64,000 nt of DNA from Sulfurovum sp. XGS-02 (GTDB taxonomy: Bacteria; Campylobacterota; Campylobacteria; Campylobacterales; Sulfurovaceae): assembly GCF_023213175.1 (NCBI RefSeq), contig NZ_CP093312.1, forward strand, positions 2,046,001 to 2,110,000. Reading direction: 5' to 3'. Shown piece by piece: positions 1-64,000 of the stretch; the stretch's first letter is position 1; the number at the start of each line of letters is the position of its first letter. The notes under the pieces are model-generated. The model worked only from the letters and a program-made list of their open reading frames with translations, was not told the DNA's origin and ran no database searches. A program made the position numbers and the translations under genes.

Positions 1-882
1 ACTCTTGTCGATCCCCATACCAAAAGCAATCGTTGCTACCACGATCTGCACCCTATCGGCCACAAAATCCGCATAGGTACGGTTCTTCTCTTCCGTAGAG
101 AGTCCTGCATGGTATGCTCTGGCCTCTATGCCTTTGTTCTGCAAAAAGTGTGCCACTGCTTCAGTAGACTTCCTTGAAAGTGTATAGATGATCCCCGACT
201 CATCCGTATGGAGTTTCAAGAACTCCATCAACTGTGCCCTGCCATCTTTGATACGGTGTCTGGCATTAATGGTCAAATTGTCACGGAAGAGTGATCCCCT
301 CACACGTTTTGGATCTCGTAATCCCAGGTTGCTGGCGATGTCACTTTCCACCGCATGTGTTGCGGTAGCTGTAAATGCTGCAATAGGTGTGGTGGCGAAC
401 TGCTCTTTCAGTAACGACAGACGCCTGTAGTTCTCTCTGAACTCATGCCCCCACTCACTCACACAGTGTGCTTCATCAATGACAAAAAAGTTGATCGGAA
501 GCTGATGCAACAGATTTAAAAAGTACGCATTGGTAAGTCGTTCAGGTGCCACATAAAGCAGTTTTATCTCGCCTGCTCTCAAGCGTGCTTCTATCTGCTG
601 ACTCTCCTCGAGATCCTGCATGGAAGAGAGCATCTCTGCAGCGATACCATTTTCCTTCAGTGCGACTACCTGGTCATGCATGAGTGCTAATAATGGTGAA
701 ACCACCACGGTAATCCCTTCCATCAAAAGGGTAGGAAGCTGATAGCAGAGCGATTTTCCCCCACCGGTAGGAAGTATCATCAATACATCCTGTTTTGCCA
801 AGATCGCATCTACCACCTCTTCTTGCAAAGGTCTAAAAGCACTGTGTCCGAAATAGTGTTCAAGGGTTTCTAATTTATTCAT
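1..882 (-). CDS. recQ: ATP-dependent DNA helicase RecQ, N-terminal part (runs off the window)
   Basis: The first 294 codons of a RecQ-family 3'-5' DNA helicase. It starts at the ATG at 882, and the 3' end lies beyond base 1. Helicase motifs are visible in order: motif I with the Walker A LPTGGGKS (about residues 38-45), motif Ia, the DEAH box (IDEAHC, about residue 138), the FTATAT motif III, and part of the second RecA domain with the RecQ-typical IAFGMGIDK stretch at the truncated end. RecQ acts in recombination repair and at stalled forks. The RQC and HRDC domains would lie outside the window, so their presence cannot be judged. It is transcribed away from any neighbour visible here. Confidence 0.93.
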   Translation of the reverse strand, partial: MNKLETLEHYFGHSAFRPLQEEVVDAILAKQDVLMILPTGGGKSLCYQLPTLLMEGITVVVSPLLALMHDQVVALKENGIAAEMLSSMQDLEESQQIEARLRAGEIKLLYVAPERLTNAYFLNLLHQLPINFFVIDEAHCVSEWGHEFRENYRRLSLLKEQFATTPIAAFTATATHAVESDIASNLGLRDPKRVRGSLFRDNLTINARHRIKDGRAQLMEFLKLHTDESGIIYTLSRKSTEAVAHFLQNKGIEARAYHAGLSTEEKNRTYADFVADRVQIVVATIAFGMGIDKS

Positions 883-942
883 ACAAGAAGTGTAGCCTTT
901 CTAAGCTCAAAGAGAATTATAATATGTCAAATTGTCATGTTT

Positions 943-1629
943 TTAGGAGAATTTGTACCCTACCCCCCAGACAGGATGAAAATAATTCTGTTCATTTTGG
1001 GGGTCTATTTTGTTTTTGAGCCGATTAATCGCTACGTTCACCGCATTGTCATTGACACCTTCTCCATCAGATCCCCATACCTCATCACGTAGGAAATCTC
1101 TTGTCAATGCTTTATCGATATTTTTCATAAAGGTATGCAATAAATTAAACTCGAGGTTGGTAAGTAAAACACTCTGTCCGTCAACAGTAAGCGCTTTATT
1201 TTCCAGATCCATGGTAAGTAATTTATATTTGATACGTTGTTGTTTTTGAAGGGCACCGGAACGCTTAAGGAGTGCTTTGACCCTGAGTGTCAATTCTTTG
1301 GGTGAAAAAGGTTTGCTCATATAGTCATCACCTCCTGCTTCAAAGCCTTCTTCAAGCTCAGACTCTTTATCTTTGGCAGAAAGGAATATCACAGGGATAT
1401 CATAGCCTATCTCTCTAAGGTAGGCGACAAAATGGCTTCCTTCCATTCCAGGAAGGTTACGGTCAACAAGCATAAGAGAAGGGGTTTCCTCCTCTAAGAA
1501 TTGTTCTACATTTTCAGTCGAGAGAAAACCGGTCACGGTATATCCCTCTTTACTCAAATGATACTCTATAAGTTCTAAGATATCCTCTTCATCTTCGATA
1601 ACAACTATTTCTATATTTTCATTTTGCAT
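943..1629 (-). CDS. OmpR/PhoB-type response regulator (RR1), last gene of the pst cluster
   Basis: A two-domain response regulator of 228 residues. The receiver domain has acidic residues near 12-14, the phosphoacceptor D56 (in VDRNLPG), S84 and K106. It is followed by an OmpR-type winged helix (about 130-228) ending in WGVGYKFS. It follows pstCAB-phoU on the same strand, the place where phoB often sits, so it is the best PhoB candidate, but two paralogs lie at 8343 and 9559. No histidine kinase gene is present. A TATAAT hexamer ends only 6 bases before the ATG and there is no Shine-Dalgarno sequence, so an internal promoter could make a leaderless mRNA besides read-through from pst. It is closely similar to RR3 (both begin MQN and share the FLSTENVEQFLEEE stretch). 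Confidence 0.9.
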   Translation of the reverse strand: MQNENIEIVVIEDEEDILELIEYHLSKEGYTVTGFLSTENVEQFLEEETPSLMLVDRNLPGMEGSHFVAYLREIGYDIPVIFLSAKDKESELEEGFEAGGDDYMSKPFSPKELTLRVKALLKRSGALQKQQRIKYKLLTMDLENKALTVDGQSVLLTNLEFNLLHTFMKNIDKALTRDFLRDEVWGSDGEGVNDNAVNVAINRLKNKIDPQNEQNYFHPVWGVGYKFS

Positions 1630-1635
1630 ACGCGC

Positions 1636-1641
1636 ATTATA
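1636..1641 (-). promoter_or_regulatory. -10 hexamer for possible leaderless transcript of RR1
   Basis: On the minus strand an extended -10 (TGTTATAAT) ends six bases before the ATG of the response regulator at 1629. Transcription would start at or within a base or two of the ATG. I see no 11-bp Pho repeat at the expected place upstream, so this promoter would be constitutive or differently controlled. Confidence 0.5.
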
Positions 1642-1663
1642 ACATACACTGCATCGTTTCTAT

Positions 1664-2329
1664 TTAGAGTTTTCCACCCATCCGTGCAAATATGACACGC
1701 TGTGATACACTTTCTAAACGGTCGATGATCTTAAGATTCTTACGTATATGTTTCAAAAGATTAAAATACTCTTCTGCAAGCCCGTCTGCACTGCCTATTT
1801 GTTGTATGACATCTTTTTCGAGTAGTGTATAGATATCATCTGTTTTACTGTATTCCACATCAATTCTTGCAGCCAGTGCTTTGACTTGGTCATTGTCATC
1901 AAATGTTTGCAACATTTCAATAGTATAATCAAAAGCATTAAGCGTACAACGATTAATACTTAGGGAATCTTGGATCAGTTGTGTCATCTTATCATTTTTT
2001 TCCATGAGCATACTTTGCATATTTTTAAGATAGCTGTTGATATTTGTACGAATACGGTTCAAAGCAGACGTAATTTTCAAATAAGAGACCAGTTCTCTCA
2101 GATCTCTTGCTTCTGGTGTATATTTTGCAAAGATCAGGACAATATCATTGTCTATCTTCTCTGTCTCTTGACTGATATCTTTCAGTCTGTTTCTCGCTTC
2201 TTCCAACTTCACTGCATCAATTGCCTGAAGTGCCTCAAGTCCCTCTTTATTTGCTGTAGCCAGACCTTCCAGTACACTCAATACGTCCGCTCTTACAGCC
2301 AGTCTTGCCTCTTGATATCCTGGTAACAT
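1664..2329 (-). CDS. phoU: PhoU-family phosphate regulator
   Basis: 221 residues, entirely helical in character, matching PhoU in length and in its two three-helix-bundle repeats; the acidic/hydrophobic repeats around 60-100 and 150-200 fit the metal-binding bundles. PhoU proteins damp Pho signalling and PstSCAB activity by linking the transporter to the PhoR kinase. The gene lies between pstB (about 100 bases upstream) and RR1 (34 bases downstream), the classical order pstSCAB-phoU-phoB. It is probably co-transcribed from the pstC Pho promoter. PhoR itself is not in the window. The family call rests on sequence style plus position. Confidence 0.85.
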   Translation of the reverse strand: MLPGYQEARLAVRADVLSVLEGLATANKEGLEALQAIDAVKLEEARNRLKDISQETEKIDNDIVLIFAKYTPEARDLRELVSYLKITSALNRIRTNINSYLKNMQSMLMEKNDKMTQLIQDSLSINRCTLNAFDYTIEMLQTFDDNDQVKALAARIDVEYSKTDDIYTLLEKDVIQQIGSADGLAEEYFNLLKHIRKNLKIIDRLESVSQRVIFARMGGKL

Positions 2330-2430
2330 ATTTTATCCTTTATCCAAATCTTTTTTCTTGCCTTCTTCTTGAAAATGAGTGAAGCCCATCTTCAATTCCT
2401 CTCACTAAAGTTTGCCTCTGGCAAGTAGAT

Positions 2431-3222
2431 TTATCCAAATCTACCTGTGATGTAATCTTCTGTCAACTTCTGTGAAGGGTTCAAAAAGATCTTATCCGTT
2501 TTGTCATACTCTATCAGATCGCCCAGATACATAAACGCAGTATAATCACTCAAACGACTAGCTTGTTGCATGTTATGTGTCACGATCACCACAGAGACAT
2601 CTTTTTTCAACTCTGCGATCAACTCTTCGATCGCTCCTGTTGAGATCGGGTCAAGTGCAGAGGTTGGCTCATCAAAAAGTAAGACCTCTGGCTTGAGTGC
2701 CACAGCCCTGGCGATACAAAGTCGTTGCTGTTGACCACCACTGAGCCCCAGTGCACTTTTGTTCAATCTATCTTTTGTTTCATTCCAAATAGCAGCATCC
2801 TGCAATGCCTTTTCGACACGCTCTTCTATCTCAACCTTATCTTTGACCCCCGAAAGTTTCAACCCATAAGCAACATTATCAAAGATACTCATAGGAAACG
2901 GTGTGGGCTTTTGAAAGATCATCCCTACCTGTTGACGCAACTTGATGAAATCATTCTCTTTTTTTAGATCCAAGATGTTTTGTTTTTCATCATGACTGCT
3001 ATAAAGATTGATCTCCCCTTCATACTTGTTTCCAGGATAGAGATCATGGATACGGTTCATCGCACGCAAAAGTGTCGATTTACCACAACCACTAGGGCCG
3101 ATCATCGCTGTAATTTTATTTTTCTCTATAGGGAGATTGATCTTCTTTAATGAAGGTTCATCCACACTTGCATAGGTAAAATAAAAATCTTTAATATCCA
3201 TTATAATGTTATTTTCTGCCAT
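2431..3222 (-). CDS. pstB: Phosphate ABC transporter ATP-binding protein PstB
   Basis: 263 residues, the usual PstB length. The ABC ATPase motifs are complete: Walker [10 protein letters not shown] (about 42-50), Q-loop [10 protein letters not shown], which is characteristic of PstB, signature LSGGQQQR, Walker [15 protein letters not shown] and the switch histidine in VTHNMQQ. It powers high-affinity inorganic phosphate import through PstC/PstA on the cytoplasmic face of the inner membrane. It lies 21 bases after pstA and about 100 bases before phoU in one minus-strand operon under the Pho box at 4964-4981. Confidence 0.97.
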
Positions 3223-3243
3223 ATTATTTTCTGACCTTTTCTA

Positions 3244-4053
3244 TTATTTTTTATTTCTTGTTATATATCGACCGAGCAGATTGATACATAATACAACGAC
3301 TGTAAGCACAAAAGATGCTGCCCATGCCAACTCTCTACTTTGCTCATCGGGATAGGTTGCAAGGTTGTAAATACTGACCGTAAGAGAAGGAAACTGCTCT
3401 GTGAGGTCCATGGTAAAGAACTGGTTGTTCGCTGACGTAAAGAGCAATGGTGCAGTCTCTCCGATGATACGTGCAAAAGAGAGTAAAATACCCGTTGTGA
3501 TCCCCACTTTTGCCGCCTTAATGACTATCTGTAAAATGATCTTATGTTTGCTTCCGCCCAAAGCAATACCCGCTTCTCTCAGTTCCTTAGGGACTAGAGC
3601 CAACATATTATCTGTGGTACTGATGATGATAGGTATCATCATAATCGCCAGTGCAACGATACCTGCCCACCCGTTATATCCACCAAAAGGGTCAACAAAC
3701 AAAGCAAAAACAAATACACCAATCACAATCGATGGTGCTGACATCATCACATCACTTAAATTTCTTATGACAGAAGCGAGCTTTCCATTATTACTGTACT
3801 CTCTAAGGTAGATACCTGCCATCATACCAAGCGGTACCGCCAAAGCACTTGCCATCAGTGCCATGGTAAACTGCCCGACAAGAAGGTTTCTTATCCCTCC
3901 CCCTACAAGGTCATTGGTAAAGGTCTCAAAATGGAGACTTGTAATACCTTTGTAACTCAAGGTCACAAGTATCCAAAATAAAAATCCTATACCTATCAAT
4001 GCTGAGAGCGTAGAGAGGATCAAAATGATTTTATTGAGTATGAGTCTATTCAT
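3244..4053 (-). CDS. pstA: Phosphate ABC transporter permease PstA
   Basis: 269 residues with about six hydrophobic segments and the binding-protein-dependent permease signature with the EAA-type loop (LREAGIALGGSKHKIILQIVIKAA, around 160-180) that contacts PstB. It forms the inner-membrane channel with PstC. The start at 4053 follows the pstC stop by 13 bases, consistent with translational linkage. No frameshift or missing segment is seen. Confidence 0.95.
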   Translation of the reverse strand: MNRLILNKIILILSTLSALIGIGFLFWILVTLSYKGITSLHFETFTNDLVGGGIRNLLVGQFTMALMASALAVPLGMMAGIYLREYSNNGKLASVIRNLSDVMMSAPSIVIGVFVFALFVDPFGGYNGWAGIVALAIMMIPIIISTTDNMLALVPKELREAGIALGGSKHKIILQIVIKAAKVGITTGILLSFARIIGETAPLLFTSANNQFFTMDLTEQFPSLTVSIYNLATYPDEQSRELAWAASFVLTVVVLCINLLGRYITRNKK

Positions 4054-4066
4054 GATACTGCCTTTT

Positions 4067-4921
4067 TCATACTGTTTTTCTTCCTAAAAAATAGAACTTG
4101 GCCACAGAGATAATGGCAAAACTAACTACAAATAAAATAAGCGCAAGGTAATACATACTACTCATCTCAAGATCTTGTGCCTCTGCAAAGTTATTTGCGA
4201 GTAACACAGGGATGGAGGTCGTAGGATCCGTCACCCTGCTTGGAATGCTCATCACTGAACCGATAAGGAATGCCACTGCCATCGTCTCACCCAATGCACG
4301 TCCAAGTGCTAGAATAATAGAACCGATGATCCCTCCCTTAGCATAAGGCATGACCACATCTTTGATCACTTCAAACTTTGTTGCTCCCATCGCATAGGCT
4401 GATTCTTTGAGCACTGAAGGTGCAGTATTCATCGCATCTCTGGTGATCGCTGCCATAAAAGGAATGATCATGATCGCCAATACGATGCCTGCGGTTAATA
4501 ACCCTACACCGTTTCCTCCTACTGTTGCCTGTACGATAGGGGCAAAGTAAAAAAGTCCCCACATCCCATAAATGATGCTTGGAATGGCTGCCAGCAATTC
4601 GATGGCTATCGAAACAGGCTTTACCAATTTTTCAGTAGCGATCTCTGTGAGAAAGATGGCAATTCCCATTGCAAGAGGTGTTGCAATAGCCATAGCAATC
4701 AGTGTGCTGAGCAAGGTACCTATGATAGGGACATACCCGCCAAAGATACCGCCTTCATCATCTTCATCTGCTTCCCACGTTTCATTGTACAAGAAATCAA
4801 AGCCAAATTCATGCAATGCATCTTGTGCATAAGAAAAAAGTACCGCAAAGATCCCTACCAAGATAAAAAAGGAGAGTGTTGCAGAGAAAAATGAGAAATT
4901 CTTAAAGAGTTTACCACTCAT
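4067..4921 (-). CDS. pstC: Phosphate ABC transporter permease PstC
   Basis: 284 residues, multi-pass permease with an N-terminal hydrophobic segment (about 12-32), an acidic periplasmic loop (WEADEDDEGGIF) and the EAA loop near 175-195 (LKESAYAMGATKFEVI). It pairs with PstA in the Pst phosphate importer. It is the first gene of pstCAB-phoU-RR1. Its own Pho box and -10 hexamer lie about 30-60 bases upstream, so the operon can be transcribed independently of pstS, which has a separate promoter and is followed by a hairpin. Confidence 0.95.
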   Translation of the reverse strand: MSGKLFKNFSFFSATLSFFILVGIFAVLFSYAQDALHEFGFDFLYNETWEADEDDEGGIFGGYVPIIGTLLSTLIAMAIATPLAMGIAIFLTEIATEKLVKPVSIAIELLAAIPSIIYGMWGLFYFAPIVQATVGGNGVGLLTAGIVLAIMIIPFMAAITRDAMNTAPSVLKESAYAMGATKFEVIKDVVMPYAKGGIIGSIILALGRALGETMAVAFLIGSVMSIPSRVTDPTTSIPVLLANNFAEAQDLEMSSMYYLALILFVVSFAIISVAKFYFLGRKTV

Positions 4922-4948
4922 GTATCGCCTTCATAATTAATTGGAAGG

Positions 4949-4981
4949 ATTGTAATAAAAGTTGGTTACATTTTAGTTACA
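4949..4981 (-). promoter_or_regulatory. Pho box and -10 of pstC
   Basis: On the minus strand two half-sites, TGTAACT and TGTAACC, start exactly 11 bases apart (plus-strand 4975-4981 and 4964-4970). After a gap of 9 bases comes a -10 hexamer TACAAT (4949-4954). This matches the known PhoB arrangement in which an 11-bp direct repeat replaces the -35 region. Confidence 0.8.
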
Positions 4982-5043
4982 AATCACATCCTTTCTATGA
5001 TAAACATATTCAAGGAGTGTGAGAATCAAGGTGATTTGTGAAG

Positions 5044-5065
5044 AAGCTCTCCAGATGGAGAGCTT
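5044..5065 (-). terminator. Hairpin between pstS and pstC (partial terminator or processing site)
   Basis: A perfect 9-bp inverted repeat (AAGCTCTCC / GGAGAGCTT) with a 4-base loop lies 25 bases after the pstS stop codon. There is no good T-run on the minus strand, so it may attenuate rather than stop transcription, or stabilise the pstS message, as is common where the binding protein is needed in excess. Confidence 0.55.
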
Positions 5066-5089
5066 GAGAAGTGTAGTTTTTAGAACGTT

Positions 5090-6091
5090 TTATTTAATTT
5101 TTTTAGCTTCCCAATATCTTCTAATCTCATCTTTCGTTGATGTTGGAAGTGGAACATAACCAAGATCTGTTGCTGCTTTATCACCATTCGTATATGCCCA
5201 GTCGATAAATGCTGTCACTTGTTTATTTGTTTCCATTTTTTCTTCCGGAAGCAAGATAAATGTAGCTGCAACGATAGGATACGAAGTGGCACCTGCCGGG
5301 TCACCGATCACTGCATAAAAATCATTGTCAGCTGTCCAGCTTGCATATTTGGCTGCATCTTGGAAAGATTGTAGCGTTGGATTGATATATTGACCTTCTT
5401 TGTTTTCGATCTGTGCTGCTGCCAATCCTAGTTTTTCTTTATATGAGTACTCAATATACCCGATAGAGTTTTTGATCTGCTGGATGTTTGCTGATACACC
5501 TGAGTTTGATTTACCTGCAACCACTTTTGGTGCTTTCCATGTAGGTTTTTTACTTACTTTGATCTTGTCATCCAATTTGTTCAAGAAGTATGTAAAGTTA
5601 AAGGTTGTACCTGACTTGTCTGCTCTTACTGCTACTGTGATAGGCTCATGAGGCAATTTTAAACCGGCATTTTGTGCCATGATCGCTTCATCATCCCAAT
5701 GCGTAATGCTTCCGCCAAAGATACCTGCGATCGCTGCACGGCTTAGTTTAAGTTCTCCATCTTTTATACCATCGATGTTATACGCTAGAACCACTGAACC
5801 CACGACTGTAGGGAACATATAAAGTTTATCTTTTTTAAGCGCTTTTGGCTTAAGCGGTTTATCTGAACCAGCAAAATCAACCATTCTTTTAGTAATGGAT
5901 TTGACACCGTCACCAGAACCTGTTGGTGTATAATTCACTTGATTTTTTGTTGCAGCATAATACTCTGCTGTCCAAGCTTTATATATTGGTCCAGGGAATG
6001 ATGCCCCTCTACCTTTAAGTTCATCAGCATTGACTGCTGAGAGTGCCACTGAAGCTGCCACTGCTGCCGTAAGAATTTTTTTCAATGTCAT
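5090..6091 (-). CDS. pstS: Periplasmic phosphate-binding protein PstS
   Basis: 333 residues with a Sec signal peptide (hydrophobic segment about 7-20, cleavage likely after VNA near 22). The mature start GRGASFPGPIYKAW is typical of PstS, as are the TPTGSGDGVK and DKSGTTFNFTYFL loops that hold phosphate by hydrogen bonds. It delivers Pi to PstCAB from the periplasm. The gene has its own Pho promoter just upstream and is followed by a hairpin before pstC. Length and motifs are complete. Confidence 0.96.
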   Translation of the reverse strand: MTLKKILTAAVAASVALSAVNADELKGRGASFPGPIYKAWTAEYYAATKNQVNYTPTGSGDGVKSITKRMVDFAGSDKPLKPKALKKDKLYMFPTVVGSVVLAYNIDGIKDGELKLSRAAIAGIFGGSITHWDDEAIMAQNAGLKLPHEPITVAVRADKSGTTFNFTYFLNKLDDKIKVSKKPTWKAPKVVAGKSNSGVSANIQQIKNSIGYIEYSYKEKLGLAAAQIENKEGQYINPTLQSFQDAAKYASWTADNDFYAVIGDPAGATSYPIVAATFILLPEEKMETNKQVTAFIDWAYTNGDKAATDLGYVPLPTSTKDEIRRYWEAKKIK

Positions 6092-6150
6092 GGTTTGTTT
6101 CCTTGAGAAATAAATTGTCCTCTTTGTCCATCAGACTTGGGATTGGACGA

Positions 6151-6183
6151 AGTATAAAACAACTTGGAAACATTTTGGTTACA
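6151..6183 (-). promoter_or_regulatory. Pho box and -10 of pstS
   Basis: Minus-strand half-sites TGTAACC (6177-6183) and TGTTTCC (6166-6172) are 11 bases apart; a further TGTT-type third repeat runs into the spacer. The -10 hexamer TATACT (6151-6156) is 9 bases downstream of the box. Spacing is identical to the pstC, olsF, PiT and porin promoters. Confidence 0.82.
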
Positions 6184-6191
6184 GAGTGTAA

Positions 6192-7907
6192 TCAGTTGGA
6201 AAAGTAGCGTTTTCTTTTTGTCTCTTTTAGCAACTTTAGATCTGTGATGATAAAACCATCTATACAGTGGTTAAAATCTTTGTCGTATCCAAAATCCAAG
6301 AACTGTACGCCACCCTCTTCACAAAGTTCAGAGTACTGTTTGAAAAGTGTAGGTACTGTATATCCCATAAATCCTAACTCTTCTTTAAGCGTTCTCATAT
6401 CAGCTCTATAATCCACACCAGTAAACACACTCTCACAATGCTCCTCTACCCATTTTGATGGGGTATACGGTACTTTATGTTGTACTAATGTCTCTTTTGA
6501 AGCAAAATATTTTTGATAAAAGTAGATCATCATCCCTCGTGCCTTTTGGTTAAATGTATCACTTAGACTCACCGCACCAAAAAGATACTGTATGTCAGGA
6601 CGACTTTTTATATACGCCCCTATACCCTGCCAAAGATAGTCTAATGCTCTGGAGTTCCAGTATTTTGGCTGTACAAAACTTCTTCCAAGTTCCACCCCTT
6701 TTTCTAAATAAGGTTCAAACTTCTGATCAAATTTAAATAGTGTACTTGTATAAAGTCCATCCATGTCAAAATCATTGATGATCTCTCTACATATCCCCAG
6801 ACGATATGCACCTGCTATCTCGAGTGCTTCATCATCCCATATGATCAAATGTTTATAGTAAAAATCATAACCGTCTATGTCACGTTTTTTACCACTCCCT
6901 TCCCCTACATGACGAAAACTGATCTCACGTAATCTTCCTATCTCTTTAATGACACAATTTTCTCTTTCGGATTCATAGATGATAATACTTTTTCCATCCA
7001 TTGTTTTCCCCAATGGTATACCATTTTTAAGTTCTGCTTTCAGTTCACTTCGTGCTTCAGGCACAGATATCTCATTATAGGTTGCAAATATCGGTTTATG
7101 ATTTTTTGATACTTTATAGAAATGTTTTCTTAGAAGCTTCACTGTCTCTTTTTGTGAAATATTTGGTACGTTATAGGCATCAAAAGGGATCGTTTTCCCT
7201 ATAGTAAATTCGATATTTTTCCCTTTTGCTTTGAACATCTCATGCGGAAGTGTTGCCGTTGCCAAAGAGCGGTTCAGCATGGAAAGCAGATAAAAATTTT
7301 TAGAATTTTTCGCTTTAATGTAAATAGGAAGAATAGGTGCCTGCATCTTGGACGCAATCTTTAAGAATCCGCTTTTCCATGGTGTATCTTTGATCCCATT
7401 GGGCTTTGCTCGGCTTACTTCGCCCGAAGGGAATATGATCACCGCCTGTTCTGCTTGCAATGCATCATATATATTTTTAACGGTCTCTTTATCCATTTTC
7501 CCATTGATATTGTCTACGGGGATGATAATATCTTTGAGGTTATCAAACTGCGACAAAAAAGAGTTTGCCACGATCTTGATATCTTTGCGTACATTTTTAA
7601 GTAGATGCAGCAATGCCATAGCATCCAGTGCACCCAATGGATGGTTGGCTATGATAACAGTACGTCCATAGGCAGGGATACGCGTAAGTTCATTGGTCTT
7701 CAACCCGATAGAGATGTCAAAATAATCAATGATAGCTTCTACATAAGAAAAAGTATCCTTGTGGGCATTCATCGCTATAAAGGTATTGATCTCATTTTCG
7801 TGAAACAGCTTTTTCATACCGCTAAACAATAGTTTTTTTGCTATAGTTGGGAAAGTCTCAATTTCGGGATAATGGTGCACCATATAATTTTCTACACTGA
7901 TTTGCAT
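6192..7907 (-). CDS. olsF: Bifunctional acyltransferase of the OlsF type (ornithine lipid synthesis)
   Basis: 571 residues with two acyltransferase modules. The N-terminal half is PlsC-like (about 75-240), with the N88-H89...D95 catalytic motif in the NHPLGALD form and a FPSGE motif (159-163). The C-terminal half (about 290-500) is a hemolysin-type GNAT N-acyltransferase (RLREISFRHVGEGSGKKRD). This order matches OlsF, where one domain makes lyso-ornithine lipid and the other adds the second acyl chain. Ornithine lipids have no phosphate and replace phospholipids during phosphate starvation in several bacteria. The promoter is a Pho box upstream of the small gene at 7907-8116, whose stop overlaps this ATG (TAATG), so the two are translationally coupled. 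The acyl acceptor (ornithine or another amino acid) is inferred, not shown. Confidence 0.78.
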   Translation of the reverse strand: MQISVENYMVHHYPEIETFPTIAKKLLFSGMKKLFHENEINTFIAMNAHKDTFSYVEAIIDYFDISIGLKTNELTRIPAYGRTVIIANHPLGALDAMALLHLLKNVRKDIKIVANSFLSQFDNLKDIIIPVDNINGKMDKETVKNIYDALQAEQAVIIFPSGEVSRAKPNGIKDTPWKSGFLKIASKMQAPILPIYIKAKNSKNFYLLSMLNRSLATATLPHEMFKAKGKNIEFTIGKTIPFDAYNVPNISQKETVKLLRKHFYKVSKNHKPIFATYNEISVPEARSELKAELKNGIPLGKTMDGKSIIIYESERENCVIKEIGRLREISFRHVGEGSGKKRDIDGYDFYYKHLIIWDDEALEIAGAYRLGICREIINDFDMDGLYTSTLFKFDQKFEPYLEKGVELGRSFVQPKYWNSRALDYLWQGIGAYIKSRPDIQYLFGAVSLSDTFNQKARGMMIYFYQKYFASKETLVQHKVPYTPSKWVEEHCESVFTGVDYRADMRTLKEELGFMGYTVPTLFKQYSELCEEGGVQFLDFGYDKDFNHCIDGFIITDLKLLKETKRKRYFSN

Positions 7908-8116
7908 TAGGCTATCCTATAAGTAAGATTGATCACATCAACAAAATGACGATGTACAGCTTTTACTTTCGTATGTGCATGAAAAAGTGCTTCAACCAGT
8001 TCCCACTCTTCATAGATAGTGGTTATAGCCTCTTCTTCATCTATCGAAAATGTTTTTGCAACTCTTTTGGCAAGTTTGGCAATCTGTTTATCCGATATTA
8101 AGATTTCATCTTTCAT
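7907..8116 (-). CDS. Small hypothetical protein coupled to olsF
   Basis: 69 residues from the ATG at 8116, chosen because GGAGA lies 5-6 bases before it; an in-frame ATG at 8128 has no such site. The protein is helical, charged and without signal or membrane segment (KDEILISDKQIAKLAKRVAK then an acidic stretch IDEEEAITTIYEEWE). I do not recognise a family. Its last base overlaps the olsF start (TAATG), and it is the first gene behind the Pho box at 8158-8175. A role with the lipid synthase is inferred only from this position. Confidence 0.7.
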   Translation of the reverse strand: MKDEILISDKQIAKLAKRVAKTFSIDEEEAITTIYEEWELVEALFHAHTKVKAVHRHFVDVINLTYRIA

Positions 8117-8142
8117 AGATCTCTCCATTTAACTTATATAAT

Positions 8143-8175
8143 ATAATAAGATAAAGTGATAACATATTTATAACA
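8143..8175 (-). promoter_or_regulatory. Pho box and -10 of the small gene-olsF operon
   Basis: Minus-strand half-sites TGTTATA (8169-8175) and TGTTATC (8158-8164), 11 bases apart, then 9 bases and TATTAT (8143-8148). The site is more AT-rich than the pst boxes but keeps the exact spacing. Confidence 0.72.
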
Positions 8176-8342
8176 ATAGCATCTCCATAGGGAAGTATCT
8201 GAAGGGTATAATAATAAAAGAGTAGGAAGGTCTCTCTAGTCTTTCTGGAAAGAGATATGCTATTTTATATCGTAAAATAAAACAGTTTGTTTTTAGTAAC
8301 CTATACCTGGTACTTATATCACTTTTCTATGAGAATAAGGTA
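8176..8342. other. Intergenic region between RR2 and the olsF operon
   Basis: About 170 bases without a plausible gene. It holds a short perfect inverted repeat TCTTTC-TG-GAAAGA near 8245 and another (ATTTTA / TAAAAT) near 8262-8278 that could end RR2 transcription on the minus strand. I see no convincing terminator with a T-run. Confidence 0.4.
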
Positions 8343-9032
8343 TTATTGAAACTTATATCCTATCCCTCTTACGGGAACAATATACTCTTTATCTTCATGA
8401 GGATCGATCTTTTTCTTCAAACGGTTGATCGTCACATTGACGGTACGTTTTTGGATATCTTCATTCTCATTCCATATATTCTGAATGAGATATTCTCTTC
8501 CAAGGGCTTTATTTTTATTTTTGATGAACAGACTAAGGAGTTCAAACTCCAACTTAGTCAGTTCTACTTCCTTACTTTCTATATATGTTTTACGTGTATT
8601 AAAGTCCATGATAATATCTCTGGCTGTTAATCTCTCATGTTCTATCGCATTGGTACGTCTAAGGATCGCTTTGACACGGTAGAGCAGTTCTTTTATATTA
8701 AAGGGTTTTCTTAAATAATCATCTCCTCCGCGTAAAAACCCCTCTTCTATCTCCTCATCCCTGTCCTTTGCAGATACGAACATAACAGGTGTTGTAACAC
8801 CCTTATCTCGAAGATAACTCACAAATTCACTTCCTTCAATCCTAGGAAGTGTACGGTCTACAAGCATCAGATCTATGTTCTCTTGTTCCAGTATAGACTC
8901 TACGCCTTTTGTAGAAGTAGCCCCGATGACCTTATACCCCTCTTTGAGAAGATGAAACGTTTCTAATTCGAGTAAGTCTTCATTGTCTTCAATACTTAAA
9001 ATTGTTGCCGTAGGGTCGATTGCTTTTACCAT
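8343..9032 (-). CDS. OmpR/PhoB-type response regulator (RR2)
   Basis: 229 residues from the ATG at 9032, preceded by AAGG 7-8 bases upstream. The reading frame can be extended to a TTG at 9071, which lacks a ribosome site and would add 13 unmatched residues. The receiver domain carries D59 (VDRTLP) and K109 (RKPF); the C-terminal winged helix ends with GIGYKFQ. It is the most divergent of the three regulators here. A Pho box lies about 70-100 bases upstream, so it is probably itself phosphate-regulated. The partner kinase is unknown. Confidence 0.88.
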   Translation of the reverse strand: MVKAIDPTATILSIEDNEDLLELETFHLLKEGYKVIGATSTKGVESILEQENIDLMLVDRTLPRIEGSEFVSYLRDKGVTTPVMFVSAKDRDEEIEEGFLRGGDDYLRKPFNIKELLYRVKAILRRTNAIEHERLTARDIIMDFNTRKTYIESKEVELTKLEFELLSLFIKNKNKALGREYLIQNIWNENEDIQKRTVNVTINRLKKKIDPHEDKEYIVPVRGIGYKFQ

Positions 9033-9099
9033 AAAGAAGCCTTTTTTATCTCTATTAATCTTATATGTCAAAGTGCTTATTCAAAATTTATGGAGAAAT

Positions 9100-9130
9100 A
9101 GTATAAAAAATTGGTTTCATTTTGGTAACA
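9100..9130 (-). promoter_or_regulatory. Pho box and -10 of RR2
   Basis: Minus-strand half-sites TGTTACC (9124-9130) and TGAAACC (9113-9119), 11 bases apart. TATACT (9100-9105) follows after 7 bases, 2 bases closer than in the other promoters. Confidence 0.72.
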
Positions 9131-9158
9131 TTTTCTATCCTATGTCATCCTCTAATAT

Positions 9159-9191
9159 GGTTATCAATCTGTTATCCATTACCTCTACAAT
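9159..9191 (+). promoter_or_regulatory. Pho box and -10 of psiE
   Basis: Plus-strand half-sites GGTTATC (9159-9165) and TGTTATC (9170-9176) are 11 bases apart, followed after 9 bases by TACAAT (9186-9191). This is a second, oppositely oriented box in the same intergenic region as that of RR2. The hexamer ends only 5 bases before the psiE ATG. Confidence 0.72.
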
Positions 9192-9196
9192 TTGAT

Positions 9197-9562
9197 ATGC
9201 ATTTTACAAAAAAGAATTACGAATTACTCCTTGCTTCTATAATATTTTTACTGATCATAGCTTTACACTATCCGTTTTACAAAGCGATCATTCTGATGCT
9301 GGAGTTTATTGTGATCATAGAAGTGGTCAAAATGATTTCCGAGTTCATAACAAAGAAAAGATTACGAATGAGGTATGTGATCGATGTGTTTATTATCTTT
9401 TTGACACGGGATGTGATTATATTGACAACCAACCCAAACAAAGACCACCAAGAGATACTCTTTTTACTTTTTGTGATCTTTGTCTTTTTTCTCTTTAGAA
9501 TTTTAGCCGTACAGTTTTCACCTGCACTCTCAAAAAAGAAAAAAGCACAGACAAAATTTTAG
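9197..9562 (+). CDS. psiE: PsiE-like phosphate-starvation-inducible membrane protein
   Basis: 121 residues starting at MHFTKKNYEL; the frame is open further upstream to 9122 but that stretch covers the Pho box and promoter. There are four hydrophobic segments (about 12-28, 32-52, 68-80 and 94-112) and the PsiE-type loop RMRYVIDVFIIFLTRDVIIL. PsiE family proteins are inner-membrane proteins induced by phosphate starvation in Escherichia coli, function unknown. The gene overlaps the end of RR3 by four bases in the convergent orientation. With the -10 hexamer 5 bases upstream, the message should be leaderless. Confidence 0.75.
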   Translation: MHFTKKNYELLLASIIFLLIIALHYPFYKAIILMLEFIVIIEVVKMISEFITKKRLRMRYVIDVFIIFLTRDVIILTTNPNKDHQEILFLLFVIFVFFLFRILAVQFSPALSKKKKAQTKF

Positions 9563-10242
9563 AGTAATTTATATCCGACACCCCACACTGGAGCAAAATA
9601 CTCTTTCACTCCTTCAGGGTCGATCTTCTTTTTGAGTCTGTTCATCGCTACATTGATGGTTTTATCATGAAAGTTTGCACTGTCATCACCCCAAACTTCA
9701 TCACGTAAAAAATCTCTATCCAATGGCTGATGTGGATTCTTGACAAAAGTATGGAGCAGTTTAAATTCCAAGTTGGTCAACTCTATGCGCTTATCTTCTA
9801 TGAAAAGTTCACGTTTCTGCAGATCCAATATGAGGTCTCTGTATTTCACTTTATCCCCAGATGTAGCACCACTACGCTTCAATAGTGCGGCTATTCTTAA
9901 AAGAAGCTCTTTACTGCTGAAGGGCTTGGTCATATAGTCATCGCCTCCAGAGTGGAACCCTTCTTCCAAGTCACTCTCTTTGTCTCTTGCAGTCAGGAAC
10001 AGTACGGGGATATCATATCCCAGGTCCCGTATTTTAGAGACAAATTCACTGCCTTCTACACCAGGAAGGTTTCGATCGACGATCATAAGAGAAGGATTTT
10101 CCTCCTCTAAGAACTGTTCTACGTTTTCCGTAGAGAGGAACCCCGTAACAGCGTACCCTTCTTTTTCAAGATGATACTCTAGAAGTTCTAAAATATCTGC
10201 TTCATCTTCAATGACGATGATTTCTATATCTGTATTTTGCAT
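9559..10242 (-). CDS. OmpR/PhoB-type response regulator (RR3)
   Basis: 227 residues with receiver D56 (VDRNLPG), T84 and K106 and a C-terminal winged helix ending WGVGYKLL. It is a close paralog of RR1 (nearly the same first 55 residues), so one of the two is probably a duplicate of the other. A Pho box sits immediately upstream and there is no Shine-Dalgarno sequence; the -10 hexamer lies 5 bases before the ATG, so translation is probably leaderless. It may give positive feedback within the regulon. Which of the three regulators is the true PhoB cannot be decided from sequence. Confidence 0.88.
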   Translation of the reverse strand: MQNTDIEIIVIEDEADILELLEYHLEKEGYAVTGFLSTENVEQFLEEENPSLMIVDRNLPGVEGSEFVSKIRDLGYDIPVLFLTARDKESDLEEGFHSGGDDYMTKPFSSKELLLRIAALLKRSGATSGDKVKYRDLILDLQKRELFIEDKRIELTNLEFKLLHTFVKNPHQPLDRDFLRDEVWGDDSANFHDKTINVAMNRLKKKIDPEGVKEYFAPVWGVGYKLL

Positions 10243-10247
10243 GTTAT

Positions 10248-10280
10248 AGCATAGTATATCTTGATAACAATTTGATTACA
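10248..10280 (-). promoter_or_regulatory. Pho box and -10 of RR3
   Basis: Minus-strand half-sites TGTAATC (10274-10280) and TGTTATC (10263-10269), 11 bases apart. At the standard 9-base distance there is TATGCT (10248-10253); a better hexamer TATACT (10253-10258) is closer. Either choice leaves fewer than about five bases before the ATG. Confidence 0.72.
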
Positions 10281-10387
10281 AAAAATGAGCAAGAGAGAGG
10301 TTTTTCTAAGGAGAACGCAGGTATTTCTACCCACGTTAAAACGGATTATTTCTAAGATGAAAACTGATACTACACACCAAATGATGT

Positions 10388-11929
10388 TTAGCTCGCAACA
10401 CCTTTAAGTATGAAGAAAATGATAGCAGAAAGTACTGCTGCCGCCGGTACGGTAATCACCCATGCCGCCACGATCTTTTTCACCATACCACGCTTTACGT
10501 AATTCTCACGCAATGAACGCTTCAAGCTTTTTACTTTTTTCTTTTGCACCTTAGCCGCTTCAATCAATTCAACCTGTCTTTTATAATCCCCCGCTGCTTT
10601 CAGTTCTGCCAGTTCTGCTTTCAGCGCATTGTGTTTTTCTACTTCTGCATGAAGTTTCTCCTGCTTGACACTCATATCTTTACTGTCAAGCCACTCTCTA
10701 AGAAAACCTACACCAAATACTGCACCTACTGCAATATGCGTTGAAGAAACCGGTAGGCCAAGCTGAGAAGCGATAACCACTGTGATCGCTGCAGCCATCA
10801 TAATAGAAAAGGCTCTCATCTGATCGAGTTCAGTGATCTCAGACCCTACCGTTCTGATGAGTCTTGGTCCAAAGAGTGCAAGACCTACAGAGATACCCAC
10901 ACCGCCAACAACCATGACCCATAAAGGGATTGCTGCTTTTTTAGAAACAGCAAGTGTAGTCAGCGCATCATTGACCGCTGCCAAAGGACCTACAGCATTG
11001 GCAACGTCATTTGCGCCATGTGCAAAACTCAAAAGTGCCGCTGCAAAAATAAGAGGAATGGTAAAAAGCATATTGACCGCTTCTCTAGTATTATCCAGAC
11101 CCACCACTTTTTTTGCTACTCTAGGCTTCACAATCAAGAATGTGATCACCCCTCCAATCACACCTAAGATCAAGGCCACAGAAAAAGGTGGTTTCTTCGT
11201 TTGAGGCAAGAAACTGAACATATCGGTAATTGTCCCCCAGATATGTTTAAAACCTTTAAGCGTCAAATACGTGATAAATGCTGCTGACATGATAGCAACA
11301 AGTACAGGTACTACCTTTTTAGCTGCAGTTAACCTATCTGTTTTATATACTACCTGAGATTTTATAACATAAAGGAATGTCGCAGCGATCACTCCACCAA
11401 GGACAGGCGAGATTACCCATGAGGCAGCGATCTTACCCATCGTTCCCCAAGAAACAATAGCAAAACCACCTGCTGCTATACCACCTCCAAGCACACCACC
11501 TACAATAGAGTGTGTCGTCGATACCGGTGCCTTAAGCCATGTTGCAAGATTCAACCATAGCGCTGCAGCAAGCAGTGCCGCGGACATACCATAGACAAAA
11601 AGCATAGGGTCATTTCCAAAGGCATCTGGAGAGATGATCCCTTTTTTAATGGTTCCCACTACATCACCACCTGCGATAAGTGCACCACCCGCTTCAAAAA
11701 TAGATGCGATAAGGACAGCACCACCTATGGTCAATGCACCAGCACCCACTGCAGGTCCTACGTTATTGGCAACATCATTTGCACCGATGTTCATCGCCAT
11801 ATAGGCACCAAATACAGCTGCCAGTACTAAAAAGCCTCCGTGTGTTACCTGTCCCATAACGCTGTTTGCATAAAATGCTACGGCTACAGCAAAGCCCGCA
11901 CCCAGCATCATCTTTAATGTATTGTTCAT
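10388..11929 (-). CDS. PiT-family inorganic phosphate transporter
   Basis: 513 residues, ten or more membrane segments, with the two inverted PiT signatures GANDVANNVGPAVGAGALT (about 49-67) and GANDVANAVGPLAAV (about 305-319). A cytoplasmic charged insertion lies near 425-480, after the second signature. PiT proteins are ion-coupled (H+ or Na+) phosphate symporters, usually low affinity and often constitutive. Here the gene has its own Pho box with a -10 hexamer, so it appears to be induced by starvation with pst. It is not preceded by a PhoU-like (DUF47) partner gene. Confidence 0.93.
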   Translation of the reverse strand: MNNTLKMMLGAGFAVAVAFYANSVMGQVTHGGFLVLAAVFGAYMAMNIGANDVANNVGPAVGAGALTIGGAVLIASIFEAGGALIAGGDVVGTIKKGIISPDAFGNDPMLFVYGMSAALLAAALWLNLATWLKAPVSTTHSIVGGVLGGGIAAGGFAIVSWGTMGKIAASWVISPVLGGVIAATFLYVIKSQVVYKTDRLTAAKKVVPVLVAIMSAAFITYLTLKGFKHIWGTITDMFSFLPQTKKPPFSVALILGVIGGVITFLIVKPRVAKKVVGLDNTREAVNMLFTIPLIFAAALLSFAHGANDVANAVGPLAAVNDALTTLAVSKKAAIPLWVMVVGGVGISVGLALFGPRLIRTVGSEITELDQMRAFSIMMAAAITVVIASQLGLPVSSTHIAVGAVFGVGFLREWLDSKDMSVKQEKLHAEVEKHNALKAELAELKAAGDYKRQVELIEAAKVQKKKVKSLKRSLRENYVKRGMVKKIVAAWVITVPAAAVLSAIIFFILKGVAS

Positions 11930-11961
11930 CTACATTCCTTCATTTCTGTATTAATCGTGGA

Positions 11962-11994
11962 AGTATAGTCAAAAAGTATTACAATTTTGTTACC
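11962..11994 (-). promoter_or_regulatory. Pho box and -10 of the PiT gene
   Basis: Minus-strand half-sites GGTAACA (11988-11994) and TGTAATA (11977-11983), 11 bases apart, then 9 bases and TATACT (11962-11967). Overlapping it, on the other strand, TGTTACC and TGTAACC (11988-12005) form a second perfect 11-bp repeat, so the region is a cluster of half-sites. Confidence 0.75.
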
Positions 11995-12042
11995 AAAATG
12001 TAACCAAATGGAAATAAAAGAAAATTGGAAGTTGAAAGTGTC

Positions 12043-12067
12043 AAGATGGACAGAGTATGCCCATCTT
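12043..12067 (-). terminator. Hairpin after the porin gene
   Basis: AAGATGG / CCATCTT inverted repeat about 25-50 bases past the porin stop codon on the minus strand. It lacks a clear T-run, so it is a weak terminator call. Confidence 0.4.
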
Positions 12068-12091
12068 TAGGAATTTACATGATATTTTGGA

Positions 12092-13261
12092 CTAAAATGT
12101 AATAATTGCGTCTAACTGTACACGCTCGTAATCTGCATCTGCAGGATCGCTAACTTTGCTTCCATAGAGTGTATTGATGAAGTAAGTAGCGGCAAGATAT
12201 GTGTTTTTGCCAAATTTGTATTTTGTTCTAATCGCATGACCTTTAGCAGCCGTACCACCACCGAAGTTATCTGAGTCAGAGTGTGGACCAAACACTGCAT
12301 CTTCCTGGATATCAGTATACGAGTATTTTAGTTGCCAGTCACCAACATTTTTTGCTTTACCAAGTTGAAATGCCAAATCGTATCCAAAGTTATTGTCATC
12401 TGCAGCCGTGTTATATGCTACACCAGCAGCGATTGCAAATGGTTTGCCCAGTACATCTTTAAACTTGAGTTCTCCAAATCCTTCTACGATATGATAGTCA
12501 TTTGCATACACGTCACCTACGAAAGTGTTACCCATATCTTTACCATAAAGAGCTGTATTCCCTTTGATACCATCATAATAGTAGATACCTGCACCTAGAT
12601 TAAGCTTTGCACTCTCTAGCTTTGTTTTATGTACATATTGTGCGATAAAGAGGTTCACATCATCCTCAGCGGTAACATTTTCCGCATAACTTGGTTGGTT
12701 AATACCTGCAGTGATGATCTTTGTATCGTCTTGGTACTGATAGTTAACACCGTCTAGTGAAAGGTCGTTATCCCAAACAAGTTGTGATTTGATAGGTCTG
12801 TACATCATGTATGGTGATCTACCTATTTTCCAAATAGAGTTACCAGTTGTGTAATCAAGCGCTAAAGCATTGAATCTAAGTGACTGGAAAAAGTAGTCTG
12901 ACAGGGCTTCAGTATCCTTATTCGCCTCAACAAAAGTTTGGTTACCTGAAGTTGGGTTACCTTTACCACTTCTCATACCCACTTCAAATTGAAGGTGATC
13001 TGTAATATCAATATGTGCTCCTAGTCTTAAACGATATCGACCAAGATAAGCATTTTTTTCACTACCGTCATAATAGTCAGTCTCTTTACTCTCATATCTT
13101 AATCTCAAATCACCCTTAAAGTGAACTCTATCCATAAAGCTTTTTTCAGTTGTTCCAGTTGCGTCTTTCACTTCTTCTATGCGTTCAATTGGATGACTAA
13201 TGTCCGCTTCAGCCATTGCTACTGTCGCTAGTGCGGCCATAGATAGTACAATTTTTTTCAT
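12092..13261 (-). CDS. Outer-membrane porin, phosphate-regulated
   Basis: 389 residues with a Sec signal peptide (MKKIVLSMAALATVAMAEA), a short N-terminal helix region and then alternating beta strands up to a C-terminal QLDAIITF with terminal Phe, as expected for an outer-membrane beta barrel. It resembles the alginate/putative porin families of Campylobacterota. The promoter holds three to four Pho half-sites, so the pore probably admits phosphate or small phosphorylated compounds, in the way PhoE and OprP do in other groups; no sequence relation to those is claimed. Single gene, followed by a hairpin. Confidence 0.82.
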   Translation of the reverse strand: MKKIVLSMAALATVAMAEADISHPIERIEEVKDATGTTEKSFMDRVHFKGDLRLRYESKETDYYDGSEKNAYLGRYRLRLGAHIDITDHLQFEVGMRSGKGNPTSGNQTFVEANKDTEALSDYFFQSLRFNALALDYTTGNSIWKIGRSPYMMYRPIKSQLVWDNDLSLDGVNYQYQDDTKIITAGINQPSYAENVTAEDDVNLFIAQYVHKTKLESAKLNLGAGIYYYDGIKGNTALYGKDMGNTFVGDVYANDYHIVEGFGELKFKDVLGKPFAIAAGVAYNTAADDNNFGYDLAFQLGKAKNVGDWQLKYSYTDIQEDAVFGPHSDSDNFGGGTAAKGHAIRTKYKFGKNTYLAATYFINTLYGSKVSDPADADYERVQLDAIITF

Positions 13262-13292
13262 TTGTATAATTCCTTGTTATTTTTGATGCGGA

Positions 13293-13336
13293 AGTATAAA
13301 ACAAATTGGTTACAAATTGATTACTGTATGGTTACA
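13293..13336 (-). promoter_or_regulatory. Extended Pho box and -10 of the porin gene
   Basis: Three consecutive minus-strand half-sites 11 bases apart: TGTAACC (13330-13336), AGTAATC (13319-13325) and TGTAACC (13308-13314), then 9 bases and TATACT (13293-13298). The longest perfect array in the island together with that at 24032. Confidence 0.82.
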
Positions 13337-13349
13337 AGTATCAAAGCCT

Positions 13350-16300
13350 TTAGAATTTAGCAGATATTTTCAAGCTCAAAGTTCTTCCATTCTTGAATTT
13401 TCTTGTTATACCATCTCCTTGTCTCCAAACAACTTCTTCGTCTAATAGGTTCCCTGCTTTGATCCTCGTTTCAAAATCATATCCATAGTTGAATTTTTCT
13501 ATCCACACAAAATCCAAAAGTGTCGCAGGTACCTCATACTGATCTAACTCTTTGTTTGGTCCATCAATCACACCCACCTTACGAATACGCTCTGCCATAT
13601 GATTTAAATTCAGAAGAGCCGATCTATTGTCATTTTCATACCCAAAGGTAAAATTCACAACATATGGTGATAATCCTTGCAGATCTCTTGTATCCGATGT
13701 AAAAATTTCTTTTTGCTCTTCAGTTAAAGAGACTTCGGAATAATTATAAGAGAAATTACCCGAAAAATAATAGTTAAACCATTTCGGGTTGATAAAATCC
13801 AAGTTTTTTCTTCCATCAATTTCAAAACCATACAATGTTGCTGAATCAGTATTGTCAAAAGAATAAATAGGTAATGATGTAGATGGCCTCATTACATCTT
13901 CTATCGGTTTATCCATATACTTATAAAAAAGTCCCAGTTTCACATTTTCATTTTCTGAGAAAAAATAACTGTATTTTAGATCAAAATTATAAATAATTGT
14001 GTTAACAAGCTCAGGGTTTCCTACAATCGTAGCAACATCAAACGGATGAAAATACTCACCTTCAGTAAACTCTCTCATATCTGGCATGATATAAGTTTTT
14101 GATGCTGCCAGATCAAAAATATTTTTGTCATCATGTTTATACTTAATACTTAATGAGGGAAAATAATCATCAACTTTGAGTGTCTGGGGCACTAAGATAA
14201 CATTATTTCTTTGTGAAAAATCAGGGTTTGATTTATCCAATTTGAATTGATCTATCTTCTGCTCTAGATTTACATATCTAAGTCCCAATACCATTTCAAC
14301 ATCTTCGCTAGGTCTGCTCATCCATGAAATATAAGGACTGGTTTCATCTACATATCCATTAAAAGAATCCTCTGCCTTAAAAAGTGTGGCAATCTGAAAT
14401 AATCTATAATCATATGGATAATCAGGTATGACATAGTTACTATAAATTGTATCTATATCTGAGAATAGTTCACGATCGGTTACCGCTAGATTATTAGTCT
14501 TGTCAAGATAATACTTCCGCTGTCTAGAGACTCTCTCTTTAGATGAAATATTGATTCCATACTCAATGTACTCGTCAGGATTAAAAATTTCAACCTCATG
14601 TTTATTTTTAAGATACAAAGCATTCAATGTATCATCAGAGGTTACACGGTTTGCCAAATGGTTACTTTGAGTATTATCATTAAATGTGACATCCCCCTCT
14701 GTAATATAGATATACTGATAGTTATTTGGCTGATAGAATTCAGCCGTACTTCTTTGCAACCCAAAATTAAAATTAGAGTCCATATCAAAGAGCTTATAAT
14801 CAAAATCTCCACTAATTTGATCCACATTCATTTCTCTCTGTTCCCAGTTCAAATTATAATATGTCATATGCGAATAGTTTGACCCGATAATACCATCTGT
14901 AACCCTTGTGGTTTTTACAGCATTATTCGTATAGAGTTTTGTATACTTTAGTGTCAATACATCCAGGTAATTGTAACCAATGTTCAGCATACCGCCATGT
15001 GAAATGTCCATGGTGGTCTGATCTATGGTACCATATTTTGTAGCTTCAGGTATTTGATTTCCATCAGCATCATAGTCATACCCAAAGAACTCTTCAGGTC
15101 TATAGACCCTGTCCTGAGAATAAGAATAATTCCCATAAATTGTTAGATGATGGTCTTCATTGATATCAAAATTTTTAGCTCCTTCAACAGAACCCCCAAA
15201 GCCAGGCAACAATGTTGATTCATAGACGTTATAAAAACGGTTAATGTACATTCTAGTATACGCTGACAATTCTTCCGGGGTGAAGTCCCTTGTAGTAAAG
15301 GTAGGTGTTCTCTCACCTACTCTTACCTCAGTAGCATCTAAAATAGGTTGAGGAATACTTCTAAAACTATGGTCATATCCCGTCCAGTCGGAACCTGATC
15401 CAAGAGAGTCTACTGTTGCTTCCCCCGTATAGTTATTGAGCTTTCCTTCTAAAGATATTTTGATAAAGTCTTCATCAAACTTCTCTTTGGTTCTGATATC
15501 TATATACCCTCCACCAAAACTACTAGGGATATCAGCAGAAGCACTCTTTTGCACTTTCATGGAACCAATGACTGACGAAGGGAAAATATCTAAAGGAACC
15601 GTTCTCTTTAATGGATTAGGTGAAGGTAACGGTAATGAGTTTAGCTCTACATTTGAATATCGTTCCCCTAAACCTCTTACATAAATATTTCTACCATCCA
15701 CCAAAGTAACACCTGTCACTCTCTTAAGTGCTGCAGCTGCATCCGAGTCCCCTTTTTTGCTTAACTCTTCCGAACCAAGTATATTCGCAACTGCATTGAT
15801 ATTTTTTTCTTCAGCCATAACATCTGCGATACTACCTTCGATCTTTGGAGCAAGGACGACAAACTCTTCCAACTCCATACTCGCTGGGGTTAACTTTACT
15901 GTTCTTGAGGTGGTACCATCTTTTTTAACCACTATTCCTCCGATCGTCTGTGCACTATAGGCTGAATGCACGACAGAGATGCTCAACGTTTTTCCTGAGG
16001 GTACTTTGGCAGAAAAGCGGCCATTCACATCTGTCCTCACATCTACTGCCGTACCTCTAACAAAGACTCTAGCCCCAGAAATAGGTGTATTGCCCTCTGA
16101 AGAGAGTACCTGACCTCTAAGTGTTCCTTCTCCCGTGACTATTTCTTCTTTTCTCTCAACAGATGCTGCTACAGCAACAGGTATATCGATATCGATACTA
16201 TCTGCCCCAGTTTTAGAGAGTGTAGCTATCATTTCTGTATCTCTTCCCTCTTTGATAGAAACAGGTTTTTTAAAGTATCCCAGGTTTTCACCTGCCGCAT

Positions 16301-16526
16301 TTTTACCAAAGATTTCTATCTGGTGTCTACCCGCGATAAGCGCTATCTTAACAACACCATCCTTATCTGTCTTGAAAACCTTTTTACCATCCACCTTTAT
16401 TTCATTATTAGGTAAGGGTTTCCCCTCACTAAAAAGCAACACCGAAAGCGTACCCTCTTTTAATTCACTTGCTACTACTGTCAATGGTAGGATCATTAAA
16501 AGCAATAATTGCACTAATTTCTTCAT
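13350..16526 (-). CDS. TonB-dependent outer-membrane receptor with N-terminal Ig-like/carboxypeptidase-regulatory domains
   Basis: 1058 residues. A signal peptide (about 1-19) is followed by two beta-sandwich modules: 25-103 (LSVLLFSEGKPLPNNEIKV) and a carboxypeptidase-regulatory-like domain at 135-212 (LRGQVLSSEGNTPISGARV). A TonB box (ELEEFVVLAP, 218-227) leads into the plug (about 235-350, with VRGLGERYSNVELNSLPLP) and then the 22-strand barrel ending in Phe. It imports a bulky or scarce substrate across the outer membrane using proton-motive force. It begins immediately after the TPR gene stop with no gap and is the last gene of the operon starting at 21583, whose promoter is a Pho box. 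The substrate is therefore likely to be phosphorus-related; this is inference. Confidence 0.88.
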   Translation of the reverse strand: MKKLVQLLLLMILPLTVVASELKEGTLSVLLFSEGKPLPNNEIKVDGKKVFKTDKDGVVKIALIAGRHQIEIFGKNAAGENLGYFKKPVSIKEGRDTEMIATLSKTGADSIDIDIPVAVAASVERKEEIVTGEGTLRGQVLSSEGNTPISGARVFVRGTAVDVRTDVNGRFSAKVPSGKTLSISVVHSAYSAQTIGGIVVKKDGTTSRTVKLTPASMELEEFVVLAPKIEGSIADVMAEEKNINAVANILGSEELSKKGDSDAAAALKRVTGVTLVDGRNIYVRGLGERYSNVELNSLPLPSPNPLKRTVPLDIFPSSVIGSMKVQKSASADIPSSFGGGYIDIRTKEKFDEDFIKISLEGKLNNYTGEATVDSLGSGSDWTGYDHSFRSIPQPILDATEVRVGERTPTFTTRDFTPEELSAYTRMYINRFYNVYESTLLPGFGGSVEGAKNFDINEDHHLTIYGNYSYSQDRVYRPEEFFGYDYDADGNQIPEATKYGTIDQTTMDISHGGMLNIGYNYLDVLTLKYTKLYTNNAVKTTRVTDGIIGSNYSHMTYYNLNWEQREMNVDQISGDFDYKLFDMDSNFNFGLQRSTAEFYQPNNYQYIYITEGDVTFNDNTQSNHLANRVTSDDTLNALYLKNKHEVEIFNPDEYIEYGINISSKERVSRQRKYYLDKTNNLAVTDRELFSDIDTIYSNYVIPDYPYDYRLFQIATLFKAEDSFNGYVDETSPYISWMSRPSEDVEMVLGLRYVNLEQKIDQFKLDKSNPDFSQRNNVILVPQTLKVDDYFPSLSIKYKHDDKNIFDLAASKTYIMPDMREFTEGEYFHPFDVATIVGNPELVNTIIYNFDLKYSYFFSENENVKLGLFYKYMDKPIEDVMRPSTSLPIYSFDNTDSATLYGFEIDGRKNLDFINPKWFNYYFSGNFSYNYSEVSLTEEQKEIFTSDTRDLQGLSPYVVNFTFGYENDNRSALLNLNHMAERIRKVGVIDGPNKELDQYEVPATLLDFVWIEKFNYGYDFETRIKAGNLLDEEVVWRQGDGITRKFKNGRTLSLKISAKF

Positions 16527-17810
16527 CTATATACACTCCAGACTGTTACTTCTACATTTTTCAATATTTTTACGGATCACCGTTGATTTAGAGAAGAGTT
16601 CATCATCTTCAATCTTTTTAAGATGTGCTTCTGCACTATCATAATCTTTGGCCATATAGTATGAATATGCTAATGCATATCGCATATTGTCATTTTGCAA
16701 AAGACCATATCTATCCAAAGCATCTTTAAGTCCAATGATCTTCTCAAACTCACCTTTCCCGATAAAGATCGCAACTTTCTGTTTGGTCTTTTCTGCTTTA
16801 TCCGTCATCATTGAGTTGAGATACAATGCATGTGCAAGTTCACCGTTTCTTCTGTACATCTCTGCGGCTTCTTTAAGATAATTCGCATCATACAAAGAAC
16901 CCTTCTCAAATAGATCGGCAGTGATATGAGGCATATCTTTTTGGTTATAGTAATGTCCAAGCAGTATGTGTACTTTGGCCGAAGAGGGAAACTTCAACTT
17001 TGCCTCTTCAAGCACTTTGATCGCTTCTTCTGCCTCGCCACCGCTTTGAAGCATCTGTCCTAGAGAGATATACTCCTGTGCATTTGCCGGTAGCTTCTTC
17101 ATATAGGCTTTTGCTGCAGCGATCGAAGCTTGATAGAGCTTTAACTCCGCAAAATAGTAAAACTTCTGTTTCAACAACATTGCATCTTCAGGGAAAAGCT
17201 TTGCCCCTCTACTCAATGCATCGATCGCAGCACCTTTTTGATCAGCCTTCCAGTAACACTCTGCTCTAAGCGTAAACAGGGAGGCACGGGCACGTCCTTT
17301 TTCTCCTGCTGCATCCAGTGCATGTACCGCTTTGATATACTGTTCAGCCCTATAATATGCCTGAGACAGATAGATATAGATCTCTTCTATCTGATCTTTT
17401 CTCAATTTCTCCGGATCAAATGCAGGTTTTTTTACTACAGATGCTTCTTCTTTCTTCTTTGAAGAGAAAGCACTAAATAGATACTCTCTTTTAGCCTTCT
17501 CTTCCACCGGTGGGTCATACACCTTTTGTTGAGTTGAAACAATCGCCTTTCTGAAGGCATGAATGGAGGAGTCGTAATTCTCATTTTTCAAAAAGATCAA
17601 TCCTCTCATATTATAGTATTTATCCCACCCGATCTTTGTATGGGAATCTTTTGCCATCTGTAGCTCTTCAAGAGCCTTGTCGTACTTTCCATCATAATAC
17701 ATAATGGTCGCGATCTCCATATGATCGATCGTCTGCTCTTCAGGCTCTTGTGCCTGAAGTGTCATAACAGAGAAAAGAACAAATGATAATGTAATAATTT
17801 TTTTCAACAT
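16527..17810 (-). CDS. Exported tetratricopeptide-repeat protein of the TonB module
   Basis: 427 residues, a signal peptide (about 1-20, LFSVMTLQAQ) and then about eight to ten helical TPR-like repeats through most of the protein (for example around 35-70, 130-160, 240-300). It is periplasmic by prediction. A TPR protein is a regular neighbour of TonB2-type exbB-exbD-tonB operons in marine Gammaproteobacteria; its biochemical job is not settled and may be to bridge TonB and the receptor or peptidoglycan. It lies 9 bases after tonB and directly abuts the receptor gene, so it is firmly in this operon. Confidence 0.82.
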   Translation of the reverse strand: MLKKIITLSFVLFSVMTLQAQEPEEQTIDHMEIATIMYYDGKYDKALEELQMAKDSHTKIGWDKYYNMRGLIFLKNENYDSSIHAFRKAIVSTQQKVYDPPVEEKAKREYLFSAFSSKKKEEASVVKKPAFDPEKLRKDQIEEIYIYLSQAYYRAEQYIKAVHALDAAGEKGRARASLFTLRAECYWKADQKGAAIDALSRGAKLFPEDAMLLKQKFYYFAELKLYQASIAAAKAYMKKLPANAQEYISLGQMLQSGGEAEEAIKVLEEAKLKFPSSAKVHILLGHYYNQKDMPHITADLFEKGSLYDANYLKEAAEMYRRNGELAHALYLNSMMTDKAEKTKQKVAIFIGKGEFEKIIGLKDALDRYGLLQNDNMRYALAYSYYMAKDYDSAEAHLKKIEDDELFSKSTVIRKNIEKCRSNSLECI

Positions 17811-17819
17811 CTTTTAACC

Positions 17820-18458
17820 TTAATTAAAATCAAAGCGGACTTTCTGTTTCGCCCACACTTTGACAGGATTGCCTTTATATTTTGCCGGAGCAAAACGCCA
17901 GTTTCTTATACCTCTCAGTGCTGCCTGGTCAAATACACCTGCAGGACTGGAAGCGATCACTTTTGCCAGTTCCACACTTCCGTCTTTACCGATAAGCAGG
18001 TTCACAACCACATACCCTTTGATATGCTTTTTAGCCGCTGCAGAAGGATACTCCAATGGTGCACGTGAAATCACTCTTGGTTTACTGTCAACCGTGCCTT
18101 CACTCATCGCTGCATCTGCTGCCATATCACCTAAAAGGCTACTGCCGTCGCCTATGATATCCCCTGTAGCAAACTCAGGGATATTCATAGCAATCCCGCC
18201 AAGCATCGCCCCAAGATCCGGCAACGGTGCTTTTGGCTGTGCTTTAGGTTTTGGTTTTGGTTTTGGCTTTGGCTTCTCCATTTTTGGCGGCTGTTTTGCC
18301 ATCTTCATATAACGCATAGGGTCCTTGACTTTTTTCTCTTTCTTCTCGACCTTTGCATTAAATGACACTACAAGCACCATCATCAAAAAAGCACCGATTC
18401 CCATTGACCATAAGGCATATGATTTGGCACGATCTCTATTAAACTGTTTATTGGCCAT
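17820..18458 (-). CDS. tonB: Energy transducer TonB (TonB2-like, short)
   Basis: 212 residues. One N-terminal membrane anchor (about 15-33), a short Pro-Lys spacer (KPKPKPKPKAQPKAP, about 62-77) and a C-terminal TonB domain (about 128-212) containing YPSAAAKKHIKGYVVVNLLI and ending VWAKQKVRFDFN. The short periplasmic spacer is the feature of TonB2/TtpC-type systems rather than E. coli TonB1. It transmits inner-membrane energy to the receptor's TonB box. It is 6 bases after exbD in the Pho-controlled operon. Confidence 0.92.
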   Translation of the reverse strand: MANKQFNRDRAKSYALWSMGIGAFLMMVLVVSFNAKVEKKEKKVKDPMRYMKMAKQPPKMEKPKPKPKPKPKAQPKAPLPDLGAMLGGIAMNIPEFATGDIIGDGSSLLGDMAADAAMSEGTVDSKPRVISRAPLEYPSAAAKKHIKGYVVVNLLIGKDGSVELAKVIASSPAGVFDQAALRGIRNWRFAPAKYKGNPVKVWAKQKVRFDFN

Positions 18459-18464
18459 AATAGG

Positions 18465-18869
18465 TTATCCCATCTCTTTTGATGTGGATACAGCTACATC
18501 TTTTGCCCCTGACATACGACACTCATCCACTACATCGATCAATGTCTCTACAGGGATCGTATCATCAGAGATGACCAGTACAGACTTTTCTGTCGATGTA
18601 CGTAATAGATCTCTTAACTTGCTCTGGATCGCCCATAGTTGTACCGGTTGGTTATCGATATAAACCTGAGAGGTATTGTCAATATACACACGTACCACTT
18701 TCGCATCTGACTTACTGGCACTCGCGGCAGACGGACGATCAAGGTCCAGTTTCATATCTTTGACAAACGTAGTCGTTACCATAAAAAAGATCAATAGGAT
18801 AAAAACCATATCGATCAATGGTGATACGTCTACATTGTCTACTTCTTGTTTCTTTGGTCTAATTCTCAT
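18465..18869 (-). CDS. exbD: Biopolymer transport protein ExbD
   Basis: 134 residues with a single N-terminal membrane helix (about 18-38) that carries the essential Asp in VSPLIDMVFILLIFFMV, and a periplasmic C-terminal domain. It forms the proton-driven stator with ExbB. The gene overlaps the end of exbB by four bases and is followed closely by tonB. Length and key Asp are normal. Confidence 0.94.
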   Translation of the reverse strand: MRIRPKKQEVDNVDVSPLIDMVFILLIFFMVTTTFVKDMKLDLDRPSAASASKSDAKVVRVYIDNTSQVYIDNQPVQLWAIQSKLRDLLRTSTEKSVLVISDDTIPVETLIDVVDECRMSGAKDVAVSTSKEMG

Positions 18870-19501
18870 TCTGCATCCTTCGTGGATATAATATCTGTGA
18901 TCTGTTCAAATTCAAGTTCATAACGTTCTGCCTTTCTGTCAAGCACACGTCCTATAATCAATCCAGGGACGGCAACAACCAATCCAAGCTCAGTGGTAAA
19001 AAGAGCTTTAGAGATACCACCTGAAATACTGGCTCCCTGGGCAAACATAGAACTGCTTTGCAGTGCATCAAATGTTTCGATCATTCCCATCACTGTTCCA
19101 AGTAAACCTACCAGTGGAGCAAGTACAACGATCGTCTTGATCATAATTCTATAGCTGTTTACATCGCTATAGTACGGCAGTAATACCCCACTAATATGTT
19201 TTCTCACATTGGCTCCGATCGCTTTGGCCTCTTGCGCTGCTTGCAATGCATCGGATACAGCATAATCAAGCATACCCCTCATAGCCTGTGCTTCACCTCT
19301 TTTTTCATGCTTATTGATCAAACGGCGGACATTCCCTTTAGTCCCTCTATTGAGAATAAAATAACGATATCCCAGACCATACCAAAGAAAAAAGTTGAGT
19401 ACAAAAAGTACCCACATGACCACTCCTCCGGTATTCATAAGCTCAACAAATCTGCCGATTAACTCAAATGGCGAAAGCATCTCAGCCTCTATACTTCTCA
19501 T
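18866..19501 (-). CDS. exbB: ExbB/MotA/TolQ-type proton channel protein (ExbB2-like)
   Basis: 211 residues with three membrane segments: about 27-48, 118-145 and 160-185. The conserved MotA/TolQ/ExbB segment reads APLVGLLGTVMGMIETFDAL, followed by GGISKALFTTELGLVVAVPG. It forms the pentameric channel that drives TonB. It overlaps the upstream TtpC gene by 20 bases and exbD by 4, so translation is tightly coupled. Two ExbB-family proteins in tandem (TtpC and this one) are the hallmark of the Vibrio TonB2 system. Confidence 0.92.
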   Translation of the reverse strand: MRSIEAEMLSPFELIGRFVELMNTGGVVMWVLFVLNFFLWYGLGYRYFILNRGTKGNVRRLINKHEKRGEAQAMRGMLDYAVSDALQAAQEAKAIGANVRKHISGVLLPYYSDVNSYRIMIKTIVVLAPLVGLLGTVMGMIETFDALQSSSMFAQGASISGGISKALFTTELGLVVAVPGLIIGRVLDRKAERYELEFEQITDIISTKDAE

Positions 19502-20816
19502 AAAGGTTTACTATGTGCAATGCTTTTTGCTCCATAGAATCCTTAATACTCTGTGCCCAGCCAGAAAGGAGGTTTCCGATCAACAAAAGCGGAATAGCTA
19601 CGATAAGACCTTGCATGGTTGTCACAAGCGCTGCAGAGATACCTCCTGAAAGCAATTTAGGGTCACCTGTACCAAACTCTGTGATCACTTCAAATGTTTC
19701 GATCATTCCTGTAACGGTACCCAACAGTCCCATCAGCGGAGCAACCGCTGCTATAACCAGTACAAAACTACCAAATTTGTCGATCTGTGTACTTTCATTG
19801 AGGATATTTTCCATAATGACATCTTCAACATGCTCTCTATTTTTATCAATATTTCTAAGTGTAGACTTGATCACTCTTGCTGTAGATCCTTCATATCCTT
19901 TGATCGCATCCAGTGCTTCATCCTTTTTGCCACTCTCAACTTTTTCTACCACGATCTGAGTAATGTCTTGCACATTCGTACTTGCTCTCATCAGGTTGAT
20001 CACTCTTAATCCTAAAAGAATCAAACCAAAGAGCCCAAGTGCAAAAATGATATACCCGATGACACCACCATCTTCCATCGTATCTACAAAGCTCTTCTCC
20101 GTCACATAATCTACCTCTTTATCAAGGTTTTCATAGGCAAAGATATCTATCGTTTCAGTCTTTTCTTTAGCAAACATCGCTTTAGCATCGTCAGATGAAC
20201 CCACAGCATTCCATAGTTTATAGGCACCATCACCTGCAGGTGCAAGTGCCCCGGCAGCTTCTTTAGCGATACCATATGCAGCGATATTCCCTACTTTTAC
20301 GATATCACCTTCCACTTTTTTCCCATCCGGAAGATAGAATTCACCTTTTTCATTTCTCAAAGAAGAGAGTTCACTATAGAGTTTTATAGAGCTGCCAAAT
20401 GCCTGCTTGATCTTTTCTACATTATTTGTTTTATTATCATCTGAAACTTTCACACCATAGGGTTCAAGTGCCAAACGCGCCTGATTGACCACATTACCGG
20501 TAAGCCCTCCATTGTCCTCTTTCTCTGCCAGTATCTTTGTAAGTTTTTCCAGTTTTTCACTACTTACTTTTGTCTTTTCAGATACTTCAAGCAGTTGTGC
20601 CTGAAGTACCTCTACTCTCTCTTTGGACGCTTGAATATCATTTGCATGCTGTACCTGGTCTGTTTCAAGTCTCTTTTCAAGTTCCGCTTTTTGCGCCTTT
20701 AGAAATGCATACTCTTTTTGGTATGCTCTCTCAAGTTCACCTGCTTGTGTAGCTGTCGAAAGTGATACAAATGCTACAAACACGAAAAATAGTTTAGTAA
20801 TAGATAATGCTTTCAT
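19482..20816 (-). CDS. ttpC: TtpC-like protein: periplasmic coiled coil fused to an ExbB domain
   Basis: 444 residues. A signal-like N-terminus (1-25) is followed by a long coiled coil (about 28-100), a periplasmic domain (110-240), one membrane helix (about 250-272), and a C-terminal ExbB-like channel domain (about 300-440) with PLMGLLGTVTGMIETFEVI and GGISAALVTTMQGLIVAIP. This is the layout of TtpC, the fourth component that TonB2 of Vibrio needs for receptor energisation. Its stop is downstream of the exbB start (20-base overlap), and its start codon abuts the end of the DUF3450 gene (ATG at 20816). Gene symbol is by analogy. Confidence 0.85.
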   Translation of the reverse strand: MKALSITKLFFVFVAFVSLSTATQAGELERAYQKEYAFLKAQKAELEKRLETDQVQHANDIQASKERVEVLQAQLLEVSEKTKVSSEKLEKLTKILAEKEDNGGLTGNVVNQARLALEPYGVKVSDDNKTNNVEKIKQAFGSSIKLYSELSSLRNEKGEFYLPDGKKVEGDIVKVGNIAAYGIAKEAAGALAPAGDGAYKLWNAVGSSDDAKAMFAKEKTETIDIFAYENLDKEVDYVTEKSFVDTMEDGGVIGYIIFALGLFGLILLGLRVINLMRASTNVQDITQIVVEKVESGKKDEALDAIKGYEGSTARVIKSTLRNIDKNREHVEDVIMENILNESTQIDKFGSFVLVIAAVAPLMGLLGTVTGMIETFEVITEFGTGDPKLLSGGISAALVTTMQGLIVAIPLLLIGNLLSGWAQSIKDSMEQKALHIVNLYEKYRG

Positions 20817-21583
20817 TAGTTAACCCCTCTGAGTAATAGTGCGTTGGGCAAGGTAAAGTACCCTGTACGGATCTGTTTTTGCAATGCATCAAAAAGACCA
20901 ATGATCTGATCACGTTCAGTACTATCTTTTGTGACTTCATAACTGTACGTATCTCCATCTTGTTTCACATACCCGATCCTCTCATCCGGTGTTGCAAAGA
21001 ACATCATCACTGAGCCCACTTTGGCGATCTTTGCCATAGTGGCTTTTCCATCAAGTATGATCTCCTGTTTGAACTGCCCGATCTCTTTTGTCAGACGCAA
21101 TGCATCATCGTAGCTCGCCCAGGTCAAGGCAAGTGCCTTCTCTTGTGAAATATTTCCATTTTTAAGATCATCTTTGATCTGATGAAGTGCAGCTACTCTC
21201 TCTTCTACTTTGAAAGGGATGCCCCTTTTGATCTCTTTTTCAAGGGCCATAAGTGCTTCATTGACAACAGGCTTAAGGTCTACCGTAGCACTTCCCATCG
21301 TTTCTAGCTTTTTTTCTGTTTTTTCAATATTTTGTTGTGTAAGCTTCAATGAAGTTTCTTGTCTATTGATCTGTGCTTCATTATCAGAGGTTTGAAGTGC
21401 GTAGGACTTCATTTGTGCTTTGTATGCTTCTTTATTATCATCGATGTTTGTATAGAGAGATTCTACCTGTGATCTGAGCTCCATGATCGATTGAACCATG
21501 CTGTCATCTTTTGCTGCATGAAGCATTGTACTTGAAATAGCTAGAGCTGCTGATAAAGAGATCAGTCTTGTCATTTTTCCCAT
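20816..21583 (-). CDS. DUF3450 periplasmic coiled-coil protein, first gene of the TonB operon
   Basis: 255 residues: signal peptide (about 1-24, cleavage after LHAA), a long coiled coil (about 28-105) and a globular C-terminal half with the family's GIPFKVEERVAALHQIKDDL and ALALTWASYDDALRLTKEI stretches. DUF3450 proteins regularly precede ExbB-ExbB-ExbD-TonB-TPR operons in marine bacteria; function unknown. Its stop overlaps the ttpC start by one base. A Pho box lies about 50-85 bases upstream, making this the promoter-proximal gene of a seven-gene operon that ends with the receptor at 13350. Confidence 0.85.
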   Translation of the reverse strand: MGKMTRLISLSAALAISSTMLHAAKDDSMVQSIMELRSQVESLYTNIDDNKEAYKAQMKSYALQTSDNEAQINRQETSLKLTQQNIEKTEKKLETMGSATVDLKPVVNEALMALEKEIKRGIPFKVEERVAALHQIKDDLKNGNISQEKALALTWASYDDALRLTKEIGQFKQEIILDGKATMAKIAKVGSVMMFFATPDERIGYVKQDGDTYSYEVTKDSTERDQIIGLFDALQKQIRTGYFTLPNALLLRGVN

Positions 21584-21634
21584 TTTTTTTCCTTATGTAT
21601 CATTAAAAAATCGGTATGGATTTTAGTTTGTGGA

Positions 21635-21667
21635 ATAGTGCCTAAAATTCATAACAGAATGGAAACA
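21635..21667 (-). promoter_or_regulatory. Pho box and -10 of the DUF3450-ttpC-exbBD-tonB-TPR-receptor operon
   Basis: Minus-strand half-sites TGTTTCC (21661-21667) and TGTTATG (21650-21656), 11 bases apart, then 9 bases and CACTAT (21635-21640). The same CACTAT hexamer at the same distance occurs in the promoter at 24017. Confidence 0.72.
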
Positions 21668-21710
21668 AAACTTCCATGAGGAGGTGATGTATGTTTTGTT
21701 ATGTATAAGC

Positions 21711-21737
21711 TGTGAGACAGGGATTCCTTGTCTCACA
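21711..21737 (-). terminator. Hairpin after the beta-helix lipoprotein gene
   Basis: A perfect 9-bp inverted repeat, TGTGAGACA / TGTCTCACA, with a 9-base loop lies just past the stop codon at 21745 on the minus strand. No strong T-run follows. Confidence 0.55.
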
Positions 21738-21744
21738 TCAAGTT

Positions 21745-23967
21745 TTACTTATATGTAATTGTATTTCCTGTTGCTCCACCGTCATCAAATGCAACTTCAA
21801 GTGCTGCTGCTGATGTACCAGTAAAGTCTAAGCCAGTCCCTGTAGTCATTGCGACATTTTCAAATGAAGTAGTTGCCTCATTAATAAGATCGTTAGAGTG
21901 AAGAGCACCATGAGGTTCGATCTGCCCGCCATTGTGAATGATCGTACCATTTTTAAAGTGTCCGCCTATCCCAGCATTTTTAAAGTAGATTCCGCCCTCT
22001 TTAGCCTGAGTTGCACCCGTTGTGATCGTAAATCCATCAAATGTTGCTGCAGTATCTCCTGACATTTCAATACCTGCATTCCCTGTTGTTGTATTAATGA
22101 CAAGATTTTTTACCGTTCCAGAGAATCCATCATCGATGTCAAAGTAGTCATCTGTACAGTGTGTAACCGTAACATTGGTAAGGTTCACCGTACCACCCCA
22201 GATCTCGATACCGTCATCATCAGAATAGTCAATTGTAATGTCTTCAACAATAGTACCTGAACCAACACCTACAAAACTCAGGCCATTGATCTCTTTATCT
22301 TGAGCCATGGTAATACCTGAATTGAGAATCTTCACATTTCTCAAGATACCTGAACTGTCTGCCAGGTCCTGCCCAGATACGATAGCACCATTCGCATCTT
22401 TACCGCCACCAGCAGCAAAAAGGCTGTTTACCTCGTATGCATTCACTTGGTCATTTCCTGCATTTCCTATAAGTGTCAATCCACCCCATAGTCCAACTTC
22501 CTGTGCTGCAGTATTTTGTGATGTAAAGACAATAGGTTTGTCCACTGTACCAAGTGCATATATTTTAGCCCCTTTATCAACGATCATATATGAAGTGGCA
22601 TCTCCTGTTCCAGGCAGTCCAACAATAGTTGTTCCTTCCTGTATTCTCAATTCTGCTCCAGAAGTAACCACTGCAAGACCATCAAGTTCCCATATTTTGT
22701 CTGAAGTCAAGACTGTACATCCTGTCAAATCACCTGTAAGTGTGACTGAAGTCGGAACAGTACATACAACATTACCCGAACCACCTTCAAATGCCGTCTG
22801 AAGTGCAGAAGCTGAAGGACCAGTATAGATCAGACCCTCTGGCGCTGTAATAGCGACATTTTCAAATGAAGTAGTTGCCTCATTAATAAGATCGTTAGAG
22901 TGAAGAGCACCATGAGGTTCGATCTGCCCGCCATTGTGAATGATCGTACCATTTTTAAAGTGTCCGCCTATCCCAGCATTTTTAAAGTAGATTCCGCCCT
23001 CTTTAGCCTGAGTTGCACCCGTTGTGATCGTAAATCCATCAAATGTTGCTGCAGTATCTCCTGACATTTCAATACCTGCATTCCCTGTTGTTGTATTAAT
23101 GACAAGATTTTTTACCGTTCCAGAGAATCCATCATCGATGTCAAAGTAGTCATCTGTACAGTGTGTAACCGTAACATTGGTAAGGTTCACCGTACCACCC
23201 CAGATCTCGATACCGTCATCATCAGAATAGTCAATTGTAATGTCTTCAACAATAGTACCTGAACCAACACCTACAAAACTCAGGCCATTGATCTCTTTAT
23301 CTTGGGCCATTGTAATACCTGAGTTAAGGATATACACATTTCTCAAAATACCCGAACTGTCTGACAGGTCCTGACCAGGTACGATAGCACCATTCGCATC
23401 TTTACCGCCACCAGCAGCAAAAAGGCTGTTTACCTCGTATGCATTCACTTGGTCATTTCCTGCATTTCCTATAAGTGTCAATCCACCCCACTGACCCACA
23501 TCCAAATTTGTAGGATCTTCTACACGTTGCATAGAAGTAAAGATAATTGGTTTATCCGCAGTACCATCTGCAATTATTTCAGCATCTTTATCCACAATCA
23601 TGTAAGACGTTGCATCTCCTGTTCCTGCTAAACCTGCAATCACTGTTCCTGGCTCTATAGTAAGTGTTACACCTGGTTTTACAACTGCCAATCCATCAAG
23701 TACCCAAAGTGTATCATTGGTTAATGTCATAGAGGTACTAATGTCACCGGCAAGCGGTTTTTGAGGTAAAAATTTAGCAGCTGCTAAAATAGTGTCGAAA
23801 CTCGTAGGTGTTGTATTAGTAGTTGTGCTGCCAGTTGTACCACCTGTAGCAAGAGTATCACCAGTGATGGTGACAGTAGAATCACCATATGTCACAGTTG
23901 TATCCCCACAACCATTCATTATTGCTATAGCAACTGCTGACAGTGCAATTGTTTTCAAGTTTGTCAT
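21745..23967 (-). CDS. Tandem-duplicated beta-helix lipoprotein, Pho-regulated
   Basis: 740 residues from the ATG at 23967, chosen because AAGGAAAG precedes it; an ATG six codons upstream lacks a site. The signal peptide ends in a lipobox (IMNGC, Cys near 20). The rest is two long homologous halves (about residues 70-400 and 410-740), each with the stretch TIEPGTVIAG-like/GTGDATSYMIVDK, WGGLTLIGNAGNDQVNAYEVN, then strand-turn repeats (IDYSDDDGIEIWGG, HCTDDYFDIDDGFSG) that fit a right-handed parallel beta helix rich in Asp. Such folds bind polysaccharides or calcium. The gene has its own three-site Pho box. It probably sits on the outer membrane and may hand substrate to the receptor at 13350; that is inference. 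Confidence 0.75.
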   Translation of the reverse strand: MTNLKTIALSAVAIAIMNGCGDTTVTYGDSTVTITGDTLATGGTTGSTTTNTTPTSFDTILAAAKFLPQKPLAGDISTSMTLTNDTLWVLDGLAVVKPGVTLTIEPGTVIAGLAGTGDATSYMIVDKDAEIIADGTADKPIIFTSMQRVEDPTNLDVGQWGGLTLIGNAGNDQVNAYEVNSLFAAGGGKDANGAIVPGQDLSDSSGILRNVYILNSGITMAQDKEINGLSFVGVGSGTIVEDITIDYSDDDGIEIWGGTVNLTNVTVTHCTDDYFDIDDGFSGTVKNLVINTTTGNAGIEMSGDTAATFDGFTITTGATQAKEGGIYFKNAGIGGHFKNGTIIHNGGQIEPHGALHSNDLINEATTSFENVAITAPEGLIYTGPSASALQTAFEGGSGNVVCTVPTSVTLTGDLTGCTVLTSDKIWELDGLAVVTSGAELRIQEGTTIVGLPGTGDATSYMIVDKGAKIYALGTVDKPIVFTSQNTAAQEVGLWGGLTLIGNAGNDQVNAYEVNSLFAAGGGKDANGAIVSGQDLADSSGILRNVKILNSGITMAQDKEINGLSFVGVGSGTIVEDITIDYSDDDGIEIWGGTVNLTNVTVTHCTDDYFDIDDGFSGTVKNLVINTTTGNAGIEMSGDTAATFDGFTITTGATQAKEGGIYFKNAGIGGHFKNGTIIHNGGQIEPHGALHSNDLINEATTSFENVAMTTGTGLDFTGTSAAALEVAFDDGGATGNTITYK
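21851..22302. repeat. Near-perfect direct repeat, copy 1
   Basis: About 450 bases that match 22853-23304 base for base as far as I can read, offset 1002 bases (334 codons, in frame). Beyond 22302 the copies diverge by scattered substitutions and then more widely. Confidence 0.9.
22853..23304. repeat. Near-perfect direct repeat, copy 2
   Basis: Second copy of the 450-base repeat within the beta-helix lipoprotein gene. The homologous protein region is longer (about 330 residues per half) but only this core is identical at DNA level, which suggests recent duplication or gene conversion. Confidence 0.9.
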
Positions 23968-24016
23968 TTTACTTTCCTTAAACATAATTTAAACCAACCT
24001 TGGTTTTGTTTGCAGA

Positions 24017-24060
24017 ATAGTGACGAAAAGTGGAAACATAGTGGAAACATCTTGGTAACA
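24017..24060 (-). promoter_or_regulatory. Three-site Pho box and -10 of the beta-helix lipoprotein gene
   Basis: Minus-strand half-sites TGTTACC (24054-24060), TGTTTCC (24043-24049) and TGTTTCC (24032-24038), each 11 bases apart, then 9 bases and CACTAT (24017-24022). Confidence 0.82.
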
Positions 24061-24258
24061 TTTATGTTATCAAATGGTTATTTTATGTTTGAAAAGAGAA
24101 ATTTCGTGATATATGGAATAAGGTTTCTTCTATTAAAAGAAGTGAAGGAAAGAGAGGTAAGCCTCAATATATTGTAAATCAATCAAGCTATAACGTATGA
24201 TGCCGGGGAATCAATATTAAACTTGACGCCTTTCCATAAAAAACAGATATTTTCCTTA
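24061..24258. other. Intergenic region between divergent Pho promoters
   Basis: About 200 AT-rich bases. I see small inverted repeats (CTTCTATTAAAAGAAG near 24127 and GAGGTAAGCCTC near 24155) but no gene of credible length or RNA family that I recognise. Confidence 0.4.
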
Positions 24259-24291
24259 TGTTACCAATTTGTTATAAGTATAATATAGGAT
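24259..24291 (+). promoter_or_regulatory. Pho box and -10 of the 41-residue gene
   Basis: Plus-strand half-sites TGTTACC (24259-24265) and TGTTATA (24270-24276), 11 bases apart, then 9 bases and TAGGAT (24286-24291). A TATAAT also occurs at 24279-24284. Confidence 0.7.
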
Positions 24292-24333
24292 TGCCTTATC
24301 TCGAAAGAGAAAATATCCATTGAAAGGAAAAAA

Positions 24334-24459
24334 ATGAAACTAAGTAAAATGCTTCAAAAAGCAGTGAAAAAAGAAGGAAAACATTCACTGACTTGTAAGA
24401 CGATCGTTAAACTGAAGAACTCAAAAGAGTTCAGTTATCTTGTTGACAAGAACCGCTAA
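24334..24459 (+). CDS. 41-residue basic protein behind a Pho box
   Basis: An ATG at 24334 preceded by GAAAGGA opens a 41-codon frame ending TAA at 24459. The product is lysine-rich (12 Lys), with one Cys, no signal peptide or membrane helix; it begins MKLSKMLQKAVKKEGKHS and ends LVDKNR. I do not recognise a family. Its promoter has a standard Pho box, a good ribosome site and codon use like its neighbours, so I take it as a real small gene. It might bind RNA, polyphosphate or a partner protein; there is no direct evidence for any of these. Confidence 0.65.
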   Translation: MKLSKMLQKAVKKEGKHSLTCKTIVKLKNSKEFSYLVDKNR

Positions 24460-24465
24460 ATAAAC

Positions 24466-24777
24466 TTAGGATCCGAACGGATTCATTCCACCCATCATAC
24501 CCATCGCCTGGGATTTTTTATTGTCTTCTATCATTTTATTGACATCATTCATCGCAGAGATAAGAAGTATCTGTAAGGACTCCTTGTCTTCCAACAAAGA
24601 ATCATCTATCGTAAGATCTATCACTTCGCCGGCACCATTTGCAGTCAGTTCGATAAGGCCTCCACCTGCTTTTGCGGTAAACTGTATATTTTTAGCCTGC
24701 TCTTGTAACTCTTTTGCTTTTTCTTGCATCTGCTCCATCATCTTACCCATGTTGCTCAAGTCAAAGCCTTCAAACAT
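24466..24777 (-). CDS. YbaB/EbfC nucleoid-associated protein
   Basis: 103 residues with the YbaB/EbfC core: an N-terminal coiled region (MMEQMQEKAKELQEQ), the AKAGGGLIELTANGAGEVIDLTIDDSLL strand region and a C-terminal helix with a Met/Gly tail. Family members are small dimeric DNA-binding proteins. Its start overlaps the panD stop (TAATG at 24777-24779), so it is read with panD. It is usually next to dnaX/recR elsewhere; here that context is absent. Confidence 0.92.
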   Translation of the reverse strand: MFEGFDLSNMGKMMEQMQEKAKELQEQAKNIQFTAKAGGGLIELTANGAGEVIDLTIDDSLLEDKESLQILLISAMNDVNKMIEDNKKSQAMGMMGGMNPFGS

Positions 24778-25145
24778 TACTCTAGGCCCTCAAACTCTTC
24801 TGCGATGCTATTGTCATCGTCTAGTATGACGATTTTTGGCAAATGCGCATTTGCCTCTTCTTCACTCATCGTTGCATAGGCAATAATGATGATCTTGTCG
24901 CCTTTATGTACTTTTCTTGCTGCGGCACCATTCAAACAGATATCTTTTTTACCTGGTTCACCAGGGATGATATAGGTAGAAAAACGTTCACCGTTATTGA
25001 CATTCACGATATCGATCTTTTGTCCGACACGCATATTTGCTGCATCTAAAAGTTCTTGATCAATGGTAATAGAGCCTACATAATTCAAGTTTGCATCTGT
25101 TACTGTCGCTCTATGTATTTTAGAATAAAGCATTGTAATATTCAT
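24777..25145 (-). CDS. panD: Aspartate 1-decarboxylase precursor PanD
   Basis: 122 residues. PanD makes beta-alanine from L-aspartate for pantothenate and CoA. The self-processing Gly-Ser bond is at residues 24-25 (YVGSITID), giving the pyruvoyl cofactor; the N-terminal [11 protein letters not shown] and the RFSTYIIPG segment with the active-site Tyr are present, as is [20 protein letters not shown]. It is first in a two-gene unit with ybaB. A TATAAT (minus strand, 25180-25185) with the TTTTGG extension lies about 35 bases upstream. Confidence 0.96.
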
Positions 25146-25179
25146 AATTATTCCTATTTATTTCATAAAAATTATTGGG

Positions 25180-25185
25180 ATTATA
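25180..25185 (-). promoter_or_regulatory. -10 hexamer of panD
   Basis: TATAAT preceded by TTTTGG on the minus strand, about 35 bases before the panD ATG. The same upstream extension recurs at the rpsJ, rpmJ and rpmI promoters. Confidence 0.55.
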
Positions 25186-25237
25186 CCAAAATCCCCTATA
25201 TAGTTATATTATACTGAAATTGTGGGGAAATTGGGAA

Positions 25238-25260
25238 GTCGCATGATGAAGTCATGCGAC
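25238..25260 (-). terminator. Hairpin after the [2Fe-2S] protein gene
   Basis: Perfect 9-bp inverted repeat GTCGCATGA / TCATGCGAC with a 5-base loop, 25 bases past the stop codon at 25285. It has no strong T-run on the minus strand. Confidence 0.55.
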
Positions 25261-25284
25261 CTTAAAGAGATGAGTATATAAAAT

Positions 25285-25665
25285 TTAACGAGCCATACTT
25301 GCAGGTGATAGAGGTTCTCCCCACATTTCAGCTGGGATCACATACTCTTCTACAACATTTCCACCGATGATATGCTCATCAATAATTCTGTCCATTTTCT
25401 CTTTTGTCAAACCTACATACATAGTATGCCCTGGCTCAACAAGCATTACCGGACCTAGTTGACAACGGTTGAGACACCCGGTCTGAATTGGTGTTACTGC
25501 GGGCATGATCCCTTTTTGCATCAATTTCTGCGCAAGGTACTGAAAAAGTTCTTGTGACTCTTGGTCATCTGCTTTCACACAAGATGGTTTTGGCATCCCC
25601 GGAGGTGCTGACTGCTGACATTTGAAGATATAAAATGCTGGTTGTGGTATAGTACCTGGTACCAT
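25285..25665 (-). CDS. Thioredoxin-like [2Fe-2S] ferredoxin
   Basis: 126 residues with the four cysteines of the thioredoxin-fold [2Fe-2S] family: C16 and C29 (C-x12-C) and C64/C68 in TGCLNRCQLGP. The N-terminal PAFYIFKCQQSAPPGMPKPSC and the following SQELFQYLAQKL helix fit stand-alone ferredoxins of this family, also seen as the NuoE-like fold. It probably carries electrons in the cytoplasm; the partner is not evident. It is a single gene followed by a hairpin. Confidence 0.85.
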   Translation of the reverse strand: MVPGTIPQPAFYIFKCQQSAPPGMPKPSCVKADDQESQELFQYLAQKLMQKGIMPAVTPIQTGCLNRCQLGPVMLVEPGHTMYVGLTKEKMDRIIDEHIIGGNVVEEYVIPAEMWGEPLSPASMAR

Positions 25666-25848
25666 GATAATCCTTTAGAGTTTAATTGGGAGTATTTTAC
25701 TCCTATTTACTTAATCAAAGTTTAAACCCATATAATTGACCTCTGTAAAGCTTAGATCTGTAGAGTTTGTACATACAATGTAATAAAAGATTGTGGCAGG
25801 TAAGGATAAGAAGACGCTTTGTCTACAAAGTAGATCATAAGGGGAGAA

Positions 25849-27144
25849 TCAGGTTCTCTCTTTTAGCAATTCGCGTACCACTTCCCTGTCATCAAAAAGG
25901 TATTTCACCCCTTTGATCTCCTGATAATCTTCATCCCCTTTGCCGAGTATGAGCAGTACTTCATTCTCTTCGAGTGCATCCAGTGCCATCTTTATGGCGA
26001 GTCTTCTGTCCGGGGTCGCCGTGACATGGTCTTTGCCATGTAATCCCAATAAAATATCTTCCAGGATCATTTCGGGTACTTCATCCCGAGGGTTGTCACT
26101 GGTCACATAGATCTTGTTCGCATACCTGCCAGCAACTGCTCCCATACGAGGACGTTTCTCTCTGTCTCTGTTACCGCCTGCACCAAAGACCACTGAAATA
26201 TCTCTGTCTTTCATTGACTCAAGCACTTGGTACATCCCGTCATCAGTATGTGCAAAATCTACGATCACAAGTGGGTCTCGACTCACTACTTCCATACGCC
26301 CTGAAACCCCTGCAAAGTACTCCACCACTTCACATATCTCTTCTATGTTTTTTCCCGTTAACATCTGCACCGTACCTATGGCTGCCATCAGGTTAAAGAG
26401 ATTAAAGAGGCCTACCATAGGAGAGTGGAATGTGGCTTCGTTCTGTAGATGTTTGATCCCTGCCGTAATGCCATGCAGTAACGAAAAGGCCTGTACCTTA
26501 AAGGTTGCCGGTTCATCCACACCGTAACTCTGCGCACCTATGGGGTTATATGTAATGTTTTTAATGTCGTCTTTATTGAGTAACTTGGGTGATTCATCTG
26601 CAAAAAAGAGACTCTTTACCCGTCTGTACTCTTCAACGGTCCCATGATAATCCAAATGGTCAGAGGTGACATTGGTATGGACCTTGAGGGCAAAGGTCAA
26701 ACCCTCTATGCGGTTTTGATCTATCGCATGGGAACTGACTTCCATGATGAAGTAGTTACATCCCAAATCCATTGTCTGTTTCATATTGTGCAGTGTTTCC
26801 AGGATGGAAGGCGTGGTCATGCTCTTCTCTTCTATACGCTTTTCCTGAGCGAATAGGCCACGAGTCCCTTGCAGTGCCGGCTTCTCGTCCAGATCAAGCA
26901 AAAAAGAGTAGATTGCGGCGGTTACCGTCGTTTTACCGTTCGTCCCAGTAACACCTACCACTTTCATCTTTTCGAGTCCCCAAAAAGAGATCAGTTCATC
27001 GACGGTAAGTGTTTCCGGCTTGGGCTCTAATGTTTCATAATAGCGACTGTTTTGTGCCGTTCTTAAAAAGATCGTATCTTTATCGAGTTTGCTTGTATCA
27101 TCTGTTAGAAAAAGATAACCATCTTTTTGGAAATCCAATTTCAC
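25849..27144 (-). CDS. murE: UDP-N-acetylmuramoyl-tripeptide synthetase MurE
   Basis: 431 residues from a GTG start at 27144 that overlaps the stop of the upstream gene (TAGTG). The Mur ligase motifs are present: ATP loop VTGTNGKTTVT (about 63-73), the central EVSSHAIDQNR and HLDYHGTVEEYRR with the carbamylated-Lys region, and the C-terminal domain SDNPRDEVPEMI, the DNPR motif that selects meso-diaminopimelate. It adds that residue to UDP-MurNAc-L-Ala-D-Glu. It is about 60 residues shorter than the E. coli enzyme at the N-terminus, as in Helicobacter and relatives. Confidence 0.95.
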   Translation of the reverse strand: MKLDFQKDGYLFLTDDTSKLDKDTIFLRTAQNSRYYETLEPKPETLTVDELISFWGLEKMKVVGVTGTNGKTTVTAAIYSFLLDLDEKPALQGTRGLFAQEKRIEEKSMTTPSILETLHNMKQTMDLGCNYFIMEVSSHAIDQNRIEGLTFALKVHTNVTSDHLDYHGTVEEYRRVKSLFFADESPKLLNKDDIKNITYNPIGAQSYGVDEPATFKVQAFSLLHGITAGIKHLQNEATFHSPMVGLFNLFNLMAAIGTVQMLTGKNIEEICEVVEYFAGVSGRMEVVSRDPLVIVDFAHTDDGMYQVLESMKDRDISVVFGAGGNRDREKRPRMGAVAGRYANKIYVTSDNPRDEVPEMILEDILLGLHGKDHVTATPDRRLAIKMALDALEENEVLLILGKGDEDYQEIKGVKYLFDDREVVRELLKERT

Positions 27145-27722
27145 TATTTTTGTCCTCTAACCACATGGTAAAGCGCAAGTATATCCTGATCGTTTCCAAA
27201 AAGGCTTGATGAAGCATCCAGATATCCCAATGCCATCTCATCAAAACCTTCGTTTGCAAGCTGTGTCACAAAATCTATAAACTCTTCTTTGTTCGTGATC
27301 ACCACTTTGGTCGAGAACATAATATCTTCAAATGTCTTTTTGAAACTGCCCCTGCTCTTTACAAGCTCCAGGAAATCACTGTAACGTATACCATCGCCGT
27401 ATTCTATCTGTTCTTCTAAAGGCTCAACCAAAAGTTCCTGTAACTTGTGTTTTGAACTGTCTAAATTCTCAATAAGCCCATCGATGATATCTACAGCATT
27501 CTCTTTCTCACTCTTGATCATCTGGTAATAGTCAAACAGTGCTTGTGCTTCTTCTTCGCTCTCTATCCCTAGATCACTCAAATAGACACCAATTTTTGCT
27601 TCATCTAATGTCGGATAATCTCTTAAGATCAACCCGTAACTTCTAAGTGCCTTGTCATAGTCTCCCTGGAGAAACTCACTCTCGGCTCTTTTCAGTAGTA
27701 AATCTTGACTTATCTTGCTCAT
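27144..27722 (-). CDS. Hypothetical protein with N-terminal TPR-like helices
   Basis: 192 residues, acidic and helical. The first 55 residues (RAESEFLQGDYDKALRSYGLILRDYPTLDEAKIGVYL) look like one to two tetratricopeptide repeats; the rest has no motif I can name. No signal peptide or membrane segment, so cytoplasmic. It lies 6 bases after the NifU-like gene and overlaps the murE start by one base, so all three are probably one operon. Conserved in this position in related Campylobacterota by my recollection, but its function is unknown. Confidence 0.8.
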   Translation of the reverse strand: MSKISQDLLLKRAESEFLQGDYDKALRSYGLILRDYPTLDEAKIGVYLSDLGIESEEEAQALFDYYQMIKSEKENAVDIIDGLIENLDSSKHKLQELLVEPLEEQIEYGDGIRYSDFLELVKSRGSFKKTFEDIMFSTKVVITNKEEFIDFVTQLANEGFDEMALGYLDASSSLFGNDQDILALYHVVRGQK

Positions 27723-27728
27723 TTTAAA

Positions 27729-28004
27729 TTATAATTGATCCAATTTATCTTCAAAACCTGCAGGTACATTGACTACAGTGATCTCAGGGTGAATTAGTGT
27801 TTGCATCTGTCTCTCCACACCGAACTTGATCGTTGTACCTGAACTACCGCAACCAACACATGCACCTTGAAGCTGTACAAAGACTCTTCCATCTTTAATG
27901 GCAATAAGTGCAATATCCCCTCCATCAAGTTTAATAGAAGGTCTCACCTTGTCTATCACGTTCATTACGGCAGGTTCTAGTTCTTCATCTGTAAATGGTA
28001 TCAA
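27729..28004 (-). CDS. NifU C-terminal-domain iron-sulfur scaffold protein
   Basis: 91 residues comprising only the NifU/Nfu C-terminal domain: SIKLDGGDIALIAIKDGRVFVQLQGAC followed by the cluster-binding CVGCGSS (C-x2-C, about 49-52). Nfu proteins carry or transfer [4Fe-4S] clusters. It starts the unit NifU-like/TPR/murE. A TATAAT preceded by TTTTGT lies about 47 bases upstream on the minus strand (28051-28056). Confidence 0.92.
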   Translation of the reverse strand: MIPFTDEELEPAVMNVIDKVRPSIKLDGGDIALIAIKDGRVFVQLQGACVGCGSSGTTIKFGVERQMQTLIHPEITVVNVPAGFEDKLDQL

Positions 28005-28067
28005 TGTTTCTCCTTAGTTTGCATCTCTATAAGAGAGATATCATAGAATTATTATAACAAAATCATA

Positions 28068-28086
28068 GTAAAATCTTTGTTACTAT
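28068..28086 (-). other. Inverted-repeat stretch in the rplQ-nfu spacer
   Basis: The 200-base spacer between rplQ and the NifU-like gene holds the nfu promoter (28051-28056) and, at its other end, the hairpin after rplQ. This middle part is AT-rich and I see no gene in it. Confidence 0.3.
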
Positions 28087-28167
28087 GTTCTTTAAGTGTG
28101 TTATACACTAAAAGTATTACTTTGTCAATGGGTGTTTGGATGGTTGAAAATAATGTAGTGCTGTGTA

Positions 28168-28186
28168 TTCAAGGCAAAGCCTTGAA
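28168..28186 (-). terminator. Hairpin ending the alpha operon
   Basis: Perfect 8-bp inverted repeat TTCAAGGC / GCCTTGAA with a 3-base loop, 22-40 bases after the rplQ stop codon. A second small repeat (TGAAA...TTTCA) lies between. It is the likely 3' end of the ribosomal supercluster. Confidence 0.6.
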
Positions 28187-28207
28187 ATACTGAAGTTTCA
28201 GAGGTAA

Positions 28208-28558
28208 TTATACGAGTTCGATAATTGCCATAGGTGCTGAATCACCTTTTCTCATACGTGTCTTAATAATTCTTGTATATCCACCGTTTCTGTCCGCATA
28301 CTTTGGTGCGATTTCGTTTACAATCGTATTTGTACACTCTTTGTGTTGTAACATTGCAAAAATTGCTCTGTGTGCATTAAAATCACCAGAAGAAGCTTTT
28401 GTGATAAGCTTTTCAAAATAACTTCTAAGCTCTTTAGCTTTTGGCAATGTAGTCTCAATTCTACCCTCTTTTGTCAAAGCAATTGATAGGTTTTTAAGAA
28501 GCGCCGCTCTATGAGAAGACGTTCTGTTTAATTTACGGTAACCATGCTTATGTCTCAT
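28208..28558 (-). CDS. rplQ: 50S ribosomal protein L17
   Basis: 116 residues with the L17 start [24 protein letters not shown] and the ending [15 protein letters not shown]. It binds 23S rRNA near the peptide exit region. As usual it is last in the alpha operon, 21 bases after rpoA. A hairpin follows. Length is normal for Campylobacterota, which lack the long C-terminal tail. Confidence 0.97.
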
Positions 28559-28579
28559 AATATTCCTTTACTGTAACAA

Positions 28580-29581
28580 CTATGCTTTAAGTTGTTCTAT
28601 TTTCTTTACAAGATTTACTCTTGTAACATCTGAAAGTTCAAAATCTGAACCAAATCCGTGTTCTACAAGACACTCAGAGATTTCATCTAAAGATTTTTTA
28701 CCAAGATTTTTGATGTTTTTAATCTCATTTTCACTCATCAATACCAATTCACCGAGGAACTTTAATCCAGCTCTGTCAAGTGAGTTGAACGATCTTGCAC
28801 TCAGGCCAAGACTATCTACAGTCTGCATGAAAGGTTTGAGTTCGCTATCGTCACTGTTTCTTTTTACCGGTGCTACAGAGATATCTAAATCAAGTACCGT
28901 ATTAAAAACAGAAAGTTGCTTATTCATTACTTCCAGTGCATTTGTAAATGCTTCAACCGGACCGATCTGACCATCCGTTTCGATATCGAATGTAATCTTT
29001 TCAAAATTAGGATTGTCCTCTACAAGTACAGGATCAATCTTATAATTCGCTTTTCTTACCGGAGTAAAGAAAGCATCAAGTGCAATGCTGTCACTTTCAA
29101 CATCATCTCTAAGGTCTTCACTTGGTACATAACCAATACCTTTTGAGATCACTACTGTAAAGTTGAGCTCTGCATCTTCGTTCAGTGTTGCAAGTGGCAG
29201 ATCACCATTCACCACTTCAATTTGATCATTGTTCAGGTCTTGAGCTGTCACTTCTTTGTGCCCAGAGAAACTGTATTTCAATTCAACTCTGTCACTTTCG
29301 TCTTTAATTTTAAAACGAATGTTCTTCAGGTTGATAATAAATACAGCAACATCTTCGTGCATACCTCTGATGTTATCAAACTCATGTGCAGCGCCTTCGA
29401 TCTTAATCGAAATAGGTGCGTACCCGATAGAAGAACCTAAAATAAGTCTTCTTAGTGGGTGCGCAAGTGTAACAGCATAACCGCTCTCAAAAGGATAAGC
29501 AACGATCTCAGCACGATTAGCGCTGATCTCATTTACTTCTACTTCCGTTGGCATAAATGGTGCAATTTTAATTTTTCTCAT
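28580..29581 (-). CDS. rpoA: RNA polymerase alpha subunit
   Basis: 333 residues. The N-terminal domain (about 1-230) has the assembly motif HPLRRLILGSSIGYAP and dimer region; the C-terminal domain (about 255-325) has GLSARSFNSLDRAGLKFLGEL and the helix-hairpin-helix IKNLGKKSLDEI that contacts UP elements and activators such as PhoB-type regulators. It sits 24 bases after rpsD and 21 before rplQ. Confidence 0.98.
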   Translation of the reverse strand: MRKIKIAPFMPTEVEVNEISANRAEIVAYPFESGYAVTLAHPLRRLILGSSIGYAPISIKIEGAAHEFDNIRGMHEDVAVFIINLKNIRFKIKDESDRVELKYSFSGHKEVTAQDLNNDQIEVVNGDLPLATLNEDAELNFTVVISKGIGYVPSEDLRDDVESDSIALDAFFTPVRKANYKIDPVLVEDNPNFEKITFDIETDGQIGPVEAFTNALEVMNKQLSVFNTVLDLDISVAPVKRNSDDSELKPFMQTVDSLGLSARSFNSLDRAGLKFLGELVLMSENEIKNIKNLGKKSLDEISECLVEHGFGSDFELSDVTRVNLVKKIEQLKA

Positions 29582-29605
29582 TAATAGCCTTTACTTATGT
29601 ATGTA

Positions 29606-30232
29606 TTATTTAGAGTATAGCTCAACGATTAGACGCTCTTCAACTGGGATTGCGATCTCTTCTCTCTCCGGAATTCTTGTGAATAGACCAAAAAGTTTTT
29701 CTTTGTCCATATCAACCCAATCAACCATACCTGTTTGATTTGTAAGTTCGATAGATCTAAGGATCTGTGGATTCGTTTTACTTTTCTCTCTAATCTCAAT
29801 TTTTTGACCTGCTTTTACTCTAAAAGAAGGGATATCTACTCTTTTTCCATCAACCAATACATGTCCGTGATTTACGAATTGTCTTGCCGATGCTCTAGTT
29901 GTAGCGAATCCCATTCTGTAAACAACATTATCAAGTCTCTGCTCAAGAAGTTGGATAAGGATAGAACCTGTGTTACCATCTTTTGAGTTTGCTTCTTTAT
30001 AAAGTGCTCTAAATTGTTTTTCACTTACACCATACATAAATTTAGCTTTTTGCTTCTCTTGAAGTTGAAGACCATATTCACTGATCTTTGTTCTTCTTTG
30101 TCCATGTTGTCCTGGTGCATATGGTCTTTTTTCCAATGCACTTTTACCAGCGAGTCTTCTCTCACCTTTTAACCCAAGATCAACACCAAGTCTTCTTTCT
30201 AGTCTTTCAACTGGACCTCTATATCTTGCCAT
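29606..30232 (-). CDS. rpsD: 30S ribosomal protein S4
   Basis: 208 residues with the S4 domain (about 97-160, [37 protein letters not shown]). The N-terminal region has no zinc cysteines (the C-minus form). S4 nucleates assembly of the 16S 5' domain and in other bacteria represses the alpha operon by binding its leader. It is 2 bases after rpsK. Confidence 0.98.
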
Positions 30233-30234
30233 GC

Positions 30235-30609
30235 TTATACCCTTCTCTTCTTAGGTGGTCTACAACCATTGTGTGGAAGTGGTGTAATATCTTTTAAGAA
30301 TGTTACACGAATACCTTCTGTTGCACCAATTGCTTTTACTGCAGTATCTCTACCTGAACCAGGACCCTGAACTTTGATCCCTACTTCTTTAATACCGTTT
30401 TCCATTGCTTTTGACATTGCATCCGCTACCGCTTCAGTCGCTGCAAAAGGAGTTGATTTTTTGCTACCTTTGAAACCTAATGCACCCGCACTACTCCAAG
30501 AGATAACATTTCCCATTTCGTCAGTCACTGTGATCACAGTGTTATTGAAAGTTGCAGCTACGTATACTACACCTTTAGCAATACTTTTTTTTGCTTTTTT
30601 CTTAGCCAT
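30235..30609 (-). CDS. rpsK: 30S ribosomal protein S11
   Basis: 124 residues with the S11 core [35 protein letters not shown] and the ending [15 protein letters not shown]. It lies on the platform of the 30S subunit near the Shine-Dalgarno helix. Spacing is 12 bases after rpsM and 2 before rpsD, in the normal alpha operon order. Confidence 0.98.
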
Positions 30610-30621
30610 CTAACCTACTCC

Positions 30622-30984
30622 TTATGCCGCACCGACAGTTTTACGCTTACCTTTACGAGTACGCGCATTTGTCTTTGTTTTTTGTCCACGCACCGGTAGA
30701 CCTTTTCTATGTCTAAGACCTCTATATGAACCTAGATCCATAAGTGCTTTGATATCTAAAGTCACTTTTTTTCTAAGATCACCTTCAACCATAACATTTT
30801 CTTGAATATCATTACGAATCGTTGCTGCTTCAGCATCTGTAAGTTCGTGTACTCTTTTGTTATAGTCAACACCTGTTCTATCAAGAATTTTTCTTGAAGT
30901 TGTCAACCCAATTCCGTAAATGTAAGTAAGTGCATACTCCATTCTTTTCTTTTGTGGTAAATCAACACCTGCAATACGTGCCAT
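30622..30984 (-). CDS. rpsM: 30S ribosomal protein S13
   Basis: 120 residues starting [19 protein letters not shown], with the [31 protein letters not shown] tail that reaches the P-site tRNA. It is 2 bases after rpmJ, so the two are read together. Normal length. Confidence 0.98.
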
Positions 30985-30986
30985 GT

Positions 30987-31100
30987 TTATCCTTGTCTTT
31001 GTTTATGTTTTGGATTTTTACAAATCACGCGTACGATACCTTTGCGTTTAATAACTTTACAGTCATCACACATTTTTTTCACTGATGGTCTAACCTTCAT
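30987..31100 (-). CDS. rpmJ: 50S ribosomal protein L36
   Basis: 37 residues, starting [14 protein letters not shown] and ending [10 protein letters not shown]. The zinc ligands C11, C14, C27 and H32 are all present, so this is the zinc-binding (C-plus) form. It is now the first gene of the alpha group because a diguanylate cyclase gene separates it from infA. A structured leader and a TTTGGGTATAAT promoter lie upstream. Confidence 0.96.
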
Positions 31101-31133
31101 TGGTTACTCCTACGATATATTTGTGCACCTAGA

Positions 31134-31183
31134 GCGTTTAACAACGCCCCTGTTTTGCGTGGATTATTGATGTATCATAATCC
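31134..31183 (-). other. Structured leader upstream of rpmJ-rpsM-rpsK-rpsD-rpoA-rplQ
   Basis: Two stems lie in the presumed 5' leader: GCGTT/AACGC (31134-31147) and GGATTAT/ATAATCC (31161-31183). A third, less regular, pairing is possible upstream. In E. coli S4 represses this gene group by binding a leader pseudoknot; the stems here are compatible with a leader regulator but do not visibly match the E. coli element. Confidence 0.4.
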
Positions 31184-31262
31184 AACCCTTGAGTAATCGG
31201 TGCGGCTTAATCAAAGATTCTTCGCGCAGTTTCCTAAAAGCCTAATTGTAATAGGGAGGAGG

Positions 31263-31268
31263 ATTATA
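31263..31268 (-). promoter_or_regulatory. -10 hexamer for the rpmJ (alpha) group
   Basis: TATAAT preceded by TTTGGG on the minus strand, giving a leader of about 155 bases. The extension is the same as in the rpsJ promoter at 43639. The -35 region is poor. Confidence 0.55.
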
Positions 31269-31323
31269 CCCAAATTAGTATTAATTTTTTCTTATATATA
31301 TTATACGTAGATGTAGTATGTCA

Positions 31324-32850
31324 CTACAAATGAGATACTACTCTATTTTTACCCTCTTTTTTAGCCTTGTAAAGGCAAGCGTCGGCCCTGGCGATCATAC
31401 TCTCAAGATTGTCATCATTTACACATGTTGCGACTCCGAAGCTACATGTAACGATGCTAGGTATTCTATACTCATCCATGGAGATCACTTCACGTAATTT
31501 TTCAGCGACCAATACCGCTTCCTCTCCATTTGTTTCAGGCAACATTACTAGAAACTCTTCTCCGCCCCACCGTCCTAAACGGTCGCTCTTTCTTAGTTTC
31601 TCTCCCATAAGTTCAACAACTTTCTTTAAAACCAAATCACCTTGTTCATGCCCATACCTATCATTGACGGATTTGAAATCATCTATATCAAGAAAAATGA
31701 TTGATAGCGTTTTATTTTTACGTTTGCTGCGTTCCAGTTCATACACTAACAGCTCATTCATTGTACTTCTATTGTATGCACCGGTCAGACTATCATACGT
31801 GGCGATCTCAGTTATCTTTGCAATTTTTTGTAAAATGACAAAGATCAGTATTGATACAATCAGTAGAATAATGGTACTTATCGCCAAAAGCACCAATGCG
31901 TCATTCATAATGGTTCTTACCTCTTCGGATTTTTCATAACTGATGAGATAGGCTGCATTTTTATCCCCCTGTACATTGCCGATAGGGATAAAGGTGATAA
32001 TCGTGTTATCTTTACAAATGGCAAAACCTACCTGTTTCTTCATTTGTCGTGTTGCTTCTTGAGAAATAGATTGATTGATATGTTTATATTTGGAAAGTAT
32101 TGGAGTATATTCATTTACATTTTCATTCATATACTCACTATTGATCTGACTTATTATATAGTTACTTTGTTCACTCTTCCATACTTTTTTTTCCACAATT
32201 GACTTTTTAAGGATAAAATCTATTTCATCTCCAAGTGTCTCTTCTATATCATTACTCAATGCTTTGAAGGAAAGAGAGGTTTCAACACTACCTATATGTC
32301 TCTTTTCTTCATCGAAAAGCGGATAGACATAACGAAAACCGTTATAGATCCTTCCCTCCTCAAATCCCTCCACATATCGCTTCTCTGTATTGGCAATTTC
32401 AAGAGAGTATCTTATGCCTAACAGAGAATCACCATACTTCTCAGGTTTATGAAAACGTAAAAAACTGCTCACATTGGGTAAGTGAAAATGTAATTGTCTT
32501 ATATTGATGGTTTTAAGACTTGTATACGTTGGTGTAAGTAATTGATATAAAGCATTACGTATGATCTGCTGCTCTTCAGTGCTGGCATCTTTTGCCTGTT
32601 TGAAGAGATCGATCACTTCAGGGGTATTGATAATCTCATCATAAAGCAGTTTTGTGATCTTAGAGTAGGATTTACGTGTGCTATTATACACATCCTTAAA
32701 TACTTTTACTTTTCTCTCAAACACTGCAGCCTGTTTATCTTGATACATTTTCCATATAATCGAAGAAGCAAATAGTTCTAAAAAAATAAAAATAAAAAAA
32801 GAAAGAAGTATGATTTTCACAAAAGAGGTTTTTAGAGTCATTTTTCGCAT
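31324..32850 (-). CDS. Membrane diguanylate cyclase with periplasmic sensor, inside the ribosomal supercluster
   Basis: 508 residues. Membrane helices at about 12-32 and 318-342 bracket a periplasmic sensor region of about 285 residues (dCache-like in style). The cytoplasmic C-terminal GGDEF domain (about 350-505) has GGEEF in GRWGGEEFLVMLPE and an RKSD inhibitory-site motif five residues before it, so it should make c-di-GMP and be product-inhibited. It lies between infA (88 bases) and rpmJ (223 bases), on the same strand. A TATAAT six bases before the ATG suggests its own leaderless promoter. No gene of this kind is expected here, so it is an insertion into an old gene cluster. Confidence 0.92.
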   Translation of the reverse strand: MRKMTLKTSFVKIILLSFFIFIFLELFASSIIWKMYQDKQAAVFERKVKVFKDVYNSTRKSYSKITKLLYDEIINTPEVIDLFKQAKDASTEEQQIIRNALYQLLTPTYTSLKTINIRQLHFHLPNVSSFLRFHKPEKYGDSLLGIRYSLEIANTEKRYVEGFEEGRIYNGFRYVYPLFDEEKRHIGSVETSLSFKALSNDIEETLGDEIDFILKKSIVEKKVWKSEQSNYIISQINSEYMNENVNEYTPILSKYKHINQSISQEATRQMKKQVGFAICKDNTIITFIPIGNVQGDKNAAYLISYEKSEEVRTIMNDALVLLAISTIILLIVSILIFVILQKIAKITEIATYDSLTGAYNRSTMNELLVYELERSKRKNKTLSIIFLDIDDFKSVNDRYGHEQGDLVLKKVVELMGEKLRKSDRLGRWGGEEFLVMLPETNGEEAVLVAEKLREVISMDEYRIPSIVTCSFGVATCVNDDNLESMIARADACLYKAKKEGKNRVVSHL

Positions 32851-32856
32851 TTGAAT

Positions 32857-32862
32857 ATTATA
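32857..32862 (-). promoter_or_regulatory. -10 hexamer for a leaderless transcript of the diguanylate cyclase
   Basis: Minus-strand TATAAT ends six bases before the ATG at 32850; there is no Shine-Dalgarno sequence in between. Confidence 0.45.
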
Positions 32863-32938
32863 CTCTATTAAGTGTAAAACTATAGAGGAAACCGTGATCT
32901 CAGGTATATTTAGAGATCACATAGCGGTTCAATACTGA

Positions 32939-33157
32939 TTATTTATATCTGAATGTGATACGACCTTTATCAAGGCTGTAAGGCGTAAGTTCTACTTTTA
33001 CTTTGTCACCTGGAAGAATTTTAATGTAGTGCATTCTCATCTTACCGGCGATATGACAAAGTACAATATGACCATTATCCAACTCCACTCTGAATGTCGC
33101 ATTTGGCAATGCTTCAACTACTTTACCGTCAATTTCTATAACATCATCTTTAGCCAT
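32939..33157 (-). CDS. infA: Translation initiation factor IF-1
   Basis: 72 residues, one OB fold: [20 protein letters not shown] at the start, then [20 protein letters not shown] and GRITFRYK at the end. It occupies the 30S A site during initiation. It is 49 bases after map. In most relatives rpmJ follows directly; here the diguanylate cyclase gene intervenes. Confidence 0.98.
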
Positions 33158-33206
33158 TGTATTCCTTTATGAATTTTCTACTTTATATGCTTATATTGTG
33201 TCAAGA

Positions 33207-33971
33207 TCATGAAGCTTGCGCTTCAGTCAATATGATAGCTTTACCGTCTACCACTGCAACCGTGTGCTCATAGTGTGCTGATCTGAGTTGATCTTCACTA
33301 ATGACTGACCATTTGTCCTCAAGCACTACCGGGGTACCGCTTTTTTGACATACCATAGGTTCTAAACAAAAGACCATACCATTTTTAATTTTAGGCCCCT
33401 GGTTTGTTTTACCCTCAAGATAGTTAGGTATATTTGGTTCATCATGTGCTTTCGTACCGATACCATGACCACAATAGTCACGCAATGGGACATATCCTGC
33501 TGATACGATATAGTCTTCAAGAATCTTTGAGAGTTCTTTAAAACGCATACCCTCCCTGATAGAATCTATTGCATGGTAAAGAGCGCCTTTTGAACACTCG
33601 ATCAATGCTTCATCTTCCGCAGATATTTTACCCACTGCCATAGTAATCGCCGCATCACCAAAATAACCATCAAGTTTTGTACCGATATCTAAACCGAGTA
33701 TATCACCTTCTTCTACTACTCTATCTGTTGGTACACCATGAATACATACTTCATTGACCGAAGTACATACCGACCCAGTAAAACCGTACAATCCCTTAAA
33801 CGATGGTACAGCACCATGTTCACGGATATAAGCTTCACCTAAAGCATCAATTTCTTTGAGTGACATACCTGGTTTGATTGTATTTTGAAGATATTGAAGT
33901 GTTTTTCCAACGATCTCGCCAGCCCTTTTGAGCTTAGCGATCTCATCTGGTTTTCTGATAGCAATAGCCAT
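33207..33971 (-). CDS. map: Methionine aminopeptidase, type I
   Basis: 254 residues. The five metal ligands are visible: D (in LDIGTKLDGYFGD, two Asp), H (CGHGIGTKAHDEPNIPNY), E (FCLEPMV) and E (EHTVAVV region). It removes N-terminal Met from new proteins. Its start overlaps the secY stop by one base, coupling it to the translocon gene, and infA follows after 49 bases. Confidence 0.97.
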   Translation of the reverse strand: MAIAIRKPDEIAKLKRAGEIVGKTLQYLQNTIKPGMSLKEIDALGEAYIREHGAVPSFKGLYGFTGSVCTSVNEVCIHGVPTDRVVEEGDILGLDIGTKLDGYFGDAAITMAVGKISAEDEALIECSKGALYHAIDSIREGMRFKELSKILEDYIVSAGYVPLRDYCGHGIGTKAHDEPNIPNYLEGKTNQGPKIKNGMVFCLEPMVCQKSGTPVVLEDKWSVISEDQLRSAHYEHTVAVVDGKAIILTEAQAS

Positions 33972-35233
33972 TATAGACCTACATTACCCAATGTATCATA
34001 TTGATTCATCGTTCTTTGTGCTTCGATCTTTCTCATGGTATCGAGTGCAACTTGAACGATAATAAGTACGGCAACCCCACCAAAATAGAATGATGCTCCC
34101 ATTCCGGAGATAACCATAAATGGTACGGTTGAAATGATCGCAAGATATACTGCACCTGAACCGGTCAATCTGCTTGCAACTTCGTTCAAGAACTCTTTTG
34201 TATGCTCACCTGGTCTCACACCCGGGATGAATCCACCTTGTCTTTTCAGGTTATCTGCAATGTCTTTTGCATTAAATGCAATTGACGCATAGAAGAATGC
34301 GAAGAACATGACCAACAAGAAAGTCACCACATTGAATGTGATCCCACCTGGTGCCAATGAATCAGCAATCGCCACCAAAAATGGCGTAGTGCTTGACTGA
34401 AGCATAGTCAGTGGGAACATCAATACCGCTGAAGCAAAGATAGGAGGAATTACACCTGAAAGGTTTACTTTGACTGGAATGTAGTTCATCACTCTCTTTG
34501 TCTGGTTCTGCATGATCGTCTTTCTTGAATAAGAGATAGGAACCCTTCTCTCACCAAGTTCTACATAGATAATAGCCAAGATAGTGATCAGCATAATAGC
34601 CAGAATACCAAGTACGACCAAGAAGTTCATCTCACCCGCATTTACCGCTCTTACCGTGTTACCGATCGCAGATGGCAGTCCGGAGACAATACCCGCAAAG
34701 ATGATCAGTGAAATACCGTTACCGATACCTTTTTGTGTGATCTGTTCACCGATCCACATTAGCAACATCGTACCTGACAGCATAGAGAAAGTCGTAAGTA
34801 TTGTAAACATCATAGGATCGATCATCACTGCACTCTGTCCTGCTCTACCTGTCATACTCTGAAGTCCCATAGATACACCAACCGCTTGCACAACAGTAAT
34901 AAATATTGTGAAATAACGAATGATCTGCATATATTTTTGCATACCGTCACGTTCTTTTTTCATTTGACCAAGTGCGGGGAAAGTAGCTGCGAGAAGTTCC
35001 ATAACGATGGAGGCAGTAATATAAGGCATGATACCTAAAGAGATAATACTTAAACGTTCAACGGCATTACCGGAGAACATATTCATTAGCCCAAGGGCAT
35101 TGTTTGAATTGCTGTCAAAGAACTCTTTGATCACATTCAAATCAACACCTGGAGTTGGGATATAGGCTAAAACTCTGTACGCAAAAAGGAATCCTAGTGT
35201 GATAAGGATTTTTTGAGTTAAAGCATTGCCCAT
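33971..35233 (-). CDS. secY: Protein translocase subunit SecY
   Basis: 420 residues with ten membrane segments and the SecY signatures: TPGVDLNVIKEFF near the start (plug region), MWIGEQITQKGIGNGISLIIF (about 158-178) and the C-terminal ETMRKIEAQ-like tail. It forms the membrane channel for Sec export, used by the many exported proteins of this window. It is 2 bases after rplO. Confidence 0.98.
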   Translation of the reverse strand: MGNALTQKILITLGFLFAYRVLAYIPTPGVDLNVIKEFFDSNSNNALGLMNMFSGNAVERLSIISLGIMPYITASIVMELLAATFPALGQMKKERDGMQKYMQIIRYFTIFITVVQAVGVSMGLQSMTGRAGQSAVMIDPMMFTILTTFSMLSGTMLLMWIGEQITQKGIGNGISLIIFAGIVSGLPSAIGNTVRAVNAGEMNFLVVLGILAIMLITILAIIYVELGERRVPISYSRKTIMQNQTKRVMNYIPVKVNLSGVIPPIFASAVLMFPLTMLQSSTTPFLVAIADSLAPGGITFNVVTFLLVMFFAFFYASIAFNAKDIADNLKRQGGFIPGVRPGEHTKEFLNEVASRLTGSGAVYLAIISTVPFMVISGMGASFYFGGVAVLIIVQVALDTMRKIEAQRTMNQYDTLGNVGL

Positions 35234-35235
35234 AA

Positions 35236-35634
35236 TTATTTTCCGCTTGTTGTAACAGCGTCGTCTTTGATCTTAGCTGCAAGATCTTTTGCACTTGCCC
35301 CGATCAACTTCACTTTCGTTACATTCTTTTGTAATTTATGCACTGACTTGATTGTCTCAAGCGTAATCTCAGAAAGTTCAGCGATCGCTTTGATCTTTTC
35401 TACATTGATTACATATGGTTTTTCAACTGTAGAAGTAAAACCGATTTTAGGTAATCTTTTGTAAAGTGGCATTTGACCACCTTCAAAACCTCTTTTTCTT
35501 TTGTAACCAGATCTGGATTTTTGACCTTTTTGACCACGTCCAGCTGTTTTACCTGTTCCTGAACCTTGACCACGACCAACTCTCTTTCTATTACGAGTTG
35601 ATCCCGGAGCAGGTTGTAAATTATGTAAACCCAT
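35236..35634 (-). CDS. rplO: 50S ribosomal protein L15
   Basis: 132 residues with the Gly/Arg-rich N-terminal extension ([24 protein letters not shown]) that threads into 23S rRNA, then the [17 protein letters not shown] motif. Late-assembling 50S protein. 10 bases after rpsE and 2 before secY. Confidence 0.98.
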
Positions 35635-35644
35635 ACTTTACCCC

Positions 35645-36088
35645 TTACGCTTTGATTCTAGTAAGTGCTTGGATTGTTGCTCTTACTAGGTTATTTGGGT
35701 TGTTAGAACCGATTGATTTTGAAAGGACATCTTTTACCCCTGCAAGCTCAAGTACTGGTCTAGCAGCACCACCGGCGATAACACCTGTACCTTCACTCGC
35801 TGGTCTAAGCACGATTCTACTTGCGTTGAACTTGTGCTCGATATCATGTGCGAGAGTTGTACCTTTGATGTTTACTTTCACAAGGTTTTTGTGAGCATCA
35901 TCAACCGCTTTTTTGATCGCATCAGGAACCTCTTTGGCTTTACCAAATCCGTATCCTACTGTACCGTTTCTGTCACCGATCACTACAAGTGCAGTAAATC
36001 TAAATCTTCTACCACCCTTAACAACTTTGGTAACACGACCGATATTAACGATTACTTCTTCAAATTCTTTTTCTATTTCTTCCATCAT
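35645..36088 (-). CDS. rpsE: 30S ribosomal protein S5
   Basis: 147 residues with the S5 double-stranded-RNA-binding N-domain ([50 protein letters not shown]) and the C-terminal domain with [26 protein letters not shown]. It helps decoding accuracy and start-site positioning. 6 bases after rplR. Confidence 0.98.
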
Positions 36089-36094
36089 GATTCC

Positions 36095-36451
36095 TTAAAA
36101 CTTGATTCCGGCTTCTCTAAGTGCATCAGCGAATGACGCAACAACACCGTGGTAAAGGTAACCATTTCTGTCGAAAACAACAGTTTCAATGTTTTTAGAA
36201 GCAAGATTTTTAGCCATCTCAGCAGCTACTTTTTTTACATCTTCCTGGTTTACTTTAAGACCAAGCTTTCTACCGTCTGCAGAAGCAAGTGTAGTCCCAG
36301 TAGTGTCATCAATAGCTTGAGCGTAAAAGTGCTTGTTTGACTTAAATACAGTCAATCTTGGGTTAGTCTCTGTACCGAAGATCTTACCTCTTACTCTAGC
36401 TTTTCTTTGAGCGCGAAGTTTATTTTTTCTTTTTTGAATACTTTTTAACAT
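36095..36451 (-). CDS. rplR: 50S ribosomal protein L18
   Basis: 118 residues, 5S rRNA-binding protein. Visible markers are the basic N-terminus ([20 protein letters not shown]), [18 protein letters not shown] and the [24 protein letters not shown] ending. 10 bases after rplF and 6 before rpsE. Confidence 0.98.
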
Positions 36452-36461
36452 CTACCGCTCC

Positions 36462-36998
36462 TTACTTACCAGCTGCTTTACCAGCTTTTCTGATGATCAC
36501 TTCATCAGTATACTTCACACCTTTACCTTTATACGGCTCTGGTGGTCTGAAATCTCTAATCTCAGCAGCAGCTTGACCCACTGCTTGCTTGTCAGTACCG
36601 CTGATAGTAATGATATTCTTTTCAACTTTAATTTCAAGTCCTTCAGGAATATCAAAATTAATATCATGTGAATGACCCAATTGAAGGTTAAGTACTTTAC
36701 CTTGAACAGCTGCTCTGTAACCAACACCATTGATCTCTAAAGATTTAGTATAACCTTTATCTAAACCAATGATAATGTTGTTAAAGAGTGCTCTGTATGT
36801 TCCCCAGAACGCTGCATCTTGTTTTTCATCACCTTTTCTTTCAAAAGTCACTTCTGAACCATCAATACTGATCCCAACTCTACCATGAGTTTCAAGTCTT
36901 TTTTCAAGATTGCCTTTTTTAGCCACGAGAGTCGTACCGTCTAGTGATACATCGATACCACTTGCCACAGTTACTGGTCTTTTTCCTATTCTTGACAT
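36462..36998 (-). CDS. rplF: 50S ribosomal protein L6
   Basis: 178 residues, two L6 repeats; the C-terminal one carries the signature [22 protein letters not shown]. It binds at the base of the L7/L12 stalk near the sarcin-ricin loop. Spacing of 10 bases on both sides in the spc order. Confidence 0.98.
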
Positions 36999-37008
36999 CT
37001 TTTATTCC

Positions 37009-37404
37009 TTACCAAATACTACAGATTACTTCACCACCGATTCCACGCTTGAACGCTTCATCGTTAGCAAGAACACCTTGGCTTGTTGAAACAACCAAAG
37101 TACCGTAACCGTTTTTAAATGTTCTAATATCGTCTTTACCTTGGTGAACACGTCTACCAGGCTTAGAGATTTTTTTGATCTCATTGATCACGCTTTTTTC
37201 ATTCTCATCATATTTAAGAACTACTTTTATTGTTTTTTTGTTTCCGTCTTCTTTTACTTTATAACTCTCAAGGTAACCTTTGTCTACCAAAATAGATACG
37301 GTTGCTTCAATCGTGTTTGAGTGTAGAAGTGTTGTTACGTCTAGTCTTCTTTGCGCAGCATTTCTTATACGAGTAAGAGAGTCTGCAATTATGTCTGTCA
37401 TCAT
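37009..37404 (-). CDS. rpsH: 30S ribosomal protein S8
   Basis: 131 residues with [17 protein letters not shown] at the start and the C-terminal [32 protein letters not shown]8 binds the central domain of 16S rRNA and represses the spc operon in E. coli. Two ATGs are adjacent; the first lies 8 bases after GGAG and was kept. Confidence 0.97.
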
Positions 37405-37416
37405 CTTTTCTTCTCC

Positions 37417-37602
37417 TTACCAGCTTGCTTTACGCATACCAGGGATTAGACCTTCATTGGCCATCTTTCTTAAACACACACGACAAATACCGAAGTCTCT
37501 GTATACTGAGTGAGGTCTACCACAAATGTTACATCTTGTATATGCTTGCGTAGAGAATTTTGCTTTTCTCTTCTGCTTAGCTATCATTGATTTCTTAGCC
37601 AT
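37417..37602 (-). CDS. rpsN: 30S ribosomal protein S14, type Z (zinc)
   Basis: 61 residues, the short zinc-binding form: C-x2-C (CNIC, about 24-27) and C-x2-C (CRVC, about 40-43), with [12 protein letters not shown] between them. The start overlaps the rplE stop by one base. Zinc-type S14 is normal for Campylobacterota. Confidence 0.97.
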
Positions 37603-38147
37603 TAGTTTCTCCCTTTAGCGAAAGGCATACCAAGCTTTTCTAAAAGCGTGAATGCTTGTTTATCATCTTCAGTACTTGTTACGATAGTGATGTTCATACC
37701 ATGTGTCTTGATCACATTATCAAATACAACCTCTGGGAACATCAATTGCTCTTGAAGACCGAAGTTATAGTTACCGCGTCCGTCAAAACCTTTTCTTGGT
37801 GTACCTCTAAAGTCTTTTACTCTTGGAAGAGCGATCGATACAAGTTTGTCAAAGAAGTTATACATGTTTTCACCTCTAAGTGTTACTTTAATACCACTTG
37901 GAGCACCTTCTCTGGCTTTAAATCCTGCAACAGATTTTTTTGCATTCACGATGATCGCTTTTTGACCAGCGATCAGTGAGATAGTATCTGCCATATTTGC
38001 AATTAGTTTACTGTCTTTACCTTCTTCACCGGCACCAACAGAAATTACTATTTTCTCAAGCTTCGGAGTCTGCATCGCATTTGTAACCCCACACTCTTCT
38101 CTAAGTGCAGGAACGATGTCATTGTACTTTTGCTTCATTCTACTCAT
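37602..38147 (-). CDS. rplE: 50S ribosomal protein L5
   Basis: 181 residues with [20 protein letters not shown], the signature [19 protein letters not shown]-like region, [21 protein letters not shown] and [20 protein letters not shown]. It binds 5S rRNA and contacts P-site tRNA. 4 bases after rplX. Confidence 0.98.
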
Positions 38148-38151
38148 AGGA

Positions 38152-38385
38152 TTAACCCTCTACTTTTTTTACATTTGAGATATGGATCGGCATTTCTTGA
38201 TTCACAAATCCACCCTCTTTGTTCTGCTCGCTTGGTTTTACAGCTTTTTTAGCTGTTTTACAACCTTTAACGATTACTGCATCTTTTTTTGTAAGTACTT
38301 GAAGAACTTCTCCAACTGTACCTTTGTCATCACCAGCGATAACCATTACCTGGTCACCTTTTTTGATCTTGAATGTTTTAGCCAT
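38152..38385 (-). CDS. rplX: 50S ribosomal protein L24
   Basis: 77 residues from the ATG at 38385, which overlaps the rplN stop (TAATG) and sits 7 bases after GGAGG; an ATG two codons upstream is too close to the site. The KOW motif ([24 protein letters not shown]) is at about 7-30. An assembly initiator of the 50S subunit. Confidence 0.96.
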
Positions 38386-38753
38386 TACCATACCTCCGGT
38401 GCAAGTGATACAATTTTCATAAAACCTGCATATCTTGTTTCACGACTTACAGGACCGAAGATACGTGTACCTATCGGCTCTCTTTTGTCATCGATAATTA
38501 CTGCTGCATTGTCATCAAATCTGATAAGTGAACCATTTTCTCTCTGGATCTCTTTCTTTGTTCTAACAACAACTGCTTTAACAACCTTACCTTTTTTCAC
38601 TTTTCCAGTCGGAAGTGCTTTTTTCACAGAAGCAACGATCACGTCACCTACTGATGCATATCTTCTTTTAGATCCACCAAGAACCTTGATACACATGATC
38701 TCTTTAGCACCAGAGTTATCTGCTACATTTAATCTTGTAAAACCTTGGATCAT
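38385..38753 (-). CDS. rplN: 50S ribosomal protein L14
   Basis: 122 residues starting [27 protein letters not shown], ending [11 protein letters not shown], the full L14 fold. It forms part of the bridge to 16S rRNA. It overlaps rpsQ and rplX by one base on each side. Confidence 0.98.
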
Positions 38754-39001
38754 TACACTTCTCCTCTCTTCACGATTTCAAGAAGTCTGAAGCTTTTTGT
38801 TTTTGAAAGTGGTCTACACTCGATAGCGCTCACTGTATCTCCAACATTGATGTCGTTCTTCTCATCGTGAATAAGATATTTTTTAAATCTTTTTACAGTC
38901 TTGTGATATCTTGGGTGGAGTACTCTTCTTTCAACTAAAACAGTTGCAGTTTTTTCTCCAGCCTTTTTGATCACAGTACCTTGTATTTGTCTTTTTGGCA
39001 T
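38753..39001 (-). CDS. rpsQ: 30S ribosomal protein S17
   Basis: 82 residues, OB fold with [37 protein letters not shown] and the signature [20 protein letters not shown]. Primary 16S rRNA-binding protein. 10 bases after rpmC, one-base overlap with rplN. Confidence 0.98.
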
Positions 39002-39011
39002 GTCTGACCCT

Positions 39012-39203
39012 TTACTTCGATCTAGCAGCAGTTAATGCTGTTTGAATTCTAGCGATATCTTTTTTCGCTACTCTTAACTCAGAAGTGTTTGTAAGCTGCA
39101 TCGTTTTTTGCTTTGCATTCAATGTAAACAATTCAAGTTTTTTCTCTTTAAGCATTGCAGTAAGTTCTGCTTCACTTTTATCTTTTAAATCAATATAGTT
39201 CAT
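39012..39203 (-). CDS. rpmC: 50S ribosomal protein L29
   Basis: 63 residues from the ATG at 39203 (AAGGA lies about 7 bases upstream). The open frame extends to 39257 but those codons are inside rplP. It has the coiled-coil L29 sequence [30 protein letters not shown]. It lines the exit tunnel mouth with L23. The start overlaps the end of rplP by 14 bases. Confidence 0.95.
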
Positions 39204-39615
39204 TACTATCCTTTGAAGTGATAATTTTACACTTAAATGGCATTTTATGAATCGCAAGTGTTAACGCTGCTCTTGCAAGTGTCTCTTCAACGCCTGCCAT
39301 TTCGAAAATAATTCTACCTGGCTTAATGTTCATTACCCATTTATCAACACCACCTTTACCTTTACCCATTCTCGTTTCGAGCGGCTTAGCAGTCAATGGC
39401 TTATCTGGGAAAACTCTGATCCAAGTTTTACCTGTTCTTGAAATTTTTCTCGTCATAGTAATACGCGCAGCTTCGATCTGTCTAGAATCGATTCTACCAG
39501 CTTCAGTTGCTTTGATCGCGATATCACCAAACTCAATTTTGTTACCTCTGAAAGATTTACCGCGGTTGCGGCCTTTCATCTGCTTTCTCCATTTAGTTCT
39601 TTTAGGCATTAGCAT
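39190..39615 (-). CDS. rplP: 50S ribosomal protein L16
   Basis: 141 residues starting [19 protein letters not shown], parallel to the E. coli start MLQPKRTKFRK, so the first ATG is right. The signature [29 protein letters not shown] is intact. It positions A-site tRNA. 2 bases after rpsC, overlapping rpmC by 14. Confidence 0.97.
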
Positions 39616-39617
39616 GA

Positions 39618-40316
39618 TTATTCACCTCTTTTTCTAGATGGTTTTCTACCACCTTTTTTCTCTTCTTGTGGCTCAGCCTGGATACCTTTAGCAAGAACTT
39701 CACCTTTGAAGATCCAAACTTTAATACCAATGATTCCATACGTCGTATGTGCTTCTGCAAAACCGTAATCGATCTTCGCTCTAAGTGTATGAAGAGGAAC
39801 TCTACCCTCTAGGTACCACTCAGTTCTTGCCATCTCAGCACCACCAAGACGACCAGATACAGAGATCTTGATCCCTTTTGCACCTGATTTAAGTGCACCT
39901 TGGATCACTTTTTTCATCGCACGTCTGAACGCAACTCTTCTTTCAAGTTGTGTTGCAACGTTTTCAGCTGCCAATTGACCTGAAGCTTGAGGACGCTTCT
40001 CTTCTTTGATGTTGATCGCTACATCTTTACCAAGCATTTTGATAAGTGTTGCTTTCAATTTTTCAATATCCGCACCTTTTTTCCCGATAATGATACCAGG
40101 TCTAGCAGTGACGATATTTACTCTTAATTTCTTTACAGTTCTTTCGATGATGATGTTAGATACACCCGCATAGAAAAGTTCTTTTTTAAGGTATTTTCTG
40201 ATTTTATGGTCTTCAGCGATAAATTCAGGTGCTCTACCTTTTGCAGGGAACCATCTTGATTCCCAGTTTCTGTTGATTCCAAGTCTAAGACCTATAGGAT
40301 TTACTTTTTGACCCAT
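39618..40316 (-). CDS. rpsC: 30S ribosomal protein S3
   Basis: 232 residues with the KH domain ([24 protein letters not shown], about 66-90) and the S3 C-domain signature [31 protein letters not shown]. It lines the mRNA entry channel. One base after rplV, two before rplP. Confidence 0.98.
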
Positions 40317-40317
40317 A

Positions 40318-40656
40318 TTATGCGTCCTCCCCAGTTTTTTCAGCTACGCCAACTTCAACAAGAATGTGCGCTGTTGGTTTAATGATTCTAGAAGCTGTAC
40401 CTCTAGCTCTTGGTCTCCATCTTTTCATTACCGCTGCTTTATCAACTCTACAAGAAGTAATCGTTACTTCTTCTGGTTCAAAATCACCGTTAGCAACTGC
40501 AGATGCAATTACTTTAGAAATGATACCCGCTGCTTTGTTAGGCATAAACTCTAATGATGCAAGAGCAAGCTCAGCGTTCATACCCTGAACTTCTCTAGCG
40601 ATAAGTCTTGCTTTAGTAGGTGAAACTCTTACGAATTTTAATAATGCTCTACTCAT
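40318..40656 (-). CDS. rplV: 50S ribosomal protein L22
   Basis: 112 residues with [21 protein letters not shown] and the C-terminal loop [27 protein letters not shown] that projects into the exit tunnel. One base between it and both neighbours. Confidence 0.98.
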
Positions 40657-40657
40657 C

Positions 40658-40936
40658 TTAACCTACCTTCTTCTGTACAGAACCTTTATGGCCCTTAAAT
40701 GTTCTTGTTGGTGCAAATTCACCTAGTTTGTAACCTACGTGGTTTTCAGTTACAAATACCGGTACGAATTGTCTACCGTTGTGAACGTTGATCGTTAAAC
40801 CGATGAACTCAGGGAAGATCACTGATCTTCTTGACCAAGTTTTAATAGGTTTGTTTGAACCTTCTTCTTTTGCCTTAAGCACTTTTTTCATTAGGTGACC
40901 ATCGATGAATGGACCTTTTTTTGTCGATCTTGCCAT
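40658..40936 (-). CDS. rpsS: 30S ribosomal protein S19
   Basis: 92 residues with [60 protein letters not shown] and FKGH. It sits in the 30S head with S13. 11 bases after rplB, one before rplV. Confidence 0.98.
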
Positions 40937-40947
40937 ATCTTAGCCCC

Positions 40948-41775
40948 TTACTTCTTACGCTTAGAGATAATTAACTTATCACTAGCTTTTTTCTTACGTG
41001 TTTTAAACCCTTTAGCCGGAGTACCCCATGGAGATACTGGATGACGTCCTGAGTTTGTCTTACCTTCACCACCACCGTGTGGGTGATCGATTGGGTTCAT
41101 CGCAGAACCACGAGTTTGTGGTCTGATACCAAGGTGTCTGCTTCTACCAGCTTTACCGATAACGATGTTTGAGAAATCTTCGTTACCAACAGTACCGATC
41201 GTAGCAAGACATGCACCTAGTACATATCTCATTTCACCAGATGGAAGTCTAAGTGAAACGTATTTACCGTCTCTACCCATGATCTGTGCATAACCACCCG
41301 CTGAACGCGCGATCTGACCACCATGACCTGGATTCAATTCAATGTTGTGAACCAATGTACCCACTGGGATGTTGATCAATTTCATTGCATTACCAGTCTT
41401 GATATCAAGTCCTGATTCTGCTGACATGATCTTATCACCTACGTTAAGTCCTTTTGGTTGAAGTACATATCTTCTGTCTCCATCAACATATTTGATAAGA
41501 CAAATTCTACAGTTTCTGTACGGATCGTACTCAACAGTTGCTACTGTACCTTCGATGTTAAATTTATTTCTTTTAAAATCGATGATTCTGTATAGTTTTT
41601 TAGCACCTGCTTCTCTGTGACGAGAAGTGATTCTACCGTTACTGTTTCTACCTGCAGATCTCGGAAGATTCTTAAGTAGTGATCTAACACTTGCTTTCGC
41701 AGTGATATCACCACTGTCAAGGTTAGTCATATAACGACGTGAAGGTGTGGTTGGTTTATATGTTTTAATTGCCAT
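40948..41775 (-). CDS. rplB: 50S ribosomal protein L2
   Basis: 275 residues. The highly conserved C-terminal [31 protein letters not shown], needed for peptidyl transferase centre assembly, is intact, as is [22 protein letters not shown] near the N-terminus. 9 bases after rplW, 11 before rpsS. Confidence 0.99.
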
Positions 41776-41784
41776 CTTCTATCC

Positions 41785-42066
41785 TTATACCGCTAAACTT
41801 TCGATTTTCGCATCTTCTGGAAGCTTCACATAGAACTTTTTCAAGTCTGCTCTTTTTCCTTCAACACCTCTAAATCTTTTCACTTTCCCGTTCACTCTCA
41901 TTGAGTTTACTCTAAGTGGATTGATCCCGAAGAACTCTTTAAATACTTCTTTAAGACCGTTTTTAGTCATTCTTGGAGTTGTTTGAACTACGATGACACC
42001 ATCTTCTTGAAGAGCCAAACTCTTCTCTGTATACATAATTGATTTAATATCTGTAATATCTGCCAT
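41785..42066 (-). CDS. rplW: 50S ribosomal protein L23
   Basis: 93 residues: [57 protein letters not shown]. It is the docking site for SRP and trigger factor at the tunnel exit. One base after rplD. Confidence 0.97.
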
Positions 42067-42067
42067 C

Positions 42068-42658
42068 TTAAGCCTCTTTAGTCAATTTATCAAATAGTGC
42101 TTTTTCAATCACGATTGAGTGATATGCAGCAGCAAGATAAGCATTAAGCTCATTTGATTCAATGAGGTATGCGTTCTGAAGATTTCTGAATGCTAAGAAA
42201 GTCTTATCATCGATCATCTCTTTTACTACAAGTACATCTCTTTGCTCAAGACCGTTTACAAATGCCATTGCGTCTTTTGTCTTACCTGATGCAATTTCAA
42301 TGTTGTCAACAACAAAAAGTCTCTCGTTTGCTGCCATCTCTGCTAGTGCATGGTAAAGCGCAAGTTTCTTTTGCTTTTTGTTCACCTTTTGGTCATAGTT
42401 CTTGTTTGTACTTGGACCAAATGCAACACCACCGCCAACAAAAACAGGTGATCTCAATGAACCTGCTCTAGCACGTCCGCCACCTTTTTGAGCCCATGGT
42501 TTTTTACCACCACCGCTTACAGCAGATCTGTTTTTAGTCTGTGCAGTATTTGCTCTAAGACCAGCAGCATACGCTTTACAGTAGAGGTAAAGGTTATGCG
42601 GGTGAACTTCCAAAAATGATTCTGGAAGGTCTGTTGTTTTAATTACTGTTGTTTTCAT
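42068..42658 (-). CDS. rplD: 50S ribosomal protein L4
   Basis: 196 residues, with the tunnel loop region [41 protein letters not shown] and the C-terminal [22 protein letters not shown]4 represses the S10 operon in E. coli; I cannot tell whether it does so here. It overlaps rplC by one base. Confidence 0.98.
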
Positions 42659-43239
42659 TATTTAACTATCCTTACCAATCCTCTAGCCCCATTGTGACCA
42701 GGAATTGAACCTTTTAATACTAAGATACCGTTTTCAGCATCAAACGACATTACGTCATTTTTCACAGTAACTTGTGTGTTACCGTATTGTCCAGGCATTT
42801 TTTTACCAGGCATAACACGACCAGGCCACTCAGCGTTACCGATTGAACCGATTCTTCTACCAAATCTATGTCCGTGTGAACCAGGTCCACCACCGAAACC
42901 GTGACGCTTCATACCACCTTGGAAACCTCTACCTTTCGTGTTGATAGATGTTTTAACCACTGCAGTTTCTGCCAATGCTGCTGTGCTAAGATCACCAGCT
43001 TCAGTACCTTCAGCAACTTCGATCGTCATAAATTTGTTAAACTCTTTAGAAACACCGTATTTAGTCTGCTGACCTTCAATGCTCTTATTCAGTTTTTTGC
43101 TTGAGTTATATGCAACAAGTGCTTTACCGTCTTCTCTCACTTCACAAACTTTCGTATCAACGACTTTAAGAAGTGTTACTGGAACAGCTGGTACGTCAAC
43201 AGTTCTGCTCATACCAATTTTTTCTACAATAAATTCCAT
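42658..43239 (-). CDS. rplC: 50S ribosomal protein L3
   Basis: 193 residues with the L3 signature [53 protein letters not shown] near the centre. It reaches the peptidyl transferase centre. 9 bases after rpsJ. Confidence 0.98.
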
Positions 43240-43248
43240 TTTCTACTC

Positions 43249-43560
43249 CTATTTATCCATTGATCTGATTTCAACTTCGATTTCAGGTGCTAGATCCAAC
43301 TTCATAAGTGAATCGATAGTATCTGAAGTCGCTGAAACGATGTCGATCATTCTTCCGTGAATTCTGATCTCAAACTGCTCACGTGCGTCTTTGTTGACGT
43401 GTGGTGATTTAAGAACCGTATAACGCTTAAGTTTAGTTGGCATTGGAATTGGCCCTCTAATCTCTGCACCTGTACGTTTAACTGCATCGATGATAGCAGC
43501 AACTGATCTGTCTAATACTCTGTGATCGTAAGCTTTAAGCTTTAATCTAATTTTTTCCAT
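43249..43560 (-). CDS. rpsJ: 30S ribosomal protein S10
   Basis: 103 residues starting [43 protein letters not shown], with the [20 protein letters not shown] signature. First gene of the S10 group; it also acts in antitermination as NusE. A well-formed promoter lies 80-110 bases upstream. Confidence 0.98.
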
Positions 43561-43638
43561 ATTTTACCTTTAAAAGAACTCGTTAGTACGTGCCTAAACA
43601 CAGGGCTTTCACCCTCTAACATAAATTTAGGAACGCGA

Positions 43639-43667
43639 ATTATACCCAAAGTTTTTGAAAGGTGCAA
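43639..43667 (-). promoter_or_regulatory. Sigma-70 promoter of the S10-spc supercluster
   Basis: Minus strand: TTGCAC (43662-43667), exactly 17 bases, then TATAAT (43639-43644) preceded by TTTGGG. It leaves a leader of about 75 bases before rpsJ. Confidence 0.75.
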
Positions 43668-43743
43668 TACTTTTTAGTCTAAAAACGCTACAATATTGAA
43701 AAATATTTCCTTATAAAAAGGAAACTATGGGGCAGATAGAATC

Positions 43744-44820
43744 ATGGAATTACTTGAATATTATCAAAATCAACGGTATCTTACGACAAATTATGTGCCA
43801 AGAAAATGCCAATTGCCTCTCAAAGGTGACTTTAACCTCTATGGTGCACGTGGTTCAGGCAAGACAACTATGATTCTTGATCTGATACAAGAAGAGAACG
43901 AAGAGACGACACTCTATATCGATCTGGAAGATCCCAACTTGATATTCAACAGACTGACGACCCTCTCGCTTCAGCAATACATTGACCGCGAAGGTATTGC
44001 TCTGCTCATACTTGACCATTATACAGAGGGGTATCTTCCTTCTTTCCCGAATGTGGACAGGTTGATTGTTCTCTCACGTATACCGCTTCAGCATAAAGAG
44101 CTCATCCCTGTTGAGCTTTTCCCCTTGGACTATGAAGAGTTTCTTGCCTTCGAGAGCAGTACCTCGCAGAGCAGCGGTTTTAACCACTTCTTGCGTTCTG
44201 GTACCCTGCCTATGATCGCAAGGTCACAAAAAACAAATACGCAAGTGATGAAAAACTTTTTCAAAAGCGCTTTTGATACAAATGAACAGAAACTGCTTCT
44301 TGTGCTTGCGCAACATCATACCAAACATCTTACGACCCATCAGATCTATACATTTGCAAAGGAGAAGTTTAAAGTCTCCAAGGACTGGCTTTACAAAACG
44401 ATGAAACGCTTCACCCAGGAAAAACTTGTTTTATTCATCGAAGACAGATATCAAAAATCTGGAAAGAAGATGTTGCTTTTTGACTTTGCTTTTGCGAAGT
44501 ACCTTACTCTGGGACAACCTTTTATCCTACAGTTTGACACGATGATAGCCTTAGCCCTTATGAAGCACGGTATCAAAGTACAGACGCTTGGGATACATGG
44601 CTATATAACAAAAAATGATGAGCTGATCATCCCTGCCCCTTTTGAGAGCGAAGAGAGTCTCTGGGTAAAATCACAAAGCAAGTTCTCTATCTACAAAAAG
44701 TACGGAATACAAAAAGTGACCATTGTCACTGTAGCCAATACATATGAGTATCATATAGAAAAGCTCTACTTTGAAGCGATCCCTTTTAACGAATGGAGTG
44801 TGATCAATGCTGAAGAGTAA
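43744..44820 (+). CDS. P-loop ATPase, AAA_14/DUF4143-like
   Basis: 358 residues. Walker A GARGSGKTT (about 35-43), Walker B ALLILDHY (about 85-92), then a DUF4143-like C-terminal half with a winged-helix stretch (about 190-245, TTHQIYTFAKEKFKVSKDWLYKTMKRF) and a nuclease-like end (QSKFSIYKKYGIQKVTIVTV). Such proteins are widespread, of unknown function. It is divergent from rpsJ. The ribosome site is weak (GGGG 11 bases upstream), whereas AAGGAAACT precedes an out-of-frame ATG at 43727. Confidence 0.85.
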   Translation: MELLEYYQNQRYLTTNYVPRKCQLPLKGDFNLYGARGSGKTTMILDLIQEENEETTLYIDLEDPNLIFNRLTTLSLQQYIDREGIALLILDHYTEGYLPSFPNVDRLIVLSRIPLQHKELIPVELFPLDYEEFLAFESSTSQSSGFNHFLRSGTLPMIARSQKTNTQVMKNFFKSAFDTNEQKLLLVLAQHHTKHLTTHQIYTFAKEKFKVSKDWLYKTMKRFTQEKLVLFIEDRYQKSGKKMLLFDFAFAKYLTLGQPFILQFDTMIALALMKHGIKVQTLGIHGYITKNDELIIPAPFESEESLWVKSQSKFSIYKKYGIQKVTIVTVANTYEYHIEKLYFEAIPFNEWSVINAEE

Positions 44821-44848
44821 TATAAGCTTGCTTTAGCTAAAATTCCGA

Positions 44849-44955
44849 TGCCTCTTTTCAGACCTGTGCAACGGAACTGAAAGACAACGGGTCAGGACGG
44901 GAACGTAGCAGCCCACCTTTCTTTACTGTGTGCCGCAGGAACCTGGGGAGAGGTA
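44849..44955 (+). ncRNA. ffs: 4.5S signal recognition particle RNA, small bacterial type
   Basis: The conserved apical domain is present: GGGTCAGGACGGGAACG around 44889-44906, with AGCAGCCC after it, the internal loops and GGAA tetraloop that bind Ffh. The flanks (CCTCT... and ...AGAGG, GACCTG and CAGGAACC) can pair into the long hairpin. Total length is about 105 bases. The ends are estimated from pairing. Confidence 0.9.
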
Positions 44956-45058
44956 CTAGCTTCTTTTACATGAAATAATCTCCATTCACCATAAAACTAA
45001 ACCAATCGTTTTAGTAAAATGAATGAACCATGAGAGTTATGAGACTGTAAACAATGAT

Positions 45059-45146
45059 AGAGAGGTGGCCGAGTGGTCGAAGGCGCACGACTGGAACTCG
45101 TGTATGGGGCAACTCATCGAGGGTTCGAATCCCTTCCTCTCTGCCA
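45059..45146 (+). tRNA. tRNA-Ser (GGA)
   Basis: 88 bases including encoded CCA. The acceptor stem AGAGAGG/CCTCTCT, D arm, anticodon loop CTGGAAC with GGA, long variable arm and GGTTCGAATCC T arm are all readable. Confidence 0.95.
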
Positions 45147-45332
45147 TAGAATTCTATTACTTTCCCAAAAATGTCCTATATACCGTGCTTTAAGAGTTAG
45201 TTTGTGATAGTGAAAAATATTTCATATTGTAATAATGATATTTTGGACTTTTACTTATTTGAACAAAAGTTAAACTTTTGTATTATTCGACATAGAAGTT
45301 AAAATAAATACTCTCTTATTATAATAATTGAT

Positions 45333-45417
45333 GCGGATGTGGTGAAATTGGTATACACGCCAGACTTAGGATCTGGTGCTTTACGGCGTGGAGGTTCGAG
45401 TCCTCTCATCCGCACCA
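45333..45417 (+). tRNA. tRNA-Leu (TAG)
   Basis: 85 bases including CCA. The acceptor GCGGATG/CATCCGC, anticodon loop CTTAGGA with TAG, variable arm TGCTTTACGGCG and T arm GGTTCGAGTCC are intact. Confidence 0.95.
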
Positions 45418-45592
45418 TCTATAAAGCCCTTATTTCAGGCATTTAATCACATTTTATAACTGTTAGGAATACCTTCATACAAAAAATACTCTTTTTAACA
45501 TACCCTGTACTATAATATATTACATTATCGGTGCACAAAAAAGTACCAATGTATGATATGGCGCTCTTATCTAGGCATGAAGGTAAAACAGT
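45418..45592 (+). other. Spacer with promoter of the FIST-PAS-GGDEF-EAL gene
   Basis: About 175 AT-rich bases after tRNA-Leu. A TATAAT at 45511-45516 is the only clear promoter-like element, about 75 bases before the next start codon. Confidence 0.4.
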
Positions 45593-48500
45593 ATGAAAAG
45601 TTTTAATACCTATTACATCAACAAAGAACAGTTAGGGTCGTTCATTCACGATAAAAAGATTCACAACTCCTCTTCGCTTCTCATCCAAGTCTATTCTGCT
45701 GTCGTCGATAAAGCATTTATATCCACCCTACTATCTGAGCTCATACACTTTTTGCCTGATGCGATCATCATAGGGGCCACGACCGATGGTGAGATCATGG
45801 ATGGGTATGTCTCTTCAGGGAAGGTCGTTCTTAGCTTTAGTCAATTTGAAAATACTACACTGAAAGCAGCTTCTGTAGAACATCAGGTTGATGGCTATTA
45901 TAGTGGGCAATATCTGGCAAAAACGTTGATCACCGATGATACCAAGCTGTTCATTGCATTTACAGATGGGTTGCATACCAATGGAGAAGAGTTTCTCAAT
46001 GGCATCGCTTCGATAAATGATAAGGTTGTTGTTGCAGGAGGTCATGCCGGGGACAATAGCTGCTTTACACAGACATACGTCTTCACCAAGGAACATATCT
46101 TTTCCAAAGGTGCCGTTGGGGTTACGCTGAACAGCAAACAGTTGCATGTACATACAGACTATAGTTTCAACTGGCACCCTATAGGCAATGAACTGACTAT
46201 TACCAAAGCTGAAGGCAATCGCGTGTATACCATCGACGGGAAAAGTGCAGTAGATACCTATGCCTATTATCTGGGAGAAGATATTGCCAAAGGTCTGCCC
46301 GGTATCGGTGTCGAATTTCCTCTGATCGTCAACCGTAACGGTTCAACTATCTCACGGGCATGCATCGCTAAAGAGGATGATGGATCATTGATCGTCGGAG
46401 GTAACTTGTACCCAGGAGAAAAAGTACGGATCGGCTATGGAAATGCCAAAGAGATCTTACGAAAGTCGCAAATGATCCTAAACAGTACTGCAAAAATGCC
46501 TTCTGAAAGCATTTTTATCTATTCGTGTATGACACGCAGACACTTTATGGGCGAGGAGATAGAGTCTGAAGTTTTACCGCTTCAACAGGTCTCTCCCGTA
46601 TCTGGTTTTTTCACGTATGGAGAGTTTTTTAGCACAGATCAAAAAAACCTCTTTAATCAAACCATGACCTTGGTCTCACTCAGTGAAAATGATCAGGTAC
46701 AGAAACCTATTCTCCATAGTCAAGCACAGCAAGTAAATATTAATACAACTTCTATAGAAGCATTGATCCATTTGATCAATATTACCAGTAAAGAAGTACA
46801 AGAACAAACCAGAGCACTCCAGCAAAGCTATCAAACAAATCAGGAGCTTAAAGAACGTATGGAATTGGCTCTTATGGGAAGCAATGATGGTGTCTGGGAT
46901 TGGAACATTCTTGATAATAGTGTCTATTTTTCCCCTCGTTGGAAAGAGATCATTGGATATTCAGACAATGAGCTTCCCAATGAAGTGTCAACCTGGAATG
47001 ACCGTATACACCCTGATGACGTCGAGAAAGCCTGGGCAGATGTCTATAAAAATGTCAATGGGGAAACAGAGTATTATGAAAATATCCATAGACTCCAACA
47101 TAAAGATGGACATTGGGTATGGATCCATGACAGAGGAAAAGTCCAGTTTGATGCAGATGGCAAGGCTGTTCGTATGATAGGTACCCATACAGACATTACA
47201 GAGCAGAAAGAAAATGAACTTCGATTATCGCATCAGGCACAGATGATCCAACAAACGCATGAAGCGATCAACACAACAGACTTGCAAGGCTACATTAACG
47301 AATGGAACAAAGGTTCGGAACTGCTCTTTGGCTATAAAGCTGAGGAAATACTGGGGAAACATATATCTCTGTTGTTCCCGGATGATACCTATGGGACATT
47401 GGTCACACATATTCCTGAACTGATGGAAAAGGAAGAGTACCGTACAACCTTAGCACTTATGAAAAAATCTCACGAGAAGGTCCTTGTGGATCTCTCCCTT
47501 TCTCTTCTTAAGGACACTTACGGTTCGAATATAGGTATCGTAGGATATCTAAGAGATATCACCAAGCGTAAAAAAACAGAAGAAGCATTGCATTATCAGG
47601 CACACCATGATGCCCTTACAGCGCTTCCAAACCGTGTACTGTTCATGGACCGTCTCGAACAGGGGATCCAAAAAGCAAAACGCCACAACGAAGGACTGGC
47701 AGTCTTTTTTATTGATCTGGATAAATTTAAACATATCAATGATTCGCTGGGACATAGTATAGGAGATAAGGTTTTAAAGATCATTGCAAAACGACTTCAG
47801 GACATTATTCGAAAAGAAGATACCTTGGCACGATTGAGTGGTGATGAATTCACCATTATTATGGAGGATCTAAGACACCCTGAAGACGCCTCCCTGTTGG
47901 GAGAAAAAATTCTCAAAACTTTGGCAGAGGGTATCGTGATAAATAAACAAAGGCTCTATGTCTCAGGGAGTGTGGGTATCAGTTTTTATCCCCAAGATGC
48001 TACAGATGCACAGTCTCTTCTTAAATATGCCGATACCGCCATGTATAGAGCAAAAGAAGAGGGGCGAAACAACTACCAGTTCTATGCACCGGAGATGACC
48101 GAGCTCGCCTTGAAACGTATATTGATGCAAACAAGTCTGCGGCAGGCCATCGATAATGAAGAATTTATTATTTATTATCAACCCCAGATCAAGGCATCTA
48201 CAAATGCATTGATAGGGGTGGAGGTCCTGATACGATGGGAACACCCGGTCATAGGGGTTCTTATGCCGGATGAATTTATACCTCTAGCGGAAGAGAGTGG
48301 TATGATAGCTGAGATCGATCAGTGGGTCATGAAAACTGCCATGGGGCAGATATCCCAATGGTACAAAGAGGGATTAAATCCGGGAGTGCTCGGCCTGAAC
48401 ATTTCTATCATACAGTTGGATAAAATAAACTTTCTCCAACAGATCGAAGCGTGTCTTCAAAGAAATGATTTTGATCCAGCGTGGTTAGAATTGGAAATCA

Positions 48501-48886
48501 CTGAAAGTCAGATGATGAAAAGACCCGAAGAGGTCATTACAAAACTGCATCAGATCAACGCTTTGGGTATAGGGATCTCTATTGATGATTTTGGTACAGG
48601 ATACTCCTCTCTGTCCCTTTTGAAACGTTTACCGATCAATAGGCTTAAGATTGACCGTTCCTTTGTCAGAGATATCCCGAATGATGAAGAAGATGTCGCT
48701 ATTGTTACAGCCATTATTGCACTGGCAAAAAGTCTTAAACTTGATCTTATCGCTGAAGGGGTAGAGACTTCCGAACAAATAGAGTTCCTGATCGACCATG
48801 AATGTATCAATATCCAAGGCCACTATTTCAGTCATCCTCTAACAGTAGAAGAGATGCATGCCATGCTCTTAAAGCATCAAGAGTGA
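45593..48886 (+). CDS. FIST-PAS-PAS-GGDEF-EAL signalling protein
   Basis: 1097 residues in one chain. A FIST sensor (FIST_N about 25-220, FIST_C about 225-375) with GATTDGEI and GGHAGDNS marks; a short coiled linker (about 385-420); a PAS/PAC pair at about 425-545 and a second PAS at about 550-660; GGDEF (about 665-840, motif SGDEF near 749); EAL (about 845-1095, motif EVLIR near 876, DDFGTGYSSL later). No membrane helix, so it senses a cytoplasmic ligand. FIST domains are thought to bind small ligands such as amino acids. SGDEF is a permissible cyclase motif and the EAL catalytic residues look present, so both c-di-GMP synthesis and breakdown are possible. Confidence 0.93.
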   Translation: MKSFNTYYINKEQLGSFIHDKKIHNSSSLLIQVYSAVVDKAFISTLLSELIHFLPDAIIIGATTDGEIMDGYVSSGKVVLSFSQFENTTLKAASVEHQVDGYYSGQYLAKTLITDDTKLFIAFTDGLHTNGEEFLNGIASINDKVVVAGGHAGDNSCFTQTYVFTKEHIFSKGAVGVTLNSKQLHVHTDYSFNWHPIGNELTITKAEGNRVYTIDGKSAVDTYAYYLGEDIAKGLPGIGVEFPLIVNRNGSTISRACIAKEDDGSLIVGGNLYPGEKVRIGYGNAKEILRKSQMILNSTAKMPSESIFIYSCMTRRHFMGEEIESEVLPLQQVSPVSGFFTYGEFFSTDQKNLFNQTMTLVSLSENDQVQKPILHSQAQQVNINTTSIEALIHLINITSKEVQEQTRALQQSYQTNQELKERMELALMGSNDGVWDWNILDNSVYFSPRWKEIIGYSDNELPNEVSTWNDRIHPDDVEKAWADVYKNVNGETEYYENIHRLQHKDGHWVWIHDRGKVQFDADGKAVRMIGTHTDITEQKENELRLSHQAQMIQQTHEAINTTDLQGYINEWNKGSELLFGYKAEEILGKHISLLFPDDTYGTLVTHIPELMEKEEYRTTLALMKKSHEKVLVDLSLSLLKDTYGSNIGIVGYLRDITKRKKTEEALHYQAHHDALTALPNRVLFMDRLEQGIQKAKRHNEGLAVFFIDLDKFKHINDSLGHSIGDKVLKIIAKRLQDIIRKEDTLARLSGDEFTIIMEDLRHPEDASLLGEKILKTLAEGIVINKQRLYVSGSVGISFYPQDATDAQSLLKYADTAMYRAKEEGRNNYQFYAPEMTELALKRILMQTSLRQAIDNEEFIIYYQPQIKASTNALIGVEVLIRWEHPVIGVLMPDEFIPLAEESGMIAEIDQWVMKTAMGQISQWYKEGLNPGVLGLNISIIQLDKINFLQQIEACLQRNDFDPAWLELEITESQMMKRPEEVITKLHQINALGIGISIDDFGTGYSSLSLLKRLPINRLKIDRSFVRDIPNDEEDVAIVTAIIALAKSLKLDLIAEGVETSEQIEFLIDHECINIQGHYFSHPLTVEEMHAMLLKHQE

Positions 48887-48985
48887 TCTCCTTCTCTTTA
48901 GAAGATTATTTCTCATATCTTACTTAAGCAAAAAAAGGCAATTTATAGTATACTCATAGCACTATTTTATATATCAAGGTGGACC

Positions 48986-49435
48986 ATGAAAAAGTTATCT
49001 TTCATTCTTACTGTTTTTGCAATTCTTCTCTTAAATTCTTGCCAGGGGCCCGGTCTTTCAGAGGGAAAAGTAAAAAAAGAATACTATACAGGCGGGCAGA
49101 TACGCTCTGAATTTATTATGGATGATGACACGGGTCAAAATGGTATCCGTAAAGAGTATGGCTATGATGGGAATGTACTTGCTGTTATACATATACGCAA
49201 TGGTGTACCCCATGGCCTTGCGACAGGGTATGATCCAAAAGGCCGTGTACTTTCGAAAGTCAATTATATCAACGGGAAAAAAGACGGTCTGTATGAAGCA
49301 TACTATCCAAATGGTGATGTGATGGTATCGTACACCTATGTGAATGGGGTAAAAGAGGGGCCGGCCCAAACCTATAACAAGGATGGTTCTATTCATAGAA
49401 GGGTCATATATAAAAACGATAAAATCGTCAACTGA
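48986..49435 (+). CDS. Lipoprotein with MORN/YwqK-type repeats
   Basis: 149 residues. Signal peptide with a lipobox (LLLNSC, Cys near 19), then repeats of about 20-25 residues with a Y-x-G/N-G pattern (YYTGGQIRSEF, YDGNVLAVIHIRNG, DPKGRVLSKVNYINGKKDGLYEAYYPNGDV) as in the toxin-antitoxin YwqK/MORN-like families. It should be tethered to a membrane facing the periplasm. It is about 10 bases ahead of the YgjP-like gene and likely co-transcribed. The function is unknown. Confidence 0.78.
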   Translation: MKKLSFILTVFAILLLNSCQGPGLSEGKVKKEYYTGGQIRSEFIMDDDTGQNGIRKEYGYDGNVLAVIHIRNGVPHGLATGYDPKGRVLSKVNYINGKKDGLYEAYYPNGDVMVSYTYVNGVKEGPAQTYNKDGSIHRRVIYKNDKIVN

Positions 49436-49444
49436 TCTTACGAT

Positions 49445-50116
49445 ATGAGTCTTTTACCGCAATATACCCATATCATTAATCCTAAACTCAAACATATTTA
49501 TCTTAGCTTTGATGACGAGGGAAACCTCGTGATCAAATCTCCCAAGGTCGCACAACAAAAAATAGAGCAGCTCTTGCTTAAAAAGTCCTCCTGGATCAAT
49601 CAGGCCAGAGAGAAGATACAACAGAAGAAAGGGAAACCCTTAGACTTCTCCAGTGATGCAGAGGTCTATTTCATGGGGGAAGCCTATCCTCTGACACTGC
49701 TACAACACAGCAAGAAGAGAACACATCTTGATTTTGACGGAGAAGCATTCAGACTTTTCTACCATACCTATGATGAAAGAGTCTTTCAAACACACCTCGA
49801 TAGATTCTACAAAACAGAGGCACAGAAACATATTCCTGGACATGTCGCATGCTGGGCACAGAAGATGCGCCTTTCACCCTCAGATGTACGATTTCGAAAA
49901 ACCAAACGGCAATGGGGAAGTTGCAGCGGGAAAAATGTTTTAAGTTTTAACACGATGATGATGAAACTCCCGCATGATGTGATACAATACATCATCGTTC
50001 ATGAACTGACGCATATCAAGCACAAACACCATCAAAAAGCTTTTTGGCAACTGGTCGAGCGCTATTTGCCTGACTACAAAGAACAGGTTGCTGAACTCAA
50101 AAATTATATGACGTAA
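49445..50116 (+). CDS. YgjP/WLM-like zinc metalloprotease
   Basis: 223 residues, DUF45/YgjP type. The zinc-binding motif HELTH (in IIVHELTHIKHKHHQKAFW, about 183-201) with the third-ligand histidine region after it is clear. The KTKRQWGSCSGKNVLSFN segment before it is the family hallmark. No signal peptide. It lies between the MORN lipoprotein gene and a short membrane zinc-ribbon gene, the three being a probable operon. Substrate unknown. Confidence 0.88.
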   Translation: MSLLPQYTHIINPKLKHIYLSFDDEGNLVIKSPKVAQQKIEQLLLKKSSWINQAREKIQQKKGKPLDFSSDAEVYFMGEAYPLTLLQHSKKRTHLDFDGEAFRLFYHTYDERVFQTHLDRFYKTEAQKHIPGHVACWAQKMRLSPSDVRFRKTKRQWGSCSGKNVLSFNTMMMKLPHDVIQYIIVHELTHIKHKHHQKAFWQLVERYLPDYKEQVAELKNYMT

Positions 50117-50126
50117 GGAGTCTATT

Positions 50127-50402
50127 ATCGATTCATTTTATCTTCTGGCTTTTATGCTGATCATCCTTTTGGGATCCGTATTTGTTTATATCTTCTACCT
50201 TAAAGAAAAAAAAGAACAGCTCGATGCCATCAAACGGGGGTTTTGTCCAAAATGTCATCATAAAAGTATTGAACTGACAGACCAAAGATCAGGCGGCTGC
50301 TCCGGTCCAAAACTACTCTCCTTTGAGTGTTTGGAGTGTGGATATACCAATAGTTTTGCTGTAGAGAACAGTGATAGTTGCGGTACAGGCGGTTGTCATT
50401 GA
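50127..50402 (+). CDS. Short membrane-anchored zinc-ribbon protein, possible ATC/ATT start
   Basis: The ATG-initiated frame at 50154 gives 82 residues but has no ribosome site, while AAGGAG (50115-50120) sits 3 and 6 bases before in-frame ATT (50124) and ATC (50127) codons, adding IDSFYLLAF, which completes the membrane helix. I therefore place the start near 50127 as a guess. The protein has one N-terminal helix (about 5-27) and cytoplasmic C-x2-C (CPKC) and C-x2-C (CLEC) pairs, a zinc ribbon, then CGTGGCH at the end. It follows the YgjP-like gene by about 10 bases. Function unknown. Confidence 0.6.
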   Translation: MDSFYLLAFMLIILLGSVFVYIFYLKEKKEQLDAIKRGFCPKCHHKSIELTDQRSGGCSGPKLLSFECLECGYTNSFAVENSDSCGTGGCH

Positions 50403-50483
50403 TCTTTCCTTCTTGACACCTAAGTCTTTTCATGTTATAACACCATACAAAAATAGACATTTCAAATATCACAAAGGCATTGT

Positions 50484-50948
50484 ATGAATTTTAGTAGTTC
50501 CTCTTTAGATTTCTCTATACTCCCTTACCAAGAAGGGGTAAATCCTCCTGTCACCAAGCCCAACCCGGGATTTTTAACAGATATAGGAGAAGATGGCATG
50601 CGTGCCCTACTCGATAGATTTTATATGGGTCTTTTCGAAAGCCCGATCAAAGAGATCTTTCCAAACGACAGAGAAGAGATGAAAAAAGCCGCACAACACT
50701 CGGCAGACTTTTTCATACAGATCTGTGGAGGGCCTGCCTACTTTAACCAGAACCGCGGAGCACCGCAAATGAGAGGGAGACATGCCCCTTTCCCTATCTC
50801 ACCGAATGCAAGACTGCATTGGCTGGTTACCTTTGAAGAAGCACTGAAGCCGATTATAGAACAGAAGTTAAGCTCCGAAGAGAATATTCAAAGCTTTTGG
50901 AACTATATTAATGTTTTCTCGCTATGGATGATCAATACCAAAGACTAA
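50484..50948 (+). CDS. Truncated-hemoglobin-like globin
   Basis: 154 residues in the small-globin style: GEDGMRALLDRFYMGLFESPIKEIFPNDREEM (helices B-E region) and a heme-proximal helix around residues 105-125 (ARLHWLVTFEEAL). Histidines at about 71 and 111 are candidate heme ligands. Campylobacterota use such globins in nitric-oxide and oxygen chemistry. It overlaps the end of msrBA by four bases in the convergent direction. Family assignment is moderately sure. Confidence 0.72.
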   Translation: MNFSSSSLDFSILPYQEGVNPPVTKPNPGFLTDIGEDGMRALLDRFYMGLFESPIKEIFPNDREEMKKAAQHSADFFIQICGGPAYFNQNRGAPQMRGRHAPFPISPNARLHWLVTFEEALKPIIEQKLSSEENIQSFWNYINVFSLWMINTKD

Positions 50949-51871
50949 AATCGCTTGATCCTTCTATGACAATAAGGTGTTGATCCTTTACGTTCATAAT
51001 AATCCTGATGGTAGGCCTCGGCACTGTAAAAAGGTGATTTAGGCAGTACCTTCGTGGCTATCTTCAACCCTTTCTTCTCCAAGATACCGATCAATCTTTC
51101 GATCGTTTTACGCTCTTCTGTGTTACTAACAAAGACAGCAGAGAGATACTGACTCCCTATATCTGGGCCCTGTCCATCCACCTGTGTAGGGTCATGGATC
51201 TCAAAAAAAGTTTTTGCCAGTGTCTCATAAGAGACCCTACTCGAGTCATAGACCACCTCAACGGTTTCTAAATGTCCGGTATCTTTACGTACCACATCAT
51301 AGTACCCCGGATCCTTCATATGACCTCCCATGAACCCGGATGTCACTTCTTTTACCCCGTCGATCTTTTCAAGATAGTACTCAACACCCCAGAAACATCC
51401 GCCGGCAAAATAGGCTTTTTTCAATGCAGAGGTCCCTACACTCTTTTTGTCAAAATTGAGCGAAACAGAGTTGACACAATGACGCACATTTTTGTCCGTA
51501 AATCCCTCACCTTTAAAGACATGTCCCAAATGGGCACCGCAATTGGCACAAACGATCTCTGTGCGTCTGCCGTCTGCATCGGGCACTTCTTTGATCGCTC
51601 CGGGGATAGCATCGTCAAAACTTGGCCATCCGCAATGGGAATCAAACTTGTCATCAGACCTGTAAAGCGGTGCACCGCATACTTTACAGGTATAGGTGCC
51701 ATCCTCTTTGGTATAGACATACTTTCCCGAAAAGGCCCGTTCCGTGCCCTTATCGATAATCACATGCCTTTCCAAGGGAGTGAGCGTGTTTAATTTGGCA
51801 CTCCAGGGTTTCAACGTCTCTGCAACAAGCCATGTTGCCATCACACATAGAATCAATACGATTTTTTGCAT
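50945..51871 (-). CDS. msrBA: Exported bifunctional methionine sulfoxide reductase MsrBA
   Basis: 308 residues. Signal peptide (about 1-17, cleavage after VAE region), then an MsrB domain (about 24-145) with zinc C-x2-C pairs (CKVC and CANC) and catalytic RHCVNS, followed by an MsrA domain (about 152-300) with the catalytic GGCFWGVEYY and ending YCHRRIKRF. It repairs both methionine sulfoxide epimers in periplasmic proteins. The order MsrB then MsrA is one of the known fusions. Convergent with the globin gene. Confidence 0.93.
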   Translation of the reverse strand: MQKIVLILCVMATWLVAETLKPWSAKLNTLTPLERHVIIDKGTERAFSGKYVYTKEDGTYTCKVCGAPLYRSDDKFDSHCGWPSFDDAIPGAIKEVPDADGRRTEIVCANCGAHLGHVFKGEGFTDKNVRHCVNSVSLNFDKKSVGTSALKKAYFAGGCFWGVEYYLEKIDGVKEVTSGFMGGHMKDPGYYDVVRKDTGHLETVEVVYDSSRVSYETLAKTFFEIHDPTQVDGQGPDIGSQYLSAVFVSNTEERKTIERLIGILEKKGLKIATKVLPKSPFYSAEAYHQDYYERKGSTPYCHRRIKRF

Positions 51872-51926
51872 ATTTTGCCTTTTATTTTTTTGGTACTATA
51901 GGCAAACAGTGTGCAATTTTAATGTA

Positions 51927-52310
51927 CTAATCTCTCATCACTGCATATTTTCCGGAGCCCAAAAGGACAATAGCCAGTGCACTCAAAAGATAGAACATCG
52001 GTAGTTCCAATGCCCAAGATCCGTGGGACCCGAGTTTAAATACTACGTTCATTTTCGTTAAATAGATAGCTGCAACCATATTGAACACGATCACTCCGGC
52101 CCAAACTCTGCTTTTCCACCCCAAGATCAAAAAGATCGGTGCAAGTATCTCTCCCACATAAACACCATACGCCAACACTTCTGGCAATCCCTGAGACTTC
52201 ACTACACCTTTGATAAAAGTCACGCCATGTAATGCTTTGTCAATACCGTGAAAAAGCATCATTCCCCCGACCATTAAACGTAATATGAGTTTTCCTATAT
52301 TCTCTGACAT
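51927..52310 (-). CDS. DoxX-family membrane protein
   Basis: 127 residues with four hydrophobic segments (about 8-24, 44-62, 68-86, 98-118) and the DoxX start GKLILRLMVGGMMLFHGIDKALHG. Family members are small inner-membrane proteins in redox or metal contexts. It is a single gene upstream of msrBA with about 55 bases between. A second DoxX protein is at 59264. Confidence 0.85.
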   Translation of the reverse strand: MSENIGKLILRLMVGGMMLFHGIDKALHGVTFIKGVVKSQGLPEVLAYGVYVGEILAPIFLILGWKSRVWAGVIVFNMVAAIYLTKMNVVFKLGSHGSWALELPMFYLLSALAIVLLGSGKYAVMRD

Positions 52311-52476
52311 ATAAAGTTCCTTGTGTATAAAAAGTATATGATTATAGCAAGTATTTGGAGAGTTTATTGATTTTAGCAGAGTGAATGATGATAATTCAGA
52401 GAGAAATTACTCTAAGGATTCACTATATAAATAAGAATATTTTTAAAAGTACTTTGTATTAATTATAAAAATTGGA

Positions 52477-52564
52477 TGGCCGGGAGAGGGGGATTCGAAC
52501 CCCCGGAGGTGTTACCCTCACCGGTTTTCAAGACCGGCACATTCGACCACTCTGACATCTCCCG
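52477..52564 (-). tRNA. tRNA-Ser (TGA)
   Basis: 88 bases with encoded CCA. Acceptor CGGGAGA/TCTCCCG, anticodon loop CTTGAAA with TGA, long variable arm and GGTTCGAATCC T arm are present. Confidence 0.95.
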
Positions 52565-52617
52565 ACAATTTGAAGAATAGAATAGTATCCAAAGATAGAT
52601 AAATTCTAGTTTATATA

Positions 52618-52693
52618 TGGAGGAACCAGCCGGACTCGAACCGGCGAATAGCAGCTTTGCAGGCTGCGGCCTTACCAACTTGGCGATGGTTCC
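52618..52693 (-). tRNA. tRNA-Cys (GCA)
   Basis: 76 bases including CCA. Acceptor GGAACCA/TGGTTCC, anticodon loop CTGCAAA with GCA, and T arm GGTTCGAGTCC are readable. Confidence 0.94.
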
Positions 52694-52706
52694 ATCAATA
52701 TATGGG

Positions 52707-52793
52707 TGGTACCCGGAGCCGGACTTGAACCGGCACGGTCACAATGACCGGGGGATTTTAAGTCCCCTGTGTCTACCATTCCACCACCCGGGC
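52707..52793 (-). tRNA. tRNA-Leu (TAA)
   Basis: 87 bases including CCA. The acceptor GCCCGGG pairs with TCCGGGT through two G-U ends; anticodon loop CTTAAAA with TAA, variable arm and T arm are intact. Confidence 0.94.
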
Positions 52794-52831
52794 ATCATTG
52801 GTACCATTCATATATTGAAATTCATTTATCA

Positions 52832-52906
52832 TGGAGCGGGCGAACGGGTTCGAACCGTCGACCCCAACCTTGGCAAGGTTATGCTCTACCACTGAGCTAC
52901 GCCCGC
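52832..52906 (-). tRNA. tRNA-Gly (GCC)
   Basis: 75 bases including CCA. Acceptor GCGGGCG/CGCCCGC, anticodon loop TTGCCAA with GCC, T arm GGTTCGAACCC. First in the transcription order of this four-tRNA group. Confidence 0.95.
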
Positions 52907-53076
52907 ATTTCCATACCACTTCTAAGCATTTGCTTAAAATTGGAGTGCGATTATAGCCAAAAAAGTTTTTAATGTAAAGAGAAAAACATTACTTATGCGA
53001 TAAAAAGTCTATTTCCCCTCTTTTTTTTGAGAATCATCTGCTATAATCCCTTAAAATACATAACAAAGGCTTTCTT

Positions 53077-54765
53077 ATGAGAAGTGATGAAATAAAAGAG
53101 GGGTTTAGTAGAGCTCCACATAGAAGTCTACTGCGTGCAACCGGTGTAAAAGATGAAGATTTTAAAAAACCGTTCATCGGTGTGGCAAATTCATTTATAG
53201 AGATCATTCCCGGGCACTTTTTCCTTAACAAAGTAGCAGAAGTGATCAAAGAAGAGATACGTGCCAATGGCTGTGTTCCTTTTGAATTCAATACGATCGG
53301 TGTAGATGACGGTATCGCTATGGGGCATGACGGTATGCTCTACTCTCTCCCGAGCCGTGAGATCATCGCGAACTCTGTAGAGACTGTGATGAATGCACAT
53401 AAACTTGATGCAATGATCGCTATCCCGAACTGTGACAAGATCGTTCCTGGAATGATCATGGGTGCTTTACGTGTTGACGTACCTACTGTATTTGTCTCCG
53501 GGGGTCCTATGGAAAAAGGATACACCAAAGATGGTACACCTATTGACCTTGCTACGGCATTTGAGGCGGTAGGTAAGCATGAAACCGGTGAGATCACAGA
53601 TGAAGAGCTTCACGATATCGAGTGTAATGCGTGTCCAAGCGGCGGGTCTTGTTCAGGGATGTTCACGGCAAACTCTATGAACACACTAATGGAAGCCATG
53701 GGTATTGCTCTTCCGGGCAACGGGACGATACTCGCTCTTACACCGGAGAGAACAGAGCTTTACAGAAAAGCTGCCAGACGTATCTGTGAGATAGCAAAAT
53801 CAGAACAGAGCGAACGTGAAAAATACCGAATAAGAAATATTTTAAATGAAAATGCTGTACGTAATGCGTTTGCAGTAGATATGGCCATGGGTGGTAGTTC
53901 AAATACCGTACTCCATATGCTGGCTATCGCAAAAGAAGCTGAAATAGACTTCAATCTTGAAGATATCAATGCGATCTCTAAACGTGTTTCTCACATTGCA
54001 AAGATCTCTCCATCACTCTCGACTGTACACATGGAAGACATCAACAAAGCGGGCGGAGTCAATGCCGTCATGCATGAAATGATGAAACGCGGTGATAATA
54101 TCCTCATAGACAACCTATCCATTACAGGGGAAACACTCTATGAAAAAGTAAAAGATGCTAAGATCCTGGATACCAATATTATCCACACGATCGATAATCC
54201 TTATTCTGAAGTGGGTGGACTTGCTATCCTTTACGGTAATCTTGCAGAACAGGGTGCCGTGATCAAAACAGCAGGGATCACTGGAGATAGAGTCTTTACT
54301 GGTACTGCAGTATGCTTCAACTCGCAAGATGAAGCCATTGAAGGTATTATCGGAGGGAAGGTAAAAGCCGGAAATGTTGTCGTCATACGATATGAAGGTC
54401 CTCGCGGTGGTCCTGGTATGCAAGAGATGCTCAGTCCTACAAGCCTCATCATGGGTATGGGTCTGGGAGACAAAGTGGCATTGATCACGGATGGAAGATT
54501 CTCTGGAGCAACAAGAGGAGCAAGTATAGGTCACGTCAGTCCTGAAGCTGCAGAAGGCGGACTCATAGGGCTACTTGAAGATGGAGATGAGATACATATC
54601 GATGTGGACAATTACATCTTGGAGGCAAGACTCTCCTTTGAAGAGATCGCGGAAAGAAGAGACAACTTCAAACCTTTGGTCAAGCCATTGAAAAGTAAAT
54701 GGTTAAGACAATATAGAGCGCTGGTCACCAATGCGAGTTCCGGAGCCGTTTTAGAAGCTGAATAA
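53077..54765 (+). CDS. ilvD: Dihydroxy-acid dehydratase
   Basis: 562 residues, full length. Iron-sulfur ligands in the expected places: the first Cys in [12 protein letters not shown], and [19 protein letters not shown] (about 185-203); the family signature [17 protein letters not shown] and [22 protein letters not shown] are intact. It makes the 2-oxo acids for valine, leucine and isoleucine. Single gene, followed by a hairpin. Its start codon follows a very AT-rich leader after the tRNA-Gly promoter region. Confidence 0.97.
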
Positions 54766-54790
54766 TAGTTATCCTGCTTCCATATCATCC

Positions 54791-54815
54791 CCTGTCAAGG
54801 CTTTTCCTTGGCAGG
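54791..54815 (+). terminator. Hairpin after ilvD
   Basis: CCTGTCAAGG / CCTTGGCAGG pairs over 10 bases with one G-U, 5-base loop, about 25 bases past the ilvD stop, followed by TCCTTCTT. Confidence 0.6.
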
Positions 54816-54840
54816 TCCTTCTTAACTCTCTACAAATAAT

Positions 54841-55053
54841 TTAATGTATCAAGTGAAATCTTGATATCAGTTTACCCATCCGTGTCGACTTTAAAGGCAA
54901 TACTACAATATCATGCAGGCTATTTTTCTTTTCCATAGTATGGATTGGGATAACACCTCCTTCTCTTTCAAGTACTTCACCACAACTCGCACATTGTTTC
55001 CATATACCATCCCAAGATACATTGGTATTGTTACATTTTCTACAGGCATCCAT
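54841..55053 (-). CDS. Small zinc-ribbon protein
   Basis: 70 residues. Two C-x2-C pairs, CRKC (about 4-7) and CASC (about 21-24), make a zinc ribbon; the remainder is polar without known motif. No signal peptide. Such ribbons are common in small DNA/RNA-binding or regulatory proteins. It is convergent with ilvD and lies alone. Because the Cys pairs are well spaced I regard it as a real gene, but with no assigned function. Confidence 0.6.
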   Translation of the reverse strand: MDACRKCNNTNVSWDGIWKQCASCGEVLEREGGVIPIHTMEKKNSLHDIVVLPLKSTRMGKLISRFHLIH

Positions 55054-55170
55054 GATGCTTCTTTTACTCCTTTTACACTTTTTTATTCCGATAAAATGAC
55101 CCAGTTCAATTATCTCATACTATAGACTAGGCTTCCGATGTATTGATAGATTTGATTCACTCGAAGGGTT

Positions 55171-55192
55171 ATGAGGAGTGCATACTCCTCAT
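55171..55192 (-). terminator. Hairpin after the NlpC/P60 gene
   Basis: ATGAGGAGT / ACTCCTCAT, a perfect 9-bp inverted repeat with 4-base loop, about 20 bases past the stop codon at 55210. Confidence 0.55.
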
Positions 55193-55209
55193 AGGAAGAG
55201 GACTAGCGA

Positions 55210-56163
55210 TTAAGAAGGTCGTCTTGCACCTTTATATCTGTTGCTATAAAATCTTTTATTAAGACTTGTGATCACAACCTTTTTCTTTGCCGATGAAGCA
55301 TGAATGAACTTATTATCTCCAAGATAAATCCCTACATGATTCACATACCCTTTACGTTTTTTAGACGTATCAAAGAAGACCAGGTCTCCCTTTTGCAACT
55401 CACTTCTTTTCACGAATTTCCCGAATTTTGACTGCCTGATCGAGGTACGCGGTATATCGATACCGAAATTTCTATAGACAAATTTTGTAAAACTGGAACA
55501 GTCATAGGTATTTTTATATCCGCTTGCTCCCCATACGTATTTTTTCCCTAATTTGGTTTTTGCCAAAGAAGTGATTCGCTGACATTTATCCGCGTCTTTG
55601 TCTTTTTTGCTTTTAAACAGGTCCGTGAAAGAAAACGTTTTTGGTTCTTCTCTCTTCTCTTTTTCTAAGCTGATCGTATCCAGCTTAGAGATTGAGGCAG
55701 TCAACTTTTTATTTGAACCCGGCTTCTTTGCACTTGCCACTCTATGCGTCTTTTTATTTTGGGGGATATCCAATACCTTTCCAATTTTCAGTATCTGACT
55801 TTTTCTCAATGCATTGGCTTTTCGTATTTTTGTCACAGAAGTATGATGCTTAAGGGCGATAGAAGAAAGGGTGTCTCCCTTTTTTGTCACATATTTTATC
55901 GGTTTTTCAGACGTTTTCGTATAAAGGACATTGGCATTTGCCGGTACTTTCAGTACCTTTCCTATCCTAAGGACAGCACCTTTTTTCAGTCCATTGGTTT
56001 TTCTTACTTTTGAAATGGTTGTATGATGTTTGTGTGCGATAGAAGAGAGGGTGTCCCCTTTTTTAATAGTGTATTTGACCATCTGTTTCGCTGTGTGTGT
56101 CGATGCTGTAGCTGTCATCGTGGTGAGAGATAAGGCACATAGTAACGCATAAAGTTTGTTCAA
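55210..56163 (-). CDS. LysM-LysM-NlpC/P60 cell-wall hydrolase
   Basis: 317 residues: signal peptide (about 1-20), two LysM modules (about 29-73 and 90-135, each YTIKKGDTLSSIAHKHHTT-like), a linker, then an NlpC/P60 domain (about 195-317). The catalytic Cys (YDCSSFTKFVYRNFG), His (VNHVGIYLGD) and second His (FIHASS) are present. It cuts the D-Glu-mDAP peptide bond in peptidoglycan. It fits the DAP-type wall implied by the neighbouring murE. Confidence 0.93.
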   Translation of the reverse strand: MNKLYALLCALSLTTMTATASTHTAKQMVKYTIKKGDTLSSIAHKHHTTISKVRKTNGLKKGAVLRIGKVLKVPANANVLYTKTSEKPIKYVTKKGDTLSSIALKHHTSVTKIRKANALRKSQILKIGKVLDIPQNKKTHRVASAKKPGSNKKLTASISKLDTISLEKEKREEPKTFSFTDLFKSKKDKDADKCQRITSLAKTKLGKKYVWGASGYKNTYDCSSFTKFVYRNFGIDIPRTSIRQSKFGKFVKRSELQKGDLVFFDTSKKRKGYVNHVGIYLGDNKFIHASSAKKKVVITSLNKRFYSNRYKGARRPS

Positions 56164-56336
56164 TGGATTCTCCTACATAATGAAATTATAAGTGTAAATG
56201 ATAAAAATCGATACTTATGAAATATTTGATAGATAGATTGTAGCTATATATGATTAATAAAAAATAAACATGCTTTTAAATCAAGCTTAACCTGTTACCC
56301 ATGCTTTATCCTGCTGAACGACATGTATAGTTGATA
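56164..56336. other. Spacer between the GMC oxidoreductase and LysM-NlpC/P60 genes
   Basis: About 170 AT-rich bases, containing the minus-strand promoter of the LysM gene somewhere near 56180-56210. No small gene or RNA is recognisable. Confidence 0.35.
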
Positions 56337-58019
56337 TTATGTACGCTTTTTTAAGTGACCTACAATGTGATCTGCTACTCTGAATGCATTGGCATAAATG
56401 GTCCAAGTATACGCTACAGAACCTCCTGTAGGCATAAAACTGGCATCTGCCACATAGAGGTTCTTGACATCATGCGATCGGCAATATTTGTTCAATACCG
56501 ATGTCTTAGGGTCATTTCCAAAACGGCATCCTCCCGCGACCAGGTTCTGCGGGGGTGTCGGAGAGATAGCAGAGTATATATTCTTAGCTCCCATCTCTTC
56601 GAGTATCCTCTCACACTTCTTTGCAATATAATTTCCCACTTTCAGGTCTTGAGGATGTCCTTCCACACGCAGTTTTCCTACAGGCATACCGAACTTGTCT
56701 TTATGCACAGGGTCAAGGGAGACAAAACAGTTGTCATTCGGGAGCCAGTCATTAAAGACCTCAAATCGTATACTTTTTTGCTCTGTAAAGCGGGACACCA
56801 CACGTTCACCCAGCTCTTTCCCCCACACAAGCTTACCCTCTTTGTAATTGTCTTTCCGTGCCCGAGTGATGATATTTTGATGTTCAAACATAAATTCAAC
56901 GGACCCTCCTTTAAATTTACCATCCCACCAATGGTCAATAAAATACCAATCCAGAATAGAGCGGTTGACAAAAAGTCCTGTTGTCATCAACTCTTCAAAT
57001 TTTATCTCTTTCAAGGCATCCTTATGCAGTTCTCCCTGTCCGGAACCTCCCGCAGAGAAAATGAGGTTCTTCCCAAGCTCACCGCTACTGTTCCCCAAAC
57101 CATCAGGATGATGCACATTGGCTGAATTGAGTAAAAGCCTTGCACTCTCGTGCGCCTGTGCGGCCACAACAAAGATCCTGCCTTTGACCTTTTTCTCTTT
57201 CCCTGTCACTGTGTCAACCACTACGGCATGATCTACCTCATCCTGTTTGCCAGTATGCAGATACTTCACATAGCTGTTACTCAGCAAGGTCAGGTTACCT
57301 GTAGCCAAAGCAGGTTTTAAAAGCGCCTCTCTCGAACTTCCCTTGGCCCCGGAGCTGCACCCGTAGCTTCCGCAGCGGTTTGAATAATAACAGGCATTAC
57401 GTCCGGGCTTGTCTTTTGAGAGTACTGCTCTTGGTGTGACAAGCGGTGTAATGTCAAGAGCTTGACAACTTTTGTCAAAAAGCTTTACCACAGCATTCTC
57501 TTTGGTCGGAGGCTGTGTAAAATCTGCAGTACTTCGGGGCGGTTCAAAGGGATGCTTCTCGACTTTTCCCGAAATGCCTACCAACTCTTCAGTCAGCGTA
57601 TAATAGGGTTCCAACTCTTCATACGATATGGGCCAGTCGACTACATTGGCTCCTTCTATCTCTCCGTATTTGCTCTTCAGTCTGAAATCATCGGGGTGCA
57701 TACGGTGCAGCATACCCGACATCAAATTGGAAGAGCCCCCTACGATGTTCCCGTTCCAAAAACTCCACCCCGATTCATAGGTAGGCGTAGTTACCCACTC
57801 ACCATCTACTTTCTCTTCAATGGTATGATACTCATCAAACAGATTGGGCGTGACCAGATCTCTTCTGCAGTAAGCCAACTCATCTTTAGAGAACTCTTCA
57901 CGCTTGATGAGCCGCCCTTTTTCCAACACGGCTACTTTGTACCCAGCTTGACATAATGTATAGGCTACAGCACCCCCACTTGCTCCTGAGCCGACGATGA
58001 CAACATCATACATACTCAT
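56337..58019 (-). CDS. GMC-family FAD-dependent oxidoreductase (gluconate/sorbitol dehydrogenase-like large subunit)
   Basis: 560 residues. The FAD-binding motif GSGASGGAVAYTLCQAGYKV (about 10-29) and the GMC C-terminal signature (CRSHDVKNLYVADASFMPTGGSVAYTWTIYANAFRVADHI) are present. It shares a four-base overlap (ATGA) with the preceding gluconate-2-dehydrogenase subunit-3 gene. The complex usually also has a cytochrome c subunit; none is seen next to it. Substrate unknown. Confidence 0.88.
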   Translation of the reverse strand: MSMYDVVIVGSGASGGAVAYTLCQAGYKVAVLEKGRLIKREEFSKDELAYCRRDLVTPNLFDEYHTIEEKVDGEWVTTPTYESGWSFWNGNIVGGSSNLMSGMLHRMHPDDFRLKSKYGEIEGANVVDWPISYEELEPYYTLTEELVGISGKVEKHPFEPPRSTADFTQPPTKENAVVKLFDKSCQALDITPLVTPRAVLSKDKPGRNACYYSNRCGSYGCSSGAKGSSREALLKPALATGNLTLLSNSYVKYLHTGKQDEVDHAVVVDTVTGKEKKVKGRIFVVAAQAHESARLLLNSANVHHPDGLGNSSGELGKNLIFSAGGSGQGELHKDALKEIKFEELMTTGLFVNRSILDWYFIDHWWDGKFKGGSVEFMFEHQNIITRARKDNYKEGKLVWGKELGERVVSRFTEQKSIRFEVFNDWLPNDNCFVSLDPVHKDKFGMPVGKLRVEGHPQDLKVGNYIAKKCERILEEMGAKNIYSAISPTPPQNLVAGGCRFGNDPKTSVLNKYCRSHDVKNLYVADASFMPTGGSVAYTWTIYANAFRVADHIVGHLKKRT

Positions 58020-58516
58020 AACTCTATATATCTTGTTGTAGGTCTGGGGAGACCGCTATACGAGGAGATCGCCTGCCACCCTGCTTCTTCAATATTTGAA
58101 CCGTAGATCGGATCGCTAAAGAGCCCTTCCATCGTCAGTGTCATGATATGGGACAGCCAATTTCGGCCATAACGTGTCTCCTCATACGCACGCAAGGCCT
58201 TTTCTTTCTCCTGATCTGTCATCGATATAAACCTTCCTTGTTCACGTTTCTCCAGCTCTTTTGCCCCCTCAATGACAAACGCTTTGATATCCCTATCAAA
58301 GCTCTGATGCATCATCGTTTCAAACAAGAATTGTGTGGCCTTCATCGATCTGGCAGAGGGAAGCTTGCTTCCTTCAGGAAACAGATGCTCCTGTACCGCA
58401 GAGAGTGTCGGTGCTACCTTTTTAAATGTTTTCTCAAACTCACTGACCCCTTTTGCCTTTATATAGGGGGAGAGTCCCAGAACGGAACCGAATATGAGGA
58501 ATTTTCTTCTTTTCAT
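58016..58516 (-). CDS. Gluconate 2-dehydrogenase subunit 3-like protein
   Basis: 166 residues with a twin-arginine-like start (MKRRKFLIFGSVLGLSPYIKAKG) and the subunit-3 fold marks (LSAVQEHLFPEGSKLPSARSM, TLTMEGLFSDPIYGSNIEEAGWQAI). It escorts the FAD subunit through the Tat pathway. First gene of the two-gene unit with the GMC oxidoreductase. Confidence 0.85.
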   Translation of the reverse strand: MKRRKFLIFGSVLGLSPYIKAKGVSEFEKTFKKVAPTLSAVQEHLFPEGSKLPSARSMKATQFLFETMMHQSFDRDIKAFVIEGAKELEKREQGRFISMTDQEKEKALRAYEETRYGRNWLSHIMTLTMEGLFSDPIYGSNIEEAGWQAISSYSGLPRPTTRYIEL

Positions 58517-58646
58517 TGCACTCTCTTTACATTGATTTTTTTATTATACCCACTCATTTGTGCACTTTGGGTGCAACAGACTACACATACCTTACACAAG
58601 TTATATATTATACTGCAACTGTCAAAAAAATATAAGGAGACATATT

Positions 58647-58838
58647 ATGAAAAGTTTCATTATTAGTGCATTCATAGGTTTGACCATGCTTGCTTTTACC
58701 GGCTGTACAAAGAACGGTACTGCCGAAGCAGAAGCTAAATGTTCAGCAAGCAGCAAATGTGAAGGAGCAACAAAATGTTCTGGAGACACTTCTAAAGCTG
58801 TGACAACAAAATGTGATGCCAGTAAGAAATGTGGTTAA
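58647..58838 (+). CDS. Small Cys-rich lipoprotein with repeated KC motif
   Basis: 63 residues from the ATG at 58647 after AAGGAG. Signal peptide with lipobox LAFTGC (Cys near 20), then repeats AKCSASSKCEGATKCSGDT...TKCDASKKCG, a Lys-Cys pair every six or seven residues. It resembles metal-binding or bufferin-type peptides. It is the first of three small Cys-rich genes in a row of similar style. No known family can be named. Confidence 0.7.
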   Translation: MKSFIISAFIGLTMLAFTGCTKNGTAEAEAKCSASSKCEGATKCSGDTSKAVTTKCDASKKCG

Positions 58839-58946
58839 TAAAAATGACTACTCTCTGTTTGGGTTAAGTGTTTCTAGTCGTTAGTAAGACATTGTAGAAT
58901 ACACTTATATTTCACAACAATCCCCATGATTTGAAAGGATATGATA

Positions 58947-59135
58947 ATGATAAAATTACTCTTTTGGGCACTCATGAGCTTGTCACTGCTTTGCTTTACA
59001 GGGTGTGGAGGAAAAGAAGATACAAAGACTGAGCCTATGACGAAATGTGAAGCAGGAAAATGTGATAGTGCTATGCAAAAATCGGATGTACCTGCACAAA
59101 AGTGTAATGCAGATGCTAAAGATGGAGATCACTGA
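58947..59135 (+). CDS. Small Cys-containing lipoprotein
   Basis: 62 residues from the ATG at 58947, 7 bases after AAAGGA; an ATG two codons upstream is too close to the site. Lipobox LCFTGC (Cys near 20) and three later KC pairs (TKCEAGKCDSAM, QKCNADAKDGDH). It is probably a paralog of the gene at 58647. Confidence 0.68.
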   Translation: MIKLLFWALMSLSLLCFTGCGGKEDTKTEPMTKCEAGKCDSAMQKSDVPAQKCNADAKDGDH

Positions 59136-59263
59136 TCTCTTCTTTCTGTCCTCTCTAAAAGAGGACAATCTTCTTTTTCTTTACGCAATACACACACCCT
59201 GCACATCTTTCATACTATACTTGTAGTGTAACAACAAACATATTGTATATAAAGGAGTTACAA

Positions 59264-59701
59264 ATGCTTAAAGATATCTATTCAAGCACCAGAAATATAT
59301 TAAGCAAGGGAGAAGATATAGCCTTGCTTTTAGCCAGACTCACTATAGCCTATGGATTTTACAACCCGGCGATGCAAAAGTGGTCAGATATGTCCAGTGT
59401 TGCCAGCTGGTTTGGTACCCTGGGCATCCCCTTCCCTACGCTGAATGCTTATCTGGCAGCCAGTACGGAACTACTGGGTGTTGTCTTATTAACACTGGGA
59501 CTCTTTACAAGACTGATCTCACTCCCCCTTATTGTGGTGATGATCGTTGCCATTATTACCGTACATATAGGCCATGGTTTTTCTGCGGGAGACAATGGGT
59601 TTGAAATTCCTTTATATTACATGTTGTTTTTAGCAATGTTCGCTTCATTTGGAGCCGGAAAATTCAGCTTAGACCACCTTCTTTTTGGTGAAGAGCAATA
59701 A
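59264..59701 (+). CDS. DoxX-family membrane protein (HvfX-like by context)
   Basis: 145 residues from the ATG at 59264 (AAAGGAG 6 bases upstream). Four hydrophobic segments (about 18-35, 58-78, 82-103, 112-132) and DoxX marks (LLLARLTIAYGFYNPAMQKW, LTLGLFTRLISLPL). It lies between two small Cys-rich genes, which matches the DoxX (HvfX/BufD) partner found in bufferin-type metallophore loci. The maturase gene usual for those loci (HvfB) is not in the window. Confidence 0.8.
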   Translation: MLKDIYSSTRNILSKGEDIALLLARLTIAYGFYNPAMQKWSDMSSVASWFGTLGIPFPTLNAYLAASTELLGVVLLTLGLFTRLISLPLIVVMIVAIITVHIGHGFSAGDNGFEIPLYYMLFLAMFASFGAGKFSLDHLLFGEEQ

Positions 59702-59716
59702 CAGAAAGGATGAACC

Positions 59717-60034
59717 ATGAAAAAGAGACTTCAATTAGGACTATTATATCTAGGGGCTTTGGCGTTATCACTTACCTTGGCAACAGCCGAAGGGAAATGT
59801 AACAATGCGCAGCAAGGTATGATGAATCAAGAGGCTAAATGCGGAGACGCTAAAAAAGAGATGAAGTACATGCATGAAAAGCGTGAAACCTATCAAAAAG
59901 AGATGAAGGAGAAAAATGGGAAATGCGGCGACTCAAAAAGAGACATGATGGATAAGGATGGTAAATGTAACGCTTCTCCCAAACCAAAACCCGCACCGAC
60001 TAAAGGCAAATGCGGACAAGGTAAATGTGGCTAA
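59717..60034 (+). CDS. Exported Cys-rich peptide, bufferin/HvfA-like
   Basis: 105 residues, starting 7-8 bases after GAAAGGA. Signal peptide (about 1-25, cleavage after ATA), then six KC motifs: EGKCNN, EAKCGD, NGKCGD, DGKCNA and KGKCGQGKCG at the C-terminus. The EGKCG-like repeats are the mark of bufferin/HvfA precursors, which are modified on Cys to thiooxazole or related groups by an MNIO enzyme and chelate copper. It follows the DoxX gene by 15 bases and ends in a strong terminator. Precursor status is inferred. Confidence 0.72.
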   Translation: MKKRLQLGLLYLGALALSLTLATAEGKCNNAQQGMMNQEAKCGDAKKEMKYMHEKRETYQKEMKEKNGKCGDSKRDMMDKDGKCNASPKPKPAPTKGKCGQGKCG

Positions 60035-60059
60035 TTTACCCATAACACTTCTTCCCTAC

Positions 60060-60099
60060 ACTCCTCTGTCACGAAGATAGGGGAGTTTTATCTTTCTTT
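60060..60099 (+). terminator. Rho-independent terminator after the HvfA-like gene
   Basis: ACTCCTCT / AGGGGAGT stem (60060-60086) followed by TTTTATCTTTCTTTT, about 25-60 bases past the stop at 60034. The best terminator in this part of the window. Confidence 0.75.
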
Positions 60100-60111
60100 T
60101 ATAAATCATTG

Positions 60112-60117
60112 TATAAT
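60112..60117 (+). promoter_or_regulatory. -10 hexamer for the lipoprotein-FTR unit
   Basis: TATAAT 27 bases before the ATG at 60145. Confidence 0.5.
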
Positions 60118-60144
60118 GTACCTATGAAGTCCAAAAGGATACCT

Positions 60145-60654
60145 ATGCGATACTTACTGATCATGCTTACACTCTTATTATCTCTTACAGGATGTGAGGA
60201 CAAGGAACAGCTGGCCAAGCAACAGGCGGCACATGATACCCAAATAGCACAACAAGCCAGAGCAGAACTGCTTGCTGAACTTGAGGCGGAAAAGCTGCGG
60301 AAACAAAAAGAGTCGCAAGAAAAAAATGAAACAAAGCTCAACAAAATGGGCGTCCGTATGAATGATGGCATTATCACGATCGATACGAACAAGACAAAAG
60401 CATTTTTCAGAGACTTCAATCAAAAAATGTCTGCAAAAATGAAAAAGATCTCTGATGACCTGGAAAAAGGGATTATTGAGACCAAAGAGGCCGGGGTGGA
60501 GATGAATGAAGAGTATATTCATATCGATCTCAACAAAACCCAAGATCTACTGCAGGAATGGGGAAAGAAAATGCAAATTTTTGTACAAGAGTTGGATGAA
60601 ATGGCACGTACAATAGAAACAAATGCCTCAAATACGACAAATAAAGGAATGTAA
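60145..60654 (+). CDS. Coiled-coil lipoprotein upstream of the FTR-rhodanese fusion
   Basis: 169 residues from the ATG at 60145 (AAAGGA about 5 bases upstream); earlier ATGs in the frame (60109, 60124) lie over the promoter. Lipobox LSLTGC (Cys near 17), then a highly charged coiled-coil region (about 30-90) and two similar segments (GVRMNDGIITIDTNKTKAFFRDFNQKM and GVEMNEEYIHIDLNKTQDLLQEWGKKM). The stop overlaps the next ATG (TAATG), so the two are coupled. Function unknown. Confidence 0.78.
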   Translation: MRYLLIMLTLLLSLTGCEDKEQLAKQQAAHDTQIAQQARAELLAELEAEKLRKQKESQEKNETKLNKMGVRMNDGIITIDTNKTKAFFRDFNQKMSAKMKKISDDLEKGIIETKEAGVEMNEEYIHIDLNKTQDLLQEWGKKMQIFVQELDEMARTIETNASNTTNKGM

Positions 60655-61394
60655 TGCAACCGATAGATATGAACTCAGATGAATTTCAAGCCGAACTGGA
60701 AAAGACTTGGGCCTTTGTAGATAAGGTCAATAACCAGTTTGGTTTTGTTCCCAACCCTAATGAAGAGGTCAACGAAGGTGTGGCGATGGGGCTTGCACGC
60801 AATAAGCTCATCTACGGTAAAAGGTTTTGTCCTTGTTTTATGGTAATTGGAGAGACAAAAGAGGAGCAAAAAGCAGCAGATAACCGTATCTGCCCATGTA
60901 CCCCTGCCCTGGAAAAAGAGATCCCTGAAGACGGTACCTGCCACTGTGGGATCTTCTGTACACCGGAGTACGCTCAGGCACAAGCACAGCATGATGCCAT
61001 AGAGGAAGTCGTACATCAACACTCCGGTGGCTTGACCAAAGAGCAGGCAGAGCTTCTTCTCAAAGAAGAGCAGCTTGACGGAGATGAACTTGAAGCGCTC
61101 ATAGAAGCAAAAAAACTGGGGATGATCAATTTTACCCTTGTGGATACAAGAGAGTACATGGAGTATCAAATGGAACATATCGTAGGGACTGATGTACTTG
61201 TACCTACCTCACAATTCTACGCAAAAGTAGAAGCAGAACTTGCAGCGAAGAAAGCAGAACCTATCATCGTATACTGCCATTCAGGCAGCCGAAGCTACCA
61301 GGTGCAACACGCCATGAAAGGCCTGGGCTTCGAACATGTATGCAACCTCAGACCGGGAATCATCGGATTCTCAGGCGAAACACAAAGAGGATAA
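60654..61394 (+). CDS. Ferredoxin-thioredoxin reductase catalytic domain fused to rhodanese
   Basis: 246 residues. The N-terminal half has the FTR catalytic-chain motif CPC-x18-CPC-x13-CHC (C59/C61, C80/C82, C96/C98), the ligands of a [4Fe-4S] cluster plus a redox-active disulfide. A linker leads to a rhodanese domain (about 125-240) with active-site C208 in VYCHSGSRSYQ and the VDTREYMEY start. It could pass electrons from ferredoxin to a disulfide or persulfide carried by the rhodanese. It has no signal peptide. Coupled to the lipoprotein at 60145. Confidence 0.88.
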   Translation: MQPIDMNSDEFQAELEKTWAFVDKVNNQFGFVPNPNEEVNEGVAMGLARNKLIYGKRFCPCFMVIGETKEEQKAADNRICPCTPALEKEIPEDGTCHCGIFCTPEYAQAQAQHDAIEEVVHQHSGGLTKEQAELLLKEEQLDGDELEALIEAKKLGMINFTLVDTREYMEYQMEHIVGTDVLVPTSQFYAKVEAELAAKKAEPIIVYCHSGSRSYQVQHAMKGLGFEHVCNLRPGIIGFSGETQRG

Positions 61395-61408
61395 CCCAAA
61401 ACCCACCC

Positions 61409-61426
61409 GGAGGAATTATTTCCTCC
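61409..61426 (+). terminator. Weak hairpin after the FTR-rhodanese gene
   Basis: GGAGGAA / TTCCTCC stem (61409-61426) about 15 bases past the stop at 61394. Confidence 0.4.
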
Positions 61427-61666
61427 TCTTATACAAGAGGAAGCCCTCACCCCTCAAAAAAATCACAACGATAATACTATTCATCAGCCCACGGCAGTCC
61501 TTTGCATTTTGTTTTTTTGGGTTCGTTTTTCTATTTGTTGCATCAACAAATAAAAAAAGGAATAAATAAAATACAATTCATAAAAAATTCTAAATTTTAA
61601 AAAAGTTGGGGAAATAATTAAAGGGGTTGAGGAGCAAAAGCTCCTCAAAAGATAGTCAACTAAGAC
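61427..61666. other. AT-rich spacer between convergent FTR-rhodanese and rplT
   Basis: About 240 bases. A perfect 9-bp inverted repeat TTGAGGAGC / GCTCCTCAA with an AAAA loop (61627-61648) lies just past the rplT stop and may end both transcripts. No gene is visible. Confidence 0.5.
61627..61648 (-). terminator. Hairpin after rplT
   Basis: Perfect TTGAGGAGC / GCTCCTCAA stem, 4-base loop, about 20-40 bases past the rplT stop on the minus strand. Confidence 0.6.
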
Positions 61667-62023
61667 TTATTTAGCAATCGCAGCTTTTGAAGCTTCCGCT
61701 ACTTTTGCAAAACTTTCAGGCGCATTCATTGCCATATCAGCAAGAATCTTTCTGTCAAGTTCGATATTTGCAAGTTTAAGACCATGCATAAATGTTGAAT
61801 AGTTCAATCCATTCAATCTTGCAGCTGCATTGATACGAACGATCCAGAGTCTTCTGAAATCTCTCTTTTTTTGTCTTCTATCTCTGTAAGCATATACTAA
61901 TGAACGCTCGAGTTGTTCTTTCGCTTTTCTGAAGTGTTTTCTTCTACCGCTGTAGAACCCTCTTGCTTGTTTTAATAGTCTTTTATGACGTCTGTGTCTT
62001 ACGACACCAGTTTTTACTCTCAT
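61667..62023 (-). CDS. rplT: 50S ribosomal protein L20
   Basis: 118 residues with [72 protein letters not shown]-type sequence in the L20 pattern, ending EASKAAIAK. It binds 23S rRNA early in assembly and, in some bacteria, represses its own operon. It is about 120 bases after rpmI. Confidence 0.97.
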
Positions 62024-62143
62024 GGTTTTCCTTTACCTTAGACTTGTACTGCAGCTTGTAAAAAGCCAGTTTTAGTAGGTGTCAAACATTCTCTCTGTTT
62101 GAACTTGCCCCTAATCGGGGGAATATTATCTATCAGAAGATGA

Positions 62144-62335
62144 TTAGTTGATCATCTCTTTAATGTTTTTTGCATCAACAGGGTCAACGTGCTTAGGACT
62201 TCTCATACTTCTGTGATGTTTACCATCAACTTTAGAAAGGATGTGACTTCTGTACGCCGTACCTCTTTTGATCTTGCCGCTTTTTTTCACTTTAAAACGC
62301 TTAACAGCGCCTTTAACACTTTTCATTTTTGGCAT
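62144..62335 (-). CDS. rpmI: 50S ribosomal protein L35
   Basis: 63 residues from the ATG at 62335 (GGAG upstream), beginning MPKMKSVKGAVKRFKVKKSG and ending KNIKEMIN. The frame continues to 62371 without a reason to start there. First of the pair with rplT. infC is not upstream, as is usual for Campylobacterota. A TTTGGATATAAT promoter is at 62396-62401. Confidence 0.96.
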   Translation of the reverse strand: MPKMKSVKGAVKRFKVKKSGKIKRGTAYRSHILSKVDGKHHRSMRSPKHVDPVDAKNIKEMIN

Positions 62336-62395
62336 ATGCTTACTCCCGTATGGATTTTTTCGACCAAACATCCGTTTAGTAGAAAATGGGACGGT

Positions 62396-62401
62396 ATTAT
62401 A
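62396..62401 (-). promoter_or_regulatory. -10 hexamer of rpmI-rplT
   Basis: TATAAT preceded by TTTGGA on the minus strand, about 60 bases before rpmI. Confidence 0.55.
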
Positions 62402-62482
62402 TCCAAACTATCTAAAATATTTATAAATCCGTTCTCTACCGATATCTCTAACCCTATTTGTGATAGAATCTATCTATTAAAA

Positions 62483-62626
62483 ATGAGGGCAAAGCTAGTG
62501 GACGAAGTAACCGAAATACTTTCTCAAAAAAAGAAACTTTTAACAGAAATCTATTTTGATCTGCAACTGTATTTTGAAGGAAAATACGGAAAAGATGCCC
62601 TTGTACTGATGGAGATCGTTATCTAG
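62483..62626 (+). pseudogene. Interrupted MutS7-like mismatch-repair gene, N-terminal 47 codons
   Basis: A 47-codon frame MRAKLVDEVTEIL... with KKKLLTEIYFDLQLYFEGKYGKDALVLMEI. This matches, from memory, the N-terminus of the MutS7-like proteins of Campylobacterota and octocoral mitochondria, where the sequence continues GTFFEVYEVN after MEI. Here two unrelated codons (VI) and a stop follow exactly after MEI, at the point where the transposon-like sequence begins. A GTG at 62498 could also be the start. The remaining part of the gene would lie beyond the inserted element. I call it a pseudogene with moderate confidence. Confidence 0.6.
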
Positions 62627-62823
62627 TATATACAACTTATATACATTTATTTACCCCATACACAACGCTATCACCGTTCTTTTTCTCAGCACAAAGTGTA
62701 ATATACACTATGTAACCCTATTTGCCTCAAGAAGAATCTCAAAAAATATGACAATTTGACATCTTTTTTCTCCTTTTTTTTTAAATGTCCTAAAATAGAT
62801 CTACTATCTATCAAAGGAGTCTA

Positions 62824-63933
62824 ATGGGATGGAGCGTACATTTTCATTCTGTTCGTAAAGAATGGGCAGTAATTGATGACAATATGAAATTAGTAATTCC
62901 TGTCTATTATTTTCTCAAAGCAAGAAAGGGTGAAAGGTATGCTCAGAACAGTCTAAAAGCGTATGCCACTGACCTGATGCACTTGTATCGCTTTTTGAAC
63001 AAAAGAGGATTAGATATTACCACCATGGAGAGTTCTGACATTGAAGACTTTAAAGAATGGCTCATGTTTCCAAGAGAACTGAGGGACTCTTTTGATTCAA
63101 GTATTCTGGTACTCAATAAAAAAGCTGCAATTACAGGCAGTTCATGGAATCGAATTTTGTCAACCCTGGAGGAGTATATAACGTGGCTGCACATAAGAAA
63201 TACACCTTTATCTAAATCCATAATGAAACTAACTCACCTGCGTGAACAAAAAAGGAAAGGAAAGGGGCGAAGGAAAGGAAAAAAAGGACTTCTAAAAGTT
63301 AACGATATGGAGAAGCAACCCGAGTATATACCGCCAGACAAGAGAAATGAAATTCGTGGACACCTAGCTGAAAGGGATCAGCTCATCTTTGATTTTTTTT
63401 ATTTTTCGGGCATGAGGATTGGAGAGGCGCTTTCCTTTAGAGTCTCTAGCTTTACACCTAAATCTTTTTCAGGCAGCATTGCCGACATAGAACTTGAAGA
63501 TAGCCTAGAGGAAAGACTTGACCTTCAGACTAAAACGGGAGGCAGAACACTTTATTTACCGACCCCTCTTTATCAGAGGCTTTTGCAGTACCGACTATAC
63601 AAAAGAGGCAGGACCAAAAGTGACAGACTTTTTGTCACCACTAGAAACTGCGGAAAGAGTAGCAAAGGTTCCCCTCTTGCCCCTGACACCTTCAGAAAAA
63701 ACCTGAAGCGTGCCTGTGAAAAATGTGGTGCATCCTATACGCCACATGACCTAAGGCACACCCTAGCGACTGACATACTAAGGGCAACCAACGACATCAG
63801 TCTTGCGCAAGACATTTTGGGCCACAAATCCCTTGATACCACTAAAAAATATGTACACCCCCAAGACGAAGATATTGCACATGATCTTGGTGGCGTTTAC
63901 ACAAGCTTATATAGCAAGCTCATGGAGGACTAG
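62824..63933 (+). CDS. tnpA: Tn554-like TnpA tyrosine recombinase
   Basis: 369 residues (Tn554 TnpA has 361). AAAGGAG lies 5 bases before the ATG. An N-terminal SAM-like core-binding domain (about 20-135, SLKAYATDLMHLYRFLNKRG) leads into the catalytic domain with R198 (SGMRIGEAL), K237 (LQTKTGG), H308/R311 (PHDLRHTL), H334 (LGHKS) and Y343 (KKYVHP), the complete tyrosine-recombinase set. It cuts and joins the transposon ends without target duplication. The gene abuts the next ATG (TAG-ATG). Confidence 0.88.
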   Translation: MGWSVHFHSVRKEWAVIDDNMKLVIPVYYFLKARKGERYAQNSLKAYATDLMHLYRFLNKRGLDITTMESSDIEDFKEWLMFPRELRDSFDSSILVLNKKAAITGSSWNRILSTLEEYITWLHIRNTPLSKSIMKLTHLREQKRKGKGRRKGKKGLLKVNDMEKQPEYIPPDKRNEIRGHLAERDQLIFDFFYFSGMRIGEALSFRVSSFTPKSFSGSIADIELEDSLEERLDLQTKTGGRTLYLPTPLYQRLLQYRLYKRGRTKSDRLFVTTRNCGKSSKGSPLAPDTFRKNLKRACEKCGASYTPHDLRHTLATDILRATNDISLAQDILGHKSLDTTKKYVHPQDEDIAHDLGGVYTSLYSKLMED

Positions 63934-64000
63934 ATGACAAAGCCCAATGGCCCCGAACAATGCCAAACAAAAAGATGGATAAAGAGTCGCTTTGATACAC
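63934..64000 (+). CDS. tnpB: Start of a tnpB-like gene (cut by the window end)
   Basis: An ATG immediately after the tnpA stop opens a frame that runs to base 64000 (22 codons). The position fits tnpB of Tn554, also a tyrosine recombinase, but the visible part has no motif. Confidence 0.45.
   Translation, partial: MTKPNGPEQCQTKRWIKSRFDT

Follow-up and report, generated by a model that had tools for sequence, protein, structure and literature searches.

A seven-gene operon encoding a TtpC-type energizer and a TonB-dependent receptor was found, together with an adjoining gene for an ElpS-family lipoprotein, in a cluster of phosphate genes of Sulfurovum sp. XGS-02. Import of a phosphorus compound by a phosphate-starvation, self-powered outer membrane system was judged to be the best explanation of this locus and a probable one. 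The window that was analyzed is a stretch of 64,000 nucleotides (bases 2,046,001 to 2,110,000) of the one-contig 2.19-Mb genome. Pfam matches and gene annotation indicated that bases 1 to 24,000 of the window form a Pho island, in which nearly all genes lie on the minus strand. Genes for a PhoB-type regulator, phoU, pstB, pstA, pstC and pstS are located at positions 943 to 6091 (minus strand), with Pho boxes before pstS and pstC. Pfam matches identified a PHO4-family phosphate transporter gene with a Pho box (10388 to 11929, minus strand) and a Porin_5 porin gene (12092 to 13261, minus strand), whose own tandem Pho boxes have sites at 13294, 13305 and 13316. The island also holds psiE, which lies on the plus strand, two further genes for PhoB-type regulators and a fused acyltransferase/acetyltransferase gene (PF19576 plus PF13444), which we take to be OlsF-like.

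A first-pass annotation had proposed that genes for DUF3450, TtpC-like, ExbB, ExbD, TonB, TPR and receptor proteins are packed closely into a single operon preceded by a Pho box. All seven were present at positions 13350 to 21583, all on the minus strand, with neighboring genes either overlapping or separated by at most 9 bp; the Pfam matches were DUF3450, MotA_ExbB (twice), ExbD, TonB_C, TPRs, CarboxypepD_reg and Plug. The proposed extent of the unit held for these seven genes but missed an eighth directly upstream, the lipoprotein gene at 21745 to 23985 (minus strand), which is the constant partner of the receptor, has stronger Pho boxes and belongs to the system. A hairpin without a clear T-run was detected 3' of the lipoprotein gene (21711 to 21737, minus strand; RNA fold of -15.4 kcal/mol, z of -3.9) and is a possible attenuator or terminator; it was absent from the output of a consensus terminator scan.

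Regulatory sites of the locus

A loose IUPAC search for Pho boxes in the whole genome was uninformative, with 136 matches versus 148 for the reversed pattern, and a trained matrix was therefore used instead. The matrix described an 11-bp repeat (TGTWACC); six other island promoters served for training, the lipoprotein and DUF3450 promoters being held out. Tandem Pho boxes made up of 11-bp repeats were detected before the lipoprotein gene (24040 to 24072, minus strand), with scores of 17.2 and 16.0 (0 of 5,000 shuffles). The Pho box of the seven-gene operon (21647 to 21668, minus strand) had a score of 11.4, which was reached by 32 of 5,000 promoter shuffles and, in a scan of the window, at 17 of approximately 128,000 positions. 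This box is the weakest of the island; it is real, and its position is conserved in relatives.

Promoters of Campylobacterota relatives were examined with the same matrix, using the 95th percentile of 222 control genes as the cutoff. This value was exceeded by 8/18 lipoprotein and 10/19 DUF3450 promoters, and no rise over controls was observed for the internal genes (TtpC, 0/20; TPR, 0/20; receptor, 1/20). With an E. coli-type Pho box, the 95th percentile was exceeded in other phyla by 22/56 lipoprotein, 7/12 DUF3450 and 0/19 TtpC promoters. Overall, Pho-type boxes recur upstream of the lipoprotein and DUF3450 genes, with no such pattern inside the operon. These results support the predicted Pho control of the operon, and the boxes of the lipoprotein gene suggest that it too is controlled by phosphate starvation.

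Regulation by iron had been named beforehand as one of two outcomes that would speak against the first-pass annotation, which stands in this respect. The best Fur-box match at the operon was 11/19, a chance-level value, and the Fur control typical of TonB2 was therefore not detected at this operon. Upstream of DUF3450 in TtpC operons adjoining siderophore-type or iron genes, Fur-box matches of 13 to 15/19 were found, and matches reached 16/19 before the receptors of iron-type TtpC modules.

Components and distribution of the system

The lipoprotein consists of 746 aa, with a lipobox-type N terminus, in which Cys26 is invariant in an alignment of homologues, and two tandem right-handed beta-helix domains (mean pLDDT of the structure model, 80.7). 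No Pfam family matched this protein, and a PDB sequence search with it yielded no match. The top Foldseek matches were capsule lyases, PL6 alginate lyases and polygalacturonase-type beta-helices; as the TM-scores were low (0.1 to 0.2), these indicate a beta-helix and nothing further. Foldseek matches for the lipoprotein and the receptor were generic (beta-helix or TonB receptor) and carried no substrate information. Seven carboxylates of the first beta-helix (E231, D256, D257, E260, D278, D279 and D282; codons of residues 231 to 282 at 23140 to 23295, minus strand) were 98 to 100% conserved in 82 to 83 homologues, and the spacing of 22 to 26 residues matches successive coils of the helix. This cluster may be calcium binding or catalytic. 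Profile matches were obtained in Xanthomonas, Hyphomonas, Brevundimonas and Bacteroidota loci with E values of 1e-53 to 1e-61. The matched gene lies 5' of the receptor gene in Hyphomonas (L119) and Xanthomonas (L140), and in the latter locus the lipoprotein and receptor genes are followed by GspD secretin/secretin-type secretion genes. The lipoprotein signal, beta-helix homology and adjoining TonB-dependent receptor of the ElpS/FI-FII family were all present; the assignment to the family of ElpS was made through the link drawn in the Flavobacterium paper and the profile matches.

The receptor (1058 aa; 13350 to 16526, minus strand) comprises an extra N-terminal beta-rich domain, CarboxypepD_reg, plug and barrel, with no STN domain. 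Two N-terminal domains had been annotated, and an AlphaFold model, in which the plug was of low confidence, likewise contained two beta-rich domains before the barrel (strands 24 to 114 and 133 to 212). Residues 218 to 227 (ELEEFVVLAP; codons at 15846 to 15875, minus strand) precede the plug and are a candidate TonB box; E218, E221, F222, V223, V224, L225 and P227 are invariant in ten relatives, in which EEFVVLAP as a whole is nearly invariant. The NCBIfam matches of the receptor included no siderophore or BtuB family, and the SusC model covered residues 135 to 272 only, far below its cutoff. A PDB sequence search gave a sole match, in one N-terminal domain. Clustering with siderophore or B12 receptors was the other outcome named as contrary to the first-pass annotation. 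In a tree that included siderophore-type receptors for comparison and no named B12 receptor, 89 related receptors formed one clade apart from the siderophore-type receptors (SH support of 0.949) and apart from four other receptors of the same genome. The closest named relatives among the best 80 of 587 candidates were Sulfurovum MAGs, with 67 to 70% identity.

The energizer is encoded on the minus strand by genes for a TtpB-like DUF3450 protein (255 aa; 20816 to 21583; PF11932, E = 1e-24), a TtpC-like ExbB/TolQ homologue with a long N-terminal part (444 aa; 19482 to 20816; MotA_ExbB at residues 312 to 429), ExbB (18866 to 19501; MotA_ExbB), ExbD (18465 to 18869; PF02472), TonB (212 aa; 17820 to 18458; TonB_C, E = 7e-22) and a TtpD-like TPR protein (427 aa; 16527 to 17810; TPR families of Pfam). 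In all, the genome has three TonB_C genes, including this tonB. The order TtpB(DUF3450)-TtpC-ExbB-ExbD-TonB-TtpD(TPR) is that of TonB2/TonB3-type systems, in agreement with the claim of an own TtpC-type energizer, and the same six-component order was observed in Salinivibrio. A tree of TtpC, ExbB and ExbD was built from 47 loci that had been picked by receptor and hence are not an unbiased sample. The window's clade, containing Campylobacterota and scattered Gammaproteobacteria, deltaproteobacterial and planctomycete loci, was split with a support of 100 from a Vibrio/Arcobacter-like/Alteromonadales (TonB2) clade. As the window's energizer was not placed with the Vibrio TonB2-type modules in this 47-locus tree, it is a sister-type module, with a TonB2-like layout and a presumably TonB2-like mode of action, and not a TonB2 member. 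Alteromonadales clusters with the same receptor family had an energizer inside the TonB2 clade, and the simplest reading is that at least two separate events linked the lipoprotein-receptor pair with a TtpC-type motor. The neighbors of one TtpC module (L149) that might be taken for an iron-type module are instead a phytase gene and a PhoX-like gene.

The energizer-receptor block was syntenic in all nine Campylobacterota relatives that were checked, and it was adjoined by a PhoB-type regulator gene in seven and by a pst operon in three. The lipoprotein gene adjoins the block in eight of the nine; in the ninth (G196), a 9.7-kb contig breaks off where this gene would be expected. In another genome (G060), the gene flanks the receptor gene on its opposite side. 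A genome-wide scan that used the receptor alignment, in which the best 80 of 587 candidates were kept and close relatives were favored, detected loci in Campylobacterota, Gamma- and Alphaproteobacteria, Desulfobacterota, Poribacteria, Planctomycetota, Myxococcota, Acidobacteriota, Gemmatimonadota, Bacteroidota and Verrucomicrobiota, with the proviso that the taxa of MAG loci may be wrong. Within these best 80 of 587, 47 loci have wide flanks, and in 46 of them, from about ten phyla, the lipoprotein gene neighbors the receptor gene; pst genes are present in 12 of the 80. Some members have no adjacent energizer (L080, Shewanella and Alphaproteobacteria). Replicon pBGP9 of Alteromonas macleodii carries a phoB-phoR-lipoprotein-receptor-energizer set, and a Pseudoalteromonas replicon carries the same set without phoB and phoR.

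A comparison of 298 Campylobacterota genomes provided a less biased check than the receptor-picked loci. The DUF3450 matches formed two score groups: the ten genomes with an 85- to 109-bit (Pho-type) match were exactly the ten receptor genomes, and the 232- to 257-bit type was present in eight genomes, G060 having both types. A PhoX-like protein was detected in 10/10 receptor genomes versus 61/298 Campylobacterota overall, and a 5'-nucleotidase domain was detected in nine of the ten, from all of which PhoA was absent. This enzyme complement fits the use of organic phosphorus, as a correlation among related genomes. The PhoX-like enzyme was suspected to be a fixed partner of the system; a clear Pho box was found before 4 of 11 PhoX-like genes and no convincing one in the window's genome, and the association therefore stays a correlation of the same kind.

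Proposed import of a phosphorus compound and alternative explanations

In the proposed route, a PhoB-type regulator would turn on two adjoining units, the seven-gene operon and the ElpS-family lipoprotein gene. From its anchor in the outer membrane, the lipoprotein would use the carboxylate ladder of the beta-helix to bind or trim a substrate that contains phosphorus, and the receptor would take the ligand through the outer membrane, with the TtpB-TtpC-ExbB-ExbD-TonB-TtpD complex delivering proton-motive force via the receptor's TonB box. Periplasmic PhoX-like or UshA-like enzymes could strip the compound to phosphate, and the Pst or PHO4-family transporter would take in the released phosphate. 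Gene content, synteny, Pho boxes, family ties, clade structure and invariant residues are the sequence-based part of this explanation; we infer import rather than export, the surface location, the substrate class and every transport step.

Import was supported by the Pho island and by Pho boxes upstream of the two units, in the window as well as in Campylobacterota relatives and other phyla, by the block synteny in nine relatives and lipoprotein-receptor adjacency over about ten phyla, by the pBGP9 gene set, and by the identity of the ten Pho-type DUF3450 genomes with the ten receptor genomes, all of which have a PhoX-like protein. Further support came from the low-phosphate expression of the Flavobacterium pairs (PMC8115612) and of Caulobacter ElpS (PMC2996285). 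The explanation is weakened by the ability of receptors with this domain layout to serve secretion (Oar/PopC), by expression of Cc0171 that is reported as constitutive, alike in rich and poor medium (PMC2996285), and by the members without an adjacent energizer. The weak operon Pho box of the window and the clear boxes at only 4/11 PhoX-like genes also count against it.

A bolder form of the import explanation is possible, if speculative. The lipoprotein-receptor pair would be an unrecognized pan-bacterial outer membrane phosphorus route, and the lipoprotein would belong to a new, metal-dependent class of hydrolases or lyases that act on phosphorus polymers, with the invariant Glu/Asp ladder as its active site. 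Several lineages, apparently on more than one occasion, would have added their own TtpC-type motor to produce a complete self-powered scavenging machine. Iron, B12 and glycans are the substrates for which TonB machinery is mainly known. If import is correct, phosphorus compounds would join the cargo that is actively imported through the outer membrane, by a Pho-regulated receptor with its own motor in several phyla, and a possible function would be provided for two unexplained starvation proteins, Caulobacter ElpS and Flavobacterium FI. Because the locus is compact and the carboxylate cluster invariant, the role of the ElpS family is directly testable in laboratory strains.

The main rival explanation, which we regard as unlikely, is export or display, in which the receptor helps the lipoprotein to cross or dock at the outer membrane, as with Oar and PopC, and the lipoprotein mobilizes phosphorus outside the cell. 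The receptor and lipoprotein genes are nearly always one-to-one neighbors, but the same neighborhood would be expected for a SusC/SusD-like import pair. Passage of a folded beta-helix of this size through a receptor barrel would, to our knowledge, be unusual. Myxococcus Oar, with the same CarboxypepD_reg-plug-barrel layout, is required for secretion of the protease PopC (PMC6434023). For Caulobacter (PMC2996285), one finding favors display, as ElpS does not need the type II secretion system to reach the surface, and another speaks against it, as ElpS is still produced in a cc0171 deletion. Glycan scavenging ranks next and is also unlikely; here, the beta-helix would be a polysaccharide lyase or hydrolase, and sugars or phosphorylated glycans from cell walls or extracellular polymers would be imported during phosphate starvation. 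The fold matches of the lipoprotein are of this kind, as is the structural guess of Lidbury and co-workers for FI-FIII (PMC8115612), but the TM-scores were low, no recurring carbohydrate-active gene was detected among the flanking gene clusters examined, and the autotrophic-type Campylobacterota hosts would make such a function less likely.

Sensing of phosphorus status by the receptor and lipoprotein, with signaling to PhoB-type regulators, is improbable. The regulator gene adjoins the block in seven of nine relatives, but the receptor has no STN signaling domain, no sigma/anti-sigma pair is present alongside and ElpS production is intact without cc0171 (PMC2996285). An ordinary iron or B12 uptake operon standing by chance beside Pho genes is very improbable, for although the same six-gene energizer serves iron uptake in Vibrio (PMC6957404) and adjoins siderophore-type receptors in other Campylobacterota, the locus has Pho boxes instead of a Fur box, and its receptor and energizer clades lie apart from siderophore-type receptors and iron-type modules, respectively.

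Comparison with known systems

The proposed import system, with a partner lipoprotein and its own motor, has partial counterparts in several described systems. In Caulobacter, ElpS (Cc0170) is a surface/outer membrane lipoprotein that is present only in phosphate starvation and is not itself a phosphatase, the genes for ElpS and the TonB-dependent receptor Cc0171 adjoin type II secretion genes, and Xanthomonas and Hyphomonas are among the genera shown to have the pair (PMC2996285). The likeness is that of a phosphate-starvation outer membrane lipoprotein adjoining a TonB-dependent receptor; the Caulobacter pair differs in its location next to type II secretion genes and, as far as described there, in having no energizer of its own.

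PUSIII and PUSIV of Flavobacterium johnsoniae contain the lipoproteins FI/FII with TonB-dependent transporters, and low phosphate, unlike low nitrogen or iron, induces these pairs (PMC8115612). FI is the most abundant low-phosphate exoprotein, FII is encoded in the phoBR cluster, and both were linked to ElpS by homology (PMC8115612). A low-phosphate beta-helix-type lipoprotein adjoining a CarboxypepD_reg receptor, with one pair in the phoBR cluster, is thus shared with the window, whereas no linked TtpC-type energizer is described for PUSIII/PUSIV and the Flavobacterium clusters hold other hydrolases. Bacteroidota SusCD/PusCD systems also combine a CarboxypepD_reg receptor with a surface lipoprotein, and some are induced by low phosphate, but their partner is SusD type and not a beta-helix, and the window's receptor is far below the SusC cutoff; the window's lipoprotein, with no Pfam family and a beta-helix model, is not a SusD-type partner. 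Myxococcus Oar is a CarboxypepD_reg-plug-barrel receptor with a linked Ton system (PMC6434023) and differs in serving protease secretion, with no phosphate link and no beta-helix lipoprotein.

The TonB2 system of Vibrio vulnificus (ttpB2-ttpC2-exbB2-exbD2-tonB2-ttpD2) includes a 255-aa DUF3450 protein, TtpB2, and a 425-aa TPR protein, TtpD2, and TtpB and TtpD are both essential for its iron transport (PMC6957404). The six components and their order are identical to those of the window, in which the corresponding proteins have 255 and 427 aa, but TonB2 is Fur controlled, serves siderophore uptake and has no receptor in the operon, and Vibrio-type modules belong to another clade than the window's TtpC-ExbB-ExbD. 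TonB3 of V. vulnificus is likewise a six-gene energizer, its operon includes a receptor gene of its own, and it is not iron regulated; it differs in its reported control by Lrp and CRP (PMC6957404). No Vibrio receptor match was obtained in the plasmid collection, which does not cover the V. vulnificus chromosome (TonB3). The first-pass statement that no system of this make-up had been described was too strong, as the pair has been reported in Flavobacterium (PMC8115612) and in Caulobacter (PMC2996285), and the energizer in V. vulnificus (PMC6957404). No description of both kinds joined in one Pho-regulated locus was found. The present system is a union of these two known kinds, an ElpS/FI-type lipoprotein-receptor pair and a TtpC-type energizer.

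Regulators, OlsF-like gene and Pho-box-like sites in and near the Pho island

The Pho island was found to contain three OmpR/PhoB-type response regulators (window 943-10242), and no histidine kinase gene was seen in this interval among ORFs of at least 100 aa. A fusion gene encoding an acyltransferase and a GNAT acetyltransferase lies on the minus strand (window 6192-7907), with a domain layout that is presumably that of the bifunctional ornithine-lipid synthase OlsF. This layout and the location of the gene in the island suggested the presence of membrane lipids without phosphorus during starvation. A Pho-box-like site (window 8155-8176, minus strand; matrix score of 14.3) precedes a 73-aa gene and the OlsF-like gene. 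On the opposite strand, a psiE-family gene (PF06146; window 9158-9559, plus strand) has a Pho-box-like site immediately upstream. Another such site, with a matrix score of 14.4, was detected at window 24258-24279 on the plus strand, with no obvious gene downstream on that strand.

Receptor distribution and variation in the lipoprotein

The receptor was patchily distributed, being present in 10 of 298 Campylobacterota genomes and absent from the six other genomes sampled from the genus to which the window belongs, and this pattern suggested horizontal transfer or frequent loss. The lipoprotein gene (window 21745-23985) contains a recent internal duplication, and beta-helix copy number was variable among lipoprotein loci. 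Three consecutive lipoprotein genes were present in locus L070 (158-4900), and an Alteromonas version extended to 1,356 codons (locus L155, 5189-9259).

Related modules and neighbouring genes

A second, high-scoring DUF3450-TtpC module of genome G060 (locus L149, G060:C13:98000-117999, 1663-13109) adjoins genes for a phytase (PF02333), a TonB-dependent receptor and a PhoX-like protein and is possibly another TonB system dedicated to phosphorus. In four loci (L158, L165, L167 and L168), a second lipoprotein-type gene of ∼570 to 670 aa was located before or after PhoX-like lipoprotein genes; these pairs perhaps resemble the Flavobacterium PhoX/MauG-like pair. In two Campylobacterota genomes, G295 (loci L028/L029) and G177 (locus L024), the vicinity of the receptor operon contains type II secretion or pseudopilin-like genes, which resembles the arrangement in Caulobacter and Xanthomonas.
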